From positions 1-64,000 of the forward strand of contig NZ_JACHVA010000082.1 in assembly GCF_014230055.1 (NCBI RefSeq): a stretch of DNA of 64,000 nt, in the 5' to 3' direction. This document shows positions 1 to 64,000 of this stretch, one piece after another. The DNA comes from Puniceicoccus vermicola (GTDB lineage Bacteria; Verrucomicrobiota; Verrucomicrobiia; Opitutales; Puniceicoccaceae). The notes under the pieces are model-generated. The model ran no database searches and had not been told where the DNA came from. It saw only the letters and a list, made by a program, of their open reading frames with translations. Position 1 is the first letter of the stretch. Every line of letters begins with the position of its first letter. Position numbers and translations under genes: made by a program.

Positions 1-1
1 A

Positions 2-472
2 CTCGCTCATCACTTCACGGGCCTTTGCCGTGAGATTGCTCCCGAGATTACCCGCAACAGCGGACTCCTGGCGATCCTGCGAACCCGACCCGGGCGCCTC
101 TCGCAAAAACAGATCCGACGCCGTCAGGAACTCTTCGACAAGCACCCAACCCTCGAGCCCCTCTATCTCAAACGATGGCAAATCCACTCCCTTCTCTGCC
201 AGAAGTCCTGCACAGCAAAGAAGTGTCGATCAAATGCCAAAGAGCTCTATCGACATATCGAAGAACTACAACAACAGGGCTTTGCACAACTCAAAACCCT
301 CGCCAAGACCCTCCAACAATGGATCGAGCCCATCGCCACCATGTGGCGATTTACCAAAAACAATGCCATCACCGAAGGCTTCCACAGAAAAATGAAACTC
401 ATCCAAAGAAGAGCCTTCGGCTTCAGAAACTTTGAAAATTACCGACTGCGCGTCCTCGCTCAGTGCCAATGA
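2..472 (+). CDS. ISL3-family transposase, C-terminal part
   Basis: This open frame enters from the left window edge and stops at 470-472, giving about 156 residues with no start inside the window. The end carries the pattern of the ISL3 DDE transposase C-terminus: a Trp-rich helix (W-I-E-P-I), then TKNNAITEGFHRKMK and RRAFGFRNFENYRLRV, where the Glu of TEG is the expected last acidic catalytic residue. It would cut and paste its own IS. The two ORFs starting with ATG in this stretch lie in other frames and are shadows. Whether the upstream part is intact cannot be seen. Confidence 0.85.
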   Translation, partial: LAHHFTGLCREIAPEITRNSGLLAILRTRPGRLSQKQIRRRQELFDKHPTLEPLYLKRWQIHSLLCQKSCTAKKCRSNAKELYRHIEELQQQGFAQLKTLAKTLQQWIEPIATMWRFTKNNAITEGFHRKMKLIQRRAFGFRNFENYRLRVLAQCQ

Positions 473-513
473 ACACACACAATAATCCTAAAGAAAAATA
501 ATCACAAATTATG

Positions 514-573
514 CCCGGTCCCCAAACTTTGGAGTAGACCCACCCCCGGTCCCCACACTTTGGAGTAGACCCA
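514..573. repeat. Two tandem 29-bp copies of a probable IS terminal sequence
   Basis: Positions 514-542 and 545-573 are nearly identical, reading CCCGGTCCCCAMACTTTGGA and onward to GTAGACCCA, with one mismatch and a 2-base spacer. They lie 41 bases after the transposase stop and 3 bases before the tRNA 3' end. The first copy is probably the right inverted repeat of the ISL3-type element; the second may be the end of a lost or nested copy. The left end is outside the window. Confidence 0.55.
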
Positions 574-576
574 GCA

Positions 577-651
577 TGGTGCGGGCGGAGGGAGTCGAAC
601 CCTCGTCTCAACCTTGGGAAGGTCACATAATAGCCGTTATACGACGCCCGC
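577..651 (-). tRNA. tRNA-Gly (anticodon CCC), CCA end encoded
   Basis: Read on the minus strand, the acceptor stem GCGGGCG pairs with CGCCCGC, followed by discriminator A and an encoded CCA (579-577). The anticodon loop is TTCCCAA, so the anticodon is CCC (glycine codon GGG). The T loop has the normal TTCGACT. The 5' half (618-651) is supplied by the adjacent prophage, because the same 34 bases recur at 25231-25264. The gene is therefore intact in sequence, but its upstream DNA is now phage DNA. Confidence 0.93.
618..651. other. attL: left attachment core of the prophage
   Basis: This 34-bp segment is the 5' half of tRNA-Gly, from the 5' terminus into the anticodon loop, and it matches 25231-25264 exactly. 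The integrase gene starts 132 bases away. Exact direct repeats flanking an integrase-bearing segment define the crossover region. Confidence 0.9.
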
Positions 652-699
652 TTTAACTTGCTGATTTTCAGCTACTTACGAAACTATTCTTTTGGAAAT

Positions 700-715
700 T
701 GCTCAAAATTGAGCA
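700..715. promoter_or_regulatory. Perfect inverted repeat upstream of the integrase
   Basis: TGCTCAA, AA, TTGAGCA is a perfect 7+2+7 palindrome between attL and int. Its size and place suit an operator or an excisionase/accessory binding site. This is inferred from position only. Confidence 0.4.
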
Positions 716-741
716 GAATTTAGCCAATATTTTCCAGTTTT

Positions 742-769
742 TAGCACTTGTAGCACTTGGAGTAGCACT
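742..769 (+). repeat. Three TAGCACT direct repeats, probable integrase arm sites (left)
   Basis: TAGCACT occurs at 742-748, 751-757 and 763-769. It recurs in the same orientation at 25171-25177 and 25182-25188, just inside attR. Short direct repeats at both ends of the element, away from the core, are the usual layout of arm-type sites for tyrosine integrases. Confidence 0.55.
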
Positions 770-783
770 CCAGTTTGGGACCA

Positions 784-1974
784 ATGAAAGCGACGATCCC
801 AAAGATTCAGAAGAAGAAATATCCAAGTGGAAAACCATATTGGCTAGTGTCCTTTTCCGCAGATGGGAAGCAAGTCAGAAAAAAGTTCACGGATCAAAAT
901 TCAGCCGATGAATTCAAGCGAAATCAAGTTAGGCGCTATCATGGAGGTCTGAGTTTGGGCGCTCAGGATGAGGCGAGGGAGGGATACGAGATATTTCGGG
1001 CGAAATGGGGGGTTCACCCAAGTTTGGAGAATCTGGGATTTGCCGATTTTGTGCGTCAGGCGCTGGAAACATATCAGCCGCCCAAGGGGGATCTGGAGGA
1101 GATAGTACGGGAATTTCTGAGAATCAAAAAAACTCAGGGGCTAAGAACTATCACTTTGGAGCAAATCGAAAGGTATATGTTCTGCTTCTTGGATGCGTTT
1201 CGAGGTGTAGACCTTGCCCGAATCTCCAAGGCTGATCTTGAGGACTATTTATTTCAGCCAAACGCCGCAGGGAAAAAGAAACCAAATCAGAATGAGATCG
1301 ACACGATACGGAGCTTTTTCAATTGGGCCACGGGCGAATCTCCAAAGACCCCGATTGAGAAACCTATTCTTACAAATAATCCTTTTCGGGGCTGGGTATC
1401 GAGGCGAAAGGACAAAGAAGCCCTGATCGCCGTTCATGACTATGAGGAGTGCCAATTGCTACTTGAGGAGGCGACAAATTGCGGGGGGCAGAAAATGGTT
1501 GCGTGGATGCTTCATACGGGAATGCGGCCAACGGAATCGGTCAAGTTTTGGAAGGTGTACAGCTGGGCGAATATCGACAGAAAAAATGGGCTTATCCATG
1601 TGCCAGGAGCGGTGAGTAAAACAAGGAGGCCCCGCGAGATCGTTATTAGCCCCGCATTAGCGGCATGGTTGGACTTCTACGACGGGGAAAAGTTTTTCAC
1701 GTTTAAAAATGAAAAAACTTGGGCATGGCACTATGTCCAAATCCGAAAGGTTATTCCCGAGAAAAAGCGGGCTAAGGATACGCTGAGGCATACCAAGATA
1801 TCAGTTATGATCCGTGAGGGGGTGCCCATCGATGTTGTTGCAGCGCAAATGGGCAATAGCAGGGAGATTATTCAGAATCATTATTTGCGCCTTATGAGCG
1901 AGGAGGAGGCCGAAAAAATTGCAAACCTCACTCCCGAGCAAGTTCCCGCTCACGATCCCCGCAAGCGGAAATAA
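784..1974 (+). CDS. int: Tyrosine-type site-specific integrase
   Basis: A 396-residue recombinase expected to catalyse integration and excision of the prophage at tRNA-Gly. The N-terminus (about 1-60) is a basic, arm-binding-like domain with a G-K-P-Y-W-L-V-S-F pattern. A SAM-like core-binding domain follows (about 105-200), then the catalytic domain with Arg near 248 (TGMRPTES), Arg335-His336 in TLRHTKIS and the Tyr nucleophile near 367 in NHYLRL. The first residue of the usual HxxR box is Asp rather than His. ATG at 784 is chosen over an in-frame TTG at 775. Its 3' end overlaps the convergent small HTH gene by 25 bases. Confidence 0.93.
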   Translation: MKATIPKIQKKKYPSGKPYWLVSFSADGKQVRKKFTDQNSADEFKRNQVRRYHGGLSLGAQDEAREGYEIFRAKWGVHPSLENLGFADFVRQALETYQPPKGDLEEIVREFLRIKKTQGLRTITLEQIERYMFCFLDAFRGVDLARISKADLEDYLFQPNAAGKKKPNQNEIDTIRSFFNWATGESPKTPIEKPILTNNPFRGWVSRRKDKEALIAVHDYEECQLLLEEATNCGGQKMVAWMLHTGMRPTESVKFWKVYSWANIDRKNGLIHVPGAVSKTRRPREIVISPALAAWLDFYDGEKFFTFKNEKTWAWHYVQIRKVIPEKKRAKDTLRHTKISVMIREGVPIDVVAAQMGNSREIIQNHYLRLMSEEEAEKIANLTPEQVPAHDPRKRK

Positions 1975-2153
1975 CGTTCCAGTTGTCCGGTCTCCCAGCG
2001 TAAGATCTTTCTTCCCGCGCCGATTTGATCTGCCCCAAGGAGGGGTGGGGGAAGCTGGCCACGGCGGCGCATTCGGTCCACCGTTGAAGATGAAACCCCT
2101 AGCATCTGTGCTAGATCATCTTTAGTGAGGAGTTCCATTGCGGATGCGTTCAA
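1950..2153 (-). CDS. AlpA/excisionase-like helix-turn-helix protein
   Basis: A 67-residue protein (62 if the second ATG at 2138 is used) made almost wholly of a MerR-like winged HTH: LTKDDLAQMLGVSSSTVDRM, then a wing with R-R-G-Q-L-P-P-P and R-K-I-L-R-W. This is the architecture of AlpA or phage excisionase proteins, which bend att DNA or regulate int. The position tail-to-tail with the integrase supports such a role. It overlaps the start-side gene (2122-2490) on the same strand, so the two are probably co-translated. Assignment as an excisionase rather than a repressor is inference. Confidence 0.7.
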   Translation of the reverse strand: MNASAMELLTKDDLAQMLGVSSSTVDRMRRRGQLPPPLLGADQIGAGRKILRWETGQLERYFRLRGS

Positions 2154-2490
2154 TTCTTTCCAGTTCTTGTTCGTACGCTGCCTTCTTGGCTATTGTTAGC
2201 TGCTTTTCTTTTTTGATATACTTCAAAAAGCTGTTGTAAATTGTTGAATAAAAATATGATACGGGGTTTTTCCTTGTGTTTATATCAAACTTTTTCGTAG
2301 CTACTGCATTGATACAACGCTCCAGCGCGTATCCCTTCATTTCGTCTAAATACGAATAATCTTTGAAATTCTTCCGGCTCCCAGTCTTTCCAATCAAATC
2401 GGTAATGATGACTCCAAGGCAGGGGGAGAATACGTCATTCTCATAATATCGGCGAAGTTCGCCCAAAAATTCACGGTTTGAGATCCTCAT
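2122..2490 (-). CDS. Phage late sigma factor, T4 gp55-like
   Basis: A 122-residue protein whose middle resembles T4 gp55, the sigma factor for late transcription. Matching elements in order: an N-terminal NREFL helix, SRKNFKDYSYLDEMKGYALE (T4: a KRFNF-GYT-EMIADGIE pattern), a KFD segment, NPVSYFYSTIYNSFLKYIKKE (T4: NPHAYIT-NAF-IKKERK) and a basic tail. Such proteins contact host core RNA polymerase and recognise only a -10-like element (TATAAATA in T4). It overlaps the upstream polymerase gene by 4 bases (ATGA), so both sit in one minus-strand operon. Its likely targets are the GTAAATA boxes before late genes. Based on motif reading, not on a search. Confidence 0.72.
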   Translation of the reverse strand: MRISNREFLGELRRYYENDVFSPCLGVIITDLIGKTGSRKNFKDYSYLDEMKGYALERCINAVATKKFDINTRKNPVSYFYSTIYNSFLKYIKKEKQLTIAKKAAYEQELERIERIRNGTPH

Positions 2491-3587
2491 GAGACTTTTA
2501 GTTGGGGTTCAATACCCGTTGTTTCGAAGCACTCGTTCCAAAGGTATTGAGTGGTTAGGCCGATAGACGAAGATCCAACTCGAATGGAATCATGGATCGT
2601 CAGGCAGGGGATGTTGAGTTGGCGCAATTTCTCGACCACCGAAAAGATTATCTGGGACTCCTTTTTCTGAAGCAGACAGGCGAAATAGCTATTTCCCGTC
2701 TTTTCCTCGCCCTTCCCGTTGGGGTTAGCTTCTTTGAGGTCGAAAATAATTTGCCATAGTTCAGGGAGTTTTTCTTTCAGTTTTTTGCCATAGGAGCCGT
2801 TCATATATTTCGCTGCTCCAAACAGGATAGATCGGTAGGCTTTCTTTTTGACCTCATCCCGAGATTCGTCCTCGCCGAAAATATCAATGTAAAAATCTCC
2901 CTTTTGAATGAGGAGAATATATTTCTCCTTCTCCGTGGAATTCGCCGGATAAAGGGTGGCGAGCAAGTAGGGTTGACAGCAAGCTATGTCTACTTCTTGC
3001 GTCTTTTCGCCCCCGAGAAGGGCTTGTGAGCGGATCGAGGAGGGTTGGAGCGCAAAAGGGTAGTAAAGCCTTCCTGTGGGGCTCAGGGTGTGATCAAAAC
3101 ACTTAGCTAAGGTGTGGTAGTCCTCGCAGTTCAGTTCCAACACGTCCAATGAGCCTAGAACATGCTGGTATCGGGACCGGGTGTCTGGTCCTCGTTTGAC
3201 CTTGCAAGAATAAGCCGCCTTCCGGGATAGGGTTGAAGCGCCCCGCAGTTTTTCGATCTTTTTTGAAATTTTCCCCCTAGGGTCTAGCTCGTGAGGAGCC
3301 ATTTTTGCCGAAGCGTAGGGTTCGCACAGTTCATAATGATAGCATTTTTTTCCTTTTTTGTAGCTTCCATCGTTTTTTATTATCTTATTTTTCTTTAAAT
3401 AGCTCATTGCTGGCCCGTATTGGCGGGTTCCAAGCATTTTAACTAGGGAGGAGCTAGGCAGGTAGACATACTCATTTTTATAAATTCGTTTAAAAAATAG
3501 AATTTGATGAACGACGTAGGCGCAATGGTCAATTAGGCCAGTCGGACAGCCTTCATAGGAAAGGTTTTTTGGTTTTAATAACTTCAT
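2487..3587 (-). CDS. Short family-A-like nucleic-acid polymerase (replication protein)
   Basis: A 366-residue protein with a spaced set of single-subunit polymerase palm motifs. Motif A-like QEVDIACCQPYLLA contains Asp200; motif B-like RDEVKKKAYRSILFG has Arg243, Lys247/248 and Phe256-Gly257; motif C-like IPCLTIHDSI has His332-Asp333-Ser334. A GRLYYPF segment near 172 precedes motif A. These correspond to the D, R-K-YG and HD residues of PolA and T7-like polymerases. Those families are usually 600-900 residues, so this is unusually small and has no visible exonuclease domain. The first 120 residues may be a winged-helix DNA-binding part. It probably replicates or primes the phage genome. DNA versus RNA polymerase cannot be decided here. 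Confidence 0.6.
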   Translation of the reverse strand: MKLLKPKNLSYEGCPTGLIDHCAYVVHQILFFKRIYKNEYVYLPSSSLVKMLGTRQYGPAMSYLKKNKIIKNDGSYKKGKKCYHYELCEPYASAKMAPHELDPRGKISKKIEKLRGASTLSRKAAYSCKVKRGPDTRSRYQHVLGSLDVLELNCEDYHTLAKCFDHTLSPTGRLYYPFALQPSSIRSQALLGGEKTQEVDIACCQPYLLATLYPANSTEKEKYILLIQKGDFYIDIFGEDESRDEVKKKAYRSILFGAAKYMNGSYGKKLKEKLPELWQIIFDLKEANPNGKGEEKTGNSYFACLLQKKESQIIFSVVEKLRQLNIPCLTIHDSIRVGSSSIGLTTQYLWNECFETTGIEPQLKVS

Positions 3588-4077
3588 ACCCGGTATTACA
3601 CTTTTTTAGTGCCTTCGTGACGCAAAATTTGAACTTTTTTCTTCATTTTTCTAATTATCAAGGCGAGGTCCGGATTTTTCATCGATTTTTTGAAGAAATT
3701 TCCATAAATTCTGCAAAGTGTTGATAATTAGCAAAATAAAGAACATTTATTTTTTGAGCGAAAAAGCCCTTATAATTTCGTAAATGCTTAAGCCCAAGGG
3801 CTTTATTCCCGAAGGGAATACAAAATGTCTATTATTATGTTATTGTTAAGTATATATATTTGTACTGTTATAGTATAAGTATTGTTATCATATTATTATA
3901 TTATTAAGTATGTTAGTATTGTTGTTTTGTATTTTTTAAGTAGTAAAAAAGTAGCCGGATTTTCTTTGAGTTATTTAAATTTTACGGAAAAACTGGTCTT
4001 CGATAACAGAAACTCAATTATTTTTAATTATTTTCGGAAATCCCTTCACAAAATTTTTCGTAAGTGTAATAACTTAT
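3588..4077. other. Very AT-rich intergenic region with twin hairpins; candidate origin/control region
   Basis: About 490 bases separate the leftward early operon from the rightward one. Two adjacent hairpins stand out: AAGCCC-AA-GGGCTT at 3790-3803 and TATTCCC-GAA-GGGAATA at 3804-3820. A run made almost only of A and T follows, with ATTATTA and TATTGTT repeats to about 3915. An ORF of 71 codons at 3882-4097 is Ile/Tyr/Leu-rich, as AT-rich noise would be, and is not called. The place between divergent operons beside a polymerase gene suits divergent promoters or a replication origin. Confidence 0.4.
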
Positions 4078-4599
4078 ATGGCACTTCGAAAAATTAATTC
4101 AAATTACTCCGCCGATTACTGGCAAAAAACAAAAGCTTGGGCTGACCGTTTTACTCCCGCTGCGAAACGAATTTTGGGCGAATACCTTATTTCCGATTCC
4201 TCGTTCGACGACGACATGAAAAAAGGTTTCGACCTTGAGGTGAAGTCTGCGACATTCGCGCTCCGAGTGCGGAAGCATTCCTATTTTGCTAACCCCAGAA
4301 CGCGAGGTGACATCACCATTCGAACCTCGTGCAACGCGACTGAAACTGAGATCGATAAGCTCAAGACGGGCCGATGCGCTGATTACTATTTTCTTGGCTA
4401 TGCAGCTAAAGAAGGGGCGGATCTCGCAGAATGGGTGATTTTGGATACCCGAAAGCTCGCTGATTTTCTCGTGAAGCACGAGGCCGATTATCAGCCCATC
4501 CGTTCTTCTGCCAATGGAACCAGCTTCATCTGCATCAACGTTCGAGATCTGCCCGGAGAAGCCATTTTTGCCGCATCGGAGGGGTTGTCATGGAGCTGA
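4078..4599 (+). CDS. Phage PD-(D/E)XK-like nuclease family protein
   Basis: A 173-residue protein resembling a family common in phage early regions: an N-terminal YWQKTKAWADRFTPAAKRIL helix, then DMKKGFDLEVKSA, RVRKHSYF, a GDITIRTS strand, and TEIDKLKTGRCADYYFLGYA. The D-L-E-V-K segment (about 53-57) fits the acidic-x-Lys core of PD-(D/E)XK nucleases. It may act in recombination or DNA degradation during infection, but the substrate is unknown. It starts at ATG 4078 and overlaps the next small gene by 10 bases. Confidence 0.55.
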   Translation: MALRKINSNYSADYWQKTKAWADRFTPAAKRILGEYLISDSSFDDDMKKGFDLEVKSATFALRVRKHSYFANPRTRGDITIRTSCNATETEIDKLKTGRCADYYFLGYAAKEGADLAEWVILDTRKLADFLVKHEADYQPIRSSANGTSFICINVRDLPGEAIFAASEGLSWS

Positions 4600-4724
4600 T
4601 TGTTGCTGGTTTTTTCCTGTCTTTGGGATTGGGCTTGGTTTTCGCGCTCGGACAAAGCCGAAAGGAGAAACGATTTTTGTTTCTTCTTCTACTATTGGGG
4701 ATATGGGCAGGAGGTCTGATATGA
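4590..4724 (+). CDS. 44-residue single-pass membrane protein
   Basis: A small gene that starts at ATG 4590 behind GGAGGGG and ends at TGA 4722-4724. It encodes MELIVAGFFLSLGLGLVFAL, then a short basic stretch (GQSRKEKR) and a second hydrophobic run (FLFLLLLLGIWAGGLI). That makes two short membrane segments with a positive turn. It overlaps the previous gene by 10 bases and the next by 4 bases (ATGA), which supports real translation. The function is unknown. Confidence 0.55.
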   Translation: MELIVAGFFLSLGLGLVFALGQSRKEKRFLFLLLLLGIWAGGLI

Positions 4725-5077
4725 GCGAGCTCTACGATCCAATTTTGCAGCTTTTCGAATGGATTGGGGAGAACGAGGGGAAAGAAGTTCCGCTGAGGTT
4801 TGAATGCGTGTGCCAGTTCCTTTTTCCCGCCTTGGCAACCTATGAGTTGGATTTGCCAGCGGAACTGACAGACAAATTCCAGAAAAAATTTAATCTGAAA
4901 AAACGGAAATCCAGGAACAGGACAAAGGAAGCGAGAATTATTCAACTGGTTGGCTTGCTGGATCGGGCTATCCAGAAAAATGAAGGGGAGGTGCCTGAGC
5001 CCGTGTTGACGACGCTAAAGCGATTGTCAGGAGGTAGGAGGCTGAGATGCAGCTATCCGGGTTCCTGCGAGGGGTAA
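4721..5077 (+). CDS. Hypothetical phage early protein (118 aa)
   Basis: ATG 4721 is chosen because GCAGGAGGTCTGAT is a strong ribosome site just before it and the preceding small gene overlaps by ATGA. The open frame extends upstream to 4514, but that stretch is a shadow. The protein is helical and charged, with an acidic first half and a lysine/arginine-rich middle (KKFNLKKRKSRNR). No family was recognised. The stop lies inside the GGGGTAAATA box that precedes the next gene. Confidence 0.65.
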   Translation: MSELYDPILQLFEWIGENEGKEVPLRFECVCQFLFPALATYELDLPAELTDKFQKKFNLKKRKSRNRTKEARIIQLVGLLDRAIQKNEGEVPEPVLTTLKRLSGGRRLRCSYPGSCEG

Positions 5078-5080
5078 ATA
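5073..5080 (+). promoter_or_regulatory. GGTAAATA box, 6 bases before the start at 5087
   Basis: First plus-strand member of a prophage-wide set of (G/A)GTAAATA boxes. It overlaps the stop codon of the previous gene. The spacing suits a T4-late-like -10 element with transcription starting at or near the start codon. Confidence 0.5.
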
Positions 5081-5086
5081 TTTCCA

Positions 5087-5431
5087 ATGTATGGACATTG
5101 GGATATATCCGAAGTGGGGGAGTTTGATCCGGCCAATTTCTTTGGATTTGTCTACCAAATCAGTTTGTGGATCGGTGGGGAAACCTTCGTCTACATTGGA
5201 CGTAAGGCTTTTTCCTCCTCTCCAAAGTGGCAAAACTACAAATCCTCCTCCTCCAGCGTCAAAAATCTGAGGAGGGAAGCTGAGAAAGTGGAATATACGA
5301 TTCTTGAGCTTGCAAAGACCAAGCGGGAACTAACCTATCTGGAAGCCAAATATCTGTTTACGAATAACGTTTTGGAGAGTGACCGATTTTTGAATCGAAA
5401 TATTCTCGGGCGGTTCTTTTCGCAAAAATAG
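5087..5431 (+). CDS. GIY-YIG/Seg-like putative endonuclease
   Basis: A 114-residue protein with the phage form of the GIY-YIG fold: GFVYQI at about 20-25, then FVYIGRKAF at about 34-42, W-Q-N-Y-K-S-S, a helix K-N-L-R-R-E, and the C-terminal EAKYLFTNNVLESDRFLNRN block ending in ILGRFF. The last block, with conserved Glu and NNVL, is typical of T4 Seg-type relatives. It probably cuts DNA as a small phage nuclease. A free-standing homing role is possible. Confidence 0.68.
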   Translation: MYGHWDISEVGEFDPANFFGFVYQISLWIGGETFVYIGRKAFSSSPKWQNYKSSSSSVKNLRREAEKVEYTILELAKTKRELTYLEAKYLFTNNVLESDRFLNRNILGRFFSQK

Positions 5432-5441
5432 TAAGGTAGAT

Positions 5442-5966
5442 TTATTTCTTATATTTTGCTCGCTTGTTTATCTTTCTTGCAGCTTCTAGGTCAGTCACAA
5501 ACGATCTTAATTCTTCTACGTTTGGAGGGGTGCTCATTCGCAGGAATGATTTTATGTTTTGATCGAAAAATATTTCGATTTCGTCATGTGCCGAAGTAAA
5601 GAACGATAGTAATTCATCTGTGTAATGGTCTTGTTTTTCGGAGATCAAAACAAATTCCGGGGAAGGGAGGAGATGGTGTACTAGCCAATTTCGCTTGGAT
5701 GAAAGCTTGTTTAGAAGTTCGTTTCGGATTCCCTTCTTTTTGAGTTCTCGAAATTCTTCAATTAGCTCCCCCATTGATTTATTTCGGCATTTGGCAAGTT
5801 CGTCGGTGATTTTTTGGGAATTGTATTCTTTTGAGTATTTGTAGAAGCATACTGTTATTGCTAGTTTTAACTCAATTAATTGGCAAACAAATAAGCATCT
5901 ACCTATGTTTTCAAAGAAACGACGGTTGTGTTCGTTGTCTTCGTTAGGTTTTTGGTTGGTCTCCAT
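5442..5966 (-). CDS. HEPN-like protein with Rx4H motif (candidate RNase)
   Basis: A 174-residue, all-helical protein. Near residues 92-97 it has R-N-W-L-V-H, which matches the R(N)x3-4H signature of HEPN ribonucleases seen in abortive-infection and toxin proteins. The rest is helical and charged without signal peptide or membrane segment. It is the last gene of a three-gene minus-strand cassette (6850 to 5442) that is more AT-rich than the genes around it and opposes the structural operon. Such orientation is typical of prophage cargo. It shares the local pattern H-x-x-x-P-S with the first gene of the cassette. Toxicity or a defence role is inferred, not shown. Confidence 0.5.
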   Translation of the reverse strand: METNQKPNEDNEHNRRFFENIGRCLFVCQLIELKLAITVCFYKYSKEYNSQKITDELAKCRNKSMGELIEEFRELKKKGIRNELLNKLSSKRNWLVHHLLPSPEFVLISEKQDHYTDELLSFFTSAHDEIEIFFDQNIKSFLRMSTPPNVEELRSFVTDLEAARKINKRAKYKK

Positions 5967-5981
5967 AAGGTTTTGTGGGTT

Positions 5982-6326
5982 TTAAATCTTTTCGGTGTAT
6001 TCCTCTCCGATGATATTCTCGAATTTGCAGGTGAATAGAATTTTCTCTCCTTCTTTAATGTCGAAATGAGGGTAAATTTCTTCTCCCATGGGGTGCCAGC
6101 ATGGTTCTTTATCAGGAAAGGATTCTCGTCTTCCCCATCTTTTATGCTTGTAGCCTTGGTTGTCGGATAATTTAAACAGATAGTCTGACTCTGATAACTT
6201 TACGACTGCGACGTATTCAGTATCTTTTTCGCCGAAAATGTTATCATAATCAGATTCAATTTGGATTTTTTTAAATCCATACTTTTTTTCTTCTTTTGAT
6301 ATTTCTGATGAGTAAATGGGATTCAT
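5982..6326 (-). CDS. Hypothetical protein between two HEPN-like genes
   Basis: A 114-residue soluble protein of mostly predicted strands, acidic and rich in Lys/Glu, with a central aromatic and proline patch (KRWGRRESFPDKEPCWHP). Its ATG overlaps the stop of the upstream gene by 4 bases, so it is co-translated. No family was recognised. It could be the partner or antidote of one of its HEPN-like neighbours, but only gene order supports that. Confidence 0.55.
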   Translation of the reverse strand: MNPIYSSEISKEEKKYGFKKIQIESDYDNIFGEKDTEYVAVVKLSESDYLFKLSDNQGYKHKRWGRRESFPDKEPCWHPMGEEIYPHFDIKEGEKILFTCKFENIIGEEYTEKI

Positions 6327-6850
6327 GGAAGTTGATTGTTGGTGATTGGGTTTTGATTTATTCTGTCGAGGTTGTATTTATGGTTAGCGAGAATATATGT
6401 AAAAGAATTGTCTAAACAGAATTCTTTTTGTGTCGATAGATATTTGGATGCGGCTCCAATGTACTGTTTTCTTTTTTCTTCAAAATACTCTCCCATGGGA
6501 TTGAGGTCTTTTGTGTCCTGCATTCTTGCGGTATGATATTTTCCGCTAGGGTAGATGTGGTAGATTAGATCTTTCTCCTTTTTCGCTATTTCTTTTAGTT
6601 CTTCTGTGTCGAATAGATTGGGTTTACTTTCTTCAATTCTGGGAATAAGGTTGTCTATTGGCCCTTCTATAAGGGTGGTGAAAGTGGAATTAGCTAGTTT
6701 CTTATCCGTTATGTCTTCGTTCTCGCATACTATCAATGTCGCGATACAAGATTTAATTGCTTGGAGGTTTATGAGTGAGCGACCAATAATTTGATCAATT
6801 TCGATTTTGTAGTTCATGGCGATTTCCTGTTGGAGTTGTTGGGGAGTCAT
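6323..6850 (-). CDS. Degenerate HEPN-like paralogue, first gene of the cassette
   Basis: A 175-residue helical protein starting at ATG 6850 (MTPQQLQQEI). An upstream ATG at 6910 is possible but adds 20 hydrophobic, AT-coded residues. Near 92-98 it has EKDLIYH, in register with KRNWLVH of the 174-residue protein at 5442-5966, and both continue with P-S two or three residues after the His. The Arg and Asn of the active motif are replaced by Lys and Asp, so it may be an inactive partner. The similarity is short and needs a structure-level comparison. Confidence 0.45.
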   Translation of the reverse strand: MTPQQLQQEIAMNYKIEIDQIIGRSLINLQAIKSCIATLIVCENEDITDKKLANSTFTTLIEGPIDNLIPRIEESKPNLFDTEELKEIAKKEKDLIYHIYPSGKYHTARMQDTKDLNPMGEYFEEKRKQYIGAASKYLSTQKEFCLDNSFTYILANHKYNLDRINQNPITNNQLP

Positions 6851-7059
6851 GTTTAAGTATATGTATTGTTCTAGGAGATGAATATATGCAAATAAATAAA
6901 TAATTCTCAATTTCTTGGATAGTGGAAAATATATGGGGAGGGGTCTAGTAGGCTTCTAATATACAGGAGGAGGAAGTAATATTTAACGGGTCCTTTCTGG
7001 GCGGAAATAGGTCCACAGGTGATTCGAGCAGGCCGTCGTTTTTGAAAATTTTTCGCTCA

Positions 7060-7067
7060 GGTAAATA
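7060..7067 (+). promoter_or_regulatory. GGTAAATA box, 7 bases before the small terminase start
   Basis: GGTAAATA followed by GGTTTAC and ATG 7075. It is the only signal seen directly before the packaging operon; no purine-rich ribosome site lies in the usual place. Confidence 0.55.
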
Positions 7068-7074
7068 GGTTTAC

Positions 7075-7686
7075 ATGAGTAAACCCCAGAAACTTTCGCA
7101 AAGCCAGATCGCAAGCGCCCTTGGAGTCAGTCGCCAGTATGTCAACAAATTGAAGAAGCAAGGCATGCCTGTTGACAGTGTTGACGCGGCGAAGGCATGG
7201 CGTGATGAAAACTCCCAAAGGGGAACGGGCTTTCGATCCGGGTCCAATACCGATGAAATTTCCATTCCTGAAGACGAATTGGATACTTCGCCTCAAGCCG
7301 CATTGAAACGCGCTGAGGTGGCAGAAGCAAAGATTGGTTGGATTCTGGATTCGGCCATCAAGAAGGGCGACACGGGAAAGATTCAATCCCTTCTGCGTCT
7401 TCACTCCCAAGCAACAGCTTCACTGACAGCGGCAAAAAAGCAATTTCTAGAAATCCAGGAACAGGAATCGCGTCTCATTGGGTTCGAGAAAGTAGCGATA
7501 ATAGCGGAGCAAACCCTTTCAACCCTGATTGTTTTACTTGATGCATTGCCAGACGAATCAGCCGCGTTGATCGCTCCAGACGAACCGGAACCCGTTCGGA
7601 AGGTCATTGCCGATAAGGTCTCGAAGCTCAAAAAGACGATTCGCGCTCAACTGGAAGAAGTGGGGAAGGGGGAACCCGAAGATTAA
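7075..7686 (+). CDS. Terminase small subunit-like DNA-packaging protein (Nu1-type HTH)
   Basis: A 203-residue protein. The N-terminus is a helix-turn-helix (LSQSQIASALGVSRQYVNKL, about 7-26) followed by a short wing with K-A-W-R, the layout of lambda Nu1-like and HTH-bearing small terminases. The rest is long helices (about 78-195) with an acidic end, suited to oligomerisation and contact with the large subunit. It is directly upstream of the large terminase, whose frame begins within its 3' end. It should recognise the packaging site of the phage DNA. Confidence 0.72.
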   Translation: MSKPQKLSQSQIASALGVSRQYVNKLKKQGMPVDSVDAAKAWRDENSQRGTGFRSGSNTDEISIPEDELDTSPQAALKRAEVAEAKIGWILDSAIKKGDTGKIQSLLRLHSQATASLTAAKKQFLEIQEQESRLIGFEKVAIIAEQTLSTLIVLLDALPDESAALIAPDEPEPVRKVIADKVSKLKKTIRAQLEEVGKGEPED

Positions 7687-9535
7687 TCCAGCCGCTTCGA
7701 TCTTTGCGCGATACTTTGAAGAACCAGAAATAATCCAACCTTCGGAATTCGCCGATAAGTATTTGTATCTTGCAGGACCGCAAGAACGCCAACAGGGGAA
7801 GCTCAGTTTAGATTTTTCTCCCTACTTGCGGGGAATGCTGGATCTAGCCGCTGATCCCCAATACCGCGAAACATGGGCTGTATGCGGTTCCCAGATTGGG
7901 AAGACCCTATTTTTGCGCGTTCTGATGGCTTATTATGCCTATTTCTACGGCGGGCCGCAACTAACTGTTTTTCCTACCCTGCAAAATGCGTTGGAATTCT
8001 CCGAGCACCGTTGGCAAACGCTCGTTGAAGCTTCGCCGGTTCTTCGTGAGCTAGTTCCCGAAGCCCGTTCAGATTATAAAAAGCTTTCCCAGATTCTAGG
8101 AAGGGCAAAGATCAATTTTACGGGTGGGGGCTCATCTGCGAATCTCCGTTCCCTTTCAATTCGTTGGCTGTTTCTGGATGAAATAGAAGCTTTTTCAGAT
8201 GGCTTCAGTCTGGAGAAAGAAGGGGAAACCACACCGCTTGAACTAATCCGTGATCGTGTTAAAGCCTTTGGGAACTTCGCGAAGCAGTTCTACGCGAGCA
8301 CCCCAAAAACGGACGATGGCCCAAGTTGGAGGGGTTATTGCCGGGGAACACAGCACCAATATTTTGTTTCTTCTCCCTATGCGCTCGATGAAGAAAAATT
8401 TCTGTTGGAAACTCCAATGGTTAAATGCGATCCCCGCGCAAAGGTCGAAAACGGTTATGATTGGAAGCGGTTGAAGGAAAATAACGCCGTCTGGATTGAA
8501 TGCCCCTATACGAAAAAGCCGATCTATAGCGCCCAAAGAAACGAAATGCTTCACGGTGGGGAATGGAGGCAGACGAATCCTGACGCGGAACCAGATATTC
8601 TTTCTTTGAATATTTCTTCGCTGTATTCGCCGACAGTTTCCCTCAACAGCTACTTCATCAAGTTTTTGAAGGGGCAGGACAGCCCAGCGGCCATGCAAGC
8701 TTTCTGTAACGGGTATGAAGCGCAACCTTTCAGCTTAGACTATAAATCTCAGCGAAAAGAAGAAATCCAGAATTGTATTCTTCCGTATTCGAGGGGTGAA
8801 CACGAAGACGCGAAGTACAGAATTATCACGATAGATGTTCAGAAGGATTGGTTCTATTTCGTCTGCCGTGGCTATGGCCGAAACGGATCTTACCTGTTGG
8901 ATTATGGGAAGCTCTATACCCATGCGGATATAGATGATTTGATAGAAAAGTATCAGCCGATCATGACGGGCATAGACAACAACTATGCTCAACGATCCAA
9001 TGAGATGAACAAATTCGTCTATGATCGAATCTCCAAGGGGCGAAAGATTTGTACGCTCAGGGGTTGGGAGTCGATCAAGTCAGGGAAACCTTTCGAGGAA
9101 AAATATCTGAATCCGTTCGTCGGCACCTCAAAGCAGAAATGGACGAAGAAGATTCTGAATATTTGGATCAACAACGATATTTGGAAATCTGAGGTCCACA
9201 ATGCCAGAAGCGGAAACAGCAACCGTTGGTTTGTGTTTGATGGGGTAGGAGACGATTACGTTGACATGTTGTTTGCTGAGTCTCCGCGTGAGATATTCGA
9301 CAAGAACGGAAAGAAAAAAATCGTTTGGAAGCAGCGTCGAAAACGAAACGAAGCCTTCGACGTGGAGTGCTACAATGCGGCATTAGCCCTTTACTGTGGG
9401 GTTGAGAAGACGATTCAGCGGGAAATTACCTTGGCGAAATCTCAGGAGCCCGAAGAAATTTTAGAATCCGTTCCCGAGCCGGAACCGAAGAAAAAGATCA
9501 CCCTGCCGCCGCTCGTTGGAGCTGGTAAATACTGA
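7607..9535 (+). CDS. Terminase large subunit, lambda gpA type
   Basis: The DNA-packaging motor ATPase and nuclease. Walker A is GSQIGKT near residue 93; Walker B is WLFLDEIEAF near 187-196. The early FADKYLYLAGPQERQQGKLS and the C-terminal IITIDVQKDWFYFVCRGYG strand (nuclease acidic residues) fit the gpA (GpA_ATPase plus GpA_nuclease) family at its usual length of about 600-640. The start is uncertain: the frame opens with TTG at 7607, overlapping the small subunit by 80 bases. A start nearer 7682, after AGGGGGAACCCGAAG, would need a rare ATT codon. It ends in the GGTAAATACTGA box of the next gene. Confidence 0.92.
   Translation: MPIRSRSSKRRFALNWKKWGRGNPKINPAASIFARYFEEPEIIQPSEFADKYLYLAGPQERQQGKLSLDFSPYLRGMLDLAADPQYRETWAVCGSQIGKTLFLRVLMAYYAYFYGGPQLTVFPTLQNALEFSEHRWQTLVEASPVLRELVPEARSDYKKLSQILGRAKINFTGGGSSANLRSLSIRWLFLDEIEAFSDGFSLEKEGETTPLELIRDRVKAFGNFAKQFYASTPKTDDGPSWRGYCRGTQHQYFVSSPYALDEEKFLLETPMVKCDPRAKVENGYDWKRLKENNAVWIECPYTKKPIYSAQRNEMLHGGEWRQTNPDAEPDILSLNISSLYSPTVSLNSYFIKFLKGQDSPAAMQAFCNGYEAQPFSLDYKSQRKEEIQNCILPYSRGEHEDAKYRIITIDVQKDWFYFVCRGYGRNGSYLLDYGKLYTHADIDDLIEKYQPIMTGIDNNYAQRSNEMNKFVYDRISKGRKICTLRGWESIKSGKPFEEKYLNPFVGTSKQKWTKKILNIWINNDIWKSEVHNARSGNSNRWFVFDGVGDDYVDMLFAESPREIFDKNGKKKIVWKQRRKRNEAFDVECYNAALALYCGVEKTIQREITLAKSQEPEEILESVPEPEPKKKITLPPLVGAGKY
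9524..9531 (+). promoter_or_regulatory. GGTAAATA box, 5 bases before the start at 9537
   Basis: It is embedded in the last codons of the large terminase gene and is followed by CTGAC and ATG 9537. It decides the start of the next gene over an in-frame TTG at 9516. Confidence 0.55.
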
Positions 9536-9536
9536 C

Positions 9537-10319
9537 ATGCTCGAATTTGAAAAAATAGATATGTCCCAGTTTAATCGCTATGCGAAGGACTTGGCAGCGC
9601 GTTTGAATGTCGAGATTCCAGACGCAATCAAGGCTGAGGCAGCTTCTGTTTTGAAGGTCGCAGGGGGAATGCAGTTTCGAGAATCCGCAAAACCAAAGCA
9701 GATTCGAACAGATACCCGTTGGCGCGAAATGAAAAGTCTGGAATCCGATGGGCTCAAAATCACGGCTTCGAAGAAGAATGGCAAAATCTGGGGGAGTATG
9801 GACAAGATTAATTGGATCCTTCTTGGTCATCATTCCTTGGAGAAGAATTTTAAATTCTCAAAAGACGGGCACAAAATCGCCAAGAAGGATTGGCAACGAT
9901 TCTGGAAGCTGTGGCAGTCAAGTAGCAAAGATACCCGCGAAAAGATTCGGAAGGCGCTCGGATCAAGGGGGCTTGGTGCAAAGTCGTGGTTTGATCTTGT
10001 CGAGTTGCTGGGATTTGACGCTGAAAGCTTGTCGCCGAAGCAGCGCGGAGTTTCCAAGGCACTAGACGCCAAAACCCGCAAAGGAAGCAATCCCCCGCGA
10101 ATGGGATTCGTCTATGACTCAGGGCAAAACGGAAAATATAAGCTCACCGTTGGAAATACGTCTGTAATTGCCGTGAATCAGAAGGGAAAAAACCATATTC
10201 AGGCAGCTATCAGAAGGCGGGCCGCTGCATTCAGAAACAACGTAAAGAACGATATTTTTAAAGACGCTGATCAGGTCGCGGCGCGTTATCCTGGTATCCG
10301 GTCCCGCTTGTCTCCCTAG
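9537..10319 (+). CDS. Hypothetical phage head-region protein (260 aa)
   Basis: ATG 9537 is chosen because the GGTAAATA box lies 5 bases upstream. The protein is basic, helical at the N-terminus (residues 1-45) and Lys-rich in the middle. Its C-terminal part (about 190-260) has alternating strands and an R-R-R-A-A-A-F helix. It resembles tail or morphogenesis proteins that ride between terminase and portal genes, but no family was recognised. Confidence 0.6.
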   Translation: MLEFEKIDMSQFNRYAKDLAARLNVEIPDAIKAEAASVLKVAGGMQFRESAKPKQIRTDTRWREMKSLESDGLKITASKKNGKIWGSMDKINWILLGHHSLEKNFKFSKDGHKIAKKDWQRFWKLWQSSSKDTREKIRKALGSRGLGAKSWFDLVELLGFDAESLSPKQRGVSKALDAKTRKGSNPPRMGFVYDSGQNGKYKLTVGNTSVIAVNQKGKNHIQAAIRRRAAAFRNNVKNDIFKDADQVAARYPGIRSRLSP

Positions 10320-10320
10320 C

Positions 10321-10328
10321 GGTAAATA
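10321..10328 (+). promoter_or_regulatory. GGTAAATA box, 5 bases before the start at 10334
   Basis: It lies wholly in the 14-base gap after the preceding stop, so it cannot be explained as coding sequence. It is followed by GGGGT and ATG. Confidence 0.6.
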
Positions 10329-10333
10329 GGGGT

Positions 10334-10600
10334 ATGGATATATCCCAAATCGAAGAATTACTAGCGGAGATCGAAGAAGAAATTACGCTCATCAAGCGCA
10401 GGTTCAATATTGCCCATTCGCTGGGGGATTCAAACAGCGCCAAGGGCATTTCAGCTACCTTTTCTGATCAGCAATTTTGGCGTAAGGAGCTTCAGAAGCT
10501 TCGAGCACGAAAACGCTACTATACCCAACTTAAAGCTTTCAGGGAGGGTGCAGGACCAGCGCCGTTTAACCCATCAACCCTTTCAACCAACATCGTATGA
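10334..10600 (+). CDS. Small head-tail joining (gpW-like) candidate
   Basis: An 88-residue helical protein with an acidic first helix (IEELLAEIEEEITLIKRRF) and a second Arg/Lys/Tyr-rich helix (FWRKELQKLRARKRYYTQL). A small helical protein between the large terminase and the portal matches the place of lambda gpW. The sequence match is not strong enough to be sure. Its stop overlaps the portal start by 4 bases (ATGA). Confidence 0.5.
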   Translation: MDISQIEELLAEIEEEITLIKRRFNIAHSLGDSNSAKGISATFSDQQFWRKELQKLRARKRYYTQLKAFREGAGPAPFNPSTLSTNIV

Positions 10601-12039
10601 AGGGGCTAGTTTTAGATCAGTTCGGCAAAACGGCTTCGTTTTCGCGCATCAACCCTGTTCAGCCTTCGTATGACAATGCGTTTAGGGGCGGATATCATCC
10701 ATACACGGATACGGAGCAATTTCCATATAACAACCGAATCAAGGTAATCTCCTATCTTCGCGAGGAAGCAAAGACCAATGCCATCCTGGCAGGTATTATC
10801 AATGCTTGGGTGAATACTGTTGGGGTTCCCGCCTTTAAATCAGTGTCTTCGAGCAAGGAATACAATGAGGAGAAGGAAGAATTTTTGGAATCCAGATTTT
10901 CTAACCTTTGCAAAACCTACGATTTCAGAACCTTTGTTCGCCTAATCTGCAATGAGTATGTTCTGACGGGAGAAGTATTCGTGTATTTCTTGAAGGATGG
11001 GCACGTAAAATTGCTTCCAGCGGAACTTATCGGATCAGACCCGAAAAACGAAGATCCCAACGAAGTAGATGGAATAATCTTTTCTGCGAACGGCTATGTT
11101 GAGGGTTACAGGCTTGGAAAGCGTATCAAAAACAAGATTTCATTCTCGAAAGAAGATTCTCAGGTCATTCCGGCCAACTTCGTGAATCATCTTTGCCGAA
11201 GAACGCGAATCGAACAGGTGCGCGGCGATATACCTATGATGCCCGCGATTCAGGCAATTCAAGACCTTTCGGAAATTACGAAAGCAAAGGTCAAAAGCAT
11301 CAAGATTCAGTCATCCCTTTCCTACGCGATCATCAAGAACAATGCTCAGGAGTATATTGAGATGCTCCAAGCCGCTGTTTCTGAAGGTTCGGTAGATGCC
11401 CAAGATGCTTTGAATTGGACTACAGCGCGTTCCAGCTACTCCAGAAATGCAGTTCAGGACATTGAGCGCGGTTCGATGCTGTATCTTGAGAACGGAGAAG
11501 ACGCCAAACCGCTTTCTACGAACTTCCAATCTGGTGATTTTTCGGCATTCGAACTGATGACCATCAAGCGGATCTGTGGGACTATAGCAGTTCCGCAGCA
11601 AGAAATACTTGGGTATGACCAAAGCAATTATTCTTCTTCCCGCGCTGAAAAACTGAAGTTCGCCGCATTCGTCAAAGAATTCCGCAAGGATGCAGTTCAA
11701 ACGATTCTTCTTCCCCTTCAATCATGGCTGGTTCGTAGGGCAGTATTGTTTGGAGACTTCATTGCCGGACCAGAAGGTGAGGATAATAAGGTAGAATATA
11801 TCTTTCCCGCCTTTGCCACAATCGACGAGAACAAGGCAGTTCAAGCTGCTTCTGAACGATTGGCTGAAGGATTGACTTCGAAATCGCAGGAAATCGCGGC
11901 CATTGGAGGCCAAGCTGATCAGGTTCTTCGGGATCGCATTCAGTATGCCGCGAAACAAGCCCAGTTGATCAAGGAAATGGCAGTGGAATCCGGTCTGACG
12001 GAAGAAGAAATCAGAACCGAGTTGGAGGCGGGTAAATAG
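10597..12039 (+). CDS. Portal protein, lambda gpB-like family
   Basis: A 480-residue portal subunit forming the DNA channel at the capsid vertex. Features seen: NNAWVNTVGVPAF-like early segment (INAWVNTVG), a wing region with VLTGEVFVYFLKDG, and the conserved LCRRTRIEQVRGDIPMMPAI block, corresponding to the R-x-x-Q-x-RGxP signature of lambda-type portals. SNYSSSRAEKLKFA follows near 345. Length and order (terminase, small protein, portal, protease) fit a lambda-like head module. The stop is inside the next GGTAAATAG box. Confidence 0.92.
   Translation: MKGLVLDQFGKTASFSRINPVQPSYDNAFRGGYHPYTDTEQFPYNNRIKVISYLREEAKTNAILAGIINAWVNTVGVPAFKSVSSSKEYNEEKEEFLESRFSNLCKTYDFRTFVRLICNEYVLTGEVFVYFLKDGHVKLLPAELIGSDPKNEDPNEVDGIIFSANGYVEGYRLGKRIKNKISFSKEDSQVIPANFVNHLCRRTRIEQVRGDIPMMPAIQAIQDLSEITKAKVKSIKIQSSLSYAIIKNNAQEYIEMLQAAVSEGSVDAQDALNWTTARSSYSRNAVQDIERGSMLYLENGEDAKPLSTNFQSGDFSAFELMTIKRICGTIAVPQQEILGYDQSNYSSSRAEKLKFAAFVKEFRKDAVQTILLPLQSWLVRRAVLFGDFIAGPEGEDNKVEYIFPAFATIDENKAVQAASERLAEGLTSKSQEIAAIGGQADQVLRDRIQYAAKQAQLIKEMAVESGLTEEEIRTELEAGK
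12031..12038 (+). promoter_or_regulatory. GGTAAATA box, 6 bases before ATG 12045
   Basis: It overlaps the portal stop (TAG 12037-12039). With this box the ATG at 12045 has the common spacing of 6, whereas the GTG at 12039 would touch the box. Confidence 0.55.
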
Positions 12040-12044
12040 TGCAA

Positions 12045-12971
12045 ATGAATAGCTTCAAATTTGAAAAAACGGTCGAAGATACCCGCATCGACAAGGAGAA
12101 CGGTATTTTAAAAGGAGTTACCCTGATGCAGGTTGGCGAAGCCAAAGGGCATGGGGTGAGAATTACCAAGAAAACCTTCGGCAAAGACTGGATTGGAAAA
12201 AGTTACAAATGCTTTATCTCCCATGACGAAATTTCCCGCGATGTGACCGAGTGTATTGGTGTTTGCTACGGGCTTCGGCTCGAAGAAGACGGGACGAAGC
12301 TCCGCGCTGATTTCAAATTCTTAGATTCTTTCAAACTTAACCACAAAGGGGACTATGAAACGCTATTGGAACTTGCTGAAACCGCACCTGAGCTATTGGG
12401 CATTAGCCTTACTACAAAAGGATCTTTACAAGAAGAAGATGGGGAAGACCTTCCTTTCTTTATTCTGGAGGAAATCTACTCCGCTGATTTTGTCGGGCAT
12501 CCGGCAGCGACTACGACCCTTTTCGAAGAAGGCAAAGAAGATGATCCAGAATCTGAAGATAAGCCTTCTTCTGAAGAAAAAGAAGATCCCGAGCCCGATG
12601 AAGCGGAAAAGGAAGTGGAAGTAGAAATTCTTCCCCGAGTAGAAGCCCTTGAAGCGCAAATTGCTGAAATTCTAGAAAAGCTCGATTCCTTGCAATCTGA
12701 GAAGGAAGACGCCGAAACCGCCAAGGAAGAAGCCGAAAAGAAAACCGAGGAACTTACCGAGGAGAACAAAGAACTAGCCGAAGCCGTGAATAAAGCCAAG
12801 AAGCTGGCAGAAATTGGAGGCGATGAAGTGACCTTCGGTGAGAAACCCAGCGGAAAAGAAGGCGAGGATCTTCGAAAGCAGATGAACGCAATTCCTGACT
12901 TTGCCGAACGTTTGAAGTTTTTCCGTGAACACAAAGCGGAACTGAAGAAGTTTGAATCGGGTAGGGGGTAA
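12045..12971 (+). CDS. Prohead protease fused to scaffold-like coiled coil
   Basis: A 308-residue protein in two parts. Residues 1 to about 165 look like a prohead protease domain: KGHGVRITKKTF, then CFISHDEISRDVTECIG with a candidate catalytic His, and EIYSADFVGHPAATTTLF, the serine/PA block of U35-type proteases. From about 170 to 290 it is almost all Glu, Asp, Lys and Ala with heptad-like spacing, a typical scaffold coiled coil. The end FAERLKFFREHKAELKKF may bind capsid. One gene would thus supply both scaffold and maturation protease. Confidence 0.75.
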   Translation: MNSFKFEKTVEDTRIDKENGILKGVTLMQVGEAKGHGVRITKKTFGKDWIGKSYKCFISHDEISRDVTECIGVCYGLRLEEDGTKLRADFKFLDSFKLNHKGDYETLLELAETAPELLGISLTTKGSLQEEDGEDLPFFILEEIYSADFVGHPAATTTLFEEGKEDDPESEDKPSSEEKEDPEPDEAEKEVEVEILPRVEALEAQIAEILEKLDSLQSEKEDAETAKEEAEKKTEELTEENKELAEAVNKAKKLAEIGGDEVTFGEKPSGKEGEDLRKQMNAIPDFAERLKFFREHKAELKKFESGRG

Positions 12972-12974
12972 ATA
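12967..12974 (+). promoter_or_regulatory. GGTAAATA box, 8 bases before the capsid gene start
   Basis: It overlaps the TAA stop of the protease-scaffold gene (12969-12971). It is followed by GTAGCACT and ATG 12983, with no purine-rich ribosome site between. Confidence 0.6.
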
Positions 12975-12982
12975 GTAGCACT

Positions 12983-13807
12983 ATGGCAAATACTTTTTAC
13001 ACTAATACCGAGTTCTTCGATAAAGGCTTATCCGCTTTCGCAGGGGAGATGAGCTTCATTGAAGGATTTTCTACGAAATTTGAAGTTTCTGACATTGCTG
13101 GTTCCAGCGTGTCCGTTCCCCTTATCGACGCAGGTTCTGCCGGAGTCTTTTCCGGTGTGTATCAAAACGATTCTGATACTATGACGGAAATTGATGTTGG
13201 GGTTACCCACGTTTACAAGAAGTTCTCGGTGAACGTAACCGAAGCTTCTACCAACGCCGCTGCTACCCTTGAGAATCTTTACGTTTCCAATATGCGTAGT
13301 TTTGCCGCGAAAGTCTCAGAAACGATCTTGGCTGATGTTGCAAATTACACTGATGCAGTGACGGGGCTTTCTGTTGGATCTTTCGATTTCGACGACGTTA
13401 AGTCCGCAAGTATTGAGTTGGATGATAATGGGGTTCCTATGGCGAACAGGAGCCTTGTTCTCAGCCCTTCGTTCAATACTGCCCTGCTTCCTTCAACCAG
13501 TGATAATCTAAAGCTCACCCCTGAAGACTATGGCTTTGCTTCATACCGCAATGCGTATCTCCCAAGTGGAGTTCACGGGATCGCGACTCACGCGGGATCT
13601 TATGCCTGTGCCGTTGCCCTTCCAAAGAATCCGCTGATTGGTAGTTCTGCATTGATCGACCATGAAGTAATTATTGAACCCACCCTTGGAATTCCGGTTC
13701 AAATGCTTGTTTATGGCGAACCGAACGGCGGAAAAATCAGCGCAGTTTTTGAAGCCCTTGTAGGTGGAAAAGTCGCTCAAGACAAAGGCGTGAAACTTAC
13801 CGCTTAA
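12983..13807 (+). CDS. Major capsid protein
   Basis: A 274-residue protein directly after the protease-scaffold. It is rich in Ser, Ala, Val and Gly with alternating strands, lacks cysteine-rich or catalytic motifs, and has P-x-x-L-I-G-S-S and GIPVQMLVYGEPNGG near the end, as in HK97-fold coats. The length is normal for a small HK97-type capsid without a long delta domain. Identification rests mainly on order and composition. Confidence 0.78.
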   Translation: MANTFYTNTEFFDKGLSAFAGEMSFIEGFSTKFEVSDIAGSSVSVPLIDAGSAGVFSGVYQNDSDTMTEIDVGVTHVYKKFSVNVTEASTNAAATLENLYVSNMRSFAAKVSETILADVANYTDAVTGLSVGSFDFDDVKSASIELDDNGVPMANRSLVLSPSFNTALLPSTSDNLKLTPEDYGFASYRNAYLPSGVHGIATHAGSYACAVALPKNPLIGSSALIDHEVIIEPTLGIPVQMLVYGEPNGGKISAVFEALVGGKVAQDKGVKLTA

Positions 13808-13877
13808 ACCTAACCTTAACTAATCTCATGAAAGATCCTGCCTCGTTCTGGGGTGGGATTTTTCTTCTTGGAAATGG

Positions 13878-13885
13878 GGTAAATA
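13878..13885 (+). promoter_or_regulatory. GGTAAATA box, 5 bases before GTG 13891
   Basis: It lies inside an ORF that opens at ATG 13828. Followed by ACTAC and GTG, it has the standard spacing and marks GTG 13891 as the likely true start. Confidence 0.5.
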
Positions 13886-13890
13886 ACTAC

Positions 13891-14217
13891 GTGAGCTTTC
13901 CTATCTATGCCGCCGATATTCGGAAGGAACAATTTGTTCTGAATCTTTCCTACAAGCCAACTGACGCAATCTTTCGAGGGGAAGAAGTTTCAGTGCGCAT
14001 AGATGAGCCTTCGTTTTCCAAAAAACTTCAAACCTACGGATATGAGGGCATCTCGGAAGAAATTGAATGCATGATCTTTACGACCGGCGTTCGGCCAGAA
14101 AGTAGGGAGGATACCCTAACGATTGGAGGGATCGGGTATGACATTAGCGAAGTCAGCGATGATCCCGGTTCAGGCTGTTACAACCTGACATTGCGCAAAA
14201 GAAGGGCGGTAAAATAG
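13891..14217 (+). CDS. Head-tail connector-like protein
   Basis: A 108-residue strand-rich protein. The start at GTG 13891 is preferred because a GGTAAATA box lies 5 bases upstream. ATG 13828 in the same frame would add 21 residues but has no ribosome site. Its position after the capsid and before a tail-terminator-like gene fits head completion or head-tail joining. The end FTTGVRPESREDTLTIGGIG recalls head-tail adaptor proteins, but the family is not certain. Confidence 0.55.
   Translation: MSFPIYAADIRKEQFVLNLSYKPTDAIFRGEEVSVRIDEPSFSKKLQTYGYEGISEEIECMIFTTGVRPESREDTLTIGGIGYDISEVSDDPGSGCYNLTLRKRRAVK
14208..14216 (+). promoter_or_regulatory. Variant box GGTAAAATA touching GTG 14217
   Basis: It has one extra A compared with the other boxes and no spacer before the GTG start, and it overlaps the preceding TAG stop. 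It is the weakest member of the set. Confidence 0.35.
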
Positions 14218-14735
14218 TGGCTGCATACAATACAGAATTTCTAGCGAAGGTTTTTAACTTTCAGGAAAACTTTGAGAATTCTTTCGCTGACTATTTTGAC
14301 GGGCTAGACGGGCTAAGATGCTTCACAACCTTTGCGGATGAGGAATTGCCGGAAAACTTTCTTGCGGTTCAGTTCGCGTTGGGTGGGGCCAATGGAGGGG
14401 AATCTACGGCGTTGCTGAACTACGACAACGGCCAATTAGAAGAAGATATCTTCAATGGGGAACTTACGGTTCAGATTGTTACGCGCAGAAATGATGCGGA
14501 AGACCTGAATGAAAACCCTTTACCTTCGATCATACGCTTTCATTCGCAATTGCGGGCAAAGGTTATGGCTAGAATGCTTCGCGGCCAGCTTCACGGGGTG
14601 AATCTCCCTTCCTTCTATTCGATTGTGACGCTGAATCATGCGGGGGTTGGCGTATCCATCGAAGAAGACAATTGGGTAGATATCAGCGCGGTCCAATATA
14701 ACCTTCAGTTCCAGATTCGCCAATGGGACGAGTAG
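14217..14735 (+). CDS. Tail terminator/completion-like protein
   Basis: A 172-residue protein starting with GTG that overlaps the previous stop by one base. It has an alpha-beta layout with FNGELTVQIVTRRN and a helix RFHSQLRAKVMARMLRG, ending in strands (YNLQFQIRQWDE). Size, place and fold pattern recall phage tail terminators. Its last 13 bases overlap the next gene. Confidence 0.5.
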   Translation: MAAYNTEFLAKVFNFQENFENSFADYFDGLDGLRCFTTFADEELPENFLAVQFALGGANGGESTALLNYDNGQLEEDIFNGELTVQIVTRRNDAEDLNENPLPSIIRFHSQLRAKVMARMLRGQLHGVNLPSFYSIVTLNHAGVGVSIEEDNWVDISAVQYNLQFQIRQWDE

Positions 14736-15298
14736 GTTTCCAGAATTACAGCCGATCCCGTCAAATTCCGGGGACTTGGCGCACAGAACAGATTCTGAAT
14801 GACACAGTGTATTTTGTTGAATCTGAGGAGATTCGAAGGGGCATTGAAGATTTCTTTGTTCTTCTCGAAAAGCTGAAGGTTGACGGAAAATATTTCATGC
14901 CTTTACCCCTTTGGTTTGAGTTTGAAGGCCGAAAGCTAACAGTTTGGGGAGGATTTAAAACAGACTATGCGTCTATACCCCGTGGTTTGTGGTTCCTTCT
15001 AGCGCCAAGGCAGATTCGTAGGGCGGCAATTCTCCATGATGCGGGATATCGAATACTGGGATTTTTGCGTGATCAAAAAATAATCACAAATAGGCAGTTT
15101 TCTATTTTTCGCGAAACCTTCGATGATCTTTTCTTCGAGGCAATGGGCCATGTGGACCCATCGATTTCGGCCTTTAAACGTTGTGCCGCCTTTCGCTCCG
15201 TTCGGGCCTTCGGTTGGATGCGAGGCGCGGGACTGAATGACGCAACGATTATCCAGAATAATTTTCCGGTAGTGGATCGTATAATTTCTCCGTTCTGA
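14723..15298 (+). CDS. DUF1353 family protein
   Basis: A 191-residue protein with the DUF1353 signature: WGGFKTDYASIPRGLWFLL, RRAAILHDAGYR, and a later FDDLFFEAMG followed by the SVRAFGWMRG helix. The conserved Asp (KTDYAS) and His-Asp (LHD) pair could bind metal. DUF1353 proteins occur in phage and plasmid genomes with unknown role, sometimes near lysis or tail genes. Here it interrupts the head-tail gene run and overlaps the preceding gene by 13 bases. Confidence 0.78.
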   Translation: MGRVGFQNYSRSRQIPGTWRTEQILNDTVYFVESEEIRRGIEDFFVLLEKLKVDGKYFMPLPLWFEFEGRKLTVWGGFKTDYASIPRGLWFLLAPRQIRRAAILHDAGYRILGFLRDQKIITNRQFSIFRETFDDLFFEAMGHVDPSISAFKRCAAFRSVRAFGWMRGAGLNDATIIQNNFPVVDRIISPF

Positions 15299-15316
15299 AA
15301 GTCTATTCAGTGGCGG

Positions 15317-15324
15317 GGTAAATA
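15317..15324 (+). promoter_or_regulatory. GGTAAATA box, 8 bases before the start at 15333
   Basis: It lies in a 34-base non-coding gap. It is followed by AGGGTATT and ATG. Part of the gap (AGGG) could also act as a weak ribosome site. Confidence 0.55.
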
Positions 15325-15332
15325 AGGGTATT

Positions 15333-15677
15333 ATGACCTATAATCCCGAAAGCGCTATCGTCCATACATCTCCCTTGGTTGTGGATACTGATTCCTACGT
15401 TGTAACTGATTTCTCCTACGACCTTGGGGCTCAAGTTATCCCCATTAAAGATTCTACAGATAAGGTTACTTCCTATTATATTGATGAAACCAACGAAAAC
15501 GCTGGTTCCATCACGATTGAACTGAAAGACGGTGAAACCGGAATTTTCGCGATAGGCGACGAATTTACCTATGAATCGAAAGATTGGATTGTAGCTGGCC
15601 ACGGCCAATCAAGAAGCCGAGGTTCCCAAGCTACTGCTACCTACACAATCAACGAAAAAATCTACAGTGCTTCATAG
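15333..15677 (+). CDS. Probable small tail-tube-type structural protein
   Basis: A 114-residue, acidic, strand-rich protein with many Thr, Ser, Tyr and Asp and no Cys. It lies just upstream of a chaperone-like gene and the tape measure, where the major tail protein usually sits. It is shorter than most tail-tube subunits (130-250), so the assignment rests on position and strand pattern only. Confidence 0.5.
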   Translation: MTYNPESAIVHTSPLVVDTDSYVVTDFSYDLGAQVIPIKDSTDKVTSYYIDETNENAGSITIELKDGETGIFAIGDEFTYESKDWIVAGHGQSRSRGSQATATYTINEKIYSAS

Positions 15678-16305
15678 GTCCTATACTGAAATCCCAGGAT
15701 TTCAGGAGGATTACCAAGAAGCCCAAGAAAAGCAGCGACTACAGCGCGATTCGTCCTTTTTCTCAGAAGTCCCCCTAGAAATTCTAAGGGGGATTTTTGT
15801 TTCTCCGCTGACCCTTCGAAAGGTCACGTTGCTCCAAATTGTGGGCAATCCGTATATTTGTGGCGGTCCTGTTACGCGGGAAGATTCCATTTCGTTTTTA
15901 TGGATAATTTCCAGCGAGCACGTTCCCAACAATCCGCGATTAAAAAAGGAATTCTTCAAGAAGACCCGTTCTCATTCATCTGAGACTTTGGACGGCGCAA
16001 TCTGCCAGTATTTGGAAGATCAATGGATGGAACTTGAGGATTCCGCGCCTTCGGATTCGAAAGGAGTCAGACGTTCCATTCCGCTTGATCAAGCTTCGAC
16101 CGCCGCTTCCTACGTGCATCTACTCGCAAGCAAGTATGGTTGGGGGGAGCAATACATTCTGAATATGCCGATTTCCCGAATTCTTCAGTATCGGAACCTA
16201 ATTATTTCGGAGATCGATCCACAGCACAAACCCGCAAGTTTGGCGATGAATGTAATTCGGGAATACAATGAGCGATTCAGTCGGATGCTGAAAGAAAGTA
16301 AATAG
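15667..16305 (+). CDS. Tail assembly chaperone-like protein
   Basis: A 212-residue helical protein starting with GTG 15667, overlapping the upstream gene by 11 bases. It has SPLTLRKVTLLQIVGNPYICG near 45 and a C-terminal block YGWGEQYILNMPISRILQYR, like the short motif (W-x-x-x-x-I-x-x-x-P-x-x-R) of tail-assembly proteins placed before tape measures. No slippery site for a frameshifted product was obvious. Confidence 0.55.
   Translation: MLHRSYTEIPGFQEDYQEAQEKQRLQRDSSFFSEVPLEILRGIFVSPLTLRKVTLLQIVGNPYICGGPVTREDSISFLWIISSEHVPNNPRLKKEFFKKTRSHSSETLDGAICQYLEDQWMELEDSAPSDSKGVRRSIPLDQASTAASYVHLLASKYGWGEQYILNMPISRILQYRNLIISEIDPQHKPASLAMNVIREYNERFSRMLKESK
16297..16304 (+). promoter_or_regulatory. AGTAAATA box, 5 bases before the tape-measure start
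   Basis: It encodes the last codons and stop (AAA TAG) of the upstream gene. GTTTC and ATG 16310 follow. Confidence 0.5.
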
Positions 16306-16309
16306 TTTC

Positions 16310-18037
16310 ATGCTGAAGAATGCGATAACTATGTATTTCGGAGCCGATACAAAAGGAGTCGAAACCAAGATGGGGAAACTCAAAAGTTCCATCAAATCTT
16401 TTGCTGTATCTATGGGCCTAGTTTTATCGGTCGCCTCAGTCAAAAAGTATATCGATCACCTGACCGAGTTGGGCGAAACCGCGCAAACCCTCAACATGAA
16501 CGTGGAGGAGTATCAGCGTTACATTTATGCGGCAAAACAGTCAGGTGTTGAAACCGCTGCTTTGAATGACGGCCTTCTTGAGATGCAAAAAAGGTTTGGT
16601 GAAGCCATGGAGGGAACGGGCCAGATGTATGAGGTCATGAAAAAGTACAATCTTTCCATGGAGGATTCTGAGGGAAAATTGAAAACCAATGATCAGCTTT
16701 TGGGCGAACTTGCTGATCTATATTCTTCGCTACCCAATTCGATTGAAAAGGCTCGAATGGCTGATCAGGCATTTGGCGGATCTGCAAAGGAAATGGTTCG
16801 TCTACTAGATGAAGGGGCCGAAGGGTTTGCCCGTTTGAAAAAGGAAGCGGACGAATACGGCGCGATTGTAGAAGAAAGGGTGATTCGAGCCGCTGAAGAA
16901 ACTAGCTACAAACTAGAAAAGGCAATGTCTCGAATTGGAGCGTTTGGAACGAGTATCGCGTCGGGTGTATATGACGCCATGGACGCTACTGGAAACGCGG
17001 TTGGGTCTTTCTTCTATGGAACTGAGGCCGCAGCTGATGCTTATAACGAATCCCAGTCCCAAATGGAGGAGGCGATTACCAAAAAGCAGCAAGCCGAAGC
17101 CAAAAAACGCCAAGCTCAGTTTGAGGCCGCGCAGGAAAAACGCCGCAAAACCATCGAAGAAGCCAATCAGAAGATTTTGGATTTGGAGGAAGATTTTCGC
17201 TTCAACCAACTTTCTGCCATAGGTCAGCTACTCCAGAAGGAGAAGGAACTAGCCAAACTTCGCGGAGAATACGTCACAGGGCGCGTACAGGGCGATTTCT
17301 CCGAGCTTGAGGGGCTGGATAAGAAAAAGGAGATAGCATCCCTAGAAATCGATGTGGCAAAACGCCGCGCCGAAATCGATAAGGCCGCCGCAGCGGAGCA
17401 AATGCGTTGGGAGGAGAAGAAAGCCAAAATGCTCCGAGATCATGAGTTTTCGCAAATGAAAACGACTCAGGAAAAGATCGATTTTTTGCAGGCTGAAATG
17501 AACGCCATTGAGAAAAAGGCGACCAAGGAAAAACTATCATACATTGAGCGCGAAAAATGGCTCACGAAGGCCATTGAAGTTGAGGATCTACTTGCTGAAA
17601 AGAAGCAGAAGATCCGAGACGACGAACAAGATGCAGTCGATAAGCGGAAAGAAACCGAGGAGGATATTCTAGATTTGCGCAAGAAAGCAGCAAATATCAA
17701 AAGCTCAGATTCAGGGTCAGATTACGAAGGGCGCGGCCAAGCTTCCTTATCCGAACTGGTTGCCGGAACTCGCGGTTCATCCAATGATCAGCGCAAAGCC
17801 CGAAGGGTACAAAGGTTTGAGGAGCGAGCGAAGGAAGCGGCAGACCGAGGCAACTACGAAAAGCGAGATGAATTGTTCGGTAAAGCCGACAAGCTCCGTT
17901 CCGAAATTGGAAACCTCAAAGAATCAGACCGGATTCTCCGCAAGCAGGAAGAACTCCAAAAAAAGCAGTTCGAGGAACTGGAGGAGATCAAAAAACAAAT
18001 TACGAAACTAAACGAGGACTTAGCAGATGAATCCTAA
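16310..18037 (+). CDS. Tail tape measure protein
   Basis: A 575-residue protein. The first 220 residues have the tape-measure pattern: MGKLKSSIKSF, a hydrophobic helix (FAVSMGLVLSVASVKKYI), LGETAQTLNMNVEEYQRYIY, QKRFGEAMEGTG and ADQAFGGSAKEMVRLLDEGA. Then come long, highly charged coiled coils (about 240-470 and 520-575). At roughly 1.5 angstrom per residue, 575 residues would set a short tail of about 85 nm. It implies a siphovirus-like morphology. Confidence 0.85.
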   Translation: MLKNAITMYFGADTKGVETKMGKLKSSIKSFAVSMGLVLSVASVKKYIDHLTELGETAQTLNMNVEEYQRYIYAAKQSGVETAALNDGLLEMQKRFGEAMEGTGQMYEVMKKYNLSMEDSEGKLKTNDQLLGELADLYSSLPNSIEKARMADQAFGGSAKEMVRLLDEGAEGFARLKKEADEYGAIVEERVIRAAEETSYKLEKAMSRIGAFGTSIASGVYDAMDATGNAVGSFFYGTEAAADAYNESQSQMEEAITKKQQAEAKKRQAQFEAAQEKRRKTIEEANQKILDLEEDFRFNQLSAIGQLLQKEKELAKLRGEYVTGRVQGDFSELEGLDKKKEIASLEIDVAKRRAEIDKAAAAEQMRWEEKKAKMLRDHEFSQMKTTQEKIDFLQAEMNAIEKKATKEKLSYIEREKWLTKAIEVEDLLAEKKQKIRDDEQDAVDKRKETEEDILDLRKKAANIKSSDSGSDYEGRGQASLSELVAGTRGSSNDQRKARRVQRFEERAKEAADRGNYEKRDELFGKADKLRSEIGNLKESDRILRKQEELQKKQFEELEEIKKQITKLNEDLADES

Positions 18038-18893
18038 CCTTAGAACGCCAGTGCCCAATGGTCCCGCGAATGTGTCTTATCCTTTGTGGTCGAAAAATGA
18101 CACCGAACATATGGAGATCGCACAAAAATATATTGTCGCGAAAAATGAATATAGCCGTGAACCGATAGATACTCGGATAGATCTAAACGCCGTGAACCTT
18201 ACGGATACCTACATTTACAACGGGATTGGAAATGCCTATCTTGTCGAAGAAACTCCACCCGTGGAACTTGGCTTTAATCTGGTCGAATTCACGAGGCGAT
18301 GGGTAACGAATCCGAAGGATAGAACGGAGTATAGTTCCTTTTCATATGTCTTTCCAGGAAGGGAGGATGATACGGATTTCTTTTCATATTTTATTTCTCC
18401 CGCAAATCAAAGTTTTGAGTTCAGAACCGCGAATGGGAATGTTGTCCGCATTTCCGGGAGTTTTGACCAAATTGACGAAGGAACCAGAATCAAAGTTTAC
18501 GTTTCGAATTCTAACATCGATTACTACTACAGAACAACTGTACTTGCGAAAACCGCGAGCTATATAGACATACCGCTTTCGGTGAACTCGACGATATCTA
18601 AGATAGTTGGAGAAGCTCCGCTTATTGCTCCGCGATCAAGCACGGTTGGAGCAAGGGTATTTCTCCAATATTTCAACACTTTAGACCCATCGACGATTCC
18701 GATTCAGGGAGTTTTCACCGTTGTTGATGGTGCTAGCGGGACCGTTACGGAAATTCTTACCAATACTTCGACACCAACTATTGCTGAATATGAGGCTTTG
18801 GAAAATATCTGTGTGTCTCCGACAGTTATAAAGCCTTATCGCGGCTGGCATAACCTGTGGGAAGCTTCCACAACCTATGTTACTCCTGAATAG
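18027..18893 (+). CDS. Tail protein after the tape measure (hypothetical)
   Basis: A 288-residue, strand-rich protein overlapping the tape-measure gene by 11 bases. The middle (YSSFSYVFPGREDDTDFFSY, FRTANGNVVRISGSFDQIDEGTRIKVYV) looks like a beta-sandwich. This is the slot for distal tail or fibre-attachment proteins, but no specific family was recognised. Confidence 0.55.
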   Translation: MNPNLRTPVPNGPANVSYPLWSKNDTEHMEIAQKYIVAKNEYSREPIDTRIDLNAVNLTDTYIYNGIGNAYLVEETPPVELGFNLVEFTRRWVTNPKDRTEYSSFSYVFPGREDDTDFFSYFISPANQSFEFRTANGNVVRISGSFDQIDEGTRIKVYVSNSNIDYYYRTTVLAKTASYIDIPLSVNSTISKIVGEAPLIAPRSSTVGARVFLQYFNTLDPSTIPIQGVFTVVDGASGTVTEILTNTSTPTIAEYEALENICVSPTVIKPYRGWHNLWEASTTYVTPE

Positions 18894-18896
18894 CGG

Positions 18897-18904
18897 GGTA
18901 AATA
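18897..18904 (+). promoter_or_regulatory. GGTAAATA box, 6 bases before GTG 18911
   Basis: It lies wholly in the short gap between two tail genes, after TAGCG. GGGGTA and GTG follow. Confidence 0.6.
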
Positions 18905-18910
18905 GGGGTA

Positions 18911-20533
18911 GTGATTACATTACCCATACAGTTAGACGAGCCGAACAAGAAAAATACCCTTGTTCGATCAATTGCGGATCAGAATAACCGAGGTAGCTTG
19001 CCCTCGTTTGTTTTGGGAAACAAGATTGGAATCAAAGTTGTTCTTCTGGATTCGACGGGCGCGATTGCAGACGAATCGGGCAATGAAGATTACCGCCTTG
19101 AAATGGCGGTTGGACGTATCGAGAATGCGCCAACAAGCGGAACATTCACCCTTTCTTATGGCGGGAATACCACTTCAAGCCTTGCCTATGATGCTTCAAC
19201 TTTGGACGTTGAAACAGCGTTGAACGCCCTTTCATCTGTTTCCAGCGGGGGCGGCGTTGATGTTTACGGTTCAGCGGGTCTTTATTCCGTCAATTGGCGC
19301 TCAAACGGTGCTAGAACCGAGATTTCGGCGACTAACGATCTAAACCCGAAGTCGGGAATCTCAATTATTGAAGCGAGGGAAGGGGACGGGAGCACTGCTT
19401 CGATTTCATTGGTTCGTTTTGGACGTGTTGCAGCGGCATATTCGGGATTGGGAGATTGGACTGAAATTTCAAGCGGCGAAGCGGGTTGGACCACTGAACT
19501 AGATCTGGATACAGACCAAGCGGCACTTTATGTCGGAAACAGCAAATCTGTTTCGGCAGATTGCGAAATTGCCCTGATTGATAGTAGTGGAAACTATACT
19601 ACACTATACCAAGGATCTACCAATATTTTCAAAAATCTCATCAATGATGCGGTTTTAGGGAGTATCAATCTTCCTTCTGTTGCTACCCAGCAACAAATTG
19701 AAGCAGACCTTGCAGCGGCTGAATCCGATATTGACGATCTTGAAGCCAACAAGTCAGACGTTGGGCATGGCCATGTGATTTCGGACACTACAGGATTGCA
19801 GGCGGAGTTAGATGGAAAACTTGCCCAATCCAGTAACCTTTCTGACGTGGAAAACGCTTCAACCGCGTTCGGAAACATCAAGCAAACAGCAACGGAGGCT
19901 GCTACAGGTGTAACAGAATGGGCAACCGAAACCGAAGTTCTTCGGGCTTCTAATGTGAATTCGGTTGTGCGAGCAAAACACTTACGTTTGAAGATTGAAT
20001 CTAACGGGGCCGTGATTGTCGGAGACCTTACCGGAAATTCAAGGGGTATAAACGGCTTGGACCTTCAAAGTAGTCGAGGCGCAGCAAATCAGGTTGCAAG
20101 TGGGACTAGTTCGACTGCTGTTGGTCTTAGTAATACTGCGAGTGGATCTGAATCCACTGCTGTTGGTTATAATAATGCGGCAACCCAAGGTGGCGCTACC
20201 GCTATCGGGCACAATAATACTGCCAGTGGAGGAAATTCTTCTGCTATAGGATACGGGGCAAAAACAACCACCGCCAATACGTTTGAAGCTGGTTATTGGT
20301 CAGGCTCAACAACTCGATCTTCTGCAATTCGTATGCATCCTAACGGACAAGTTGCGATGACAATCGCAGATTCTGCTTCCGCACCAACAGACGGCGGGGC
20401 AACAGCGGGAAGCGAAGCAGATGGAACATTGGCTAGAGAAATGGTTTCTATCAGACGAGATGGAGACGACGTATACATCGATGTAAATATTGGTGGAACA
20501 GTTAAGACAGTATCATTGGGAACAGCGGTATAA
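18911..20533 (+). CDS. Tail fibre with YadA-like head repeats
   Basis: A 540-residue fibre protein starting with GTG. Residues 1-200 are strand-rich domains. About 255-310 has a fibre-like segment (HGHVISDTTGLQAELDGKLA) common to phage tail fibres. From about 390 to 460 the sequence repeats S-x-A-x-G units (TAVGLSNTASG, TAVGYNNAA, TAIGHNNTASG, SAIGYGAKT), the left-handed beta-roll of YadA-type trimeric adhesins. The end (REMVSIRRDGDDVYIDVNIG) is a short capping domain. It is probably the trimeric host-recognition fibre. Confidence 0.8.
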   Translation: MITLPIQLDEPNKKNTLVRSIADQNNRGSLPSFVLGNKIGIKVVLLDSTGAIADESGNEDYRLEMAVGRIENAPTSGTFTLSYGGNTTSSLAYDASTLDVETALNALSSVSSGGGVDVYGSAGLYSVNWRSNGARTEISATNDLNPKSGISIIEAREGDGSTASISLVRFGRVAAAYSGLGDWTEISSGEAGWTTELDLDTDQAALYVGNSKSVSADCEIALIDSSGNYTTLYQGSTNIFKNLINDAVLGSINLPSVATQQQIEADLAAAESDIDDLEANKSDVGHGHVISDTTGLQAELDGKLAQSSNLSDVENASTAFGNIKQTATEAATGVTEWATETEVLRASNVNSVVRAKHLRLKIESNGAVIVGDLTGNSRGINGLDLQSSRGAANQVASGTSSTAVGLSNTASGSESTAVGYNNAATQGGATAIGHNNTASGGNSSAIGYGAKTTTANTFEAGYWSGSTTRSSAIRMHPNGQVAMTIADSASAPTDGGATAGSEADGTLAREMVSIRRDGDDVYIDVNIGGTVKTVSLGTAV

Positions 20534-20534
20534 T

Positions 20535-21410
20535 ATGGCACAAGTAAGAAAAGAAACAACAGGAACAAATGTACCTTTGAATGGGGAAATTGTTGAATAT
20601 AACGGGTATCAATGCGTTGGAGACGGAAGTACAAAAGTTCAGAATCTAGGAACTTTAACTCCGAAAGTACCCATAGAAGTTGGTCAAAACTCTGATAAGC
20701 TTGCACTTACGGATCTATCCGCAGGACAACGAGTCCTCGTTACTGATGAGGCGAATCGCGTCGAAGAATATCTTGGTGACATTGCGGATAACGAAAGCAT
20801 CACACGAGTCCAATTAAGCGGTGCTGGAACGATTGGGTTTGATGGGTTTTACGAAAAGGCTAGTCCGGCTAACGGGAAAGATACTTTTTACGGCATAACT
20901 ACAGGTCAAGAAATCACTTGGACCGGGACTCACTGGCAGGTCTATGATTTTGGATTATTCGATTGGGCTTACCGTTCTTCTGATGACACGGCATATCCTT
21001 GGCAGGCTACGACCTGGGAAGCGAATACCGGATACGGTGCCGTCCCGGATGTCGAGAAGGTTAGTGCGTCTGCGAATGACAATTGGGCGATTATTGGGCC
21101 GAACACGTTCGAGCTGACCGTGACGAACAACGAAGCGAGTAGCATTACCGTAAATGGAGTCTCGGTCGGAGCTTCTGCAACGGTAAATGTTGGTTGGGTT
21201 AGAAATAAGTTCACTCACTCAAATCCAAACTTCTATGAATCATATTACCGAGTTCTGCACTTAGACATACCTTCATCGGCGCGAGTTTATCCGAGCGACG
21301 AAAACGGTATCTATTGGCCCAACTTCGGAGGGAGTGGTTCCCACATTTTCATACCAATAGTAATTCCAGACCGGGGCGCAGCTTATATTGGAACTTTCGG
21401 TGGATTCTAG
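20535..21410 (+). CDS. Second tail fibre/receptor-binding candidate
   Basis: A 291-residue protein; ATG 20535 follows the fibre stop by one base and is preferred over an upstream in-frame start at 20490. The sequence TATAATATG sits at the boundary. The N-terminus LNGEIVEYNGYQCVGDGSTK is a short domain found in phage fibres. Later segments are rich in Gly, Asn, Thr and aromatics (NNEASSITVNGVSVGASATV). A Tyr/Trp-rich end suggests sugar binding. It probably forms part of the adsorption apparatus. Confidence 0.6.
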   Translation: MAQVRKETTGTNVPLNGEIVEYNGYQCVGDGSTKVQNLGTLTPKVPIEVGQNSDKLALTDLSAGQRVLVTDEANRVEEYLGDIADNESITRVQLSGAGTIGFDGFYEKASPANGKDTFYGITTGQEITWTGTHWQVYDFGLFDWAYRSSDDTAYPWQATTWEANTGYGAVPDVEKVSASANDNWAIIGPNTFELTVTNNEASSITVNGVSVGASATVNVGWVRNKFTHSNPNFYESYYRVLHLDIPSSARVYPSDENGIYWPNFGGSGSHIFIPIVIPDRGAAYIGTFGGF

Positions 21411-21424
21411 AATTCAATAATACT

Positions 21425-21697
21425 ATGGACCCCATCGAAAAACAGAAGAAAGCCCTTGTCGCGGCAACGGCTAAACTGAATGAGGTAATCGAGGCGGTGA
21501 ATCCGCTTTTGGATATACAGGTAAAATTTGTTCCGGATATTACGTCGCCGAAAGTTGAATACTCCGAGAAAAATCTTCTTATTTCGATTCCTAAATCGAT
21601 AGGAGGTGCGGAAGAACTTGAACTTTATATTTGTGAGAACGGGGTGCCTGTTCAGAAAACATTTTTTGTTTCTTCTTCGGACGAGGAGACCGAATAA
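21425..21697 (+). CDS. Small hypothetical phage protein (90 aa)
   Basis: ATG 21425 (MDPIEKQKKALVAATAKLNE) is the first good start after the fibre stop. The protein has an N-terminal amphipathic helix, a short strand region (LLISIPKS, ELELYICENG) and an acidic end. No family was recognised. Its stop overlaps the next ATG (TAATG). Confidence 0.55.
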   Translation: MDPIEKQKKALVAATAKLNEVIEAVNPLLDIQVKFVPDITSPKVEYSEKNLLISIPKSIGGAEELELYICENGVPVQKTFFVSSSDEETE

Positions 21698-22311
21698 TGC
21701 CCCTAGCTTCGCCATTCAAGGCACTTGGTAAAGGCAACGGGTTTCCCTTTTGTGTGAATCAGTTGGATGTGTCCGATCTTGACGATTGGCTAACGCTCGG
21801 AGGAGTCCGCAAGGGTGATGATCCTACAGACATGGAAATTGCTGACTCACATCGTAATGCTATGAAGTTATTCTGGAATCTTTCGGGCATTGATATTTCC
21901 GCATCATCATACGGTGTCAGCGTAGACGGGTTGGAGATCGAGACGGAACCCCGTTTGCGTGTTTGTGCAGGTAGTTCGGATGAATATTCTGTTGATAAGT
22001 CCGAAACAGACACGGTTTCGGCTAGTATCGCGTGTACGATCTATCTTTATCGATATTTCGAAGATGGAATTTTCGTAGGTTATGGTATTGGGGGCGGTTT
22101 TCCTTTGGAATCCTTTTTGGTCGCAGATGCATTGGGAATGGATAGGGAGGCTACTTGGATAACCAACGCCTTAAATGGGATCTATCCTGTTGGGTCGGTA
22201 GTGACCGAAACAACGCTGAACGATATTCCGTTTCTAAAGGTCCGTTTGGAAGCCTCCGATAGCAATGTTTCAGCGGGAATCAACGGTCTTGGCTTCTACA
22301 CCTACGAGTAA
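21697..22311 (+). CDS. Hypothetical tail-region protein (204 aa)
   Basis: It starts at ATG 21697, one base into the previous stop, behind AGGAGACC. Mixed alpha-beta, acidic, with a Gly-rich turn (GYGIGGGFP) and two Cys. Located between fibre genes and small membrane proteins, it may be an accessory tip protein. No family was recognised. Confidence 0.55.
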   Translation: MPLASPFKALGKGNGFPFCVNQLDVSDLDDWLTLGGVRKGDDPTDMEIADSHRNAMKLFWNLSGIDISASSYGVSVDGLEIETEPRLRVCAGSSDEYSVDKSETDTVSASIACTIYLYRYFEDGIFVGYGIGGGFPLESFLVADALGMDREATWITNALNGIYPVGSVVTETTLNDIPFLKVRLEASDSNVSAGINGLGFYTYE

Positions 22312-22314
22312 ATA
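22307..22314 (+). promoter_or_regulatory. AGTAAATA box, 5 bases before ATG 22320
   Basis: It includes the TAA stop of the upstream gene. AAAGT and ATG follow. It is the last clear member of the set on the right side of the prophage. Confidence 0.5.
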
Positions 22315-22319
22315 AAAGT

Positions 22320-22619
22320 ATGACCAAGTTTCTAAAGTTTATCCCGATTCTGATATACTGCCTTACCCTGCTAGTGGGCGCTATTTCCTATGCATTTGTT
22401 TACGGGGCATACACGGAGGGGATAGACAACGAAATCGCGGCTCACGAGAAGCGGCTGGAGAAGGTGGAAATCTTTGTGGTGGATGCTAGAGGCGAGCTTC
22501 GTAGCTTGGACAAAAGCAACGCCGAAACCGCCGAAAAGCTGAACTCGATATATCAGCTTATGGAGCGTCAGGAGAAAAGTTTGACGCGCATCGAAGACCT
22601 GCTTCTGGAACGTCCCTGA
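22320..22619 (+). CDS. Membrane-anchored coiled-coil protein (lysis-region candidate)
   Basis: A 99-residue protein with an N-terminal membrane helix (FIPILIYCLTLLVGAISYAF) followed by a charged heptad-like helix to the end (HEKRLEKVEIFVVDARGELR, LDKSNAETAEKL). This resembles phage XhlA- or Rz-like membrane proteins found beside lysis genes. No endolysin follows, so the lysis role is only a guess. Confidence 0.5.
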   Translation: MTKFLKFIPILIYCLTLLVGAISYAFVYGAYTEGIDNEIAAHEKRLEKVEIFVVDARGELRSLDKSNAETAEKLNSIYQLMERQEKSLTRIEDLLLERP

Positions 22620-22726
22620 ATTTTTTTGTAAATAATATCGAATCAGACTGGCATTCAGTCGTGTTCCCGTCGTAGCCTAGATATCGTCAAGGAAGGCTCC
22701 TTACTTATTATCTTGAATATCTAGTT

Positions 22727-23164
22727 ATGAAATCAATCACGGAAATTGTAGATGAACTATGTGTCTTGGCTTTGGGTATTGCCCATGAAGGCGCGGTCTC
22801 GAAAAAAGGAACATATATATGTTGGCGAGTCGAAAAGGAGGGCTGGTTCTCGGGTAGGTGTATCGGGGTATCCGAAGAAAGCCGGGACTGTATCAGATTT
22901 ACCACAGGAGAAGGGGTTTCTTTCCCTAAGAAGATCTTTCCGTTCCGTATTACCTATTCCGATCCTTTAGAAAAAGTTAAAGTGATAATCCATCAGGATG
23001 AAGTTGATAGAAATATGCTGAGCTTGATTCTAGCCGCTGCTGAGAATTCGCATTTGAAATTTGATTCAGAAGTGTTTGAGCCGCCTTACAATATTCCGAG
23101 TGATGCTTGGAGCAGGAAAGCTTTGCAGCAGCGAGAAGCCAACCAAATGAAAGGAGGGGCATAG
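22727..23164 (+). CDS. Hypothetical phage protein (145 aa)
   Basis: It starts at ATG 22727 after a 107-base gap that holds TTTGTAAATAATATC at 22624 and a short AAGGA/TCCTT hairpin. The protein is soluble, with strands in the first two thirds (GTYICWRVEKEGWFSGR) and a helical end. No family was recognised. Three bases separate it from the next gene, suggesting a small operon. Confidence 0.55.
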   Translation: MKSITEIVDELCVLALGIAHEGAVSKKGTYICWRVEKEGWFSGRCIGVSEESRDCIRFTTGEGVSFPKKIFPFRITYSDPLEKVKVIIHQDEVDRNMLSLILAAAENSHLKFDSEVFEPPYNIPSDAWSRKALQQREANQMKGGA

Positions 23165-23167
23165 AAA

Positions 23168-23704
23168 ATGTCATCAGAAATCATAGGTGCTTTGATTCTT
23201 GCTGGTGGAGCGTTACTGGGAATTCTTCTCAAGTATCGGTTGGACAATCAGAAGACGTCAAAAGTGCCGAGTGCAGTTAGCGCACAAAAAGATGAGTTCG
23301 TAACATCCAAGCCTTTGACGGAGGAGCCTATTCCTGAGCCTGTATCGGTAGACGCCCAACGTTGTTTTCTTTCCCATTCCGAAATAGTGCAGGCTATTGA
23401 ATCCCAGGCTCCTTATCAGGAGCAAAGTGTTCATGATAGCTTTGTCGGGCATCAGATTACTTGGAGTTCAACCCTTCAATCGATATCGCGTCATGGCGAT
23501 TCTGTGACCGTTATGGGGAGTATTCCGGTTGAAGGTCATGGATGCTTGTTTTGTAAAACGAGCAAGAAAGAAGCGCAGATTTTCAACTTGGTTCCAAAGA
23601 AAACTTCTTTTCTAGTGACAGGAACCATTGAAAGGATAAATAGGTTCGAAGTGGATTTGAACGATTGCACCTTTGAAATCCGAACGTCTGCGGAGGCAGA
23701 ATAG
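23168..23704 (+). CDS. Membrane-anchored protein with OB-like C-terminal domain
   Basis: A 178-residue protein with an N-terminal membrane helix (IIGALILAGGALLGILL), a Pro/Glu/Ser linker (about 30-60) and a C-terminal beta-rich domain with two Cys (GHGCLFCKTS). The domain pattern, WSSTLQSISRHGDSVTVMGS then SFLVTGTIERINRFEVDLND, is OB-fold-like. It could be tethered to the cell envelope during lysogeny. The function is unknown. Confidence 0.5.
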   Translation: MSSEIIGALILAGGALLGILLKYRLDNQKTSKVPSAVSAQKDEFVTSKPLTEEPIPEPVSVDAQRCFLSHSEIVQAIESQAPYQEQSVHDSFVGHQITWSSTLQSISRHGDSVTVMGSIPVEGHGCLFCKTSKKEAQIFNLVPKKTSFLVTGTIERINRFEVDLNDCTFEIRTSAEAE

Positions 23705-23712
23705 GCAGCGGA

Positions 23713-24018
23713 ATGCACCATCCAGACGATCCAGATTGGCCAGAAGTTGAACGCGCTTGTTCGGACGGGTCTATTTACGATGCCGATTTAGAAACGCTTC
23801 GGAAGTATGCGCGGGTAACCAGTAGGATTCCGCCTAGCCACAATCCGGCTTTTCACGCAAAATACGCTCAATACTGTTCAACCATTCGCCACAGGATCGA
23901 ACTTCTCGAAACGGAAAAATCTGAGAAAAGGATGGTATTTTGGGCGAAAGTTGCGGCTGTGGTCGCAGGAATTGCGGCGCTGCTTTCGTTGCTTCAATGG
24001 TTATTTCCGAGGAGTTAG
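23713..24018 (+). CDS. Tail-anchored small membrane protein
   Basis: A 101-residue protein with a soluble helical first part and one membrane helix at the C-terminus (VAAVVAGIAALLSLLQWLF). The third small membrane protein in a row; holin, superinfection exclusion or host modification are all possible. The sequence does not decide between them. Confidence 0.5.
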   Translation: MHHPDDPDWPEVERACSDGSIYDADLETLRKYARVTSRIPPSHNPAFHAKYAQYCSTIRHRIELLETEKSEKRMVFWAKVAAVVAGIAALLSLLQWLFPRS

Positions 24019-24222
24019 GGCGGAGATGACCGGAATCCGGCAGAAAGGTTGAGTTATGTTTTCCAGCTTACGTACAGTCTCAACGGAGTTTGAACTGTAC
24101 TGGCAATCTACTGTTACTACGCTCGTACGGGCCGATAGAACGAAAAATCGGTACAAATGGCATTCTTGACTTTCACGTACAAACCACTAGATTTTTTTAA
24201 TAAGTTAAGAATTTTGAAAATT

Positions 24223-24294
24223 TGGAGCAAGTGGGAATCGAACCCAAGGAGGGAGGTCTAAAGGCTCCCTTGGAAGACCACTTCCGCTTGCCCC
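24223..24294 (-). tRNA. tRNA-like gene, anticodon UUA (ochre suppressor type), possibly degenerate
   Basis: On the minus strand GGGGCAA pairs with TTGCTCC and discriminator A follows; no CCA is encoded. The D arm is GGAAG-TGGT-CTTCC, with an unusually short loop. The anticodon loop reads CTTTAGA, so with U33 the anticodon is UUA, which reads UAA stop. The top pair of that stem is C-C, giving a 9-base loop if left open. The T arm TTGGG-TTCGATT-CCCAC has one outer mismatch. Total length is 72. It could be a phage suppressor tRNA or a decaying one. Confidence 0.6.
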
Positions 24295-24295
24295 G

Positions 24296-24379
24296 AAAAA
24301 AAGATAGTCCCCCCGACAAAGCTGCGCCTAGTAAACAACGCTTGGAAGGGGGATTATTTTTGTTTGCGCCAAGACTATC
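24296..24379 (-). terminator. Terminator-like structure with competing stems, just before the tRNA-like gene
   Basis: On the minus strand GATAGTC (24379-24373) can pair with GACTATC (24309-24303), which is followed by seven T (24302-24296), the form of an intrinsic terminator. A second pairing, AATCCCCC (24355-24348) with GGGGGACT (24313-24306 region), shares bases with the first. The two stems exclude each other, like an attenuator. It lies downstream of the winged-helix gene and two bases before the tRNA-like gene. Confidence 0.4.
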
Positions 24380-24453
24380 AGATGGCGCTTTGTGTTCTTC
24401 TTGGAATCATGAGTTTTCCTTTCGCGTTAGTGGGCTAGGGGATCGGATAATGT

Positions 24454-24924
24454 TTAGCCCGCGGAGACTGTAGGCCCGAGCTTTTTGAAGCTTGATGGAA
24501 TCCTGCCGGTACCAGTTTTGGTTTTCTCGATCATAGTGCCTTCGTCTGCAAGCTCCGACAGATAGGAACTGATATTTGATCGGTTGGCGTCTACATCTAT
24601 ATAGTCGGAAATTTCATTCATAATGTCGGTGCTCGTGAATTCGGAATCCATTCTGTGGATTGCCATGACGATTCGTTCCTTTAGGGTTATCCTTGTCCTG
24701 TTTCGAACGCGAACTCGGGGCAGGGAAGAAGTAGTTGGAGGAGGGGGTGGTTTTGGTGTTAGTCGTGGTGGTGGTCCATATGAGGAGACTGTTTTTGGGA
24801 GGCTAGCTTTAGTGAAGTCATCCGATGAAATCCTGATAACCCTTTCAACCGCCTGAAGGTCTTCGGTCAGCGACTTAATTTGCTGGATCAGCTCGTCTCG
24901 TAGCGTTTCTAAATCCTCGTTCAT
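24454..24924 (-). CDS. Winged-helix protein with coiled-coil N-terminus
   Basis: ATG 24924 (MNEDLETL) is preferred over ATG 24945, which adds seven hydrophobic residues. The protein has an N-terminal coiled coil (about 1-32), a Pro-rich linker with a run of prolines (about 50-65), a basic patch (RVRVRNRTR) and a C-terminal winged helix (LKERIVMAIHRMDSEFTSTD to DEGTMIEKTKTG). It probably binds DNA as a dimer. Being the only gene in the right arm on the minus strand, it may be a regulator of lysogeny, but it is not a CI-type repressor. Confidence 0.6.
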   Translation of the reverse strand: MNEDLETLRDELIQQIKSLTEDLQAVERVIRISSDDFTKASLPKTVSSYGPPPRLTPKPPPPPTTSSLPRVRVRNRTRITLKERIVMAIHRMDSEFTSTDIMNEISDYIDVDANRSNISSYLSELADEGTMIEKTKTGTGRIPSSFKKLGPTVSAG

Positions 24925-25170
24925 GTTTTGCAGTAAAAACAACACTACAGGATCGTGTCAAACGAGAAGTGGGCTTTTTGTGTCAATAAACTTTGGCTTT
25001 TGTGTTTTTTTTAATGTTCTTTGATTCTACTTCACAAAAGTCGATTTTCTGGCTTTATCGCTAGGTCGATTGCGGGGTCTTCTGTGCGCATTGATCTATA
25101 GTATCGGTATTCATTCTGTTTCTGCGCGGATTCTAAACCAGTAAAATCAAAGGCCAGAAACGAAAATCCC

Positions 25171-25188
25171 TAGCACTTTTTTAGCACT
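25171..25188 (+). repeat. Two TAGCACT direct repeats, probable integrase arm sites (right)
   Basis: TAGCACT at 25171-25177 and 25182-25188, 43-54 bases inside attR, matches the three copies near attL in sequence and orientation. Apart from these, the gap between the winged-helix gene and attR (24946-25230) shows nothing recognisable. Confidence 0.55.
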
Positions 25189-25230
25189 CAACTTCTGTAA
25201 GTCGTTGAATGATAACGTGTAAACGGTTCC

Positions 25231-25264
25231 GAAGGTCACATAATAGCCGTTATACGACGCCCGC
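25231..25264. other. attR: 5' half of tRNA-Gly left at the right end of the prophage
   Basis: An exact copy of 618-651. In the uninserted chromosome this would be the true 5' half of the tRNA gene. It now lies without its 3' half and cannot form a tRNA. Confidence 0.88.
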
Positions 25265-25274
25265 GAAATCGTTT

Positions 25275-25305
25275 CCCGATTCTGAGGTTGGAGATCAGAA
25301 TCGGG
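25275..25305. other. Perfect 11-bp hairpin between attR and gltB
   Basis: CCCGATTCTGA (25275-25285) pairs with TCAGAATCGGG (25295-25305) around a 9-base loop. No T run follows on either strand, so it is at best a weak or Rho-assisted terminator for gltB. On the minus strand TTGACG at 25321-25316 with TCTGAT 17 bases further could be the original tRNA-Gly promoter, now cut off from the intact gene. Confidence 0.35.
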
Positions 25306-25347
25306 AACGGGAGGTTCGTCAAGGGGGAAGAGCTCCCCCGTCGACGA

Positions 25348-28300
25348 TTAGGCTTTGGCGATGACCGCCTCGAGCTTTTCGCCGAACTCGAATACGGGTT
25401 CGGGGAGGCCTTCCGCGCGGTGGGGAACTACTTTCCAGAAGTGGGAGACGGTGGTCTTCCATTTCTTCAAGAGGGCCTTGGCGTGCGGACTTTCGGTGAG
25501 GGAGGCGTGGAGCTCGATGAGCTTCTTGAGGGCCGTAATCTCGTCATTCTTGTCGAGACGGGCGGGAGTCACCATTTCCGGGTTGTAGGATTGCTCGAAT
25601 TTCTTGTCTGGATCGTAGATGAACGCGAGTCCGCCGCTCATTCCAGCGCCGAAGTTTGTGCCGGTTTCGCCGAGGACCACGACCGTTCCGCCGGTCATGT
25701 ACTCACAACCGTGGTCTCCAATTCCTTCGACCACGGCCGTGCCACCGCTATTGCGGACGGCAAAGCGCTCACCGGCCAGGCCGGCGGCGAAGAGGAATCC
25801 ACCGGTGGAACCGTAGAGGCAGGTGTTTCCGACGATGATGTTGTCTTTCCAGACGAAGCTTTCGCGATCCTGTGGGCGAACGATGATTTCACCGCCATTC
25901 ATTCCCTTCCCGACGTAGTCATTGGCTTCTCCCATGAGGGTGAGGCGGACGCCTTGAACGAGGAAGGTTCCGAAGCTCTGACCCGCGCTGCCGATGAATT
26001 TGAGGTCCATGGTCCCCGCCGGCATGCCGTTGTTTCCGTGCATGTAGGCGATTTCTCCAGAGAGGTGCGTCCCGATGTTGCGGTGAACATTCTTCACCTT
26101 GTAGGTCTGGGAGAACTTCGGAGTCAGGTGGGTGACGGTCTCGATGGCTTCCTGGAGGATTTGGTCGTCAATCGATCCCTCACCACCGATGCGGTCGTTG
26201 CGCTCACGGGTGTGAATGCGGGAGAGGACTCCGCTTGGATCCGGGTTGTGAAGGATGCCGGCGAAGTTGATCGTTGCGGTCTTCGGATTCTTCGGATCCT
26301 GGATTTGCTCCAAGAGGTCGGTGCGGCCCACGAGTTCGTCAATGGTGGCTACCCCGAGGTTGGCCATGATCCTGCGCACGTCTTCGGCGACAGCGTTGAA
26401 GTAGTTGATGAGGTTCTCGGGCTTGCCCTTGAACTTCTTGCGAAGGTCTTCCCGCTGGGTCGCAACGCCGACCGGGCAGGTGTTCTTGTGGCAGACCCGG
26501 AACATCGCGCAACCGGCAGCGATCAGAGCACCCGTGCCGAAGTTGAATTCCTCGGCACCGAGGATGGCTGCGATGACGATATCACGGCCAGTCTTCATGC
26601 CCCCGTCGGTGCGGAGGACGACGCGACTGCGGAGGTCGTTCATCATCAGGACTTGGTGGGCTTCGGCGAGGCCGATTTCCCACGCCGATCCTGCGTGCTT
26701 GATCGAGGAAATCGGAGAGGCCCCGGTTCCCCCGTCGTGTCCGGAGATCAGAATCACGTCGGCATAGGCTTTCGCCACCCCGGCGGCAATCGTTCCGACT
26801 CCCGAGGAGGAGACGAGTTTCACGCAGACCTTGGCGCGTGGGTTGACCTGCTTGAGGTCGTAAATCAGCTGGGCCAGATCCTCGATTGAGTAAATGTCGT
26901 GGTGCGGCGGCGGCGAGATCAGAGTGACGCCGGGAACGCTGAAACGGAGGGTGGCGATGAGGTCGGTGACTTTGTGGCCAGGGAGCTGTCCGCCCTCACC
27001 GGGCTTTGCCCCTTGGGCGACCTTGATCTCAATCTCACGGGCATTTGCCAAGTAGGCTGCGGTGACCCCGAAGCGACCCGAGGCGACTTGCTTGATGGCG
27101 CTGTTGGCACTGGTGCCGTCCGGACGGATGCGGAAGCGCTTTGGATCTTCGCCCCCTTCGCCGGAGTTCGACTTCCCGCCGATGCTGTTCATGGCGATGG
27201 CCAAAGCCTCGTGGGTTTCGGGCGAGATGGCTCCGAGAGACATCCCAGCCGTGGTGAAGCGGCGGCGGATCTCGTCGATCGGCTCGACGTTCTCCAGAGA
27301 GATCGGCTTTGTCAGGTAGCGGAACTTCAATAGATCGCGCACCGACATGGACTGGTGGTTTTCACTGGCTTCCTTGAACGGTAGGAAGCGGTCAAACTTC
27401 TTGGAGTCGCCGCGGAAGATCTTGTTCATTCCTCCGACAACCTTGGAATTCCAACCGTGGAACTCTGCAGCACCACGCTTGACGACGCTGTAGTACCCTT
27501 CGTCCCAGAGTTCGGCGGGTTCCTTGCCGTATGCTTTCTGGTGGCGGGCCAGGGTCTCGTCGCAGATCTGCGGATAGCCGATTCCTCCGATTGGGCAGGC
27601 GCTGCCTCGGAAGCATTCGCGAATGACCGGGTAGCTGATGCCCACGGCTTCGAAGACTTGAGCCCCTTGGTAGCTGAAGAGGGTGCTGATACCCATCTTC
27701 GACATGATCTTGAGGATGCCCTTGTCGATGGCCTTGCGGTAGTTGGCCAGAGCGGCTTCCGCATCGAGTGGCTTCTCTTCATCGGCCGCGCCCATCTTAA
27801 TGAGCATGTCCTGGGCGAACCAGGGGTGAACGGCGTTGGCGCCGAAGCCGAGGAGACAGGCGATTTGGTGAACGTCGCGAGCTTCGGCCGTATCGGCAAT
27901 AATATCACAACGCAGGCGGCGTCCGGCGCGGACAAGCCCTTGGTGGACGGCTCCCACGGCCAACAAAGCCGGGATCGGCGCACGTTTGGCCGAGGTCTTG
28001 CGGTCGGACAGAAGGATCAACTTGGCTCCCCCTTCGACAGCGTCGACCGCTTCGGAAACGAGACGCTTCACCTCTTCGCCGAACTTCTCCGAATCGATAT
28101 CGGCGGGGAAGGTTGTGTCGATGACGGTATCGGTTCCCTTGAAGACTTTGCTCTCACGGATGGCCTTCAGCTCACTCTCGAAGAGGAGAGGGGACTCCAG
28201 TGTAATAAACGGGTGCTCGCTCGAAAGAGGCTCAAAGAGCCCCAGGCGTCCGCCGAGATTGACCTTCACCGACATGACCGAGCGCTCCCGCAGGGAGTCG

Positions 28301-29889
28301 ATGGCCGGGTTGGTGACTTGGGCAAAGAGTTGACGGAAGTAGGAAAAAAGGAGGCGGCTGCGCTGTGAGAAAACGGCAAGCGGAGTATCGTCCCCCATGG
28401 AGGCGACGGCTTCCTGTCCGGTCTGCACGAGCGGCTTTAGGACCATTTCTTCCTCGTCGGTGCTGTAGCCGAAGCACACCCGCAATGGGGTGATCTCCTT
28501 TTCGTCAATGGGCTCCACTTCCCTCTTCTTTTTCTTGGCGATGAGGTCGGAGAGGGGAACGAGAGAGCGCTTGCACCAGCTGACGTAGTCTTCATCGCCT
28601 GCGAGGACGTTCTTGATGTCGGCGTCGCGGAGAACGGTGTGCTTCTCAATGTCGACAGCGATCATGCGTCCTGGTCCCAGTCGACCAGCTTCGATTACGG
28701 GAGAACCCCAGTCGCGAATCAATCCTGCTTCGGACCCGAGGACGATGAATCCATCTTCGTAGATCTTGTAACGGCAGGGGCGTAGACCGTTTCGGTCAAG
28801 GGTCCCTCCGACGAAGCGGCCATCCGTGAAGGCGACCGCAGCCGGACCATCCCACGGCTCCATCATGGCTGAGTGGCAACGGTAGAAGGCGCGCACGTCT
28901 TCCGGCAGGTTCGGGTTGTTCTCCCATGCGGAGGGGATCATCATGCTCACTCCATGGAAGCAGGTGCGCCCGCCGACGCTCAGGAGCTGGAGGGTGTTGT
29001 CGAGGCTGGTCGAGTCCGACATGTCCTGCTGAATCATCGGGCTGAGATCCTTGTAGCGATCGCCCCAGACGCCGTGATTGTTCGAAAATTCCCGCGCCCG
29101 CATCAGGTTGCGGTTACCTTTGATCGTGTTGATCTCACCGTTGTGGGCCAGCATCCGGTAGGGCTGAGCCTTCGTCCAGTCGGGGAGGGTGTTCGTCGCG
29201 AATCTCTGGTGGAAGACCGTAAAGGCGGTTTGGTAGAGCTCGGAACGCAGGTCGGTGTAAAATTGACCCACCTGCGGAGCGTTGAGAAGCCCCTTGTATG
29301 TGATGGTCCGGTGCGAAAAGCTGACAATGTAGAAGTCCGGGATGTTTTTCTCCCCGGCTTCGCGCATGGCCGTCCGCATCGCGAGGAAGAGCGCCCGTTC
29401 ATAGGCGTCGCCGTCCATTTCCGGGGCTTTGCCGATCAGAACTTGGACGATTGCCGGACGAGTCAACTCGGCTTTCTTGCCGAGGCACTCCGGGTTTACA
29501 GGCACGTCGCGCCAAGCCAGGAAGTTCAACCCCTCCTTTTTGATCGCGTCCTCGATGATCTGCTTTGCGTGATTGCGGGCATACTCATCGTCGCGGGGCA
29601 TGAAGACCATGCCCACGCCGAGATCGCTCTTTTCGTAGAGGGTTTTGCCTTTTTCTTCGAGGAAGCTTTCGAAAAGCTCGTAGGGGATTTGGGTCAGAAC
29701 CCCAGCTCCATCTCCTGTCACTGCATCGGCGTCGATCGCCCCGCGGTGGGCGAGGTTTTTCAGTCCTTGCAGGGCCCGGTCCAGAGTCGCGTAAGAGCGT
29801 TCGCCATTAATGTTGGCGATGAACCCGACGCCACAGGCATCGTGTTCTTGGTCCGGGTTGTACAGTGGAGATGGATTGTCGAAAGTCAT
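25348..29889 (-). CDS. gltB: Glutamate synthase, large subunit
   Basis: A 1513-residue enzyme making two glutamates from glutamine and 2-oxoglutarate, full length for the bacterial alpha subunit. The class II amidotransferase domain starts at Cys19 ([13 protein letters not shown]), the expected N-terminal nucleophile after removal of an 18-residue propeptide. The central and FMN-binding synthase domains follow ([29 protein letters not shown]), with the 3Fe-4S cysteines in [15 protein letters not shown]. The GXGXG-rich C-terminal helix domain ends the protein. A large plus-strand ORF over it is a shadow. No gltD is in this window. Confidence 0.97.
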   Translation of the reverse strand: [1513 protein letters not shown]

Positions 29890-29945
29890 ACGGTTCTAAT
29901 TCGTAGTTTAGCCGCACGACGAAGCGCCATGCGGCTGTTAAGAGT

Positions 29946-29971
29946 CCGGGATCAGGAAATCCCGATCCCGG
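29946..29971. other. Hairpin upstream of gltB
   Basis: CCGGGATC (29946-29953) pairs with GATCCCGG (29964-29971), and the loop can extend the stem partly. A second inverted repeat, GCCGCA/TGCGGC, spans about 29911-29935. Both lie in the 153-base gap between the glutaredoxin gene and gltB on the minus strand. They may end the glutaredoxin transcript or sit in the gltB leader. Confidence 0.3.
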
Positions 29972-30042
29972 AAGTGGAACAAAGCATTTTTTTTGCTAAT
30001 TCCTCGAACTTTGCCGAGGAAATTCTTTTTTCCAGAAAAATT

Positions 30043-30372
30043 CTAGAAAAAGCGCACCGTCTGCGGGTCTTCGCGGCGGTGGGAAGAGCAGGACTGGTTG
30101 GTCGGATAATCGACGTCAGCTGCGCTCTTCTCGACGAGTTGGTTGGCGACGAGGTAGTTCTCGACTTCCTCACCGCTCACATCCGCGAGCATCACCCCGT
30201 CGATCTCGACGCAAGGGGAGAGGTGCTGGCCGGACTTTGCACACATTTCCTCGTAAAGCTCGCGATTGTTGACGATGTCGAGGTCGGTGTACTCCAAATC
30301 ATATTTCTTGAGGATGGCACGGACTCCGCGGCTCCAGCCGCATGTAGGCTTTAGGTAGGCTGTGATTTTCAT
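30043..30372 (-). CDS. Glutaredoxin-like thioredoxin-fold protein
   Basis: A 109-residue protein. The first 80 residues form a glutaredoxin fold: MKITAYLKPTCGWSRGVRAI with a CGWS active-site box at about 11-14 (one redox Cys, as in monothiol types), then LEYTDLDIVNN, the cis-Pro loop HLSPCVEIDGVML and DVSGEEVENYL. About 28 residues at the C-terminus look disordered. It probably handles disulfides or glutathione-like adducts. It lies upstream of gltB on the same strand. Confidence 0.82.
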   Translation of the reverse strand: MKITAYLKPTCGWSRGVRAILKKYDLEYTDLDIVNNRELYEEMCAKSGQHLSPCVEIDGVMLADVSGEEVENYLVANQLVEKSAADVDYPTNQSCSSHRREDPQTVRFF

Positions 30373-30591
30373 AATAGTCTTAGATTAAACGTGTTTGCGA
30401 ATGACGAACCCCCTCTAACAAGACGGGAAATCGGTTCTGTGCAAGTATGGGGAGCCTTCGGGGGGCAATTTTTTCAAAAATCGGCCCTCTCAGAAGATCG
30501 AGGGCAGTGTTTGCTTGCCTTGTCCGGTCGCCGTCGGTTTAGGTTTGGGGTTTTCACGTATGGGATCATCCAAATTCACCTTCGGGGACAC

Positions 30592-31851
30592 ATGAGCAAG
30601 GTCGTTGTCACGGGCTTGGGCTTCATCACGAGCATCGGCAATAGCCGCGATGAGGTTCAGAGCAGTTTGGAAAATCTTCGATCGGGGATTGAATGGTATC
30701 CGGGCTTCGATGATCCGAAGATCCCGATCCACGTTTTGGGGACGATCAAGGACTTCGATACCGCCTCGATGGACCAAGAGGATTGGACCTTCCCGTCCCA
30801 GTATCGGATCAATCGGTCATTTTTGCGAAGTCTTTCTCCGCACGTGCTTTACGGTTATTGCGCCATGAAGGATGCGATCGAAGACGCCGGTTTGCAGACG
30901 GAGGATATCTCCAATCCCGACACCGGGATGTTCACGGCCTCGGCCGGATCTACCTCTTCGCTGGTGTACCATGTGAATCACCTGCGGGAGTATGGTGCCG
31001 AGCGCTCTCAGCCGAAGGCCATCGTCGCCTCGATCGCGGGGACCATGAACTTTAATCTCGCCAGCCATTTTCACATTCGTGGGGCGACTTGCGGTTATGT
31101 CTCGGCTTGCGCTTCTTCCGGCCACGCTCTCGCGGCGGCCTTCGAAGAGATTCAGTCCGGCCGCCAGAAGCGGATGGTCGTGGTGGGCGCCGAAGACGGC
31201 AATACGGAGTGCATTCTTCCTTTCGCGTCTATGCGGGCTCTTTCTCTCAATCCAGATCCGGCAACCGCTTCGCGGCCCTTTGACCGCGATCATGACGGGT
31301 TTGTCGGAACCGGCGGCGGAGTCGCCATGGTCCTCGAGGCGGAAGATGTCGCTGTCAGCCGCGGGGCTTCGATTTACGGTCGTATGATCGGCTATGGCCA
31401 AGCTTCCGACGGGTTTAGCGCTGTTCTTCCGCAACCGGAAGGGGACGGCCTCATCCGCGCCATCGAAATGGCCCTGAAGCGGGCCGAAATCGAGGTTTCT
31501 GATGTCGATTATATCAACGCCCACGCGCCCTCGACGCCGATGGGAGATATCGCCGAAATCAAAGCCCTGCGAAAGGTTTTTGCCGAAAAGGGAGTCTCGC
31601 CGATGGTGAGCAGCACCAAGGCGCTGACCGGTCATGCTCTTTCGATGGCCAGCGTCCTCGAGGCCGCGATTTCCGTTCTTTCCTTAAAGAAGGGATTTGT
31701 TCCCGGGTCGGCCAACTTTGTGAACCCGGAAAAGGGTGCCGAAGATCTGAATATTATTCCGACCACGGAAAAACGAGAGATCCAGCGCCTCATTACCAAC
31801 AGTAGTGGTTTTGGTGGAGCGAACGTCAGCTTGGTCTTCGAGCGCGCGTAA
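30592..31851 (+). CDS. Beta-ketoacyl-ACP synthase, FabF/KAS II-like
   Basis: A 419-residue condensing enzyme. ATG 30592 (MSKVVVTGLGFITSIGN) is the family start; the open frame extends to 30391 without likeness. Active-site Cys lies near 173 (CGYVSACASSGHA), His near 311 (NAHAPSTPMGD) and His near 348 (KALTGHALSMAS). It elongates acyl-ACP in fatty acid or polyketide-like synthesis. No acyl carrier protein gene is adjacent, so it may be a second, specialised KAS. The SDR downstream could be its reductase partner. Confidence 0.9.
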   Translation: MSKVVVTGLGFITSIGNSRDEVQSSLENLRSGIEWYPGFDDPKIPIHVLGTIKDFDTASMDQEDWTFPSQYRINRSFLRSLSPHVLYGYCAMKDAIEDAGLQTEDISNPDTGMFTASAGSTSSLVYHVNHLREYGAERSQPKAIVASIAGTMNFNLASHFHIRGATCGYVSACASSGHALAAAFEEIQSGRQKRMVVVGAEDGNTECILPFASMRALSLNPDPATASRPFDRDHDGFVGTGGGVAMVLEAEDVAVSRGASIYGRMIGYGQASDGFSAVLPQPEGDGLIRAIEMALKRAEIEVSDVDYINAHAPSTPMGDIAEIKALRKVFAEKGVSPMVSSTKALTGHALSMASVLEAAISVLSLKKGFVPGSANFVNPEKGAEDLNIIPTTEKREIQRLITNSSGFGGANVSLVFERA

Positions 31852-31925
31852 ATCGCGGATCGGGATTAAAGGTACCGGTTCGGAAGATCGGGCGTCCATC
31901 TGGTTTGGAGAAAGGAGAGAACGTA

Positions 31926-32762
31926 GTGAGTGATTTTTCCGACCGTTTTCCGACCGCCATGGTCACTGGAGGCAGTTCGGGCTTGGGCCGTATCCTGGTG
32001 GAAGGTCTCCTCGCTGAAGGCGTTGAGGTCTGGGCCGGAAGCCGGAGTGTGGCCCGCGTTGAGGCCACGGGTCTTCCGGTTCATCCGGTAGCTTTGGATT
32101 TGGCGGATCGCGAGTCGGTGAACCGATTTGTCGCCACTCCACCTTGGGAGAAAACGCCCGTGCTCCTCATCAACAATGCGGGTTTTGGCCAGTTTGGTGG
32201 AATCGCTTCCATTTCTGTGGACGACTTAGCAGGGCAAGTCACCGCCATGCAGGAAAGTGCGATGAAGCTCTCCAAAATGTTTCTCGATTCGGTCGGGCAG
32301 GGGAGCCGTGCTCCGGCAGTCGTCAATGTTTCCTCCCTTTCCGTTGAATTTCCACTCCCTTTCCTCCACGGCTACAACGCGGTGAAGGCGGGGCTCTCTG
32401 GGTTTTCCCGTTCCTTGGCGATCGAGTTCCCGGGGGGAGTCGGGCAACCCTTTGTTCTCGATCTTCGGCCGGGAGATTTTCGCACAGGGTTCAACGATGC
32501 CGTTCGCGGATCCGCGGAGCAGGGCGATCTGGCGAAAGTGTGGGAGGCTCTCGAGCACCATTTGCAGCAGGGGGCGGATCCGAAATCGATCTGGCCTCCA
32601 GTCCGGCGCGCCCTCCTCAAACAGCGTTCGCGCACGGTTCGGGTGGGTACTTTCTTCCAAGCCAAGCTGGCCTCGGTCTTGGCCCGGCTTTTTCCAGAAG
32701 ATTGGGTGGCGATGGTCCACAAGCGCTATTACGGGATCAAGGGTTCGGGATCGAGCCATTGA
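31926..32762 (+). CDS. Short-chain dehydrogenase/reductase
   Basis: A 278-residue Rossmann-fold oxidoreductase. GTG 31926 has AGGAGAG at a good distance. The motifs are TGGSSGLG near 14 for NAD(P), NNAGFGQFGG near 82, a catalytic Ser in NVSSLSVEF and Tyr-x-x-x-Lys in YNAVKAGLSGFSRSLA. The substrate cannot be told. It lies 74 bases after a ketosynthase and 19 bases before a glycosyltransferase, suggesting an operon for lipid or envelope synthesis. Confidence 0.88.
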   Translation: MSDFSDRFPTAMVTGGSSGLGRILVEGLLAEGVEVWAGSRSVARVEATGLPVHPVALDLADRESVNRFVATPPWEKTPVLLINNAGFGQFGGIASISVDDLAGQVTAMQESAMKLSKMFLDSVGQGSRAPAVVNVSSLSVEFPLPFLHGYNAVKAGLSGFSRSLAIEFPGGVGQPFVLDLRPGDFRTGFNDAVRGSAEQGDLAKVWEALEHHLQQGADPKSIWPPVRRALLKQRSRTVRVGTFFQAKLASVLARLFPEDWVAMVHKRYYGIKGSGSSH

Positions 32763-32781
32763 AATTCGGGGGAAGCCAGCG

Positions 32782-33882
32782 GTGAGGATTTTGGCCATTC
32801 AGGACTACCTCCGAGTCGGTGGCACGGAGTCTCAGTTTCTCGACCTCACGGCCCGCTGGTCCGACGAGGGCCACGAGGTGCAGCGCCTCGTATTTCGCCG
32901 TGGGGGTGGCCTGTTCCCTCAGAGCCAGACTCGAGGACCAGCCCCCGAGTTCCTCCAGCCTTTCTCCACACCGTGGAACTGGTGGTCTCCGGGCCTCATG
33001 CGGGCGATTCGAAAGTTTCAGCCCGAGCGAGTCATCGCTTTTGGACGCAATGCCCACTGGTCTCTCGGGCGCAAGTTCCGCCAGGAGAGGATACACGGTC
33101 TCGTTGCCACCATGCGGACGGGGCGACCCTTGCCGGGAGGGTATCGGCGCGTTCTTGCCTCTGCCGAAGCGGTGGTCACCAACAGCGCTTTTGCCAGCCG
33201 CCTCGCTGAAAAAGAGGGAGCCGCGGCGGACCGAGTGCGTGTCATCGAGAATGGCTGTCGTCTTGCCGGAATCCCTTTGCCGAGTCGTCGAGAAGCCCGC
33301 GACGACCTTGGAGTCGGGGAGGACGAATGTTTCCTTCTCTGCCTCGGTTCTTTCGTGCCCGGTAAGGCTCAGAATCGTTTTCTAAAGATCTGGCAAGAAG
33401 TGGATCCGCAGGCCCGGAAGCGAATCCGTCTCTGGTTCGTCGGCGACGGCCCTCGCCGCTCTGCAGTGGAGTCAGCTTTTCAATCGCTTCCCGACGCTAA
33501 CCGAGTTCGCTTTTGGGGAAGTCGTAGTGATCCGGAGAAATTCCTCGCAGCTGCTGACGGATTGGCCTCTGTCTCCCAGGAAGAATCCTCGCCAAACGCC
33601 CTTGTCGAAGGCCTCTGGTCTGGCGTTCCCGTCGTAGCCACCCGCTGTGCCGGGGTCGAAGAACTGGTAAGTGAAGAGGCGGGTGGATGCCTCCTCGAAG
33701 ATTCGCCGGAAGGAGAGACCCAACTCGCGGCTTGGATCAGTAGTTTGCCCGGCAACGCCTCGAGCCTCAAAGCCAGGTCCGAAAAATACCAGTCCCAAGC
33801 CCAATCACGCTTCGACCCGACGATCCGAGCCCGAGAATACCTAAATCTATTTCAATCGCTCGGGAGATTCCCGTCCCTTTGA
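32782..33882 (+). CDS. GT4-family glycosyltransferase
   Basis: A 366-residue GT-B enzyme starting at GTG 32782 (RILAIQDYLRVGGTESQFLD). The C-terminal domain has LCLGSFVPGKAQNRFLK, RLWFVGDGPRR and the ExxxxxxxE-like nucleotide-sugar block SQEESSPNALVEGLWSGVPV. The N-terminal G-G-T-E motif is typical of GT4. It probably adds a sugar to an envelope glycan or glycolipid. A degenerate copy of its second half lies at 36445-36778. The frame to the left of 32782 overlaps the SDR gene and is a shadow. Confidence 0.87.
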   Translation: MRILAIQDYLRVGGTESQFLDLTARWSDEGHEVQRLVFRRGGGLFPQSQTRGPAPEFLQPFSTPWNWWSPGLMRAIRKFQPERVIAFGRNAHWSLGRKFRQERIHGLVATMRTGRPLPGGYRRVLASAEAVVTNSAFASRLAEKEGAAADRVRVIENGCRLAGIPLPSRREARDDLGVGEDECFLLCLGSFVPGKAQNRFLKIWQEVDPQARKRIRLWFVGDGPRRSAVESAFQSLPDANRVRFWGSRSDPEKFLAAADGLASVSQEESSPNALVEGLWSGVPVVATRCAGVEELVSEEAGGCLLEDSPEGETQLAAWISSLPGNASSLKARSEKYQSQAQSRFDPTIRAREYLNLFQSLGRFPSL

Positions 33883-33978
33883 TCCATTGGCCTCCCGGTA
33901 GGCGCCAACCCTTTTCGCCTCGATTCACTCTTTCTGTGGCCGACTCTGCGTCGTACTGGCAAAGAGTGATCGTTCGGA

Positions 33979-34539
33979 TTAGGGAGTCGGAAGACTTTTC
34001 TGGGGCTGGTCCCTCCAAGTCGACCACCGGGAACGTTGGTCCTGAAGGTTCAAATCGAATTGGGCTCGTAGGGCCTTCCGACGTTTTTCGAGTTTTTCTT
34101 TTTCGGGAGATTTGAGATCGGAGTCGGAAAGTTGTTCTTCGAGCTCTTGTAGATCCATTTGGATGAGTTGGTTGGCTTCGAGGCGTTCCGTCGTGGATTC
34201 TTGCAATCGAAGACGCATAAATGTCCGAGCAAATGATTTCTCGACCTCATCCGGATATTTTCCGATGCCGAAAAGGAGTATTTCCCCCCGGTTGGGATAA
34301 ACTTGAATTTCGAGGATATTGAACAGGTTTTGGGGCACAGGACTCTGGGTCGTCTCCTCCAGGTGCTCGTAGACCGCCTTCTGGAAGTCGTTTTCGAAGA
34401 TCATCGCGAACCCTTCCGTAAGTGCGAGGGAGTCCTCCTCCGAGGCCGGATCGAAATTCTCCATCTTCAGAAAGGTTTTCGAGAACAACGAAGCCGTTAG
34501 GAAGAAAATGAGAGGGAGGGCAGGGAAGAGGATTTTCAT
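33979..34539 (-). CDS. Secreted or anchored hypothetical protein
   Basis: A 186-residue protein with an N-terminal signal/anchor (MKILFPALPLIFFLTASLFS), a strand-helix middle (LFNILEIQVYPNRGEILLFG) and a long charged helix (about 120-170, QELEEQLSDSDLKSPEKEKL). No lipobox was seen. No family was recognised. Confidence 0.6.
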   Translation of the reverse strand: MKILFPALPLIFFLTASLFSKTFLKMENFDPASEEDSLALTEGFAMIFENDFQKAVYEHLEETTQSPVPQNLFNILEIQVYPNRGEILLFGIGKYPDEVEKSFARTFMRLRLQESTTERLEANQLIQMDLQELEEQLSDSDLKSPEKEKLEKRRKALRAQFDLNLQDQRSRWSTWRDQPQKSLPTP

Positions 34540-34627
34540 TTAGACAGATTTGTTCTGTATCCGGTGCATGTCAATCAAGGCTCGTTTTTGTAGTGGGGTC
34601 TTCGCCATCCGATTCACTCCACACCGG

Positions 34628-35002
34628 TCAATCCTCGGGCAATAGCGAATGATGCTCAAGGAATCGATAGAACGGATGCTCTTTGATCCCGTCGGGGGTG
34701 GGGAATCCGAAGTGGAGGCCGCACTCGGGGCAGTCGAGGGATTTGGGAACGGTCGTCCCGCAGGCCGGGCAGGTCCCCTCGAACGGTTCTTGGGTCCCGC
34801 CACTTATCGAGAAGTAATCCATCAGGAGAGCGCAGGTATCGATAAAATCCTCGTCATGGACGACTAGAAAATACTCGGTCGTTCCGCCGATCGCGGACGC
34901 TCCCATACTGACCCCTTCAAGGTCGAAGGGGATATCTTCCCCTTGAAGCAATTGGATCAGACCCTCTAGTTCCGTAACGGCAAATCGGGGAATCTTTTTC
35001 AT
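34628..35002 (-). CDS. Small protein with C-terminal zinc ribbon
   Basis: A 124-residue protein. The first 70 residues are an alpha-beta unit (FAVTELEGLIQLLQGEDIPF, YFLVVHDEDFIDTC). Then CPACGTTVPKSLDCPECG gives a Cys4 zinc ribbon at about 79-95. It overlaps the membrane-protein gene upstream by 4 bases. It could bind nucleic acid or a partner; the role is unknown. Confidence 0.65.
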   Translation of the reverse strand: MKKIPRFAVTELEGLIQLLQGEDIPFDLEGVSMGASAIGGTTEYFLVVHDEDFIDTCALLMDYFSISGGTQEPFEGTCPACGTTVPKSLDCPECGLHFGFPTPDGIKEHPFYRFLEHHSLLPED

Positions 35003-35376
35003 GATTCTGAAGTGTCGTCTCGGGATTTTCTAGGGCCTATCGTTCTCAGTAGTTTTACAATTATTCCCGATAAAAAAAGTATGGAAACGATGATTATCCA
35101 CTTTTCTTCCTCCTTCAATATGGCAGTGACGATGCAGTAGGAGAAGGCGAGGGAAAAGAAAAACAGAGTAGACCAAAAGATTTTCGGCGAGTTTCTTTGA
35201 GTGAACCTTCTTTCTCCGATTTGAGGCCCGTTTCTGGGTGACCCAAACCGTAGGCTCCAATCGACAAAACCTCGTTTTACTGTATTCACCATGAAGTAGA
35301 AAAGGAACGTAGCGATCAGCAGATGCGCGATTTCATTCCATGGAGAGGGAAAATCGGATGGTGAGATTTGGTCCAT
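34999..35376 (-). CDS. Hypothetical membrane protein, three helices
   Basis: A 125-residue protein with predicted membrane helices at about 16-33 (IAHLLIATFLFYFMVNTV), 67-87 (IFWSTLFFFSLAFSYCIVTA) and 94-111 (IIIVSILFLSGIIVKLL). Its stop overlaps the zinc-ribbon gene by 4 bases, so the two are co-translated. Confidence 0.6.
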   Translation of the reverse strand: MDQISPSDFPSPWNEIAHLLIATFLFYFMVNTVKRGFVDWSLRFGSPRNGPQIGERRFTQRNSPKIFWSTLFFFSLAFSYCIVTAILKEEEKWIIIVSILFLSGIIVKLLRTIGPRKSRDDTSES

Positions 35377-35495
35377 TTGTAGGCGCTATCGTTTTTGGAG
35401 TCTTGGTTTCAAGACTCTTTGAGTTTCGATATCACCGCTGAGGAGAAAATGAGTCCATGTGCCATATTTATCTGAAGGAAAAGTCGAGGCTGGAG

Positions 35496-35672
35496 TCAGT
35501 TTCTTTTTGTGAGTTTTCGACTGATCGATGAGCTTGCATAGGAAAGCAGTGATACCGTCAGGAAAATCCAGAGCGGGGATGTGAGAATTAGCCCGAATAC
35601 AAAGACCATCAGAAGAGGACCGAGCACAAACATCCAAATAATAAGCCAAGCGCTGTAGAGTCCTTCTGCCAT
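35496..35672 (-). CDS. 58-residue membrane protein
   Basis: ATG 35672 to TGA 35496 encodes MAEGLYSAWLIIWMFVLGPL, then LLMVFVFGLIL, a turn TSP, a second helix LWIFLTVSLLSYA and a basic end SRKLTKRN. Two clear membrane helices with a positive tail suggest a real gene. A 97-codon ORF in another frame over the same region has no such features and is rejected. It starts 7 bases after the DUF4259 stop. Confidence 0.55.
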   Translation of the reverse strand: MAEGLYSAWLIIWMFVLGPLLMVFVFGLILTSPLWIFLTVSLLSYASSSISRKLTKRN

Positions 35673-35679
35673 ATCTCAC

Positions 35680-36138
35680 TTATTTGCGCGATGCCGGTGA
35701 CCACGGCAGAAGCTCGAGTCGCTCTCGAAGATCCTCGACGGTCGTCTTCCAGCGCTCGAAATCATCGCTCTCCTCCCAGCAATCCTTTAGGTTTGAGTTC
35801 GCCAATATTGCTTCAATGGCCGCCAGAGCTCTTGTCGTTGTATCTGGAGCCAAGTGAATCTTGGGAATGGTTTTCAACTCTTCAGGATTCGAATTTGCTG
35901 GATGGCCAGAGATGGTGGCAACGACTTCTCCAGCGGCCAATACCTCATCTCCTTCGAGTTCCTCCGTAAACTTCTCAGGCTTCTTTCCCATTAATCTCCC
36001 CATCAGGCTTGGCTGGATATACGTGGTCTCTGCTGAGAAAGCTTCGAGGATCTTCTTCTCCGATGGGGCGTCGAGAAAATCGTCAAGCCAATCCAATGCT
36101 CCGTCGTTCTCGAATGTGTTAAAGCCCCAAGCCCCCAT
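35680..36138 (-). CDS. DUF4259 domain protein
   Basis: A 152-residue protein that starts with MGAWGFNTFENDGALDWLDD, the hallmark of DUF4259 (M-G-A-W-G-x-G-x-F-E-N-D-D-A-x-D-W). The start at 36138 is preferred over 36183 because the hallmark is N-terminal. The rest is helical with SGHPANSNPEELKTIPK near the middle. The function is unknown; relatives are scattered in many bacteria, sometimes near immunity-type genes. Confidence 0.78.
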   Translation of the reverse strand: MGAWGFNTFENDGALDWLDDFLDAPSEKKILEAFSAETTYIQPSLMGRLMGKKPEKFTEELEGDEVLAAGEVVATISGHPANSNPEELKTIPKIHLAPDTTTRALAAIEAILANSNLKDCWEESDDFERWKTTVEDLRERLELLPWSPASRK

Positions 36139-36444
36139 GATGTTTTTTGTGTTTTTGGATGAAGGGTGCGGCAGCAAGTCCAAGTGCGATCCCTCTGTTC
36201 TTTCTCACGCCATTCACTATATTTTGTTTTTCCCCCGACGGCTTCGTGGGGGAATTCTTGAAAGGCATTGTGGGCGGATGATGGAGGCGGAGCAATGACT
36301 TTTGCTCTGGGATACGGGACCTTTCAAATTGCCGCCTCGCTCAGACTCATTTCCCATCCCGCCATAACTATCAAAACTTCCTAAATTCGGTATTAGAGAC
36401 CCATGAGTTGAGAGTGTTTTAGGAGGAGGAGATGAGCTGTGGCG
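36139..36444. other. Intergenic region without recognised gene
   Basis: Between the DUF4259 gene and the glycosyltransferase remnant. A GC-rich hairpin at about 36232-36252 (CCCCCGACGGCTTCGTGGGGG) stands out but has no T run on the correct side of either strand. I see no supported ORF or RNA. Confidence 0.4.
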
Positions 36445-36778
36445 GAACGAGCTAGCGTCATCGAGAACGGATGCCGCAATCGCTGGAGTGCCTCTGCCAA
36501 GGCTTATGGAAGCCCGGAGGTGAATTCGTCTCTGGTTCGTGGGCGATGTTCCCCGAGGAGCTATCGTTGAGTCGGCCTCTCAATGGCCTCCCGACGCTGA
36601 CCGAGTTTGCTTTCTGGGCCGTCTCAGTGGCCCGGAAAAGTTCTTCGCTACCGACGACAGAATGGTCTCTGTCTTCTAGTAGCAATCCTCCTCAGATGCT
36701 ACGGTCGAAGGGCACTCGTTCGTCCCGCTACGCGCCGTGACGGGGGACGAACTTGATATCCTGGAGAACCGGGAGACG
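36445..36778 (+). pseudogene. Degenerate fragment of a GT4 glycosyltransferase
   Basis: The sequence follows 33238-33720 of the intact GT4 gene with many substitutions. Shared stretches include GTCATCGAGAA, CGTCTCTGGTTCGT, TCCCGACGCT and ACCGAGTT, plus a CTCTGTCT block. About 130 bases present in the intact gene are missing after about 36525, the frame is broken and stops occur. The remnant ends two bases before the znuA-like stop. It probably arose by duplication of this gene or of a close relative. Confidence 0.72.
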
Positions 36779-36779
36779 A

Positions 36780-37811
36780 TTACGAGGAGCTGTTCTGCCA
36801 ACCGTCGACGATCGCATTAACGTTTGACCGCATCATGTAGAGATACCCTTCTCCGGATGGGAGGCCGTTCCCGTCGGAGAAGAGGGGGGCACCGACCTGG
36901 AGGCCAGCTTCCTTTGCGATCGTTTCCAGAGCCTTGGGATTGCTTCCGTATTCAGGAAACAAAACGGTTACGTTTTCCTCGCCGAAGTAAGAAATGATTT
37001 CGGCCAGCCCTCTTGGCGACGGGGTGTCTTCCCGGTTTAGGCCTTGGATGGCAACTGCAGTCAGATCATACTTGCGGCAGAGGTAGCCAAAGGCGAGGTG
37101 AGAGGTTGCGAGCTCGCGTTCGGACGGAGGAAATTCCGCGAAGCGAGACTCGATCCAATTGTCGAGGGTGCGGAGTGTTTTTGCATAGGCTTTGGCATTC
37201 TCTTCGTAGAACTCCGCATTCTCCGGGTCGAGATCACCAAACTGATCCGCTAGCTCATAGGCCGCCCGTCGCATGTTGTCGGGATCGTGCCACCAGTGTG
37301 GATCGATGATGCCTGTATGGCGGTGGTGAGCACAGCAGGGCGCAAGGTTCCCATCTGCGGCTACGAGTGAATGAACGCCTCGTCCCACTTCGAAGATCTC
37401 CTGATTGGGCTGGAGAGCGTCGGCTAGCTTCGGGAGGTAGTTGGATTCCAGTCCCTTCCCGGAGGCAAGAATGATGGGGGCGTCGGCTATCGCCTCAAAG
37501 GTTCTCGGACTGGGATCGAATACATGAGGATTGTCTTCCGGGCCGATGAGCTCGATGACCGTGACCCGATCCTGCCCGACTTGACGGGCAAGATCGGCCA
37601 TAAGAGGATGAAGGCTCGCTACCTCCAAGGCGCTGGCGGCAGCGGGGAGCAACGCTGCTCCCAGGATCGCTGAGCGCAGGAGGGACAGTCGATGACTACG
37701 CAGTCGGAGCGCGCTTTGAATGCGCCCGAGGAGAAGAGCCGGTTTGGTCAGAGAAGGTAGATCAAGCATGGTTTGGATGGTTGACGTTTCAGTGGTAATT
37801 CGGGATTCCAT
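36780..37811 (-). CDS. Zinc ABC transporter substrate-binding protein, ZnuA-like
   Basis: A 343-residue periplasmic metal-binding protein. The family body runs from about ALEVASLHPLMADLARQVGQ, through GPEDNPHVFDPSPRTF, a His loop (CCAHHRHTG), PHWWHDPDNM, ATSHLAFGYLCRKY and TVLFPEYGSNPKAL. These supply the usual His/His/His and Asp/Glu ligands. ATG 37811 overlaps the stop of the upstream gene (TAATG), so the pair is translationally coupled. The N-terminus is longer than a usual signal peptide; Met at 37769 is an alternative. The cognate permease and ATPase are not in the window. Confidence 0.85.
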   Translation of the reverse strand: MESRITTETSTIQTMLDLPSLTKPALLLGRIQSALRLRSHRLSLLRSAILGAALLPAAASALEVASLHPLMADLARQVGQDRVTVIELIGPEDNPHVFDPSPRTFEAIADAPIILASGKGLESNYLPKLADALQPNQEIFEVGRGVHSLVAADGNLAPCCAHHRHTGIIDPHWWHDPDNMRRAAYELADQFGDLDPENAEFYEENAKAYAKTLRTLDNWIESRFAEFPPSERELATSHLAFGYLCRKYDLTAVAIQGLNREDTPSPRGLAEIISYFGEENVTVLFPEYGSNPKALETIAKEAGLQVGAPLFSDGNGLPSGEGYLYMMRSNVNAIVDGWQNSSS

Positions 37812-39139
37812 TAGTGGGAGCCCCAAGCGATGCCCAATTGCAGCCAGATGGAGCTCTCTTCCTGCGAGGGGAGGACGTCATAGTTGTATTGGAGACGGAG
37901 GGAGATGTTGCGTTCTTCGTTTGCCCACCAGGTCACGGCTGGAGAAAAGCGCCAGCGTTCGTCGATCTCAGCTTTGGAATCGCCGGAGACATAGCCAATG
38001 CGGCCTCCCAGGTCCCAGCGAAAGGAGGGAGAGTAAATCGCTTCGGCTAGGAAACCAAAATCGGTTCCGGATCCTTCTTCTCCGTGTTCATCATGCTCAT
38101 CGTGGTCGTGATCCTCCTCATCGTGCTCTTCGCCCTCATGATCTTCTTCGTCGTGATCGTGCTCTTCCTCGTCAGCATGATCATGCTCGTCGTGGTCATG
38201 TCCACTTTCGGAAAGTGTCCAGGATCGACCAAAAAGCTCAAGGGAGCTTCGGAAGCGAGCGCCACCGGGTTCATATCCGTTCTCGAGCCATTCGTAGGCG
38301 ATTCCGGTTGCGTATACGACCGAGGGTCCCCCGGACGGGTTGTCGCCCATGGCAATAGAGGCGTGGGAACCCCAACGGTGGAAGTCATCTTGATTCCAGG
38401 GCACGAAAAGGCGGGTCGAGGCGGTGAGTCCGTCAAAGAGAAGCTCTTCGTCTCCGGAGTGTTCATGGCCTTCATCGTGATCGTGCTCTTCCTCTTCGCC
38501 ATGGTCGTGGTCGCCGTGATCGTGGTCATGTGCGACGTTCTGGCCGAGAGAGAAGGAGAGGTTTGCTCCCCAGCGGCTGGGAATGTCGAATTGAGCCGAG
38601 ACACCGTCGGTGCGCAAACCGTGGTCGCCAAGGAAGCGTCCGTAGGCGAGAGGCATATCGATGAAGTCCCAGCCGTGGAGGTGGGTTTGATTTCGGAAAC
38701 CAAATGCATTCAGGTATCGGCCTCCACGGAGATTCAATCCGGGAAGCTCGTAGATTCCATAGCCTTCCTCAAATTCACCGTCCAGGCGGTTGTTCGCTTC
38801 GTCTTCGTAAACGTTGTAAACAGCGGCCGCGCCCAAGCCGTTTTGAAATTCAAGAAGACCGGAGAACTCCAACCCCTGTAATGAAAGTCCATTTCGATAG
38901 GGGTCGTGGGCTCCTACTTCGAGTTCTCCCGGGTCAGAAACCGTGCTGTCCCCAGCGACACCGTTCAGAAAGACCGCCGGACGGAACGTCGCGAACCCGT
39001 CGAAAAAGTTGATGGTCAGGTTTTCCCCCGTTTTCCAGCTCTCAGTCTCGACTGTGACTGATGATTCCCCTGAGAGAGGAAGGGCTGCGGGCAGGAATAC
39101 TGCGGCGGAAGATAGAAGATGTTTTAGAGTTGGTTTCAT
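37811..39139 (-). CDS. Outer-membrane beta-barrel with His-rich loops, zinc-uptake candidate
   Basis: A 442-residue protein with a signal peptide (LLSSAAVFLPAALPLSGES) and porin-like strands of alternating residues, ending in an aromatic strand (IWLQLGIAWGSH). Two loops are extraordinarily rich in His, Asp and Glu: about 204-228 (HDHDHGDHDHGEEEEHDHDE) and about 312-358. They could bind many zinc ions at the cell surface or in the channel. The tight coupling to a ZnuA-like gene supports zinc or a similar divalent metal. A hydrophobic plus-strand ORF opposite the His codons is a shadow. Confidence 0.75.
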   Translation of the reverse strand: MKPTLKHLLSSAAVFLPAALPLSGESSVTVETESWKTGENLTINFFDGFATFRPAVFLNGVAGDSTVSDPGELEVGAHDPYRNGLSLQGLEFSGLLEFQNGLGAAAVYNVYEDEANNRLDGEFEEGYGIYELPGLNLRGGRYLNAFGFRNQTHLHGWDFIDMPLAYGRFLGDHGLRTDGVSAQFDIPSRWGANLSFSLGQNVAHDHDHGDHDHGEEEEHDHDEGHEHSGDEELLFDGLTASTRLFVPWNQDDFHRWGSHASIAMGDNPSGGPSVVYATGIAYEWLENGYEPGGARFRSSLELFGRSWTLSESGHDHDEHDHADEEEHDHDEEDHEGEEHDEEDHDHDEHDEHGEEGSGTDFGFLAEAIYSPSFRWDLGGRIGYVSGDSKAEIDERWRFSPAVTWWANEERNISLRLQYNYDVLPSQEESSIWLQLGIAWGSH

Positions 39140-39431
39140 GATGGATTGTTTCGGCTCAGGTAGATCAGATTTTTGCCTAAATGAAAGACACTAACAACAA
39201 GAGCTCGTGAAGCGGAAGCAATTTCTGAACCATTTTTCAATCCCTTGGTTTTCTCGAGTGCCGCAAGCCTCCGGCTTTGTATTCGTTCCCTTTGGGTCGG
39301 GAACGGAGGAGTGTATCCAATGTACCCAAGGCCCGAGCAGGGTCGGTGCGCAGAGTTCTTTCGCCGAACCGGAGGGATGTCGCCACTTTTCCCCTTGCTC
39401 GGGGATTTGCCCAATTCTACCGTCGGCCCTT

Positions 39432-40301
39432 ATGTGTTCTCGGCTTTTGGGTATCCTGATGTGTGTTATTTTCACGGGGCTTTCGTACGTGAGTGCGGGT
39501 TCGCGTTTTCAGGATTCGCTGCACGAGTTGGAGTCGGTGAATGATTGTCGGATTGGGGTTGCGGTTCTCGATGCGGGGGACGGACGTCGTTGGGGCTATC
39601 ACGCGAACGAGCGGTTTGCCATGGCGAGCACCTTTAAGGCGTTGCTCGCCGGGGTTGTCTTGGCACGGGTCGATGCCGGTCAGGAAGACTTGGAGAGGAT
39701 CGTTTCCTATGATGAGTCGGATCTGCTCTCCTACGCGCCGGTGACGAGCCAGAATTTGAAAGACGGTGCGGGGGGCATGACCGTTTCGGACCTTTGTCAG
39801 GCTGCCGTGGTTTGGAGTGACAATACGGCGGCGAATCTTTTGCTGATCTCGATCGGTGGACCGGAGGGGTTCACCGAGTCTCTGCGAGAGTCGGGAGATC
39901 CGACGACGCGGTTGGACCGGATGGAGCCGGATTTGAATACGAACGAGCCGGGTGATGATCGGGATACGACTACCCCCGTAGCCATGGTCGATTCCCTCGA
40001 AAGATTTCTCGTCGGAGCGATCTTGTCGGAAGACTCCCAAGACCTTTTGGCCCAGTGGATGATTAATTGTGAAACCGGACGTCAGAAACTGCGGGCTGGT
40101 TTGGACGATTCTTGGAAGGTCGGAGATAAGACCGGTTCTGGGGCGCGGGGTGCGAGTAACGATGTGGCGATCGCGTGGCCCCCAGGTCGTGACTCGATTC
40201 TCATCGCAGTTTTCCTTTCCGGGCCGGGGATCGAGCGCGACGAACAAAACGCGATCATTGCTCAGGTTGGGCAGATCATTACGGCGGAGCTTGCGGAATG
40301 A
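39432..40301 (+). CDS. Class A (serine) beta-lactamase
   Basis: A 289-residue periplasmic enzyme; ATG 39432 gives a signal peptide (LLGILMCVIFTGLSYVSAGS). All class A elements are present: S66-T-F-K69, S129-D-N131, E165 in EPDLNTNE (Glu general base and Asn), and K233-T-G in DKTGSGARG. It should open beta-lactam rings, though the spectrum cannot be judged. An in-frame extension to 39207 has no family likeness. The 292-base gap upstream holds no recognised feature. It is chromosomal, with no resistance cassette around it. Confidence 0.88.
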   Translation: MCSRLLGILMCVIFTGLSYVSAGSRFQDSLHELESVNDCRIGVAVLDAGDGRRWGYHANERFAMASTFKALLAGVVLARVDAGQEDLERIVSYDESDLLSYAPVTSQNLKDGAGGMTVSDLCQAAVVWSDNTAANLLLISIGGPEGFTESLRESGDPTTRLDRMEPDLNTNEPGDDRDTTTPVAMVDSLERFLVGAILSEDSQDLLAQWMINCETGRQKLRAGLDDSWKVGDKTGSGARGASNDVAIAWPPGRDSILIAVFLSGPGIERDEQNAIIAQVGQIITAELAE

Positions 40302-40350
40302 GCGATTTCGGCGTCAGCAAAAGGATGTCGTCTGACGGGAGGATCGGCTC

Positions 40351-42021
40351 ATGATGGAAGTGCGCAATCTCACGGTGCGGGCTGGAGGACGCTCGGTCCT
40401 GCAGAATGTTTCGGCGCGTTTTCGCAGTGGATGCATGAATGCCGTGATCGGGCCTTCAGGATGCGGAAAGACAACCCTCGTCCGCGCCGCCGTAGGTTCG
40501 GGGGCGCTGCAGGCAGATGGGGAGTTCTGGCTCGAGGGAACCAAGTTGACGAGCCGCGGAGATCGGGTGGGGCGGGTCGGCTACGTTCCCCAGTTTTGCC
40601 TGGCTCATCCGGATTTGACCGTTGAGGAGTCGATCCTTTACAGCCTCAAGTTGCTCGACATGGGACCGGAAGAAATCTCCCGACGTGCGGACCAAATCCT
40701 CGCGGAGACGGGACTGTCGCGGTTGCGCACGCGGTTTGTGGGGAAGTTGAGCGGAGGCCAGTTGCGCCGGGTGGCCTTGGCCTTGGAACTGGTGGCGGAT
40801 CCCTCGCTTCTCTTCTGCGACGAGGTGACAGCTGGGCTCGATCCAGAGTCCGAGGATGGTATTCTCGATCTGATCCGCACGCTGGTCGAGCGGCAGGGTA
40901 AGACGGTGGTCAACGTCATTCACAACCTCCATCACCTCCACCGGTTCGACTGGATCGTTGTTTTGGATGCCGGGGAAAAAGTTTTTGAGGGCCATTTCCC
41001 AGCTTTCCAGAAATGGTTCGAACTTGAGGATCCGGTGAAGTTGTTTCGGCTTTTGGGCGATTTGTCGAATCCGCGGGATTGGGCTGCTCTTTGGCGGGAG
41101 AAGGGCGAAGAGCCCGCCAAATCCGTCGAAGCGGAGAGACCGCCTTCCAAGAGAAATACAATTCCGGCGAGTGATTTTTCCCAAGCCAAGACGCTTTTGC
41201 AGCGGCGGTTTCGGCTGTTTCTCCGCGACCGGGGTTATCTGGCCTTGACCGCGGCCATCACCATCGGATTCCCGCTGCTGGTGGTCATTTTCGCGCTCGA
41301 TGGGATCCCGCAGCTGACGCGGCTCTCGATGGATTCGGGGCTCGGGACTCTCGGTCGTCTGCAGGGAGAGATCGCTTTTGCCAAGGAGGCGGCAGATGTC
41401 GGCTCGCTGGTCAGTAGTCTTATTCTCTTTCAGGTGGTTCTCCTGACCCTGACCGGGAGCAACAACGGCGCCCGCGAAATCGCTCCGCAGGCCGGGCTGT
41501 TTTTCCAGGAATCTCTTCGCGGGTTGCGACCCGGTCCGTTCTGTTTCGAAAAGTTGGTCTTTACCGGGGGAATCGCCGTGGTTCAGGGCATCGTCATGAC
41601 GGTGGTGGTGAAGTCGGTCGTTCACTTTCCCGGCAGTTGGTGGATCCAGGGGATTACTCTGGTCTTGGTTTCGTTGGCTTTGTCGTGGTTGGCGCTTGGG
41701 TTTTCGGCTTGGTTAAAATCCGGTGAAAAGGCTTCGCTGCTCGCGGTCTATGTGGTCGGGTTTCAATTGCCGCTCTCAGGGATTGTTCTGACCCTGCCCG
41801 AGCCGTTGACCGATCTCCTCCGTTCAGTGATTACGACCTATTGGGGATGGGCCTCCTACTTGGCTTCCTTCCGCAATACGGGTCTCTACGATGCCGCGGT
41901 TTTTGTTAGCGGAGAAAAGGTCCCTCCTTATCTCCTGTGCCTACTCGTGCTGCTCATTCATGTATTTTCGGCAATGATTCTGGTTGCCTCGGGCGTCTTT
42001 CGGATGCATCGAACTCGTTAG
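40351..42021 (+). CDS. ABC transporter, ATPase fused to ABC-2-type membrane domain (ABCG-like)
   Basis: A 556-residue half-transporter with the ATPase first. Walker A is GPSGCGKTT near 33-41, followed by Q-loop VPQFCLAHPDLTVEE, signature KLSGGQLRR near 133, Walker B LLFCDEVTAGLDPE and H-loop NVIHNLHH. From about 280 come six membrane helices (YLALTAAITIGFPLLVVIFA, LVSSLILFQVVLLTL and so on). This order is that of the ABCG/White family. It probably works as a dimer that exports a lipid or hydrophobic compound. A second ATG one codon in is equally good. Confidence 0.9.
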   Translation: MMEVRNLTVRAGGRSVLQNVSARFRSGCMNAVIGPSGCGKTTLVRAAVGSGALQADGEFWLEGTKLTSRGDRVGRVGYVPQFCLAHPDLTVEESILYSLKLLDMGPEEISRRADQILAETGLSRLRTRFVGKLSGGQLRRVALALELVADPSLLFCDEVTAGLDPESEDGILDLIRTLVERQGKTVVNVIHNLHHLHRFDWIVVLDAGEKVFEGHFPAFQKWFELEDPVKLFRLLGDLSNPRDWAALWREKGEEPAKSVEAERPPSKRNTIPASDFSQAKTLLQRRFRLFLRDRGYLALTAAITIGFPLLVVIFALDGIPQLTRLSMDSGLGTLGRLQGEIAFAKEAADVGSLVSSLILFQVVLLTLTGSNNGAREIAPQAGLFFQESLRGLRPGPFCFEKLVFTGGIAVVQGIVMTVVVKSVVHFPGSWWIQGITLVLVSLALSWLALGFSAWLKSGEKASLLAVYVVGFQLPLSGIVLTLPEPLTDLLRSVITTYWGWASYLASFRNTGLYDAAVFVSGEKVPPYLLCLLVLLIHVFSAMILVASGVFRMHRTR

Positions 42022-42051
42022 CCCTCATGACTCCTCAATTCATCTGCTCCA

Positions 42052-42077
42052 GGGAGGGTTTTCTCTGGAACCCTCCC
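42052..42077. terminator. GC-rich hairpin after the ABC transporter gene
   Basis: GGGAGGGTT (42052-42060) pairs perfectly with AACCCTCCC (42069-42077) around an 8-base loop, 31 bases after the stop. No T tract follows, so termination would be weak or depend on Rho. Confidence 0.4.
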
Positions 42078-42106
42078 GCGGACTGTGACAACTTCTTCAA
42101 ATTCTC

Positions 42107-42481
42107 ATGAAGAACACCTCGGTTCGCTTTCTCCTCTTGTTTCTCCTGCTCGTAATTATTGGCCTGGCGGGATTTCAGTGGTACCGGGTTTCTGAGGTGA
42201 GTGGATATCCAGAACCGCTTCCAGTGAGCGCATTTATGGAAAGGCCACTTCAGTTTTCCGGAAACCAGTATCACCTCGATGCGTCGGTGGAGAACGTCCT
42301 CGCCTCCGAGGAGCAGGTCGGCAGGATCGTCTTGGTATCCGCCGATTTAGACGGCTCCTCACTCCCCATTTTTCTCCCCTCGGATCTCCCCGGAAATGTC
42401 GAGTTTCAGCAAAAGTATCGTTTCAAGTTGTCCGTCGAGAATGGCGGGCTTCTTTACGTCCATGCTATGACTAAGAACTGA
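42107..42481 (+). CDS. Membrane-anchored hypothetical protein
   Basis: A 124-residue protein with an N-terminal anchor (RFLLLFLLLVIIGLAGFQWY) and a beta-rich periplasmic part (QFSGNQYHLDASVENVLASE, VGRIVLVSADLDGSSLPIF) with an OB-like strand pattern. Its stop overlaps the next ATG by one base (TGATG), so the two are probably partners. Confidence 0.6.
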   Translation: MKNTSVRFLLLFLLLVIIGLAGFQWYRVSEVSGYPEPLPVSAFMERPLQFSGNQYHLDASVENVLASEEQVGRIVLVSADLDGSSLPIFLPSDLPGNVEFQQKYRFKLSVENGGLLYVHAMTKN

Positions 42482-44406
42482 TGGACGCAGGCAAAATTAG
42501 AAGAATGTGTGGGCCGCGGTTACTCTGCTTCCTCGGAGGATTTTTGCTCCTGACGGGGGCGTCCGCTCAGCTCCCAGGAGCCCCTACCATGGGAGCTGGG
42601 TCTTACGAGAGTGACACCTTGCAAGCGCTGGTCGACCGAGTCTTTGATGTCGAATCCGATTCGTTGGACCCGGAAGAGGGAGTTCTGAATTGGAAGGGCC
42701 GCTCTTTTCAGCTGGGGCAGGGGAGGATGATGCGCGCTCGGTTTGTCCGGTACCTCAATACGCCGGTCAATTCGATGGACTCCCGTCTTTATCTCTCTCT
42801 CTTGGATCAGATTCAGGGGCGCCTCTCGACCCTGAGTCAGGCGAGTGACCAGACGAATGAGGAGGATCCGTGGAAACCGGTGATTTCTGCGTGGAAGCTT
42901 CTCTTTCAGGCGACCGAGTTCGATGTCGATGGAGGAAACTCCGGGGTCATCGCCAATCTGGTTTACGACAATTGGCGGGATCGTGAACTGTTCTTGAACC
43001 GTCAGTTCCGTGAGGATATTGAGGCGGCTGAGCGGGACCGTTTGGAAGATTCAGTTCTCATCGAAACTCGCAAAGAAGAAACAAGGCGTGTTCAAAAGGC
43101 TGAAGAATTAAGCCGCTTGCGTCAGGACGGCATTGACGCGCCAACCCTCGATGGGGGAGGGCTGACGCCGCTTGCACAAGCCATGAAACGCCTCGCTGAG
43201 CAGGAAGCCCAGCTCGCGGCCCAAGGACTTAAAATCGAAGAAATTGGCTTGAAGGCTCGCCTGAAAATGCAGAGCCAGATCATTTCCTTCCTCTCCCAGA
43301 GACGTTTTAAGCACGCGCTCATCCTCTGCTCGTTCTATCGCACCCTTTTTAAGAGCAGTGCACAGGACCTGGAGGTGGGCGGTGAACAGCTGATCTCCTA
43401 CATGCCTGAGCTCGAGATGATCCCGACCGTCGATTCACTCGAGTTCATCGCCCTCCAAGCGATTGATGATGTCCGGACGGGGATGGACTCCGTCAACAAC
43501 GCCTATGACCAAGGGCAATTGATCTCGGCCCTCGAACGCTTGCAGGAAACCTTTTTTCTCGGTGAGTATTCACTCGAGGTCGTGCTTTTCCCCGAGGAGA
43601 AAAAACGTGTCCTCCGCGAGCTTTACTTCGATCTCGACGAGGCTCAGCGCTTGGTGGAACTCAAGGATTTTGGCGCCCTCGAAGAGTTGATTTTTTCAAT
43701 CTCCCGGATGGCCGACGACTTCCCGGATCGTGAAGCGTTGTCCGCCGTGCGGGTGGCCAAGCAGGCCAGCCGAATGAAACTCCTGGGGGCTCGGGGAGCG
43801 CTTCTGCGAGGAGAGGTGGAGGAGGCCCAGACGATGCTGGACGAATCCTTCCAAATTTGGCCCCTGAACCCGGAAATCGAGAATTTCATGACCGAAACGG
43901 TGTCCAGTGCCGATCATGTGACAGATTTTGATGTCGACTACGAATCGGGGGACTACCGCCGGATTTTCGATCAACGCGAAGCCTACATCGCGGCTCTCAG
44001 CGGCGATGAAGTACGCGCAGAGCGTCTACGCGAATCGATCGAGATCGTCCAGACCATTGACTTCGGTATTCATGCTGCCGAAGAGCGTTTGGATCGCGGA
44101 GAACCCTACGCAGCTTGGGAAGTCCTGAAGGAAATCGAAGAGGTGGCTGGAGACGACCGCCGCTACCATCGCACTCTCTCTTCGATTGTCCCGGGGATCG
44201 CCCGTTTTGTGGCCGCTGTCGACGAGGCCGAGTCGCTCGAAGAGCAAGGCAATTACGCTGCGGCCCTGACCAAATTTGCGGCCGCACAGAAGTTCTTCCC
44301 CGCCAGCCAGGTCGTCGCGCGTGGCATTGAACGCCTTGCCGGTCAGATGCTCGACCAAGCCCGCGAGATTCAGGAAAACCAAGAAGCCGCCCCTCCAGTT
44401 CCCTGA
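42481..44406 (+). CDS. Secreted large helical/TPR-like protein
   Basis: A 641-residue protein with a signal peptide (LLCFLGGFLLLTGASAQ). It contains a charged coiled coil at about 170-275 (DIEAAERDRLEDSVLIETRK, EEQEAQL-like repeats) and then helix pairs that resemble tetratricopeptide repeats at about 280-630. The tail is short and acidic. It could be a periplasmic scaffold. It is linked to the small anchored protein upstream by a TGATG overlap. No named family was recognised. Confidence 0.65.
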   Translation: MDAGKIRRMCGPRLLCFLGGFLLLTGASAQLPGAPTMGAGSYESDTLQALVDRVFDVESDSLDPEEGVLNWKGRSFQLGQGRMMRARFVRYLNTPVNSMDSRLYLSLLDQIQGRLSTLSQASDQTNEEDPWKPVISAWKLLFQATEFDVDGGNSGVIANLVYDNWRDRELFLNRQFREDIEAAERDRLEDSVLIETRKEETRRVQKAEELSRLRQDGIDAPTLDGGGLTPLAQAMKRLAEQEAQLAAQGLKIEEIGLKARLKMQSQIISFLSQRRFKHALILCSFYRTLFKSSAQDLEVGGEQLISYMPELEMIPTVDSLEFIALQAIDDVRTGMDSVNNAYDQGQLISALERLQETFFLGEYSLEVVLFPEEKKRVLRELYFDLDEAQRLVELKDFGALEELIFSISRMADDFPDREALSAVRVAKQASRMKLLGARGALLRGEVEEAQTMLDESFQIWPLNPEIENFMTETVSSADHVTDFDVDYESGDYRRIFDQREAYIAALSGDEVRAERLRESIEIVQTIDFGIHAAEERLDRGEPYAAWEVLKEIEEVAGDDRRYHRTLSSIVPGIARFVAAVDEAESLEEQGNYAAALTKFAAAQKFFPASQVVARGIERLAGQMLDQAREIQENQEAAPPVP

Positions 44407-44690
44407 GTCTACCGCTTCACTTTTTTCGTAGAATCAAGCGGCCAGACGAATGACAGGGAGGCCAATCAACCGGCCGCACCGCTTCGCAAATCCCGGAGTT
44501 GCTGCAACCGTTTCGGGTCCAGATCTTTCGTCCTGAGGAGTGCACAGAGCCGAAGAGCTCTGAGCCACTGAAATCGGGCTGGCCCTTTCAATCGGCTAAC
44601 GGGCAACCTTCATGCCGCAGGCCATTCTCCGCGCCCAGTGTCGCGTTGGACCCCAAGGGCAATTTACGAGCAGCTCACAAGGGGGCTGGT
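44407..44690. other. Intergenic region without recognised gene
   Basis: Convergent gap between the secreted helical protein and htpG. ORFs here are short, in unrelated frames and low in likeness to proteins. The only clear element of the whole gap is the htpG terminator to the right. Confidence 0.4.
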
Positions 44691-44728
44691 CCACAAACAA
44701 AACGGGAGGACATTGCTGCCCTCCCGTT
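44691..44728 (-). terminator. Intrinsic terminator of htpG
   Basis: On the minus strand AACGGGAGG (44728-44720) pairs with CCTCCCGTT (44709-44701) and is followed by TTGTTTGTGG. A perfect 9-bp stem with a T-rich tail, 47 bases after the htpG stop, is a good Rho-independent terminator. Confidence 0.7.
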
Positions 44729-44774
44729 GCGAGCCAGGGAATGTCCTGGCGTTTGAATTTCTTTCTCTGGAATC

Positions 44775-46631
<1,857 letters not shown>

Positions 46632-46782
46632 GGGTGTTTGGTTCTTCTGTAAAATAATTCTCTCGAAATGATCGAAAACCTTCTGGGACAAACCAAAATG
46701 GGCCGGCATTCAATCCGAAAAATCCATTTTGTGCCCGCAAAGGCGTTAGACGACGGCGCGATTCGCGGTCATCGGCCGGGAT

Positions 46783-47478
46783 TCAGTATCCGCCGGACGA
46801 ACCCTCTGTCGAAGACTCGCTCAAGACCGCTTTGGCCGAGGAGAGTCCGATTCGTGAGGCTCCGGCAGTCAGAAAGGCCTCGACCTGCTCTCGGGTGCGA
46901 ATCCCGCCGCTGGCCTTGATTTTCAGGTGGGAGGAGGTTTTTGCCTTCGCCCACAACTCGATGTCGGCCAGTTGGGCTCCGGCGCTGCCGAATCCTGTGG
47001 AGGTTTTGATGAAGTTGGCCCCGGCTTTCTCGCAAATGTCGAGCATCGTCAGCTTTTGCGCTTCGTCGAGATAGCAGGTTTCGACAATGAACTTTGAAAC
47101 AAGACCGACCTTCCGGCAGGCCTCCGCCAGCTGGGACGCTTCCTTGCGGAGGGCTTCGGTCTGTCCTTCGATCAAAGCCGGATAATTGAGGACGATGTCG
47201 ACTTCTGAGGCGCCCATCGCCGAGACCTCGTCGATTTCGACGATCTTCGAGCGTGTCGAGTAGCGGCCACTCGGAAAGCCGATCACGGCGGCTATCCCAA
47301 CGTCTCCGGATCCGAGGATCTTTCGGCAGAGTGGGACGTTGGTTGGATAAACGCAAACGGTCGCAACACTGTGGCCCAAAGCATCGTGGCAGAGGGCTTC
47401 GATGTCGGCCGCAGAGGCGTCGAGTTTTAGGTTCGTCGCGTCGAGCGCGCCGGCGATTTCGGAAAGAGAAAATGGCAT
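46783..47478 (-). CDS. deoC: Deoxyribose-phosphate aldolase
   Basis: A 231-residue TIM-barrel enzyme that cleaves 2-deoxyribose-5-phosphate to glyceraldehyde-3-phosphate and acetaldehyde. ATG 47478 (MPFSLSEIAGALDATNLKLD) is chosen; the longer frame to 47667 is within rbsK. Motifs are VCVYP, AAVIGFPSG, EVDIVLN, the Schiff-base region KFIVETCYL, FIKTSTGF with the catalytic Lys, and KASGGIRT. It starts 43 bases after the ribokinase gene on the same strand, so both belong to a sugar/nucleoside salvage operon. Confidence 0.94.
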   Translation of the reverse strand: MPFSLSEIAGALDATNLKLDASAADIEALCHDALGHSVATVCVYPTNVPLCRKILGSGDVGIAAVIGFPSGRYSTRSKIVEIDEVSAMGASEVDIVLNYPALIEGQTEALRKEASQLAEACRKVGLVSKFIVETCYLDEAQKLTMLDICEKAGANFIKTSTGFGSAGAQLADIELWAKAKTSSHLKIKASGGIRTREQVEAFLTAGASRIGLSSAKAVLSESSTEGSSGGY

Positions 47479-47521
47479 GGGTGAGGGTCCATGAAAGGGG
47501 AATGGCCGGAGAGTTTCCAGC

Positions 47522-48451
47522 TTAGGATTCAATTTCCTCCAATCTCGCCATTGCGGGAGCCGTTCCCTGACGAGTGACTGAGAGGGCTGCGGCCCGGTTG
47601 GCAAAGCGGGCTGCAGCGGGCAGGTCGCCGGGAAAGCGCTGCATCCCGGCGGCAAAAGCTCCGACAAATGCGTCGCCCGCGCCGGTGGTGTCGACGACTT
47701 TTACGCCCTCGACGGCGGGGATGCGTTTATTGTGGGTTTCACTCCAGAGGTGGACGCCGTGTCGCCCGAGAGTGACGAGAACCGTGGGAGGGCCGAGCTT
47801 GCGGCAGAGGTTTCCAAGTTCGTCTGGAGAGAGGTGGGGCAGTTCTTCTTCGGTGGGAGCGGAACTTTCCAAGCGTTCCAGCAAGCCGATGAACTCGGTT
47901 TCATTGGGAATGAGGATGTCGGTCGATTGGAGGAGGTCCAAGGGAAGCTCTTCGCGGAGGGGTGCCGGGTTGAGAATGCGGGTGACCGAGTTTCGGCCCG
48001 CTCGCTCCAGGACAGATTTGACGGCTACGAGGTTGCATTCAAGTTGGCAGACGAGGATTTCACTCTCCGCCAGGAATTCATCCGGGATGTCGTGAGGAGA
48101 GAGAAAATCGTTCGCGCCCAGGGCTACCACGATCTCGTTCTGGCCGGAGTTGTCGAAGAGGATTCCCGCGGTACCCGTTGAAGCGTCGCGATATTCAGCG
48201 AGAGCGGCATGAATCCCTTCCTCTTGATAAAATTCACGAACTGATTGGGCGAATGCATCTGCTCCAACCGCCCCGACAAACGTGACGTCGGCACCCGCCC
48301 GGCGAGCGGCTACCGCTTGATTGCTGCCTTTCCCACCCGGTCCCGTAAAGAACTGTCCGACGACGGTTTCGCCCGGTGAGGGGAAGCGCTGGGTGGAGAA
48401 AGTGAGGTCTTGGACAAAGCTGCCGACAACTAGAATAGGAGAGGGGTTCAT
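47522..48451 (-). CDS. rbsK: Ribokinase-family sugar kinase
   Basis: A 309-residue PfkB kinase. ATG 48451 (MNPSPILVVGSFVQDLTF) is the family start; the frame upstream to 48682 runs over the ribE promoter region. Signatures are GGKGSNQAVAARRAGADVTF near 41 and the catalytic DTTGAGDAFVGAFAAGM near 250 with its Asp base. It phosphorylates ribose or deoxyribose, matching the deoC gene behind it. It is divergent from ribE. Confidence 0.9.
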   Translation of the reverse strand: MNPSPILVVGSFVQDLTFSTQRFPSPGETVVGQFFTGPGGKGSNQAVAARRAGADVTFVGAVGADAFAQSVREFYQEEGIHAALAEYRDASTGTAGILFDNSGQNEIVVALGANDFLSPHDIPDEFLAESEILVCQLECNLVAVKSVLERAGRNSVTRILNPAPLREELPLDLLQSTDILIPNETEFIGLLERLESSAPTEEELPHLSPDELGNLCRKLGPPTVLVTLGRHGVHLWSETHNKRIPAVEGVKVVDTTGAGDAFVGAFAAGMQRFPGDLPAAARFANRAAALSVTRQGTAPAMARLEEIES

Positions 48452-48551
48452 ACGGAAAATGGTAGCTCTGAGATAGGCGGAGAGACAAGTGAGGAAGTTG
48501 TTTTCAAAAAACGACTGGTCAGGGGACGGGCGTCGGATGTAGCATTCGAAA

Positions 48552-49166
48552 ATGTTTACTGGACTGGTTGAAGCTGCAGGAAAAGTGCTACGTTTCGAGG
48601 AGGATTCTTCGGGATTCCAGTTGGATGTGGAAATGCCCGAGGCAATTTCCGGATACGCTCTGGGAGATTCCATTGCCGTCAACGGTTGTTGCCTGACGGT
48701 GGCGAGGCAGGGGGAGGGCTATGCATCCTTCGACCTCCTGGCCGAGACGGTCCGCCGCACCTCCTTTGCTGGACTGACCGCCGGGCGTTGGGTCAATCTG
48801 GAGCGAAGCCTTCTCCCCACCACTCGGATGGGCGGACATTTCGTCAGCGGCCATATCGACGAGAGCGGCGTGATTGAAGTTTTCGAGCCCCGTGGTGCCG
48901 ATTACTACCTGCAGGTCTCTTGTAGCCAAGAAGGGATGGCCTACATGGTCGAGAAGGGTTCGATTGCGGTCGATGGGATTTCCCTGACCGTTGCGGAGGT
49001 TCACGAAAGCGGCTTCGCCGTTTGGTTGATCCCGCACACCCTTGCCGAAACCAACCTGAAGGATCGTTCCGCAGGAGAACGAGTGAACCTCGAATTTGAC
49101 CTCTTGGCCAAGCACGTAGAGCGTATGCTCTCCGCAAGAATGCCGATCGCCGCAGCCGGGAGCTGA
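48552..49166 (+). CDS. ribE: Riboflavin synthase, alpha chain
   Basis: A 204-residue enzyme that forms riboflavin from two lumazine molecules. It begins MFTGLVEAAGKV, the family hallmark, and has the duplicated lumazine-binding beta-barrels: SIAVNGCCLTV and MGGHFVSGHID in the first half, SIAVDGISLTVAEV and IPHTLAETNLKDR in the second. The length is normal. No FMN riboswitch is visible in the 100 bases upstream. The UDG gene follows after 7 bases. Confidence 0.95.
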   Translation: MFTGLVEAAGKVLRFEEDSSGFQLDVEMPEAISGYALGDSIAVNGCCLTVARQGEGYASFDLLAETVRRTSFAGLTAGRWVNLERSLLPTTRMGGHFVSGHIDESGVIEVFEPRGADYYLQVSCSQEGMAYMVEKGSIAVDGISLTVAEVHESGFAVWLIPHTLAETNLKDRSAGERVNLEFDLLAKHVERMLSARMPIAAAGS

Positions 49167-49173
49167 TTCTCCA

Positions 49174-50088
49174 ATGCGGGAAGATCTACTCAGATTGATC
49201 GGAGAGGAACTCCGACTCCTCCGCGCCGAAGGGCTGGAGTCCATCAGCCTCACGGACGAAACCTTGCGTATACTCGAACGCCAGCCTCAGCCCAGGCGCA
49301 CCCAGCCGGCTGCCGCCGAGCCGTCCAACCAACCGCAGGAAAAAATCGAGGTTCCCCAGATCAAACCGGAAGCCCCGCGGCCGTCTCCAGCCGCCAAAAA
49401 GTCGAAGGTAGATTCATCCCTAGCCAATCCCCCGAAAATCGAACTTCCCGAAGGATCGAAAGAGGAAAAATGGAAATGGCTCCGGGATCGCGTGCTCAAT
49501 TGCGAGGTTTGCCAAAAGCATCTAAACCCCGAGAAACAAATCGTTTTCGGAGTAGGGAACCTGGACGCCGACATCTTCTTCTGCGGAGAAGCCCCGGGAG
49601 CGGACGAGGAAACCAAAGGCGAACCCTTCGTCGGCAAAGCCGGAGAACTCCTGACCGGTATGATCAAAGCCATGGGGCTGAAAAGGGAAGAAGTCTACAT
49701 CGGCAACATCATGAACTGGCGCCCCCAGACGGGAAATTCCTTCGGAAACCGCCCCCCCACCGATGACGAGATGGCCTTCTGCCTCCCATACCTGAAAGCC
49801 CAGATTGAAGTCATCCAACCCAAAGTCATTGTAGCCATGGGCGGCACCGCCGCAAAAGGCCTCTTGGGGACCGAAACCAAAGGCCAAATGGGACGATTGA
49901 GAGGGAAGTGGTACGAATTCTCAAAGACCCCCATGATGATCACCTATCATCCCTCCTACCTGCTCCATCAAGAATCGGTAGCCAGCAAACGCAAAGTATG
50001 GGAAGACCTACTTGCCGTGATGGAGCACTTGGAAATGGAAATCTCTGAGAAACAACGGAACTTCTTCCTAGCGGCTTTGCGGAAGTAA
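49174..50088 (+). CDS. Uracil-DNA glycosylase, family 4-like
   Basis: A 304-residue protein. The first 100 residues are a helical, Pro-rich extension. The UDG domain then shows NCEVCQKHLNPEKQIVFG with the first Cys pair, FFCGEAPGADEETKGEPFVG with the GEAPG water-activating motif, NIMNWRPQTGN, FCLPYL and the MITYHPSYLL motif. It removes uracil from DNA; Fe-S binding is expected for the family. The Pro-rich extension may bind a partner such as the sliding clamp. It is co-directional with ribE. Confidence 0.9.
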   Translation: MREDLLRLIGEELRLLRAEGLESISLTDETLRILERQPQPRRTQPAAAEPSNQPQEKIEVPQIKPEAPRPSPAAKKSKVDSSLANPPKIELPEGSKEEKWKWLRDRVLNCEVCQKHLNPEKQIVFGVGNLDADIFFCGEAPGADEETKGEPFVGKAGELLTGMIKAMGLKREEVYIGNIMNWRPQTGNSFGNRPPTDDEMAFCLPYLKAQIEVIQPKVIVAMGGTAAKGLLGTETKGQMGRLRGKWYEFSKTPMMITYHPSYLLHQESVASKRKVWEDLLAVMEHLEMEISEKQRNFFLAALRK

Positions 50089-50116
50089 GGAGTAAAGTTA
50101 TTTTGCGCTTAATAAT

Positions 50117-50145
50117 AAACCAGGTTAATAGTATTGACCTGGATG
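50117..50145. repeat. Inverted repeat upstream of the RAYT gene
   Basis: CCAGGT (about 50121-50126) and ACCTGG (about 50138-50143) flank an AT-rich loop, 25 bases before the transposase ATG. It may be a terminal hairpin recognised by the Y1 transposase or an operator for its gene. Confidence 0.35.
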
Positions 50146-50167
50146 AGAGATATGCTATTTTTGTTTC

Positions 50168-51118
50168 ATGAGGAGACGAAAAATTGAGGGAGAAACAGCC
50201 TATTACCATCTGATGAGCCGAACGGTGAATGGGGAAGCCTTGTTTGGGGATCGGGAAAGGGAAGTTTTGCGTAAGATGATCTGGCAGGTCGCCGAGTTTT
50301 CGGGGGTGCGGGTGATTACGTACGCCGTGATGAAGAATCATTTTCACCTCTTCGTCGAAGTGCCCGGAGAGCATGAGGTTTCGGATTCGGAGATCGTCCG
50401 GAGGTATCGGATGCTCTATCCAAAGCCGACGCCGTGGCAGCCGATGCCAGCCAGCGTCTTGGAGAAGCATTTGGCTGAGGGGACGGATGAAGGGGATCTT
50501 TTGCGGAAGGCGTTGGTCCGGCGGATGCATGATGTTTCTTGGTTGATGAAGACTTTGAAACAGCGGTTCTCTCTCTGGTTTAATCGGTCCCGTGACCGCT
50601 TTGGTCCGCTTTGGTCGGATCGGTTCAAGAGTGTTCTGGTTGAAGGCGATCGCTGGGCGTTGCGGACGGTAGCGGCTTATATTGACTTGAATGCTGTGCG
50701 TGCGGGTTTGGTCGAAGATCCTAAGGATTATCGATTTTGTGGATATGGGGAGGCCATGGGAGGCGGACGTCTTGCTCGCGAGGGTCTGGCTGTGGTGGAT
50801 CGCGATATGGCCGGGTATCGGCAGACGCTCTTTGGCTCTGGATCGCAGGTAAAAGACGGAAAGACCGCGATCAGTCGTGAGGAGGCGGTGCGGGTTCTTC
50901 GGGAGGAGAAAGGGAAACTGCCGCTTTCGGTCGTCCTTCGGTGTCGGGTTCGGTATTTTACCGATGGGATGATTCTCGGGTCTGCGGAATATATTGAGGA
51001 GCAGGCGAAATTGGAGCCTGGAGGGAGGAAGAAAACCCGAAAACCTCGTCCAATGCAGGGAGCGGATTGGGGTGGTCTTTCCGTGGCAACTGGATTGAGG
51101 AAAGACCTGTTTCGATAA
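50168..51118 (+). CDS. REP-associated tyrosine transposase (Y1_Tnp, IS200-like)
   Basis: A 316-residue single-strand DNA transposase or nickase. The HUH motif is in MKNHFHLFVEVP (His-x-His at about 57-59). The catalytic Tyr lies in AAYIDLNAVRAGLVEDPKDY near 177. FGPLWSDRFKSVLV is also typical. Relatives of this type (RAYTs) act on REP palindromes instead of moving as an IS. No IS end is seen around it. Palindromic repeats at 58857, 59090, 59323 and 60893 may be its targets. Confidence 0.87.
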   Translation: MRRRKIEGETAYYHLMSRTVNGEALFGDREREVLRKMIWQVAEFSGVRVITYAVMKNHFHLFVEVPGEHEVSDSEIVRRYRMLYPKPTPWQPMPASVLEKHLAEGTDEGDLLRKALVRRMHDVSWLMKTLKQRFSLWFNRSRDRFGPLWSDRFKSVLVEGDRWALRTVAAYIDLNAVRAGLVEDPKDYRFCGYGEAMGGGRLAREGLAVVDRDMAGYRQTLFGSGSQVKDGKTAISREEAVRVLREEKGKLPLSVVLRCRVRYFTDGMILGSAEYIEEQAKLEPGGRKKTRKPRPMQGADWGGLSVATGLRKDLFR

Positions 51119-51121
51119 TTC

Positions 51122-51634
51122 TTACGCCTTGGCCTGTCTTGCCCGGAAAATATGGTCGCAGGCTTCCCGAACGGCACCGCCTCCACCCGGGAAACGTGAC
51201 ACCCATTTGGTCGCTTCTCGAATCTCTTCGGCTCCGTTGAGTGGGGTTAAGGGGAAGGCAACCTTCTGCAGAAGAGGGAGATCCGGCACATCGTCGCCCA
51301 TAAATGCAGCATCGCTCCAATCGAGTTTCAGTTGATCCAAGATCTTCTTTGCACAAGCGACTTTATCCTTCGCCCCGAGATAAATGTGGGGGATGCCCAA
51401 TTTCTCACAGCGGGTTTGAACGGGGGTCGATGGGGATCGACTGATGACCCCGATCGGGAAGCCATCCTTGAGCAAACGGGCGATTCCGAAACCGTCCTTG
51501 ATATCAAATCGACGAATTTCTGGACCTCCCGTTTCCGGTAGATAGACTCCGCCATCGGTCAGCACTCCATCACTGTCCAAAAGTAATACCTTGATTCGCC
51601 CCCAATCCATCGTTTCACCTTCATTCGGCTTCAT
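51122..51634 (-). CDS. KdsC-like HAD phosphatase
   Basis: A 170-residue HAD protein. Start ATG 51634 (MKPNEGETMDWGRIKVLLLD) is chosen since the frame upstream runs over rlmN; ATG 51610 is also possible. The motifs are LLLDSDGVLTDGGVYL (nucleophile and acid Asp), IGVISRS (motif II), KDKVACAKK (Lys) and FMGDDVPDLPLL (motif IV). This matches 3-deoxy-D-manno-octulosonate-8-phosphate phosphatase in lipopolysaccharide synthesis. The family is also used for other sugar acids, so the substrate is probable only. Confidence 0.82.
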   Translation of the reverse strand: MKPNEGETMDWGRIKVLLLDSDGVLTDGGVYLPETGGPEIRRFDIKDGFGIARLLKDGFPIGVISRSPSTPVQTRCEKLGIPHIYLGAKDKVACAKKILDQLKLDWSDAAFMGDDVPDLPLLQKVAFPLTPLNGAEEIREATKWVSRFPGGGGAVREACDHIFRARQAKA

Positions 51635-51658
51635 GCCAGTAACCCAAAGGGACTTATC

Positions 51659-52765
51659 TTGAAATTTCGACCGCAAAAACCATCCATTCTCGACGAGTCG
51701 GCAGAAACGCTGACCGCATTTCTCAAGGCCGAGAAAATTCCAGCTTTCCGCGGGAAGCAAATCCTTGAGTGGGCCTACAAGAAAGGGGTTCCGGATTTTG
51801 CGGAAATGAGTAACTTGCCGCTCACGATGCGGGAGTCGCTCGGGGAGAAGTTTGCCGGAAATCCGGTGACTCCAGTGCTTTGGAAGCGCTCTGGAGACGA
51901 CACCCATAAGTTGCTTTCTCGACTCGAGGATGGAGCTTTGGTTGAGACGGTCTTGATTCAGGCCCCGATGGTCGGAGTGGGGCAGGAGAAATCCCGAGCG
52001 ACGGTGTGCGTTTCAAGTCAAGTTGGCTGTGCGTATGGATGTAAGTTCTGCGCATCCGGTTTGGCTGGGTTTAAACGGAATCTGACTCGGGGTGAGATTC
52101 TCGGGCAGTTCTTCCGCGTAGGAGAGAGAAAGGATGAATCGGATACGCCTTCAGCCGTGCGGGAAGATCATGTTCCCTTCGACAATATTGTCTTCATGGG
52201 CATGGGAGAGCCGATGGCTAATTTTGATGCGGTCGCCGGTGCGATCGAGTCGCTTCATAGTGACTGGGGATTCCGCTTCGGAGCCCGTCGGATCACCGTT
52301 TCCACATCTGGACTGGTTCCAGAAATTCGCAAGCTTGCGGACCTAGGGATCCCCATCCGACTCGCGGTTTCGCTGCATGGAGCGACCGATGAGGTGAGAA
52401 GCCGGATTATGCCGATCAACCGACGTTATCCGATCGCCGAACTTCTCGAGGCGGTTCGGTATTTTCGGGAGCGACACAACCGAATGGTGACTCTGGAGTT
52501 CATTCTTATTGAGGATGTTAACGACTCTCTTGAACAGGCGATCGCGCTCTCAGGTATCGCCAAGGAGCTACACGCTCACGTGAATTGTATCCCCTACAAC
52601 ACCGTGGAAGGACTTGAATGGAAGCGGCCCAATCTCCGGCGTCAGGAGAAATTTGCCAAAATTCTTCGCGAAAACGGTGTTTCTGTGACTCTTCGGAGAG
52701 AAAAAGGGCACGACATCAGTGCTGCCTGCGGGCAATTGAGGCTTCAACACGAGACAGCGGCGTAG
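51659..52765 (+). CDS. rlmN: 23S rRNA (adenine2503-C2)-methyltransferase RlmN
   Basis: A 368-residue radical-SAM methyltransferase starting with TTG 51659, divergent from the KdsC-like gene. The Fe-S motif is C124-AYG-C128-KF-C131-ASG. Other family blocks are FRGKQILEWAYKKGV, FMGMGEPMANFDAV, ITVSTSGLVPEI, SLHGATDEVRSRIMPINRRY, HVNCIPYN and the C-terminal GHDISAACGQL with the second catalytic Cys. It methylates A2503 of 23S rRNA and also tRNA in many bacteria. Confidence 0.95.
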   Translation: MKFRPQKPSILDESAETLTAFLKAEKIPAFRGKQILEWAYKKGVPDFAEMSNLPLTMRESLGEKFAGNPVTPVLWKRSGDDTHKLLSRLEDGALVETVLIQAPMVGVGQEKSRATVCVSSQVGCAYGCKFCASGLAGFKRNLTRGEILGQFFRVGERKDESDTPSAVREDHVPFDNIVFMGMGEPMANFDAVAGAIESLHSDWGFRFGARRITVSTSGLVPEIRKLADLGIPIRLAVSLHGATDEVRSRIMPINRRYPIAELLEAVRYFRERHNRMVTLEFILIEDVNDSLEQAIALSGIAKELHAHVNCIPYNTVEGLEWKRPNLRRQEKFAKILRENGVSVTLRREKGHDISAACGQLRLQHETAA

Positions 52766-52934
52766 TTCGCCGGATGCTTTAGGTGAATCAGCCTCTTCGT
52801 CTACTTATAATTAACCAGGAAAAAAATTAGTTTACATCGGAGGAGCCCAGCCTGACTCATCATTCAGAGAAGATCTCCGGTTAAAATCTCGACGATCGTG
52901 GATTCCCGGCTGAGCCGGACGCCAGGCAAGGGGA

Positions 52935-53822
52935 TCAGTTACTGCGGTCCGCCATCCAGCGGACGAGGGCCGAGAGAAAATCGGTATTCGCGGAGAATTG
53001 AGAAAGCAGGTGGTCGGCTTGCTGAGTGAGTTCTTCGGCACGTTTTCGGGCGGCGTCGAGGCCTTCCAGGGTCGCCAGAGTGACTTTTCCGTTGGCTTCA
53101 TCGCGGCCGGAACTTTTGCCGGTTTGTTCTTCGGTGGCGGTAAAATCGAGGATGTCGTCGATGACTTGGAAGGCTTCGCCTAGGCATACTCCAAATTGGC
53201 GAACGGTTTCGACCTGCTCGGCAGAGGCTCCGCCGATTCTGGCCCCCATGATGCAAGCGGCGGCGATGAGGGCTCCGGTTTTGCGGCGATTGATGGAGGA
53301 GAGTGTAGGGACGTCGAGGGGAATGCCTTCGTTGTCGATGTCGTCCATCTGACCTCCGACGAGCCATAGGCTTCCTGAGGCGGTGGCGAGGTCGACGACC
53401 AAGTTGTTGGCTAGAGCAGGGTCGGTGGGGTATCCTTCGCCGAGAATTTGGAAGGTAAGGGTGAGGAGACCGTCTCCGGCGAGGATGGCGGCAGCTTCTC
53501 CGAAGGCTTTGTGGCAGGTGGGGCGACCGCGGCGGAGGTCGCTGTCATCCATGGCCGGAAGGTCGTCGTGGATGAGGGTGTAAGTGTGGAGGCATTCAAT
53601 GGCGGCTGCGGCGGGAAGTGGGTTGGACTTCGATGAGAAGGCCTCGGCGACGGCGCAGACCAAGACTGGGCGGAGGCGTTTGCCACCGGCTTCGAGGCTG
53701 TGGCGCATGGCGCTGTGCAATTTGGTGGGTTCGGTATCCGCGGAGGGGACCCTGTGGTCGATTTCCTTTTCGATTTGGAGGCGCCAATTTTCGAAGCGCT
53801 CGGTAAACTCTTTTGGGTCCAT
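52935..53822 (-). CDS. ispA: Farnesyl/geranyl diphosphate synthase
   Basis: A 295-residue short-chain prenyl transferase; ATG 53822 (MDPKEFTERFENW) is the likely start. First Asp-rich motif HDDLPAMDDSDLRRGRPT with FGEAAAILAGDGLL after it, GGQMDDI, and second Asp-rich motif FQVIDDILD. It condenses IPP with DMAPP/GPP for isoprenoid quinones, undecaprenol or hopanoids. The short chain-length class is inferred from residues before the first motif (ECLHTYTLIHDD). Confidence 0.92.
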   Translation of the reverse strand: MDPKEFTERFENWRLQIEKEIDHRVPSADTEPTKLHSAMRHSLEAGGKRLRPVLVCAVAEAFSSKSNPLPAAAAIECLHTYTLIHDDLPAMDDSDLRRGRPTCHKAFGEAAAILAGDGLLTLTFQILGEGYPTDPALANNLVVDLATASGSLWLVGGQMDDIDNEGIPLDVPTLSSINRRKTGALIAAACIMGARIGGASAEQVETVRQFGVCLGEAFQVIDDILDFTATEEQTGKSSGRDEANGKVTLATLEGLDAARKRAEELTQQADHLLSQFSANTDFLSALVRWMADRSN

Positions 53823-53893
53823 TGTTTGATTGTTGTCGATCAAGTCTTGCAATTTTTCAATCCGGTTCCCACATTTCTCCGTTTTTTCCAGCA

Positions 53894-54139
53894 ATGCCAA
53901 CTTACGACTACGTTTGCTCTTCCTGTGGCCATGAAATGGAAGCCTTCCAATCGATGAAGGATGCGCCTCTGAAGAAATGTCCGAAATGCGGAAAGATGAA
54001 GCTGTCCCGAATGATCGGAGGCGGCTCCGGTTTGATTTTCAAGGGATCAGGCTTTTACGAGACCGATTACAAGAGAAAGTCGGGATCGAATTCCTCCAGT
54101 AGCTCGGAATCGAAGCCTTCTTCGTCCTCGAAGGAGTAG
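53894..54139 (+). CDS. FmdB-family zinc-ribbon protein
   Basis: An 81-residue protein beginning MPTYDYVCSSCGHEMEAFQS, the FmdB pattern, with the second Cys pair in KKCPKCGKMKLSR. A Ser-rich tail (about 60-81) looks disordered. The function is unknown; often called a regulatory protein. ATG 53894 is chosen, as the upstream frame overlaps ispA on the other strand. Confidence 0.85.
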   Translation: MPTYDYVCSSCGHEMEAFQSMKDAPLKKCPKCGKMKLSRMIGGGSGLIFKGSGFYETDYKRKSGSNSSSSSESKPSSSSKE

Positions 54140-54145
54140 AGGGAA

Positions 54146-55021
54146 TTACTTACCTTCCCCGATGCAGCGGATTTGCAGTTCGGTGCTGAGGGAGGAGATT
54201 ACCTGGGTCTGGGCGAAATAGCGTCCGCCGATGGGGGTCGTTTCATCGGGATTGACGGCGACGGCGCAGGGCACGAAGGCGTCATCGGTGAGGATTCCGT
54301 TGGTCGGATCCATTCCAATCCATCCGGCTCCGGGGAGGTAGACCTCCGTCCAGGCGTGCATGGCTTCGGCGCCTTGTAGGTCTCCGGTTTCGAGCAGGTA
54401 GCCACTGACAAATCGGGTGGCGAGTCCTTCGTACTGAAGCAGCTTCTGGAGTAGGGCGGCAAAATCCCGGCAGGAGCCTTTGCCCCGGTCGAGGATTTCT
54501 TCGGTGGTGTAAATCCCCGGTTCATCCCGTGGCTCATATTCGAGCTTGGTATGTATATTCTGATTAAGGGCAGCGAGAAAGGATACCGTCTCTTTCTCCT
54601 CGGGAATGAAGATCTGAGCGGCTTTTTTGAGGATGGGATCCTGAATTGCGCTAGGCTCGAAGTAGCCCATGAGGGCCTGTTTCTCGCTGTCGTTGTATAC
54701 GATAGGACGGGCGAGGGCTGAGGGGCCGAGTAGAAAGTTGTAGGGATTGGCCCCCGAGCGAATGATTTTCATCCGGTTGGTGAGCGAAAGCACCTCTGTC
54801 TGACCGATGTATTCAAAGGAATACGTTGGATTCTCGAAAGCGTCCCGCAGGAAGCGGAGATTGCCGCCGGGTTCCGTCTCGAGGGTCTGATGAAACCGCC
54901 GAAACCGCGGAGTAATCCTCAAGGCCTGCAGTGAGAGGGAAACGGGTCCGTCGTAGTCATAACGGGTAACGTGATAGACCTCGTAGAGGCGGTCTCCGGA
55001 TTTTAGTGAAAAGTCTTCCAT
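54146..55021 (-). CDS. Transglutaminase-like cysteine protease family protein
   Basis: A 291-residue protein starting at ATG 55021 (MEDFSLKSGDRLYEVYHVTR). An N-terminal beta domain is followed by the transglutaminase core: RGKGSCRDFAALLQKLLQYE (Cys), GAEAMHAWTEVYLPGAGWIG (His) and DPTNGILTDD (Asp). This is the bacterial two-domain type, probably a peptidase or amidase in the cytoplasm, since no signal peptide is seen. It overlaps the PduO-like gene by 19 bases. Confidence 0.85.
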   Translation of the reverse strand: MEDFSLKSGDRLYEVYHVTRYDYDGPVSLSLQALRITPRFRRFHQTLETEPGGNLRFLRDAFENPTYSFEYIGQTEVLSLTNRMKIIRSGANPYNFLLGPSALARPIVYNDSEKQALMGYFEPSAIQDPILKKAAQIFIPEEKETVSFLAALNQNIHTKLEYEPRDEPGIYTTEEILDRGKGSCRDFAALLQKLLQYEGLATRFVSGYLLETGDLQGAEAMHAWTEVYLPGAGWIGMDPTNGILTDDAFVPCAVAVNPDETTPIGGRYFAQTQVISSLSTELQIRCIGEGK

Positions 55022-55563
55022 GGTTCTTCCGGGACTTGGCAACGATCGAGTTCGTACCGTGAGAAAAGAAAAAAGAAATCGGAGAGTCGGTTGCCGAAGG
55101 AGAGGGCGGCAGGTGGTACGGGATAGTCCCGGTGAACGGTGGCCATGCGTCGTTCCGCCCGGCGGAAGACGGTGCGGAGGACATGACAGAGCGAGGCGGT
55201 CTCGCAACCTCCGGGAAGGAGAAAGCTCTTGGAGTTGGACTCGAGTTCGGATTCGAGTTGATCGATCCATGATTCGAGCTCTTTGGTTTTTTCAGGCTCG
55301 AAGACATATTTGTCCCGCATGGACTCTGGACTGGCGAGGACGGCCATGAAGGTCATGAGATCTTTCTGCAAGGTCTGCAGCCGTTCCTGCCAAGGGTGAT
55401 CCATTCCCAATTTCACACGGAGCATGCCTAGGAACGAGCAACCTTCATCGTAATCGCCATAGCACTCGACGCGTGGATCGTCCTTGGGGACGCGGGAACC
55501 GCCGATCAACTGACAGGTGCCGGCATCACCAGCACGTGTGTACACCCGGGATCGTTTTATCAT
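55003..55563 (-). CDS. Cob(I)alamin adenosyltransferase-like protein, PduO type
   Basis: A 186-residue helical-bundle protein. VYTRAGDAGTCQLIGGSRVP at about 7-26 is the ATP-binding N-terminal block, GDYDEGCSFLGMLR corresponds to the V-D-E-L-N-S region, and VLRTVFRRAERRMATV is the R-T-x-x-R-R-A-E-R block. Family members make adenosylcobalamin. The change of DELNS to DEGCS lowers certainty on activity. It sits in one operon with an esterase (4-base overlap) and a transglutaminase-like gene, with no B12 enzyme nearby. Confidence 0.78.
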   Translation of the reverse strand: MIKRSRVYTRAGDAGTCQLIGGSRVPKDDPRVECYGDYDEGCSFLGMLRVKLGMDHPWQERLQTLQKDLMTFMAVLASPESMRDKYVFEPEKTKELESWIDQLESELESNSKSFLLPGGCETASLCHVLRTVFRRAERRMATVHRDYPVPPAALSFGNRLSDFFFLFSRYELDRCQVPEEPWKTFH

Positions 55564-56357
55564 TGCCCTGAGTATTCGGTGTCTTTCATCAACCAGTCAA
55601 GTGCCCCTTGAATTTCCCGGTCCCAATGGGCCCATGAATGATCCCCTGGGCCTTCACTGTATTGAAGAGGGAGGCTTGCTTTCTCTGCCGCTTGGCGGAA
55701 ATCGGAATTACTTTCGTAAAGGAAGTCTTCGGTTCCGCACCATTGGTAGAATCGAGTCGGTTCGTTCCGTGGTTGCTTTAGGAGATGCAGGAGGTCGGCA
55801 TCGCTTCCGGGAACTTGAGAGACATCGCCAAAAATGGCGTTCATCTTGGTCCTGCGAACGGGATCGTCTTTCCAGTGATTCGATAGATGGCCGATGTCGA
55901 GGGCACCGGAAAGGCTTACTGCGGCGCTGTAACGCTCTGGATGGGCAAGCCCGAGACGGAAGGCTCCGTATCCCCCCATCGAGAGACCAGCGGCGAAGCG
56001 AGCTTTGCGGTCGGAACGGATGGGGAACCAAGCTTCGCAGAGAGATGGTAATTCCTGACTGATATAGGACCAGTAGTTCATCCCCGAGGCGGTGTCCTGA
56101 TAATAGCTCAAGTCAACTCGCGGCATGACGACGACGAGTGGGTAACTGGCCGCATAGCGCTCAATGGAAGTGCGTCGCATCCAGATGGTTTCATCATCGG
56201 ACCACCCGTGCAGGAGGTAGAGCGCGGGATAACGGTCGAGCCGATCCGGGGTGCTCATCCCGATCTGACCCTGGGCATCGGGCTGGGGAAGAAGAACTTC
56301 GACCGAAGTCGAAACTCCTAGTTGTTGGGAAAAAAATCGAGTGCTTAACCAAGCCAT
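55560..56357 (-). CDS. Esterase, alpha/beta hydrolase of the esterase D/feruloyl esterase type
   Basis: A 265-residue cytoplasmic hydrolase. The motifs are YPALYLLHGWSDDETIWMRR, VVVMPRVDLSYY, the nucleophile elbow GLSMGGYGAF near 144, an Asp in GTEDFLYESN and the catalytic His in GPGDHSWAHWD. Relatives include S-formylglutathione hydrolase and acetyl-xylan or feruloyl esterases; the substrate is not determined. It is the first gene of a three-gene minus-strand operon. Confidence 0.85.
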   Translation of the reverse strand: MAWLSTRFFSQQLGVSTSVEVLLPQPDAQGQIGMSTPDRLDRYPALYLLHGWSDDETIWMRRTSIERYAASYPLVVVMPRVDLSYYQDTASGMNYWSYISQELPSLCEAWFPIRSDRKARFAAGLSMGGYGAFRLGLAHPERYSAAVSLSGALDIGHLSNHWKDDPVRRTKMNAIFGDVSQVPGSDADLLHLLKQPRNEPTRFYQWCGTEDFLYESNSDFRQAAEKASLPLQYSEGPGDHSWAHWDREIQGALDWLMKDTEYSGQ

Positions 56358-56490
56358 CCCTTCACCATGAAATGGTTCACGGCCTGCGGCCAGCTTGAAT
56401 CAATTTGGATGTGCCCGGTCGCCGCTTTCACGAGGGAAATGCCAAGAGGGTTGCGCTGGGGCGTCAGATGCTGCAGAATTTTGTCTACCG

Positions 56491-57495
56491 ATGGCGAGAG
56501 TTACCATCCTCCTTCCTGTGCGCAATGGAGCGCAGACTCTGGAGGCAGCGGTGGAGTCGATCCTCCAGCAGACCTTCAAGGATTGGCGGCTATTGATCGT
56601 CGACGATCATTCGACCGACAGGACCCGGAAGTTGGCTGAGGGTTTCTCCGCCGAGGATCGTCGGATTTTGTCGATTCAGGCGGTGGGCCGAGGAATCGTC
56701 GCGGCGTTGAACGAAGGGCTCGCGAGGGTATCCAGTCCATTCGTGGCTCGGATGGACGTCGATGACTATTGTCATCCAGAGCGATTGCGGTGGCAGTGCG
56801 AGTTTTTGGAGGAGAATCCTGAGATCGGAGTGGTCTCCTGCCGGACCTGGCAGGATGGTGGTGGCCGGGGATATCAGCGCTACATGGATTGGACCAATTC
56901 GATTCTCTCGGTGGAGGAGCATTTCCAGAATCGGTTCGTAGAGTCTCCGGTGGCGCATCCGAGTGTCGTCTTTCGACGCGAAATTCCTGACCGCTTTGGG
57001 GGCTATCGTGCAGGTGATTTTCCGGAGGACTATGAGATGTGGCTCCGGTGGATGGACCAAGGCGTTCGATTTCAGAAAATCCCGGAATTCCTTCTGGAGT
57101 GGAGGGATTCGGAGAAGCGGCTCTCACGGTCTGATCCCCGCTACCGGCCGGAAGCGTTTTATGAAATCAAGAGTCACTTTCTCGGTCGTTGGTTGGAGCG
57201 GGAGATCCCTGCGGATCGTCCTCTTTGGCTCTGGGGAGCAGGCCGAGTAACCCGGCGTCGATTTCGGTCTTTGGAGGACAGTGGACATCGTTTCGCCGGA
57301 TTCCTCGACATTGACCCGAAAAAGATCGGTCAGACGCTGGACGGGCGACCGGTGGAGGATCCGCGAGATCTCGCAGAGGACTCTGATCGATTTCTATTGT
57401 TCGGAGTGGGCGCGAGGGGCGCACGCGAGCGAGCCACCCAGTTTCTGGAAAGCCGGGGCTATCGGATCGGGAAGGATTTCTTGGCAGTGGCCTAG
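56491..57495 (+). CDS. GT2-family glycosyltransferase
   Basis: A 334-residue enzyme starting at ATG 56491 (MARVTILLPVRNGAQTLEAA). The GT-A motifs are VDDHSTDRT, the DxD-like FVARMDVDDYCHPERL, GVVSCRT and a FPEDYEMWLR acid block. After about 240 a Rossmann-like domain (PLWLWGAGRVTRRRF, GFLDIDPKKIGQTL) resembles the C-terminal nucleotide-binding unit found in some GT2 proteins. It probably works on surface polysaccharide. It converges with the CBS gene with a 4-base overlap. Confidence 0.87.
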   Translation: MARVTILLPVRNGAQTLEAAVESILQQTFKDWRLLIVDDHSTDRTRKLAEGFSAEDRRILSIQAVGRGIVAALNEGLARVSSPFVARMDVDDYCHPERLRWQCEFLEENPEIGVVSCRTWQDGGGRGYQRYMDWTNSILSVEEHFQNRFVESPVAHPSVVFRREIPDRFGGYRAGDFPEDYEMWLRWMDQGVRFQKIPEFLLEWRDSEKRLSRSDPRYRPEAFYEIKSHFLGRWLEREIPADRPLWLWGAGRVTRRRFRSLEDSGHRFAGFLDIDPKKIGQTLDGRPVEDPRDLAEDSDRFLLFGVGARGARERATQFLESRGYRIGKDFLAVA

Positions 57496-57947
57496 GCCGA
57501 ATACTCTCCGAAAACGTAGTTTTTCAGATGCTCGGCTTCGACTTGATGCTCTTCCATTTGCCAGCGAGTGACATCCCCTATCGAGATGAGCCCGACGAGG
57601 CAATCCACCGTATCGAAGACCGGGAGGTGTCGGGTGCGCTTCTCGGTCATTTTCTGCATGGCCGTGGCGATGGTATCCGTGGTGTGAAGGAACTGCGGAT
57701 CGGGGGTCATCACGTCGGCAATCCGAGTCGTTTGAGGATCCAGGGTTTTGGCGACAACCCGGGTCAGAACGTCACGTTCGGTGAAGATCCCGACCAGTTT
57801 TTGTTCCTCCAAGACCACGAGGCTGCCCACACGATGGCGGTTCATCTCAGCGACGGCTTCGAACACGGATTGATCGGGGGAAGTGGAGTAAACGTCCGAG
57901 GATTTGCGATTGAGGAGTTTGGTAATAGGGGTGTTGTTTTGAGGCAT
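57492..57947 (-). CDS. CBS-domain pair protein
   Basis: A 151-residue protein made of two CBS domains: SVFEAVAEMNRHRVGSLVVL to VGIFTERDVL, then TIATAMQKMTEKRTRHLPVF to LVGLISIGDVTRW. Stand-alone CBS pairs bind adenosyl ligands such as AMP or NAD and regulate partner proteins. No partner is obvious from the neighbours. Confidence 0.9.
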   Translation of the reverse strand: MPQNNTPITKLLNRKSSDVYSTSPDQSVFEAVAEMNRHRVGSLVVLEEQKLVGIFTERDVLTRVVAKTLDPQTTRIADVMTPDPQFLHTTDTIATAMQKMTEKRTRHLPVFDTVDCLVGLISIGDVTRWQMEEHQVEAEHLKNYVFGEYSA

Positions 57948-58151
57948 GGCCGGATATTATCGGAGCATGGCGCGGTTGGCAAACGAATAGAGAAGCAGTT
58001 GCGGCTGGCTTTTCGACCGGTGTATGCCTATCGAATGAAAGGGTGGAGAGACCTGTTTTCCCGATTTTCTACCTCTGGCGATTGTGGGCGCTGACTGGAG
58101 CCGGAGGATCTGAGCTTGTGGTGAAAAGAGCGTCTCTGCCTACCGTTTATC

Positions 58152-58826
58152 ATGATTAAAGCCGAGAAAGACCGTATTCGCACCTGGTTGCTGTTTCGTT
58201 ATTGTCGGTTTGCGATGCGGCGGCGTTTCTTTTCGGTCCGGCTTTACGTGGATTTGGATGATTTTCAAGAAACGGGAACTTTTCCGCTGATTCTCTATGG
58301 AAACCATTCCTACTGGTGGGACGGGCTCATGGAGACGCTGATTTTCGACCGGCTGAACCTGGACTACTACATCATGATGGAGGAGAAAAACCTCCTGAAG
58401 TTCCGTTATTTTCAGAAAACAGGGGTGTTCGGGGTGGATCTGGACAGCCAGAAAGGCCGGAGCCAGGCCTTGCTTTACGCGGCTCGATTACTGCGTTCAG
58501 ATAGCTTTCGCCGGACGCTCCTGATGTATCCGCACGGTCGCCTCGTAAACGATTTTGAACCTTGGCCGGAGTTTCAAGGAGGGCTCAGCGGATTGCTGAA
58601 GATCAACGAAGGCGCCCACGCCCGGCCGATGGCGAAAAAAATCCACTCCGGAAAATATCCTTTGCCAGAGGCGGTGATACGGATCGGGGCACCGATTGCT
58701 GCGGATAATTTGGAAGAAGGACTACGGAGCTGTCACGAAAAGCTTCTGAAGGACCTCAACTCGGATGAAGAAACCGATCGTCACTGGTTGATTCCTCCTC
58801 CGCGGAAGTGGCATGGGAAGACGTAG
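58152..58826 (+). CDS. PlsC-like 1-acyl-glycerol acyltransferase family protein
   Basis: A 224-residue acyltransferase with the His-x4-Asp motif in YGNHSYWWDGLMETL near 55, and LLMYPHGRLVND as the second block (family F-P-E-G-x-R). No signal peptide; an amphipathic N-terminus may lie on the membrane. It could acylate a lipid or a carotenoid/glycolipid head group. The Pro-His-Gly in place of Pro-Glu-Gly is a variation to note. Confidence 0.8.
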   Translation: MIKAEKDRIRTWLLFRYCRFAMRRRFFSVRLYVDLDDFQETGTFPLILYGNHSYWWDGLMETLIFDRLNLDYYIMMEEKNLLKFRYFQKTGVFGVDLDSQKGRSQALLYAARLLRSDSFRRTLLMYPHGRLVNDFEPWPEFQGGLSGLLKINEGAHARPMAKKIHSGKYPLPEAVIRIGAPIAADNLEEGLRSCHEKLLKDLNSDEETDRHWLIPPPRKWHGKT

Positions 58827-58841
58827 GGGCTGGGCTGTCTG

Positions 58842-59373
58842 AATTCAGGCTGGGGTGCGGGTTGGGCCAACCCGCGCTACCTATTGGGAGATAGCAGCCT
58901 GGGAGGCTTATTGTGCGAGCTGTTCGCCGGGGACGGCTTGGCCGGTGCGGCGGTTCAGTTCCTCATAGATGCGGAGGGACACCCAGGCGTCGGTGGCAGT
59001 GTAGTTGATTTGCTTCTTGGTCAGAGGATTCTGTTCCCAATTGGAGACCCGTGCGGCTTTGGAAATGCGGAGGTAATTCAGGCTGGGGTGCGGGTTGGGC
59101 CAACCCGCGCTACCTATTGGGAGATAGCAGCCGGGGAGACTTATTGTGCGAGCTGTTCGCCGGGGACGGCTTGGCCGGTGCGGCGGTTCAGTTCCTCGTA
59201 GATGCGGAGGGAGACCCAGGCGTCGGTGGCGGCGTAGTTGATTTGCTTCTTGGTCAGAGGATTCTGTTCGCAGTTGGAGACCTGTGCGGCTTTGGAAATG
59301 CGGAGGTAATTCAGGCTGGGGTGCGGGTTGGGCCAACCCGCGCTACCTATTGTGAGATCGCAGTCGGGGAGAC
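58842..59373. repeat. Tandem 233-bp array made of the RNase D-like gene tail plus a REP-like palindrome
   Basis: AATTCAGGCTGGGGTGCGGG occurs at 58842, 59075 and 59308, an exact 233-base period. Each unit has an intergenic part with the palindrome GCGGGTTGGGCCAACCCGC. The first two units also carry about 165 bases equal to the last 55 codons of the exonuclease gene (minus strand), including its stop. The third unit leads into the intact gene at 59374. The gene tails in the array have no start and are not separate genes. Confidence 0.88.
58857..58875. repeat. REP-like palindrome, copy 1
   Basis: GCGGGTTGGGCCAACCCGC, an 8-bp palindrome around a 3-base centre, followed by GCTACCT. The same unit recurs at 59090-59108, 59323-59341 and, with one change, 60893-60911. 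Confidence 0.75.
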
Positions 59374-60006
59374 TTATTGCGCGAGCTGTTCGCCGGGGAC
59401 GGCTTGGCCGGTGCGGCGGTTCAGTTCCTCATAGATGCGGAGGGAGACCCAGGCGTCGGTGGCGGCGTAGTTGATTTGCTTCTTGGTCAGAGGATTCTGT
59501 TCCCAATTGGAGACCTGTGCGGCTTTCGAAATACGGCCGTTGAGGAACATTCCGGCGAGATTACGGAGGCCGGTGGTAATGATTCCGCGGGCGGAGGCTA
59601 TGGTGCCGAGATCGGTGAAGCCAGCGGCTTGGAAAGGGGAAATACGATTGAGGCCTTTGATGTCATCGTGAGGGGCGACGCCCACTTTCTCGACAGCCGG
59701 ATCGGCAAGAATGGCGAACAATTCTTCGTGTCGGGAAATCTGCCGAAGCTGGAACAACCACGCTGTCGCTCCGTTGGACAGCTGGAGGAGAGCCGGTGGT
59801 CGAACTTCGTCTTGGCGGCGGAAAGTCGGCTTACTCTCCGTATCAAACCCGAGAAGGGTTTCGTGGCGAAGTTCTTCCAAGGCGCTGTCCATCTGAGCGT
59901 CATCTTGGATCAACTCGATCTTTCCCTTGAAGCCGATCATCGGCAGATTGCGGAGGACCTCTTTGCACATCCTCTCGGGAAAGGGAGCGTCGGCAGGTAT
60001 ATTCAT
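59374..60006 (-). CDS. 3'-5' exonuclease, RNase D-like (DEDD family)
   Basis: A 210-residue exonuclease starting at ATG 60006 (MNIPADAPFPERM). Exo I is TLLGFDTESKPTF (Asp, Glu), Exo II is GVAPHDDIKGLNR (Asp) and Exo III is INYAATDAWVSLRIYEEL (Tyr, Asp). No HRDC domain follows, so it is the short type. It should trim RNA or DNA 3' ends. It overlaps the upstream kinase gene by 4 bases. Its last 55 codons are repeated twice downstream in a tandem array. Confidence 0.87.
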   Translation of the reverse strand: MNIPADAPFPERMCKEVLRNLPMIGFKGKIELIQDDAQMDSALEELRHETLLGFDTESKPTFRRQDEVRPPALLQLSNGATAWLFQLRQISRHEELFAILADPAVEKVGVAPHDDIKGLNRISPFQAAGFTDLGTIASARGIITTGLRNLAGMFLNGRISKAAQVSNWEQNPLTKKQINYAATDAWVSLRIYEELNRRTGQAVPGEQLAQ

Positions 60007-60686
60007 CCTTCGGATTCTTGCGGTCCGTGGGGTTGTGGCAATGGTTTTTTGGCGCTGAAGACCCCTCGGGTATTGCGGTAGAGGACCCAGTCCGCGTGGT
60101 CCTTGGCTCCGGCTGAAAAACGCGGGAAGTCCCGCAGATTGCTTTTGAGGAAGACCTCTATGGCTTTTTCGAGGGCGTAGGCGCGTTCGGCGATATCGCG
60201 GGAGAGCCGGGCGTTGAGCTGGGTGCGCCAGTGAGATTCGACGAGGATGAAGAGATCGAATTGCGTGCGCAGCTCCTCGTGGGCGGCGATTTCGCCGTCG
60301 CAGATCAGGCAAGTTCCGGGATGAACGGGTTCCGTTTGGTCGGCTTCGCCCGCCGTCGCGTTGAAAATGGGGCGATGGATAGTCCGTCCTGATCGAGCCG
60401 CATCGAGGTCTGCAAAAAGCCGGGGCAGATCATTGCCTTCGGGATGTGAGCCGAGGAGGCCGCGTTTCGCCCGGTCCCGACGGGGAAGCCGGTAGTCGTC
60501 AAGAGGGAGGAGGGCGGAACCCTCAATCTTGTTCACGAGCCAGTGGGAGACGCTGGATTTGCCGGAGCCGCCCTGTCCACCGATTCCGATGAGGAGTGGA
60601 GTAGGCGGGGTCGGTTCGCGCTCCTGAAGATCAGATTGAAGCTGGGGCCACCAGCTCTCGAGGCTTTTGATTCCGTTGCGATTCAT
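60003..60686 (-). CDS. Uridine kinase-like P-loop kinase
   Basis: A 227-residue kinase with P-loop GIGGQGGSGKSSVSHWL near 34-44, the substrate-site LLPLDDYRLPRRDRAKRG, ICDGEIAAHEEL and a C-terminal RDIAERAYALEKAIEVF block. This is the phosphoribulokinase/uridine kinase superfamily; the exact substrate (nucleoside, pantothenate-like or glycerate) is not clear. It is translated 4 bases after a small Pro-rich gene and overlaps the exonuclease gene by 4 bases. Confidence 0.82.
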   Translation of the reverse strand: MNRNGIKSLESWWPQLQSDLQEREPTPPTPLLIGIGGQGGSGKSSVSHWLVNKIEGSALLPLDDYRLPRRDRAKRGLLGSHPEGNDLPRLFADLDAARSGRTIHRPIFNATAGEADQTEPVHPGTCLICDGEIAAHEELRTQFDLFILVESHWRTQLNARLSRDIAERAYALEKAIEVFLKSNLRDFPRFSAGAKDHADWVLYRNTRGVFSAKKPLPQPHGPQESEG

Positions 60687-60690
60687 TAAT

Positions 60691-60861
60691 CTAGATAGTC
60701 CTCATCGCTGGCTTTACGAACGGCCTCGACGGAGGGGAGGATTGACGCTCAATCAACTCGTCAATCCGTCTCCTTGCCGAGGAGGGCGCGAAGGTCAGAG
60801 GGGGCGTCGGAGACGGATCCTCAGACAAATCCGGTGCCGGATTCTGGACTTTCTTGTTCAT
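60691..60861 (-). CDS. Small Pro-rich protein upstream of the kinase
   Basis: ATG 60861 (MNKKVQNPAPDLSEDPSPTP) to TAG 60691 gives 56 residues: a disordered Pro/Ser-rich part and a basic helix (SARRRIDELIERQ). The stop is 4 bases before the kinase ATG, which suggests translational coupling. The frame extends up to 60906 into a REP-like palindrome. It may be a real small protein or a leader; no family was recognised. Confidence 0.4.
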   Translation of the reverse strand: MNKKVQNPAPDLSEDPSPTPPLTFAPSSARRRIDELIERQSSPPSRPFVKPAMRTI

Positions 60862-60892
60862 GTTTTGCTGGTTGCTTGGATACATGCTGGTT

Positions 60893-60911
60893 GCGGGTTG
60901 AGCCAACCCGC
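60893..60911. repeat. REP-like palindrome, isolated copy
   Basis: GCGGGTTGAGCCAACCCGC differs by one base from the copies at 58857, 59090 and 59323. It is followed by the same GCTACCT and lies 12 bases after the lemA stop. Confidence 0.75.
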
Positions 60912-60922
60912 GCTACCTTGGG

Positions 60923-61498
60923 CTAGAACTGGGTGGTGGGGACTTCGCGGACCGACGGGTCTACGTCGAAATATTCCTCAGGCTGAAATCCAAAGGCGCC
61001 GGCGACTAAGCTGGAGGGGAACTGTTCGCACTTATTGCGATATTCGCGGACGTTGCCGTTGAAGAAGCGACGGGCGGCTTGGATGCGATCTTCTGTGATA
61101 ACGAGTTCGCGTTGCAGTTGGAGGAAATTCTGGTCGGCCTTGAGTTCTGGGTAATCTTCGGCACGGGCGAGGAGATGGGTGACCTGTCGGGACATCTCCT
61201 GCTCGGCGGGAGCTTGCTGGCCGGCCGAACCCTGACCACTCGTCTGGAGACAGCGTTCCCGGGCGAGGGTGACTCGCTCGAGGACTTCCTTTTCGTGGGC
61301 CGCGTAGCCCTTTACGGTTTCGACCAGATTGGGAATGAGTTCGTAGCGCCGTTTCAACTCCGTGTCGATATTGCTCCAGGCTTCCCGGATGTGATTGCGG
61401 AGGGAAACGAGGCCATTGTACTGGGCCAAGAGCCAGATGCCGGGAAGAAGGATGACCACCGCGACGATGATCCAGGGGAGTATGGACGGTGCATTCAT
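60923..61498 (-). CDS. LemA family protein
   Basis: A 191-residue protein with an N-terminal membrane helix (ILPWIIVAVVILLPGIWLLA) and the LemA helical domain: YNGLVSLRNHIREAWSNIDT, LKRRYELIPNLVETVKGYAA, ALITEDRIQAARRFFN-like block (LVITEDRIQAARRFFN) and the end FGFQPEEYFDVD. Found in the inner membrane with a large soluble part; the role is unknown. Its start overlaps the stop of the DUF3137-like gene by 4 bases, so the pair is co-translated. Confidence 0.92.
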   Translation of the reverse strand: MNAPSILPWIIVAVVILLPGIWLLAQYNGLVSLRNHIREAWSNIDTELKRRYELIPNLVETVKGYAAHEKEVLERVTLARERCLQTSGQGSAGQQAPAEQEMSRQVTHLLARAEDYPELKADQNFLQLQRELVITEDRIQAARRFFNGNVREYRNKCEQFPSSLVAGAFGFQPEEYFDVDPSVREVPTTQF

Positions 61499-62181
61499 GA
61501 AATGGGTCGTTCTTCCTCGAATAGGTATTCAGGCATGAGGCCGAAGATGGATCCGAGCCGTGCGACGTTGCGCTCCCAGTCCTCGACTTTGGTTTTGCGG
61601 GAAAAGGCGAGCACAAGCCATGCTCCTTCCACCTCAATGTTGAGGTCCTCTTCGTCGAGGAGATAGTCGATCATCCGGGCATTGCAGAAATCGTAGGCAA
61701 ACTTCTTGTCGCGGCTCTTGACGTTGTAGCGCTTGGAGAACTCCACGGACTCAAAATCGATGTCGTCGAACCCGAGCATTTGGGCAAACTTCTGAAAGAT
61801 TCCCTCCCGGTAAATGCGGAGCTCGGGGAAAGCACCGGGAAGCATGAGGAGGAAACTGGAACCGTGGTAATGGTGAGTCGTGCGGTTCCCCTTAGAGTCG
61901 GTCGAATGCGTTTCGTAGTGAAAGTCGAAGGTCTCGAGCGTTCGCCCGTCCATGTCTCCACGAAGTCGATTGTAGAGGTATCGATTACTGCCCTTGCGGA
62001 TCGGATCAATGAATTCGAATTGCCGGATCTCAGTCTTGTTTTTTTCGGGGAAGAACTGCAGTCCATGCTTGCGGGCCAAAGCCGCTAGAGCTTCGCGTCG
62101 CTTTTTCTGCTGGAGCCAACCATAGTAGGCCAGTCCTCCAAAAACGATGACGACGGGGATGATTATGAAAACGGGGTTCAT
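61495..62181 (-). CDS. DUF3137-like membrane protein, LemA partner
   Basis: A 228-residue protein with an N-terminal membrane helix (VFIIIPVVIVFGGLAYYGWL), then an alpha-beta domain: REALAALARKHGLQFFPEKN, YNRLRGDMDGRTLETFDFHY, a His-rich turn (RTTHHYHGSS) and LVLAFSRKTKVEDWERN. Such domains are often encoded beside lemA. The 4-base overlap with lemA suggests a complex. The function is unknown. Confidence 0.7.
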   Translation of the reverse strand: MNPVFIIIPVVIVFGGLAYYGWLQQKKRREALAALARKHGLQFFPEKNKTEIRQFEFIDPIRKGSNRYLYNRLRGDMDGRTLETFDFHYETHSTDSKGNRTTHHYHGSSFLLMLPGAFPELRIYREGIFQKFAQMLGFDDIDFESVEFSKRYNVKSRDKKFAYDFCNARMIDYLLDEEDLNIEVEGAWLVLAFSRKTKVEDWERNVARLGSIFGLMPEYLFEEERPIS

Positions 62182-62266
62182 CGGATTAGAGTGTGAGAAA
62201 GGATCGAGGAGGGGACCAGTCTCAATTCGCGGAGGAAGACAGGCGAAGGCAAGAACAGGATGTTTG
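62182..62266. other. Leader of the LemA operon before the repeat array
   Basis: A short non-coding stretch between the DUF3137-like ATG and the first array unit. The lemA operon promoter should lie here or within the first repeat; no clear -10/-35 pair was found. Confidence 0.3.
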
Positions 62267-63180
62267 TAGTAGGGGCGCAGCTTCAGCTGCCCCCATCGCG
62301 GATTTTTGGGCAGTCTCTCCGTGAGGACCTTTCGTAGCCGCAGGACCGCGCAGCTAAAGCTGAGCGGCTACTTGTTGTAGGACCGGCAGCTAGAGCGGCC
62401 GGTCCCAGTGGGGATGTCGAATGTTGGGAATGCCGCCTAGGCGTCGGCGAAGAGTGCGGCTGGTGGGCCGCTTACGGGGAGGTCGCGGACGATTTTAGTA
62501 GGGGCGCAGCTTCAGCTGCCCCCATCGCGGATTTTTGGACAGTCTCTCCGTGAGGACCCTTCGTGGCCGCAGGCCCGCGCAGCTAAAGCTGAGCGGCTAC
62601 TTGTTGTAGGACCGGCTGCTAGATCGGCCGGTCCCAGTGGGGACAGTGGAATGTTGAGGATACCGCCTGGACGTCGGCGAAGAGTGCGCCTGGTGGGCCG
62701 CTTGCGGGGAGTTCGCGCACGATTTTAGTAGGGGGCAGCTTCAGCTGCCCCCATTGCGGATTTTTGGACAGTCTCCCCGTGAGGACCCTTCGTGACCGCA
62801 GGACCGCGCAGCTAAAGCTGAGCGGCTACTTGTTGTAGGACCGGCTGCTAGATCGGCCGGTCCCAGTGGGGACAGGGGAATGTTGAGGATACCGCCTGGA
62901 CGTCGGCGAAGAGTGCGGCTGGTGGGCCCCTTAGGGGAGGTTGCGGACGATTTTAGTAGGGGCGCAGCTTCAGCTGCCCCCATCGCGGATTTCTCGGACA
63001 GTCTCCCCGTGAGGACCCTTCGTGGCCGCAGGACCGCGCAGCTAAAGCTGAGCGGCTACTTGTTGTAGGAGACCGGCAGCTAAAGCTGCCGGTCCCAGTG
63101 GGGATGGCGAATGTTGGGAATGCCGCCTAGGCGTCGGCGAAGAGTGCGGCTGGTGGGCCGCTTACGGGGAGATCGCGCAC
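62267..63180. repeat. Four-copy tandem array (period about 229 bp) with several hairpins and the SMP-30 gene tail
   Basis: TAGTAGGGGCGCAGC (with small variation) starts units at 62267, 62496, 62726 and 62954. Each unit holds three inverted repeats: GCAGCTTCAGCTGC with flanking G/C runs, GTAGCCGC to GCGGCTAC, and GGACCGGC to GCCGGTCC (perfect 11-bp arms in the last unit). Each ends with about 55 bases equal to the 3' end and stop of the SMP-30-like gene. The last unit runs into the intact gene. Copies differ by scattered substitutions, so the array is not recent. Confidence 0.88.
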
Positions 63181-63987
63181 GACGAAAAGGTTTCCGCCGA
63201 ATTCTTCATCACGGTCTTTGGCTGTGCCGGTGCTGATGTAGAGGTCATTGCCCTTCGGTCCTCCGAAGGCGCACGAGGTGGTTTCGTGGGCGGGGACGTC
63301 GATGCGGCTGACCTCCTTGCCGGTTTCCGGATTGTAGCGGGCGACGTGTCCGCCGTGGCAGAAGGCGATCCAGAGGTTGTCTTCGCTGTCGATGGTCATT
63401 CCATCGGGCGAGGAATCCTTGTTCGAGGTCTCGACCACGACCCGAGGATTGGAAAGGGTCCCGGTTGCAGAATCGTAATCGAAGGCTTTGACTTCCTTGG
63501 AGGGGGTGTCGATGTAGAAGAGGGTCTTGCCGTCGGCTGACCAAGCGAGCCCGTTGGAGTTGGTCACTGGGCCGTAGGCTACGGAGTGCGACAAATCGCT
63601 GTCCAAGCAGTAGAGTTTGGCGGCTCCCGTTACTTTATCGGTGGCAATCGTTCCGCCATAGAGACGACCGTCAGGAGAGCACTTGCCGTCGTTGAAACGA
63701 TTGTTGGGAAGATCGGGCTCGGGATCGTATATCGGGGTGCTCGTGCCCGTTTCGCGATCCAGGAAATAAAAACCGTTGTCTCCGCCCCAGAGGAGGCGTC
63801 CGGACTTGCAGGGAACGACGAAGCCTACTTGTTGGTCGAGTTCCCAGCTCTGTTGCTTGCCGGTCTCGGGATCGAATTCAAGGATGCTCTGGGCGTGAAT
63901 GTCGACGTAGAGGAGGCGGCCGTTGTGCCAAGTCGGGCCCTCGCCCCATTTCGATTGGTAGTTGCCGATCGGTTCCGGTTTATTCAT
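63127..63987 (-). CDS. SMP-30/gluconolactonase family protein
   Basis: A 286-residue six-bladed beta-propeller, complete in the window. The metal and catalytic residues are in place: Glu in GEGPTW near 17, Asn in LPNNRFNDGKCSPDGRLYGG near 97-101, Asn in VTNSNGLAWSADGKTLFY and Asp in DSSPDGMTIDSE. It opens sugar lactones to acids in sugar catabolism. The protein ends AALFADA; its last 18 codons recur in each unit of the array to its left. Confidence 0.9.
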   Translation of the reverse strand: MNKPEPIGNYQSKWGEGPTWHNGRLLYVDIHAQSILEFDPETGKQQSWELDQQVGFVVPCKSGRLLWGGDNGFYFLDRETGTSTPIYDPEPDLPNNRFNDGKCSPDGRLYGGTIATDKVTGAAKLYCLDSDLSHSVAYGPVTNSNGLAWSADGKTLFYIDTPSKEVKAFDYDSATGTLSNPRVVVETSNKDSSPDGMTIDSEDNLWIAFCHGGHVARYNPETGKEVSRIDVPAHETTSCAFGGPKGNDLYISTGTAKDRDEEFGGNLFVVRDLPVSGPPAALFADA

Positions 63988-64000
63988 GGAGAAAGGCTTT

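Follow-up and report, generated by a model that had tools for sequence, protein, structure and literature searches.

A verrucomicrobial genome carries an integrated temperate phage of about 24.6 kb that probably uses a minimal sigma factor of the T4 gp55 type as its late-gene switch, a reading to which we assign a probability of about 0.7. The 122-aa factor is firmly established as a gp55 homolog in both sequence and fold; its gene overlaps those of a polymerase on one side and an excisionase (xis)-like protein on the other, within a prophage whose borders are marked by a repeat, and a series of boxes containing the core of known gp55 promoters precedes the late genes. Known from large lytic T4-type phages, gp55 is the classic example of a system in which a sliding clamp ties late transcription to replication. 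Here, the window is the whole stretch of 64,000 nucleotides that was analysed.

The sigma factor, its operon and the prophage

The gp55-like gene (2122..2490, minus strand, ATG start) is present in a single copy in its own genome. The core patterns quoted for its product in the initial annotation are all found in the ORF, as SRKNFKDYSYLDEM, NPVSYF and KKEK, and a profile search yields matches to gp55 families in PHROG far above chance (phrog_234, ‘late sigma transcription factor’, E 6.8e-15; phrog_12791, E 3.7e-10). The T4 gp55 sequence of PDB 7d7c matches the protein at E 6e-4 (phmmer, single sequence), and the sole Pfam match, to Sigma70_r2, is below threshold. The AlphaFold2 model (mean pLDDT 94.2, input alignment of 30 gp55s) consists of four helices, 5-18, 23-37, 48-64 and 76-118, for which T4 gp55 (7d7c) is the top PDB match in Foldseek (rmsd 1.6 Å over 109 columns, TMq 0.76), with region 2 of other sigmas ranked below, and VIA gives Z 14.8 for gp55 versus at most 11.0 for other structures; the model leans toward gp55 because gp55s were in the prediction alignment, whereas the sequence match does not depend on the prediction. 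With a significant profile match and a predicted fold like sigma region 2, the outcome that the initial annotation had named as refuting its reading did not occur.

In T4 gp55, helix 4 is followed by helix 5 (the helix-loop-helix, which holds template DNA) and then by the clamp-binding C-terminus (PMC7892883, the source also for the roles of the T4 residues given below). Both the second helix of the helix-loop-helix and the clamp-binding C-terminus are absent from the 122-aa sigma, in the model and in the alignment, respectively. T4 residues E70, E77, N13, R57, F86 and Y97 are retained in the alignment as E50, E57, N5, R39, F68 and Y79, R114 is replaced by K96, and in place of D74, L54, H95 and T99 the sigma has Y54, T36, V77 and Y81, respectively. 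Thus, of the acidic residues for the beta'-clamp helices, E50 and E57 are present and D74 is Y54, with positions 74 and 77 also varying among other gp55 homologs; RpoC of the host is intact, its clamp-helix region included. In the -10 pocket, N, R, F and Y are retained together with the changes L54T, H95V and T99Y, the last at a position occupied by T or S in 29 of the 29 other alignment rows.

The prophage is bordered by a 34-bp exact direct repeat, the left copy of which (618..651) lies inside a tRNA-Gly(CCC) gene and the right copy at 25231..25264. Within these borders are a tyrosine integrase (775..1974, plus strand; PHROG integrase E 7e-31, Pfam PF00589 above cut-off) and terminase, portal, major head and tape measure genes, which bears out the 24.6-kb prophage delineated earlier. 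Together, the profile, fold and att sites support the initial view that a small temperate element with an integrase carries a gp55-like late sigma. The host belongs to the Verrucomicrobiota, its RpoB being 78% identical to the RpoB of a Verrucomicrobia MAG. No other T4 core gene was found near the gp55-like gene among the main ORFs (PHROG). It is the 5' half of the tRNA-Gly gene (577-651) that the att repeat occupies, and the prophage is located on the 5' side of that gene, the less usual one. A tRNA-like sequence at 24223-24295 (minus strand) is a weak tRNA-Sec match (30.4 bits, below the family cut-off) and is not called by ARAGORN.

Upstream, the start of the gp55-like gene lies on the stop of a 366-aa polymerase gene (2487..3587, minus strand) in an ATGA overlap. 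At its other end, the gp55-like gene contains the ATG of a gene for a 62-aa excisionase/AlpA-like HTH protein (1950..2138, minus strand; Pfam HTH_17 PF12728, 34.6 bits against a cut-off of 27), the two genes overlapping by 17 nt. Judged from alignments and a structural model, the 366-aa protein qualifies as a family-A DNA polymerase, with a palm/fingers portion that includes motifs A (EVDIACCQP), B (K..AYRSILFG) and C (TIHDSI). Its model matches the T7, Taq and Bst DNA polymerases (Foldseek E 5e-5 to 8e-4, VIA Z up to 11.8), residues 94-182 being weakly modelled. A single-subunit RNA polymerase, considered in view of the HDS in motif C, was dropped: DNA polymerases are the best fold match, although residues 94-182 of the model are poor. 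The polymerase is very small, without room for an exonuclease domain, and falls in phrog_4756, a PHROG family without an assigned function. Its relatives (L018 6869-8071, L019 3166-4440, L102 9833-11062 and L104 9836-11074) are encoded both by other genomes from the order of the host and by viral contigs as long as 436 kb.

This leftward polymerase-gp55-xis operon is separated from the rightward genes by an AT-rich non-coding stretch (3588..4077; GC 0.38 over 3001-4000), a putative control region. The packaging, head and tail genes, with PHROG matches for terminase, portal, major head, tail chaperone and tape measure, occupy 7075..24018 on the plus strand.

Boxes in front of the late genes

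The sequence RGTAAATA precedes 11 start codons at a distance of 5-8 nt; all of these are rightward, and 10 lie in the structural region. In the form GGTAAATA, on the plus strand like all the others, it is found at 5073..5080 (6 nt before ATG 5087 of the SegE-like GIY-YIG gene), 7060..7067 (7 nt before ATG 7075, small terminase), 9524..9531 (5 nt before ATG 9537), 10321..10328 (5 nt before ATG 10334), 12031..12038 (6 nt before ATG 12045), 12967..12974 (8 nt before ATG 12983, major head protein), 13878..13885 (5 nt before GTG 13891, the proposed head-closure start), 15317..15324 (8 nt before ATG 15333) and 18897..18904 (6 nt before GTG 18911, a tail protein with YadA-head repeats). The form AGTAAATA is found at 16297..16304, 5 nt before ATG 16310 of the tape measure gene, and at 22307..22314, 5 nt before ATG 22320. 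Two further boxes, TGTAAATA, are at 20482..20489, with no clear start codon at the site, and at 22627..22634, with 92 nt between the end of the box and ATG 22727. The gene at 14217 is preceded by the variant GGTAAAATA. The box at 13878 suggests that the head-closure gene (ORF 13828-14217, plus strand) begins at GTG 13891 rather than at ATG 13828. The SegE-like endonuclease (5087-5431, plus strand), which bears one of the boxes, is a T4-type protein.

GTAAATA is the top enriched heptamer of the region 6911-24018, with 12 copies seen against 0.47 expected and one on the other strand. Its z score of 13.2 compares with at most 8.0 for any heptamer across 100 simulated regions, and in 1000 Markov simulations there were never more than three copies. 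Of the 19 genome-wide occurrences of the pattern RGTAAATAN{5,8}RTG, 11 fall within the 24.6 kb of the prophage and the remaining 5.18 Mb accounts for 8. The late switch proposed in the initial annotation receives support from this prophage-specific series of TAAATA-type boxes before late genes, a feature absent from that annotation.

The T4 late promoter is TATAAATA at -13 to -6 (PMC1524935), that of Aeh1 is CTAAATA from -12 (PMC1524935), and that of cyanophages is NATAAATA (PMC2984593). The last six bases of RGTAAATA (TAAATA) are the same as those of TATAAATA, whereas TA at -13/-12 is replaced by RG, which puts G at -12. Exact TATAAATA is found nowhere in the window, where RGTAAATA is found instead; its absence, taken at one point as evidence against late promoters, was dropped as such once the late-gene upstream sequences revealed GTAAATA. 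Promoters of the sigma70 consensus are at shuffle level. In T4, T99 touches A-8 and L54 belongs to the -12 pocket (PMC7892883). The box retains A-8 although the equivalent of T99 is Y, and the -12 pocket residue L54 is T in the 122-aa sigma; by this comparison, the changed pocket residues do not simply predict the sequence of the box.

By the T4 rule, transcription starts 12 nt after the G; this position was set in advance and the bases there were inspected after the boxes had been found. The +1 so placed falls 0-3 nt before the start codon, from which leaderless or nearly leaderless late mRNAs are predicted, and the base at +1 is A at 10 of the 11 start-linked sites. At the six start-linked sites where the start codon lies elsewhere, +1 is A in all six and -1 is a pyrimidine in five. 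Among 81 gp55-bearing viral loci, TATAAATA is mostly 15-29 nt before starts and therefore leaves room for a leader; single near-leaderless TAAATA sites occur in T4-type contigs too, so the short spacing alone is not unique. Taken together, these features make it likely that the gp55-like sigma reads the RGTAAATA boxes and probable that the late mRNAs are leaderless or nearly so, and the late region as a whole is thought to be under box control.

The clamp and alternative readings

As the initial annotation had it, no gp33 or clamp gene is recognised in the element. For the sliding clamp, there is no PHROG match among the main ORFs, several proteins being without a family, and for gp33, no match better than E 0.56 was obtained with single-sequence phmmer, the weak matches being dismissed. 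The gp33 protein is short and poorly conserved, so that such a search is a weak test for a divergent member. The T4 clamp-binding C-terminal motif has no counterpart in the alignment, where the 122-aa sigma ends 26 residues after KEK. In a relative prophage, L112, the ORF 5752-6828 (plus strand) is, by eye, a candidate DnaN-type clamp.

In T4, the clamp arm of gp55 is partly dispensable and that of gp33 is essential for clamp activation (PMC2988020, PMC7892883), so loss of the gp55 arm alone is not proof of clamp-independence. On the other hand, gp55 is known to direct basal transcription in vitro with neither gp33 nor gp45 present, and truncating its C-terminus leaves this activity equal to that of the full protein (PMC2988020, PMC7892883), which makes a clamp-free system biochemically possible. 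Clamp-independence of the 122-aa sigma is a plausible inference. The full form of this idea, namely a self-sufficient sigma consisting of region 2 only that, free of clamp and gp33, would alone drive leaderless promoters abutting the start codons, and would be timed by its operon with the polymerase and excisionase instead of by the clamp, is more tentative, with somewhat less than an even chance in our estimate.

The clamp-free part is also all that is contradicted by a rival under which the boxes are gp55-type promoters whose activation needs a diverged, unrecognised gp33 together with the host DnaN clamp. The host clamp could indeed serve, no family is assigned to several small proteins (5442-6910, late region), and it is the gp33 arm, not that of gp55, that is essential in T4 (PMC2988020). 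Given, however, that neither gp33 nor a clamp is recognised in the element and that the sigma has no clamp-binding C-terminus, we regard this arrangement as possible but doubtful.

A different rival denies the boxes to the sigma altogether: GTAAATA would be a translation-initiation element replacing Shine-Dalgarno, and the gp55-like protein would read other sites. A ribosome-binding element would indeed stand 5-8 nt from the start codon, as the boxes do, and the genes that overlap their upstream neighbour and could be translated by coupling (portal at 10597, and those at 14723, 15667, 18027 and 21697) have no box. However, in the host comparison set (350 ORFs in ~423 kb, complemented by the genome-wide pattern search), only two of the 350 ORFs have TAAATA at the start. 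In relative prophages, found by terminase similarity and none with a gp55 hit, the box series is absent, including in one of the same genus, and orthologous genes in L112 and L114 carry other upstream sequences. Because neither host genes nor these gp55-less prophages use the box, host ribosomes do not generally need it. Furthermore, the box is missing from all nine ORFs that are early, leftward or at a border, although the early genes of this phage are likewise without an obvious Shine-Dalgarno; the A 12 nt after the G is kept even when the start codon is 1-3 nt further on; and the TAAATA core is that of known gp55 promoters. A role in translation instead of transcription is thus unlikely. 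At its late-gene starts, one of the relative prophages without gp55 (L112/L145, genome G091) carries a different repeated element next to the start, GGGTTGACG...ATATATGG, in four copies.

More improbable still is that the gp55-like gene was acquired as a passenger from a T4-type phage, with the boxes being recognised by some other regulator of the phage or by a host sigma. The tree branch of the sigma (P0001) is long (3.14) and its place uncertain, a placement that we do not trust since long branches meet there, and the presence of the SegE-like endonuclease makes gene exchange with T4-type phages plausible. Nevertheless, the gene is intact, is joined to the polymerase and xis-like genes by stop/start overlaps and retains the core residues, and the box agrees with what the gp55 family reads. 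That the region is an assembly artefact fusing a T4-type phage to a host contig, conceivable in principle for a draft genome of 143 contigs, is barely credible considering the exact att repeats at a tRNA gene, the continuous contig of 191,858 bases, the lack of other T4 core genes nearby and the spread of the boxes across the whole late region.

Relatives, known systems and the proposed late programme

Matches to the gp55-like protein number 1,623 in tblastn among 50,697 phage records, all below 60% identity, and in 60 rows sampled evenly down this ranking, all phages exceed 130 kb but for one 7.9-kb record. Relatives in viral contigs are mostly T4-type with gp47, which is present in 72 of the 81 viral gp55 loci within the stretch examined. 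No close relatives were detected in 372 genomes of the order, 384 of the class and 387 of the phylum (overlapping samples), in plasmids, or in a genome collection searched, weakly, with a degenerate query; a query for the full gp55 family found no conserved stretch. The evidence for sigma plus boxes thus comes from one genome, no close relative having been found in which both are conserved together. In the open literature, we found no earlier report of gp55 in temperate or small phages.

A second case of gp55 outside the T4 arrangement is the IMG/VR contig L026 (6039 bases), in which a gp55-like gene directly follows the terminase and portal genes. Its AATAAATA boxes are 26-30 nt before the small-terminase and portal starts, a leadered distance. 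The L026 portal has no match among GenBank phages, and the relatives sought for its context comprise only L147, 46% identical.

With T4 gp55 and its T4-type homologs (phrog_234, 7d7c), the 122-aa sigma shares the region-2 fold and the TAAATA promoter core, and its core-binding and -10-reading residues are largely those of T4 apart from the changes given above. It differs in length (122 versus 185 aa in T4), in lacking the second helix and the clamp-binding C-terminus, in the size of the carrier (a 24.6-kb temperate element as opposed to phages well over 100 kb) and in its neighbours, polymerase and xis-like genes instead of gp47/gp46. Compared with the T4 gp55, gp33 and gp45 system as a whole, a gp55-type sigma and the late promoter core are common to both, whereas gp33, gp45 and the gp55 clamp-binding motif are not recognised here and the boxes abut the start codons. 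Aeromonas phage Aeh1 likewise combines a diverged sigma with TAAATA in which -12 is changed from A, but is a 233-kb T4-type phage with C at that position where G is found here (PMC1524935). A -10 element next to the start codon and leaderless mRNA, as predicted here, are also described for Deinococcus-Thermus (PMC12340547); there, the -10 is a host promoter element, in contrast to the phage-specific box.

For the proposed late switch, we envisage the following course. Upon induction, the leftward operon would be expressed and polymerase, sigma and excisionase would be made together, a co-expression that would link excision, replication and late transcription. The sigma would dock on the beta' clamp helices of the host RNA polymerase and open DNA at the RGTAAATA boxes, with transcription beginning 12 nt after the G, such that most late genes, or gene pairs in which the second gene overlaps the first, would obtain their own leaderless or nearly leaderless mRNA. 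Because the clamp-binding tail is absent and gp33 and a phage clamp are not recognised, the sigma may act without clamp activation, in the manner of the basal gp55 holoenzyme in vitro.

A minimal protein, a defined set of 11-13 promoters predicted together with their +1 bases, and altered pocket residues (L54T, H95V, T99Y) beside an altered -12 base are all open to direct test in vitro; a further prediction is that the late programme of this phage consists of mRNAs with almost no leader. These observations suggest that the late switch of T4 can do without the T4 replication machinery, its usual driver. Should a 122-aa gp55 function in a 24.6-kb temperate phage without the clamp tail, gp33 and gp45, the sigma-and-box part of the system would be separable from the clamp part, and it would then become possible to ask which of the two came first.
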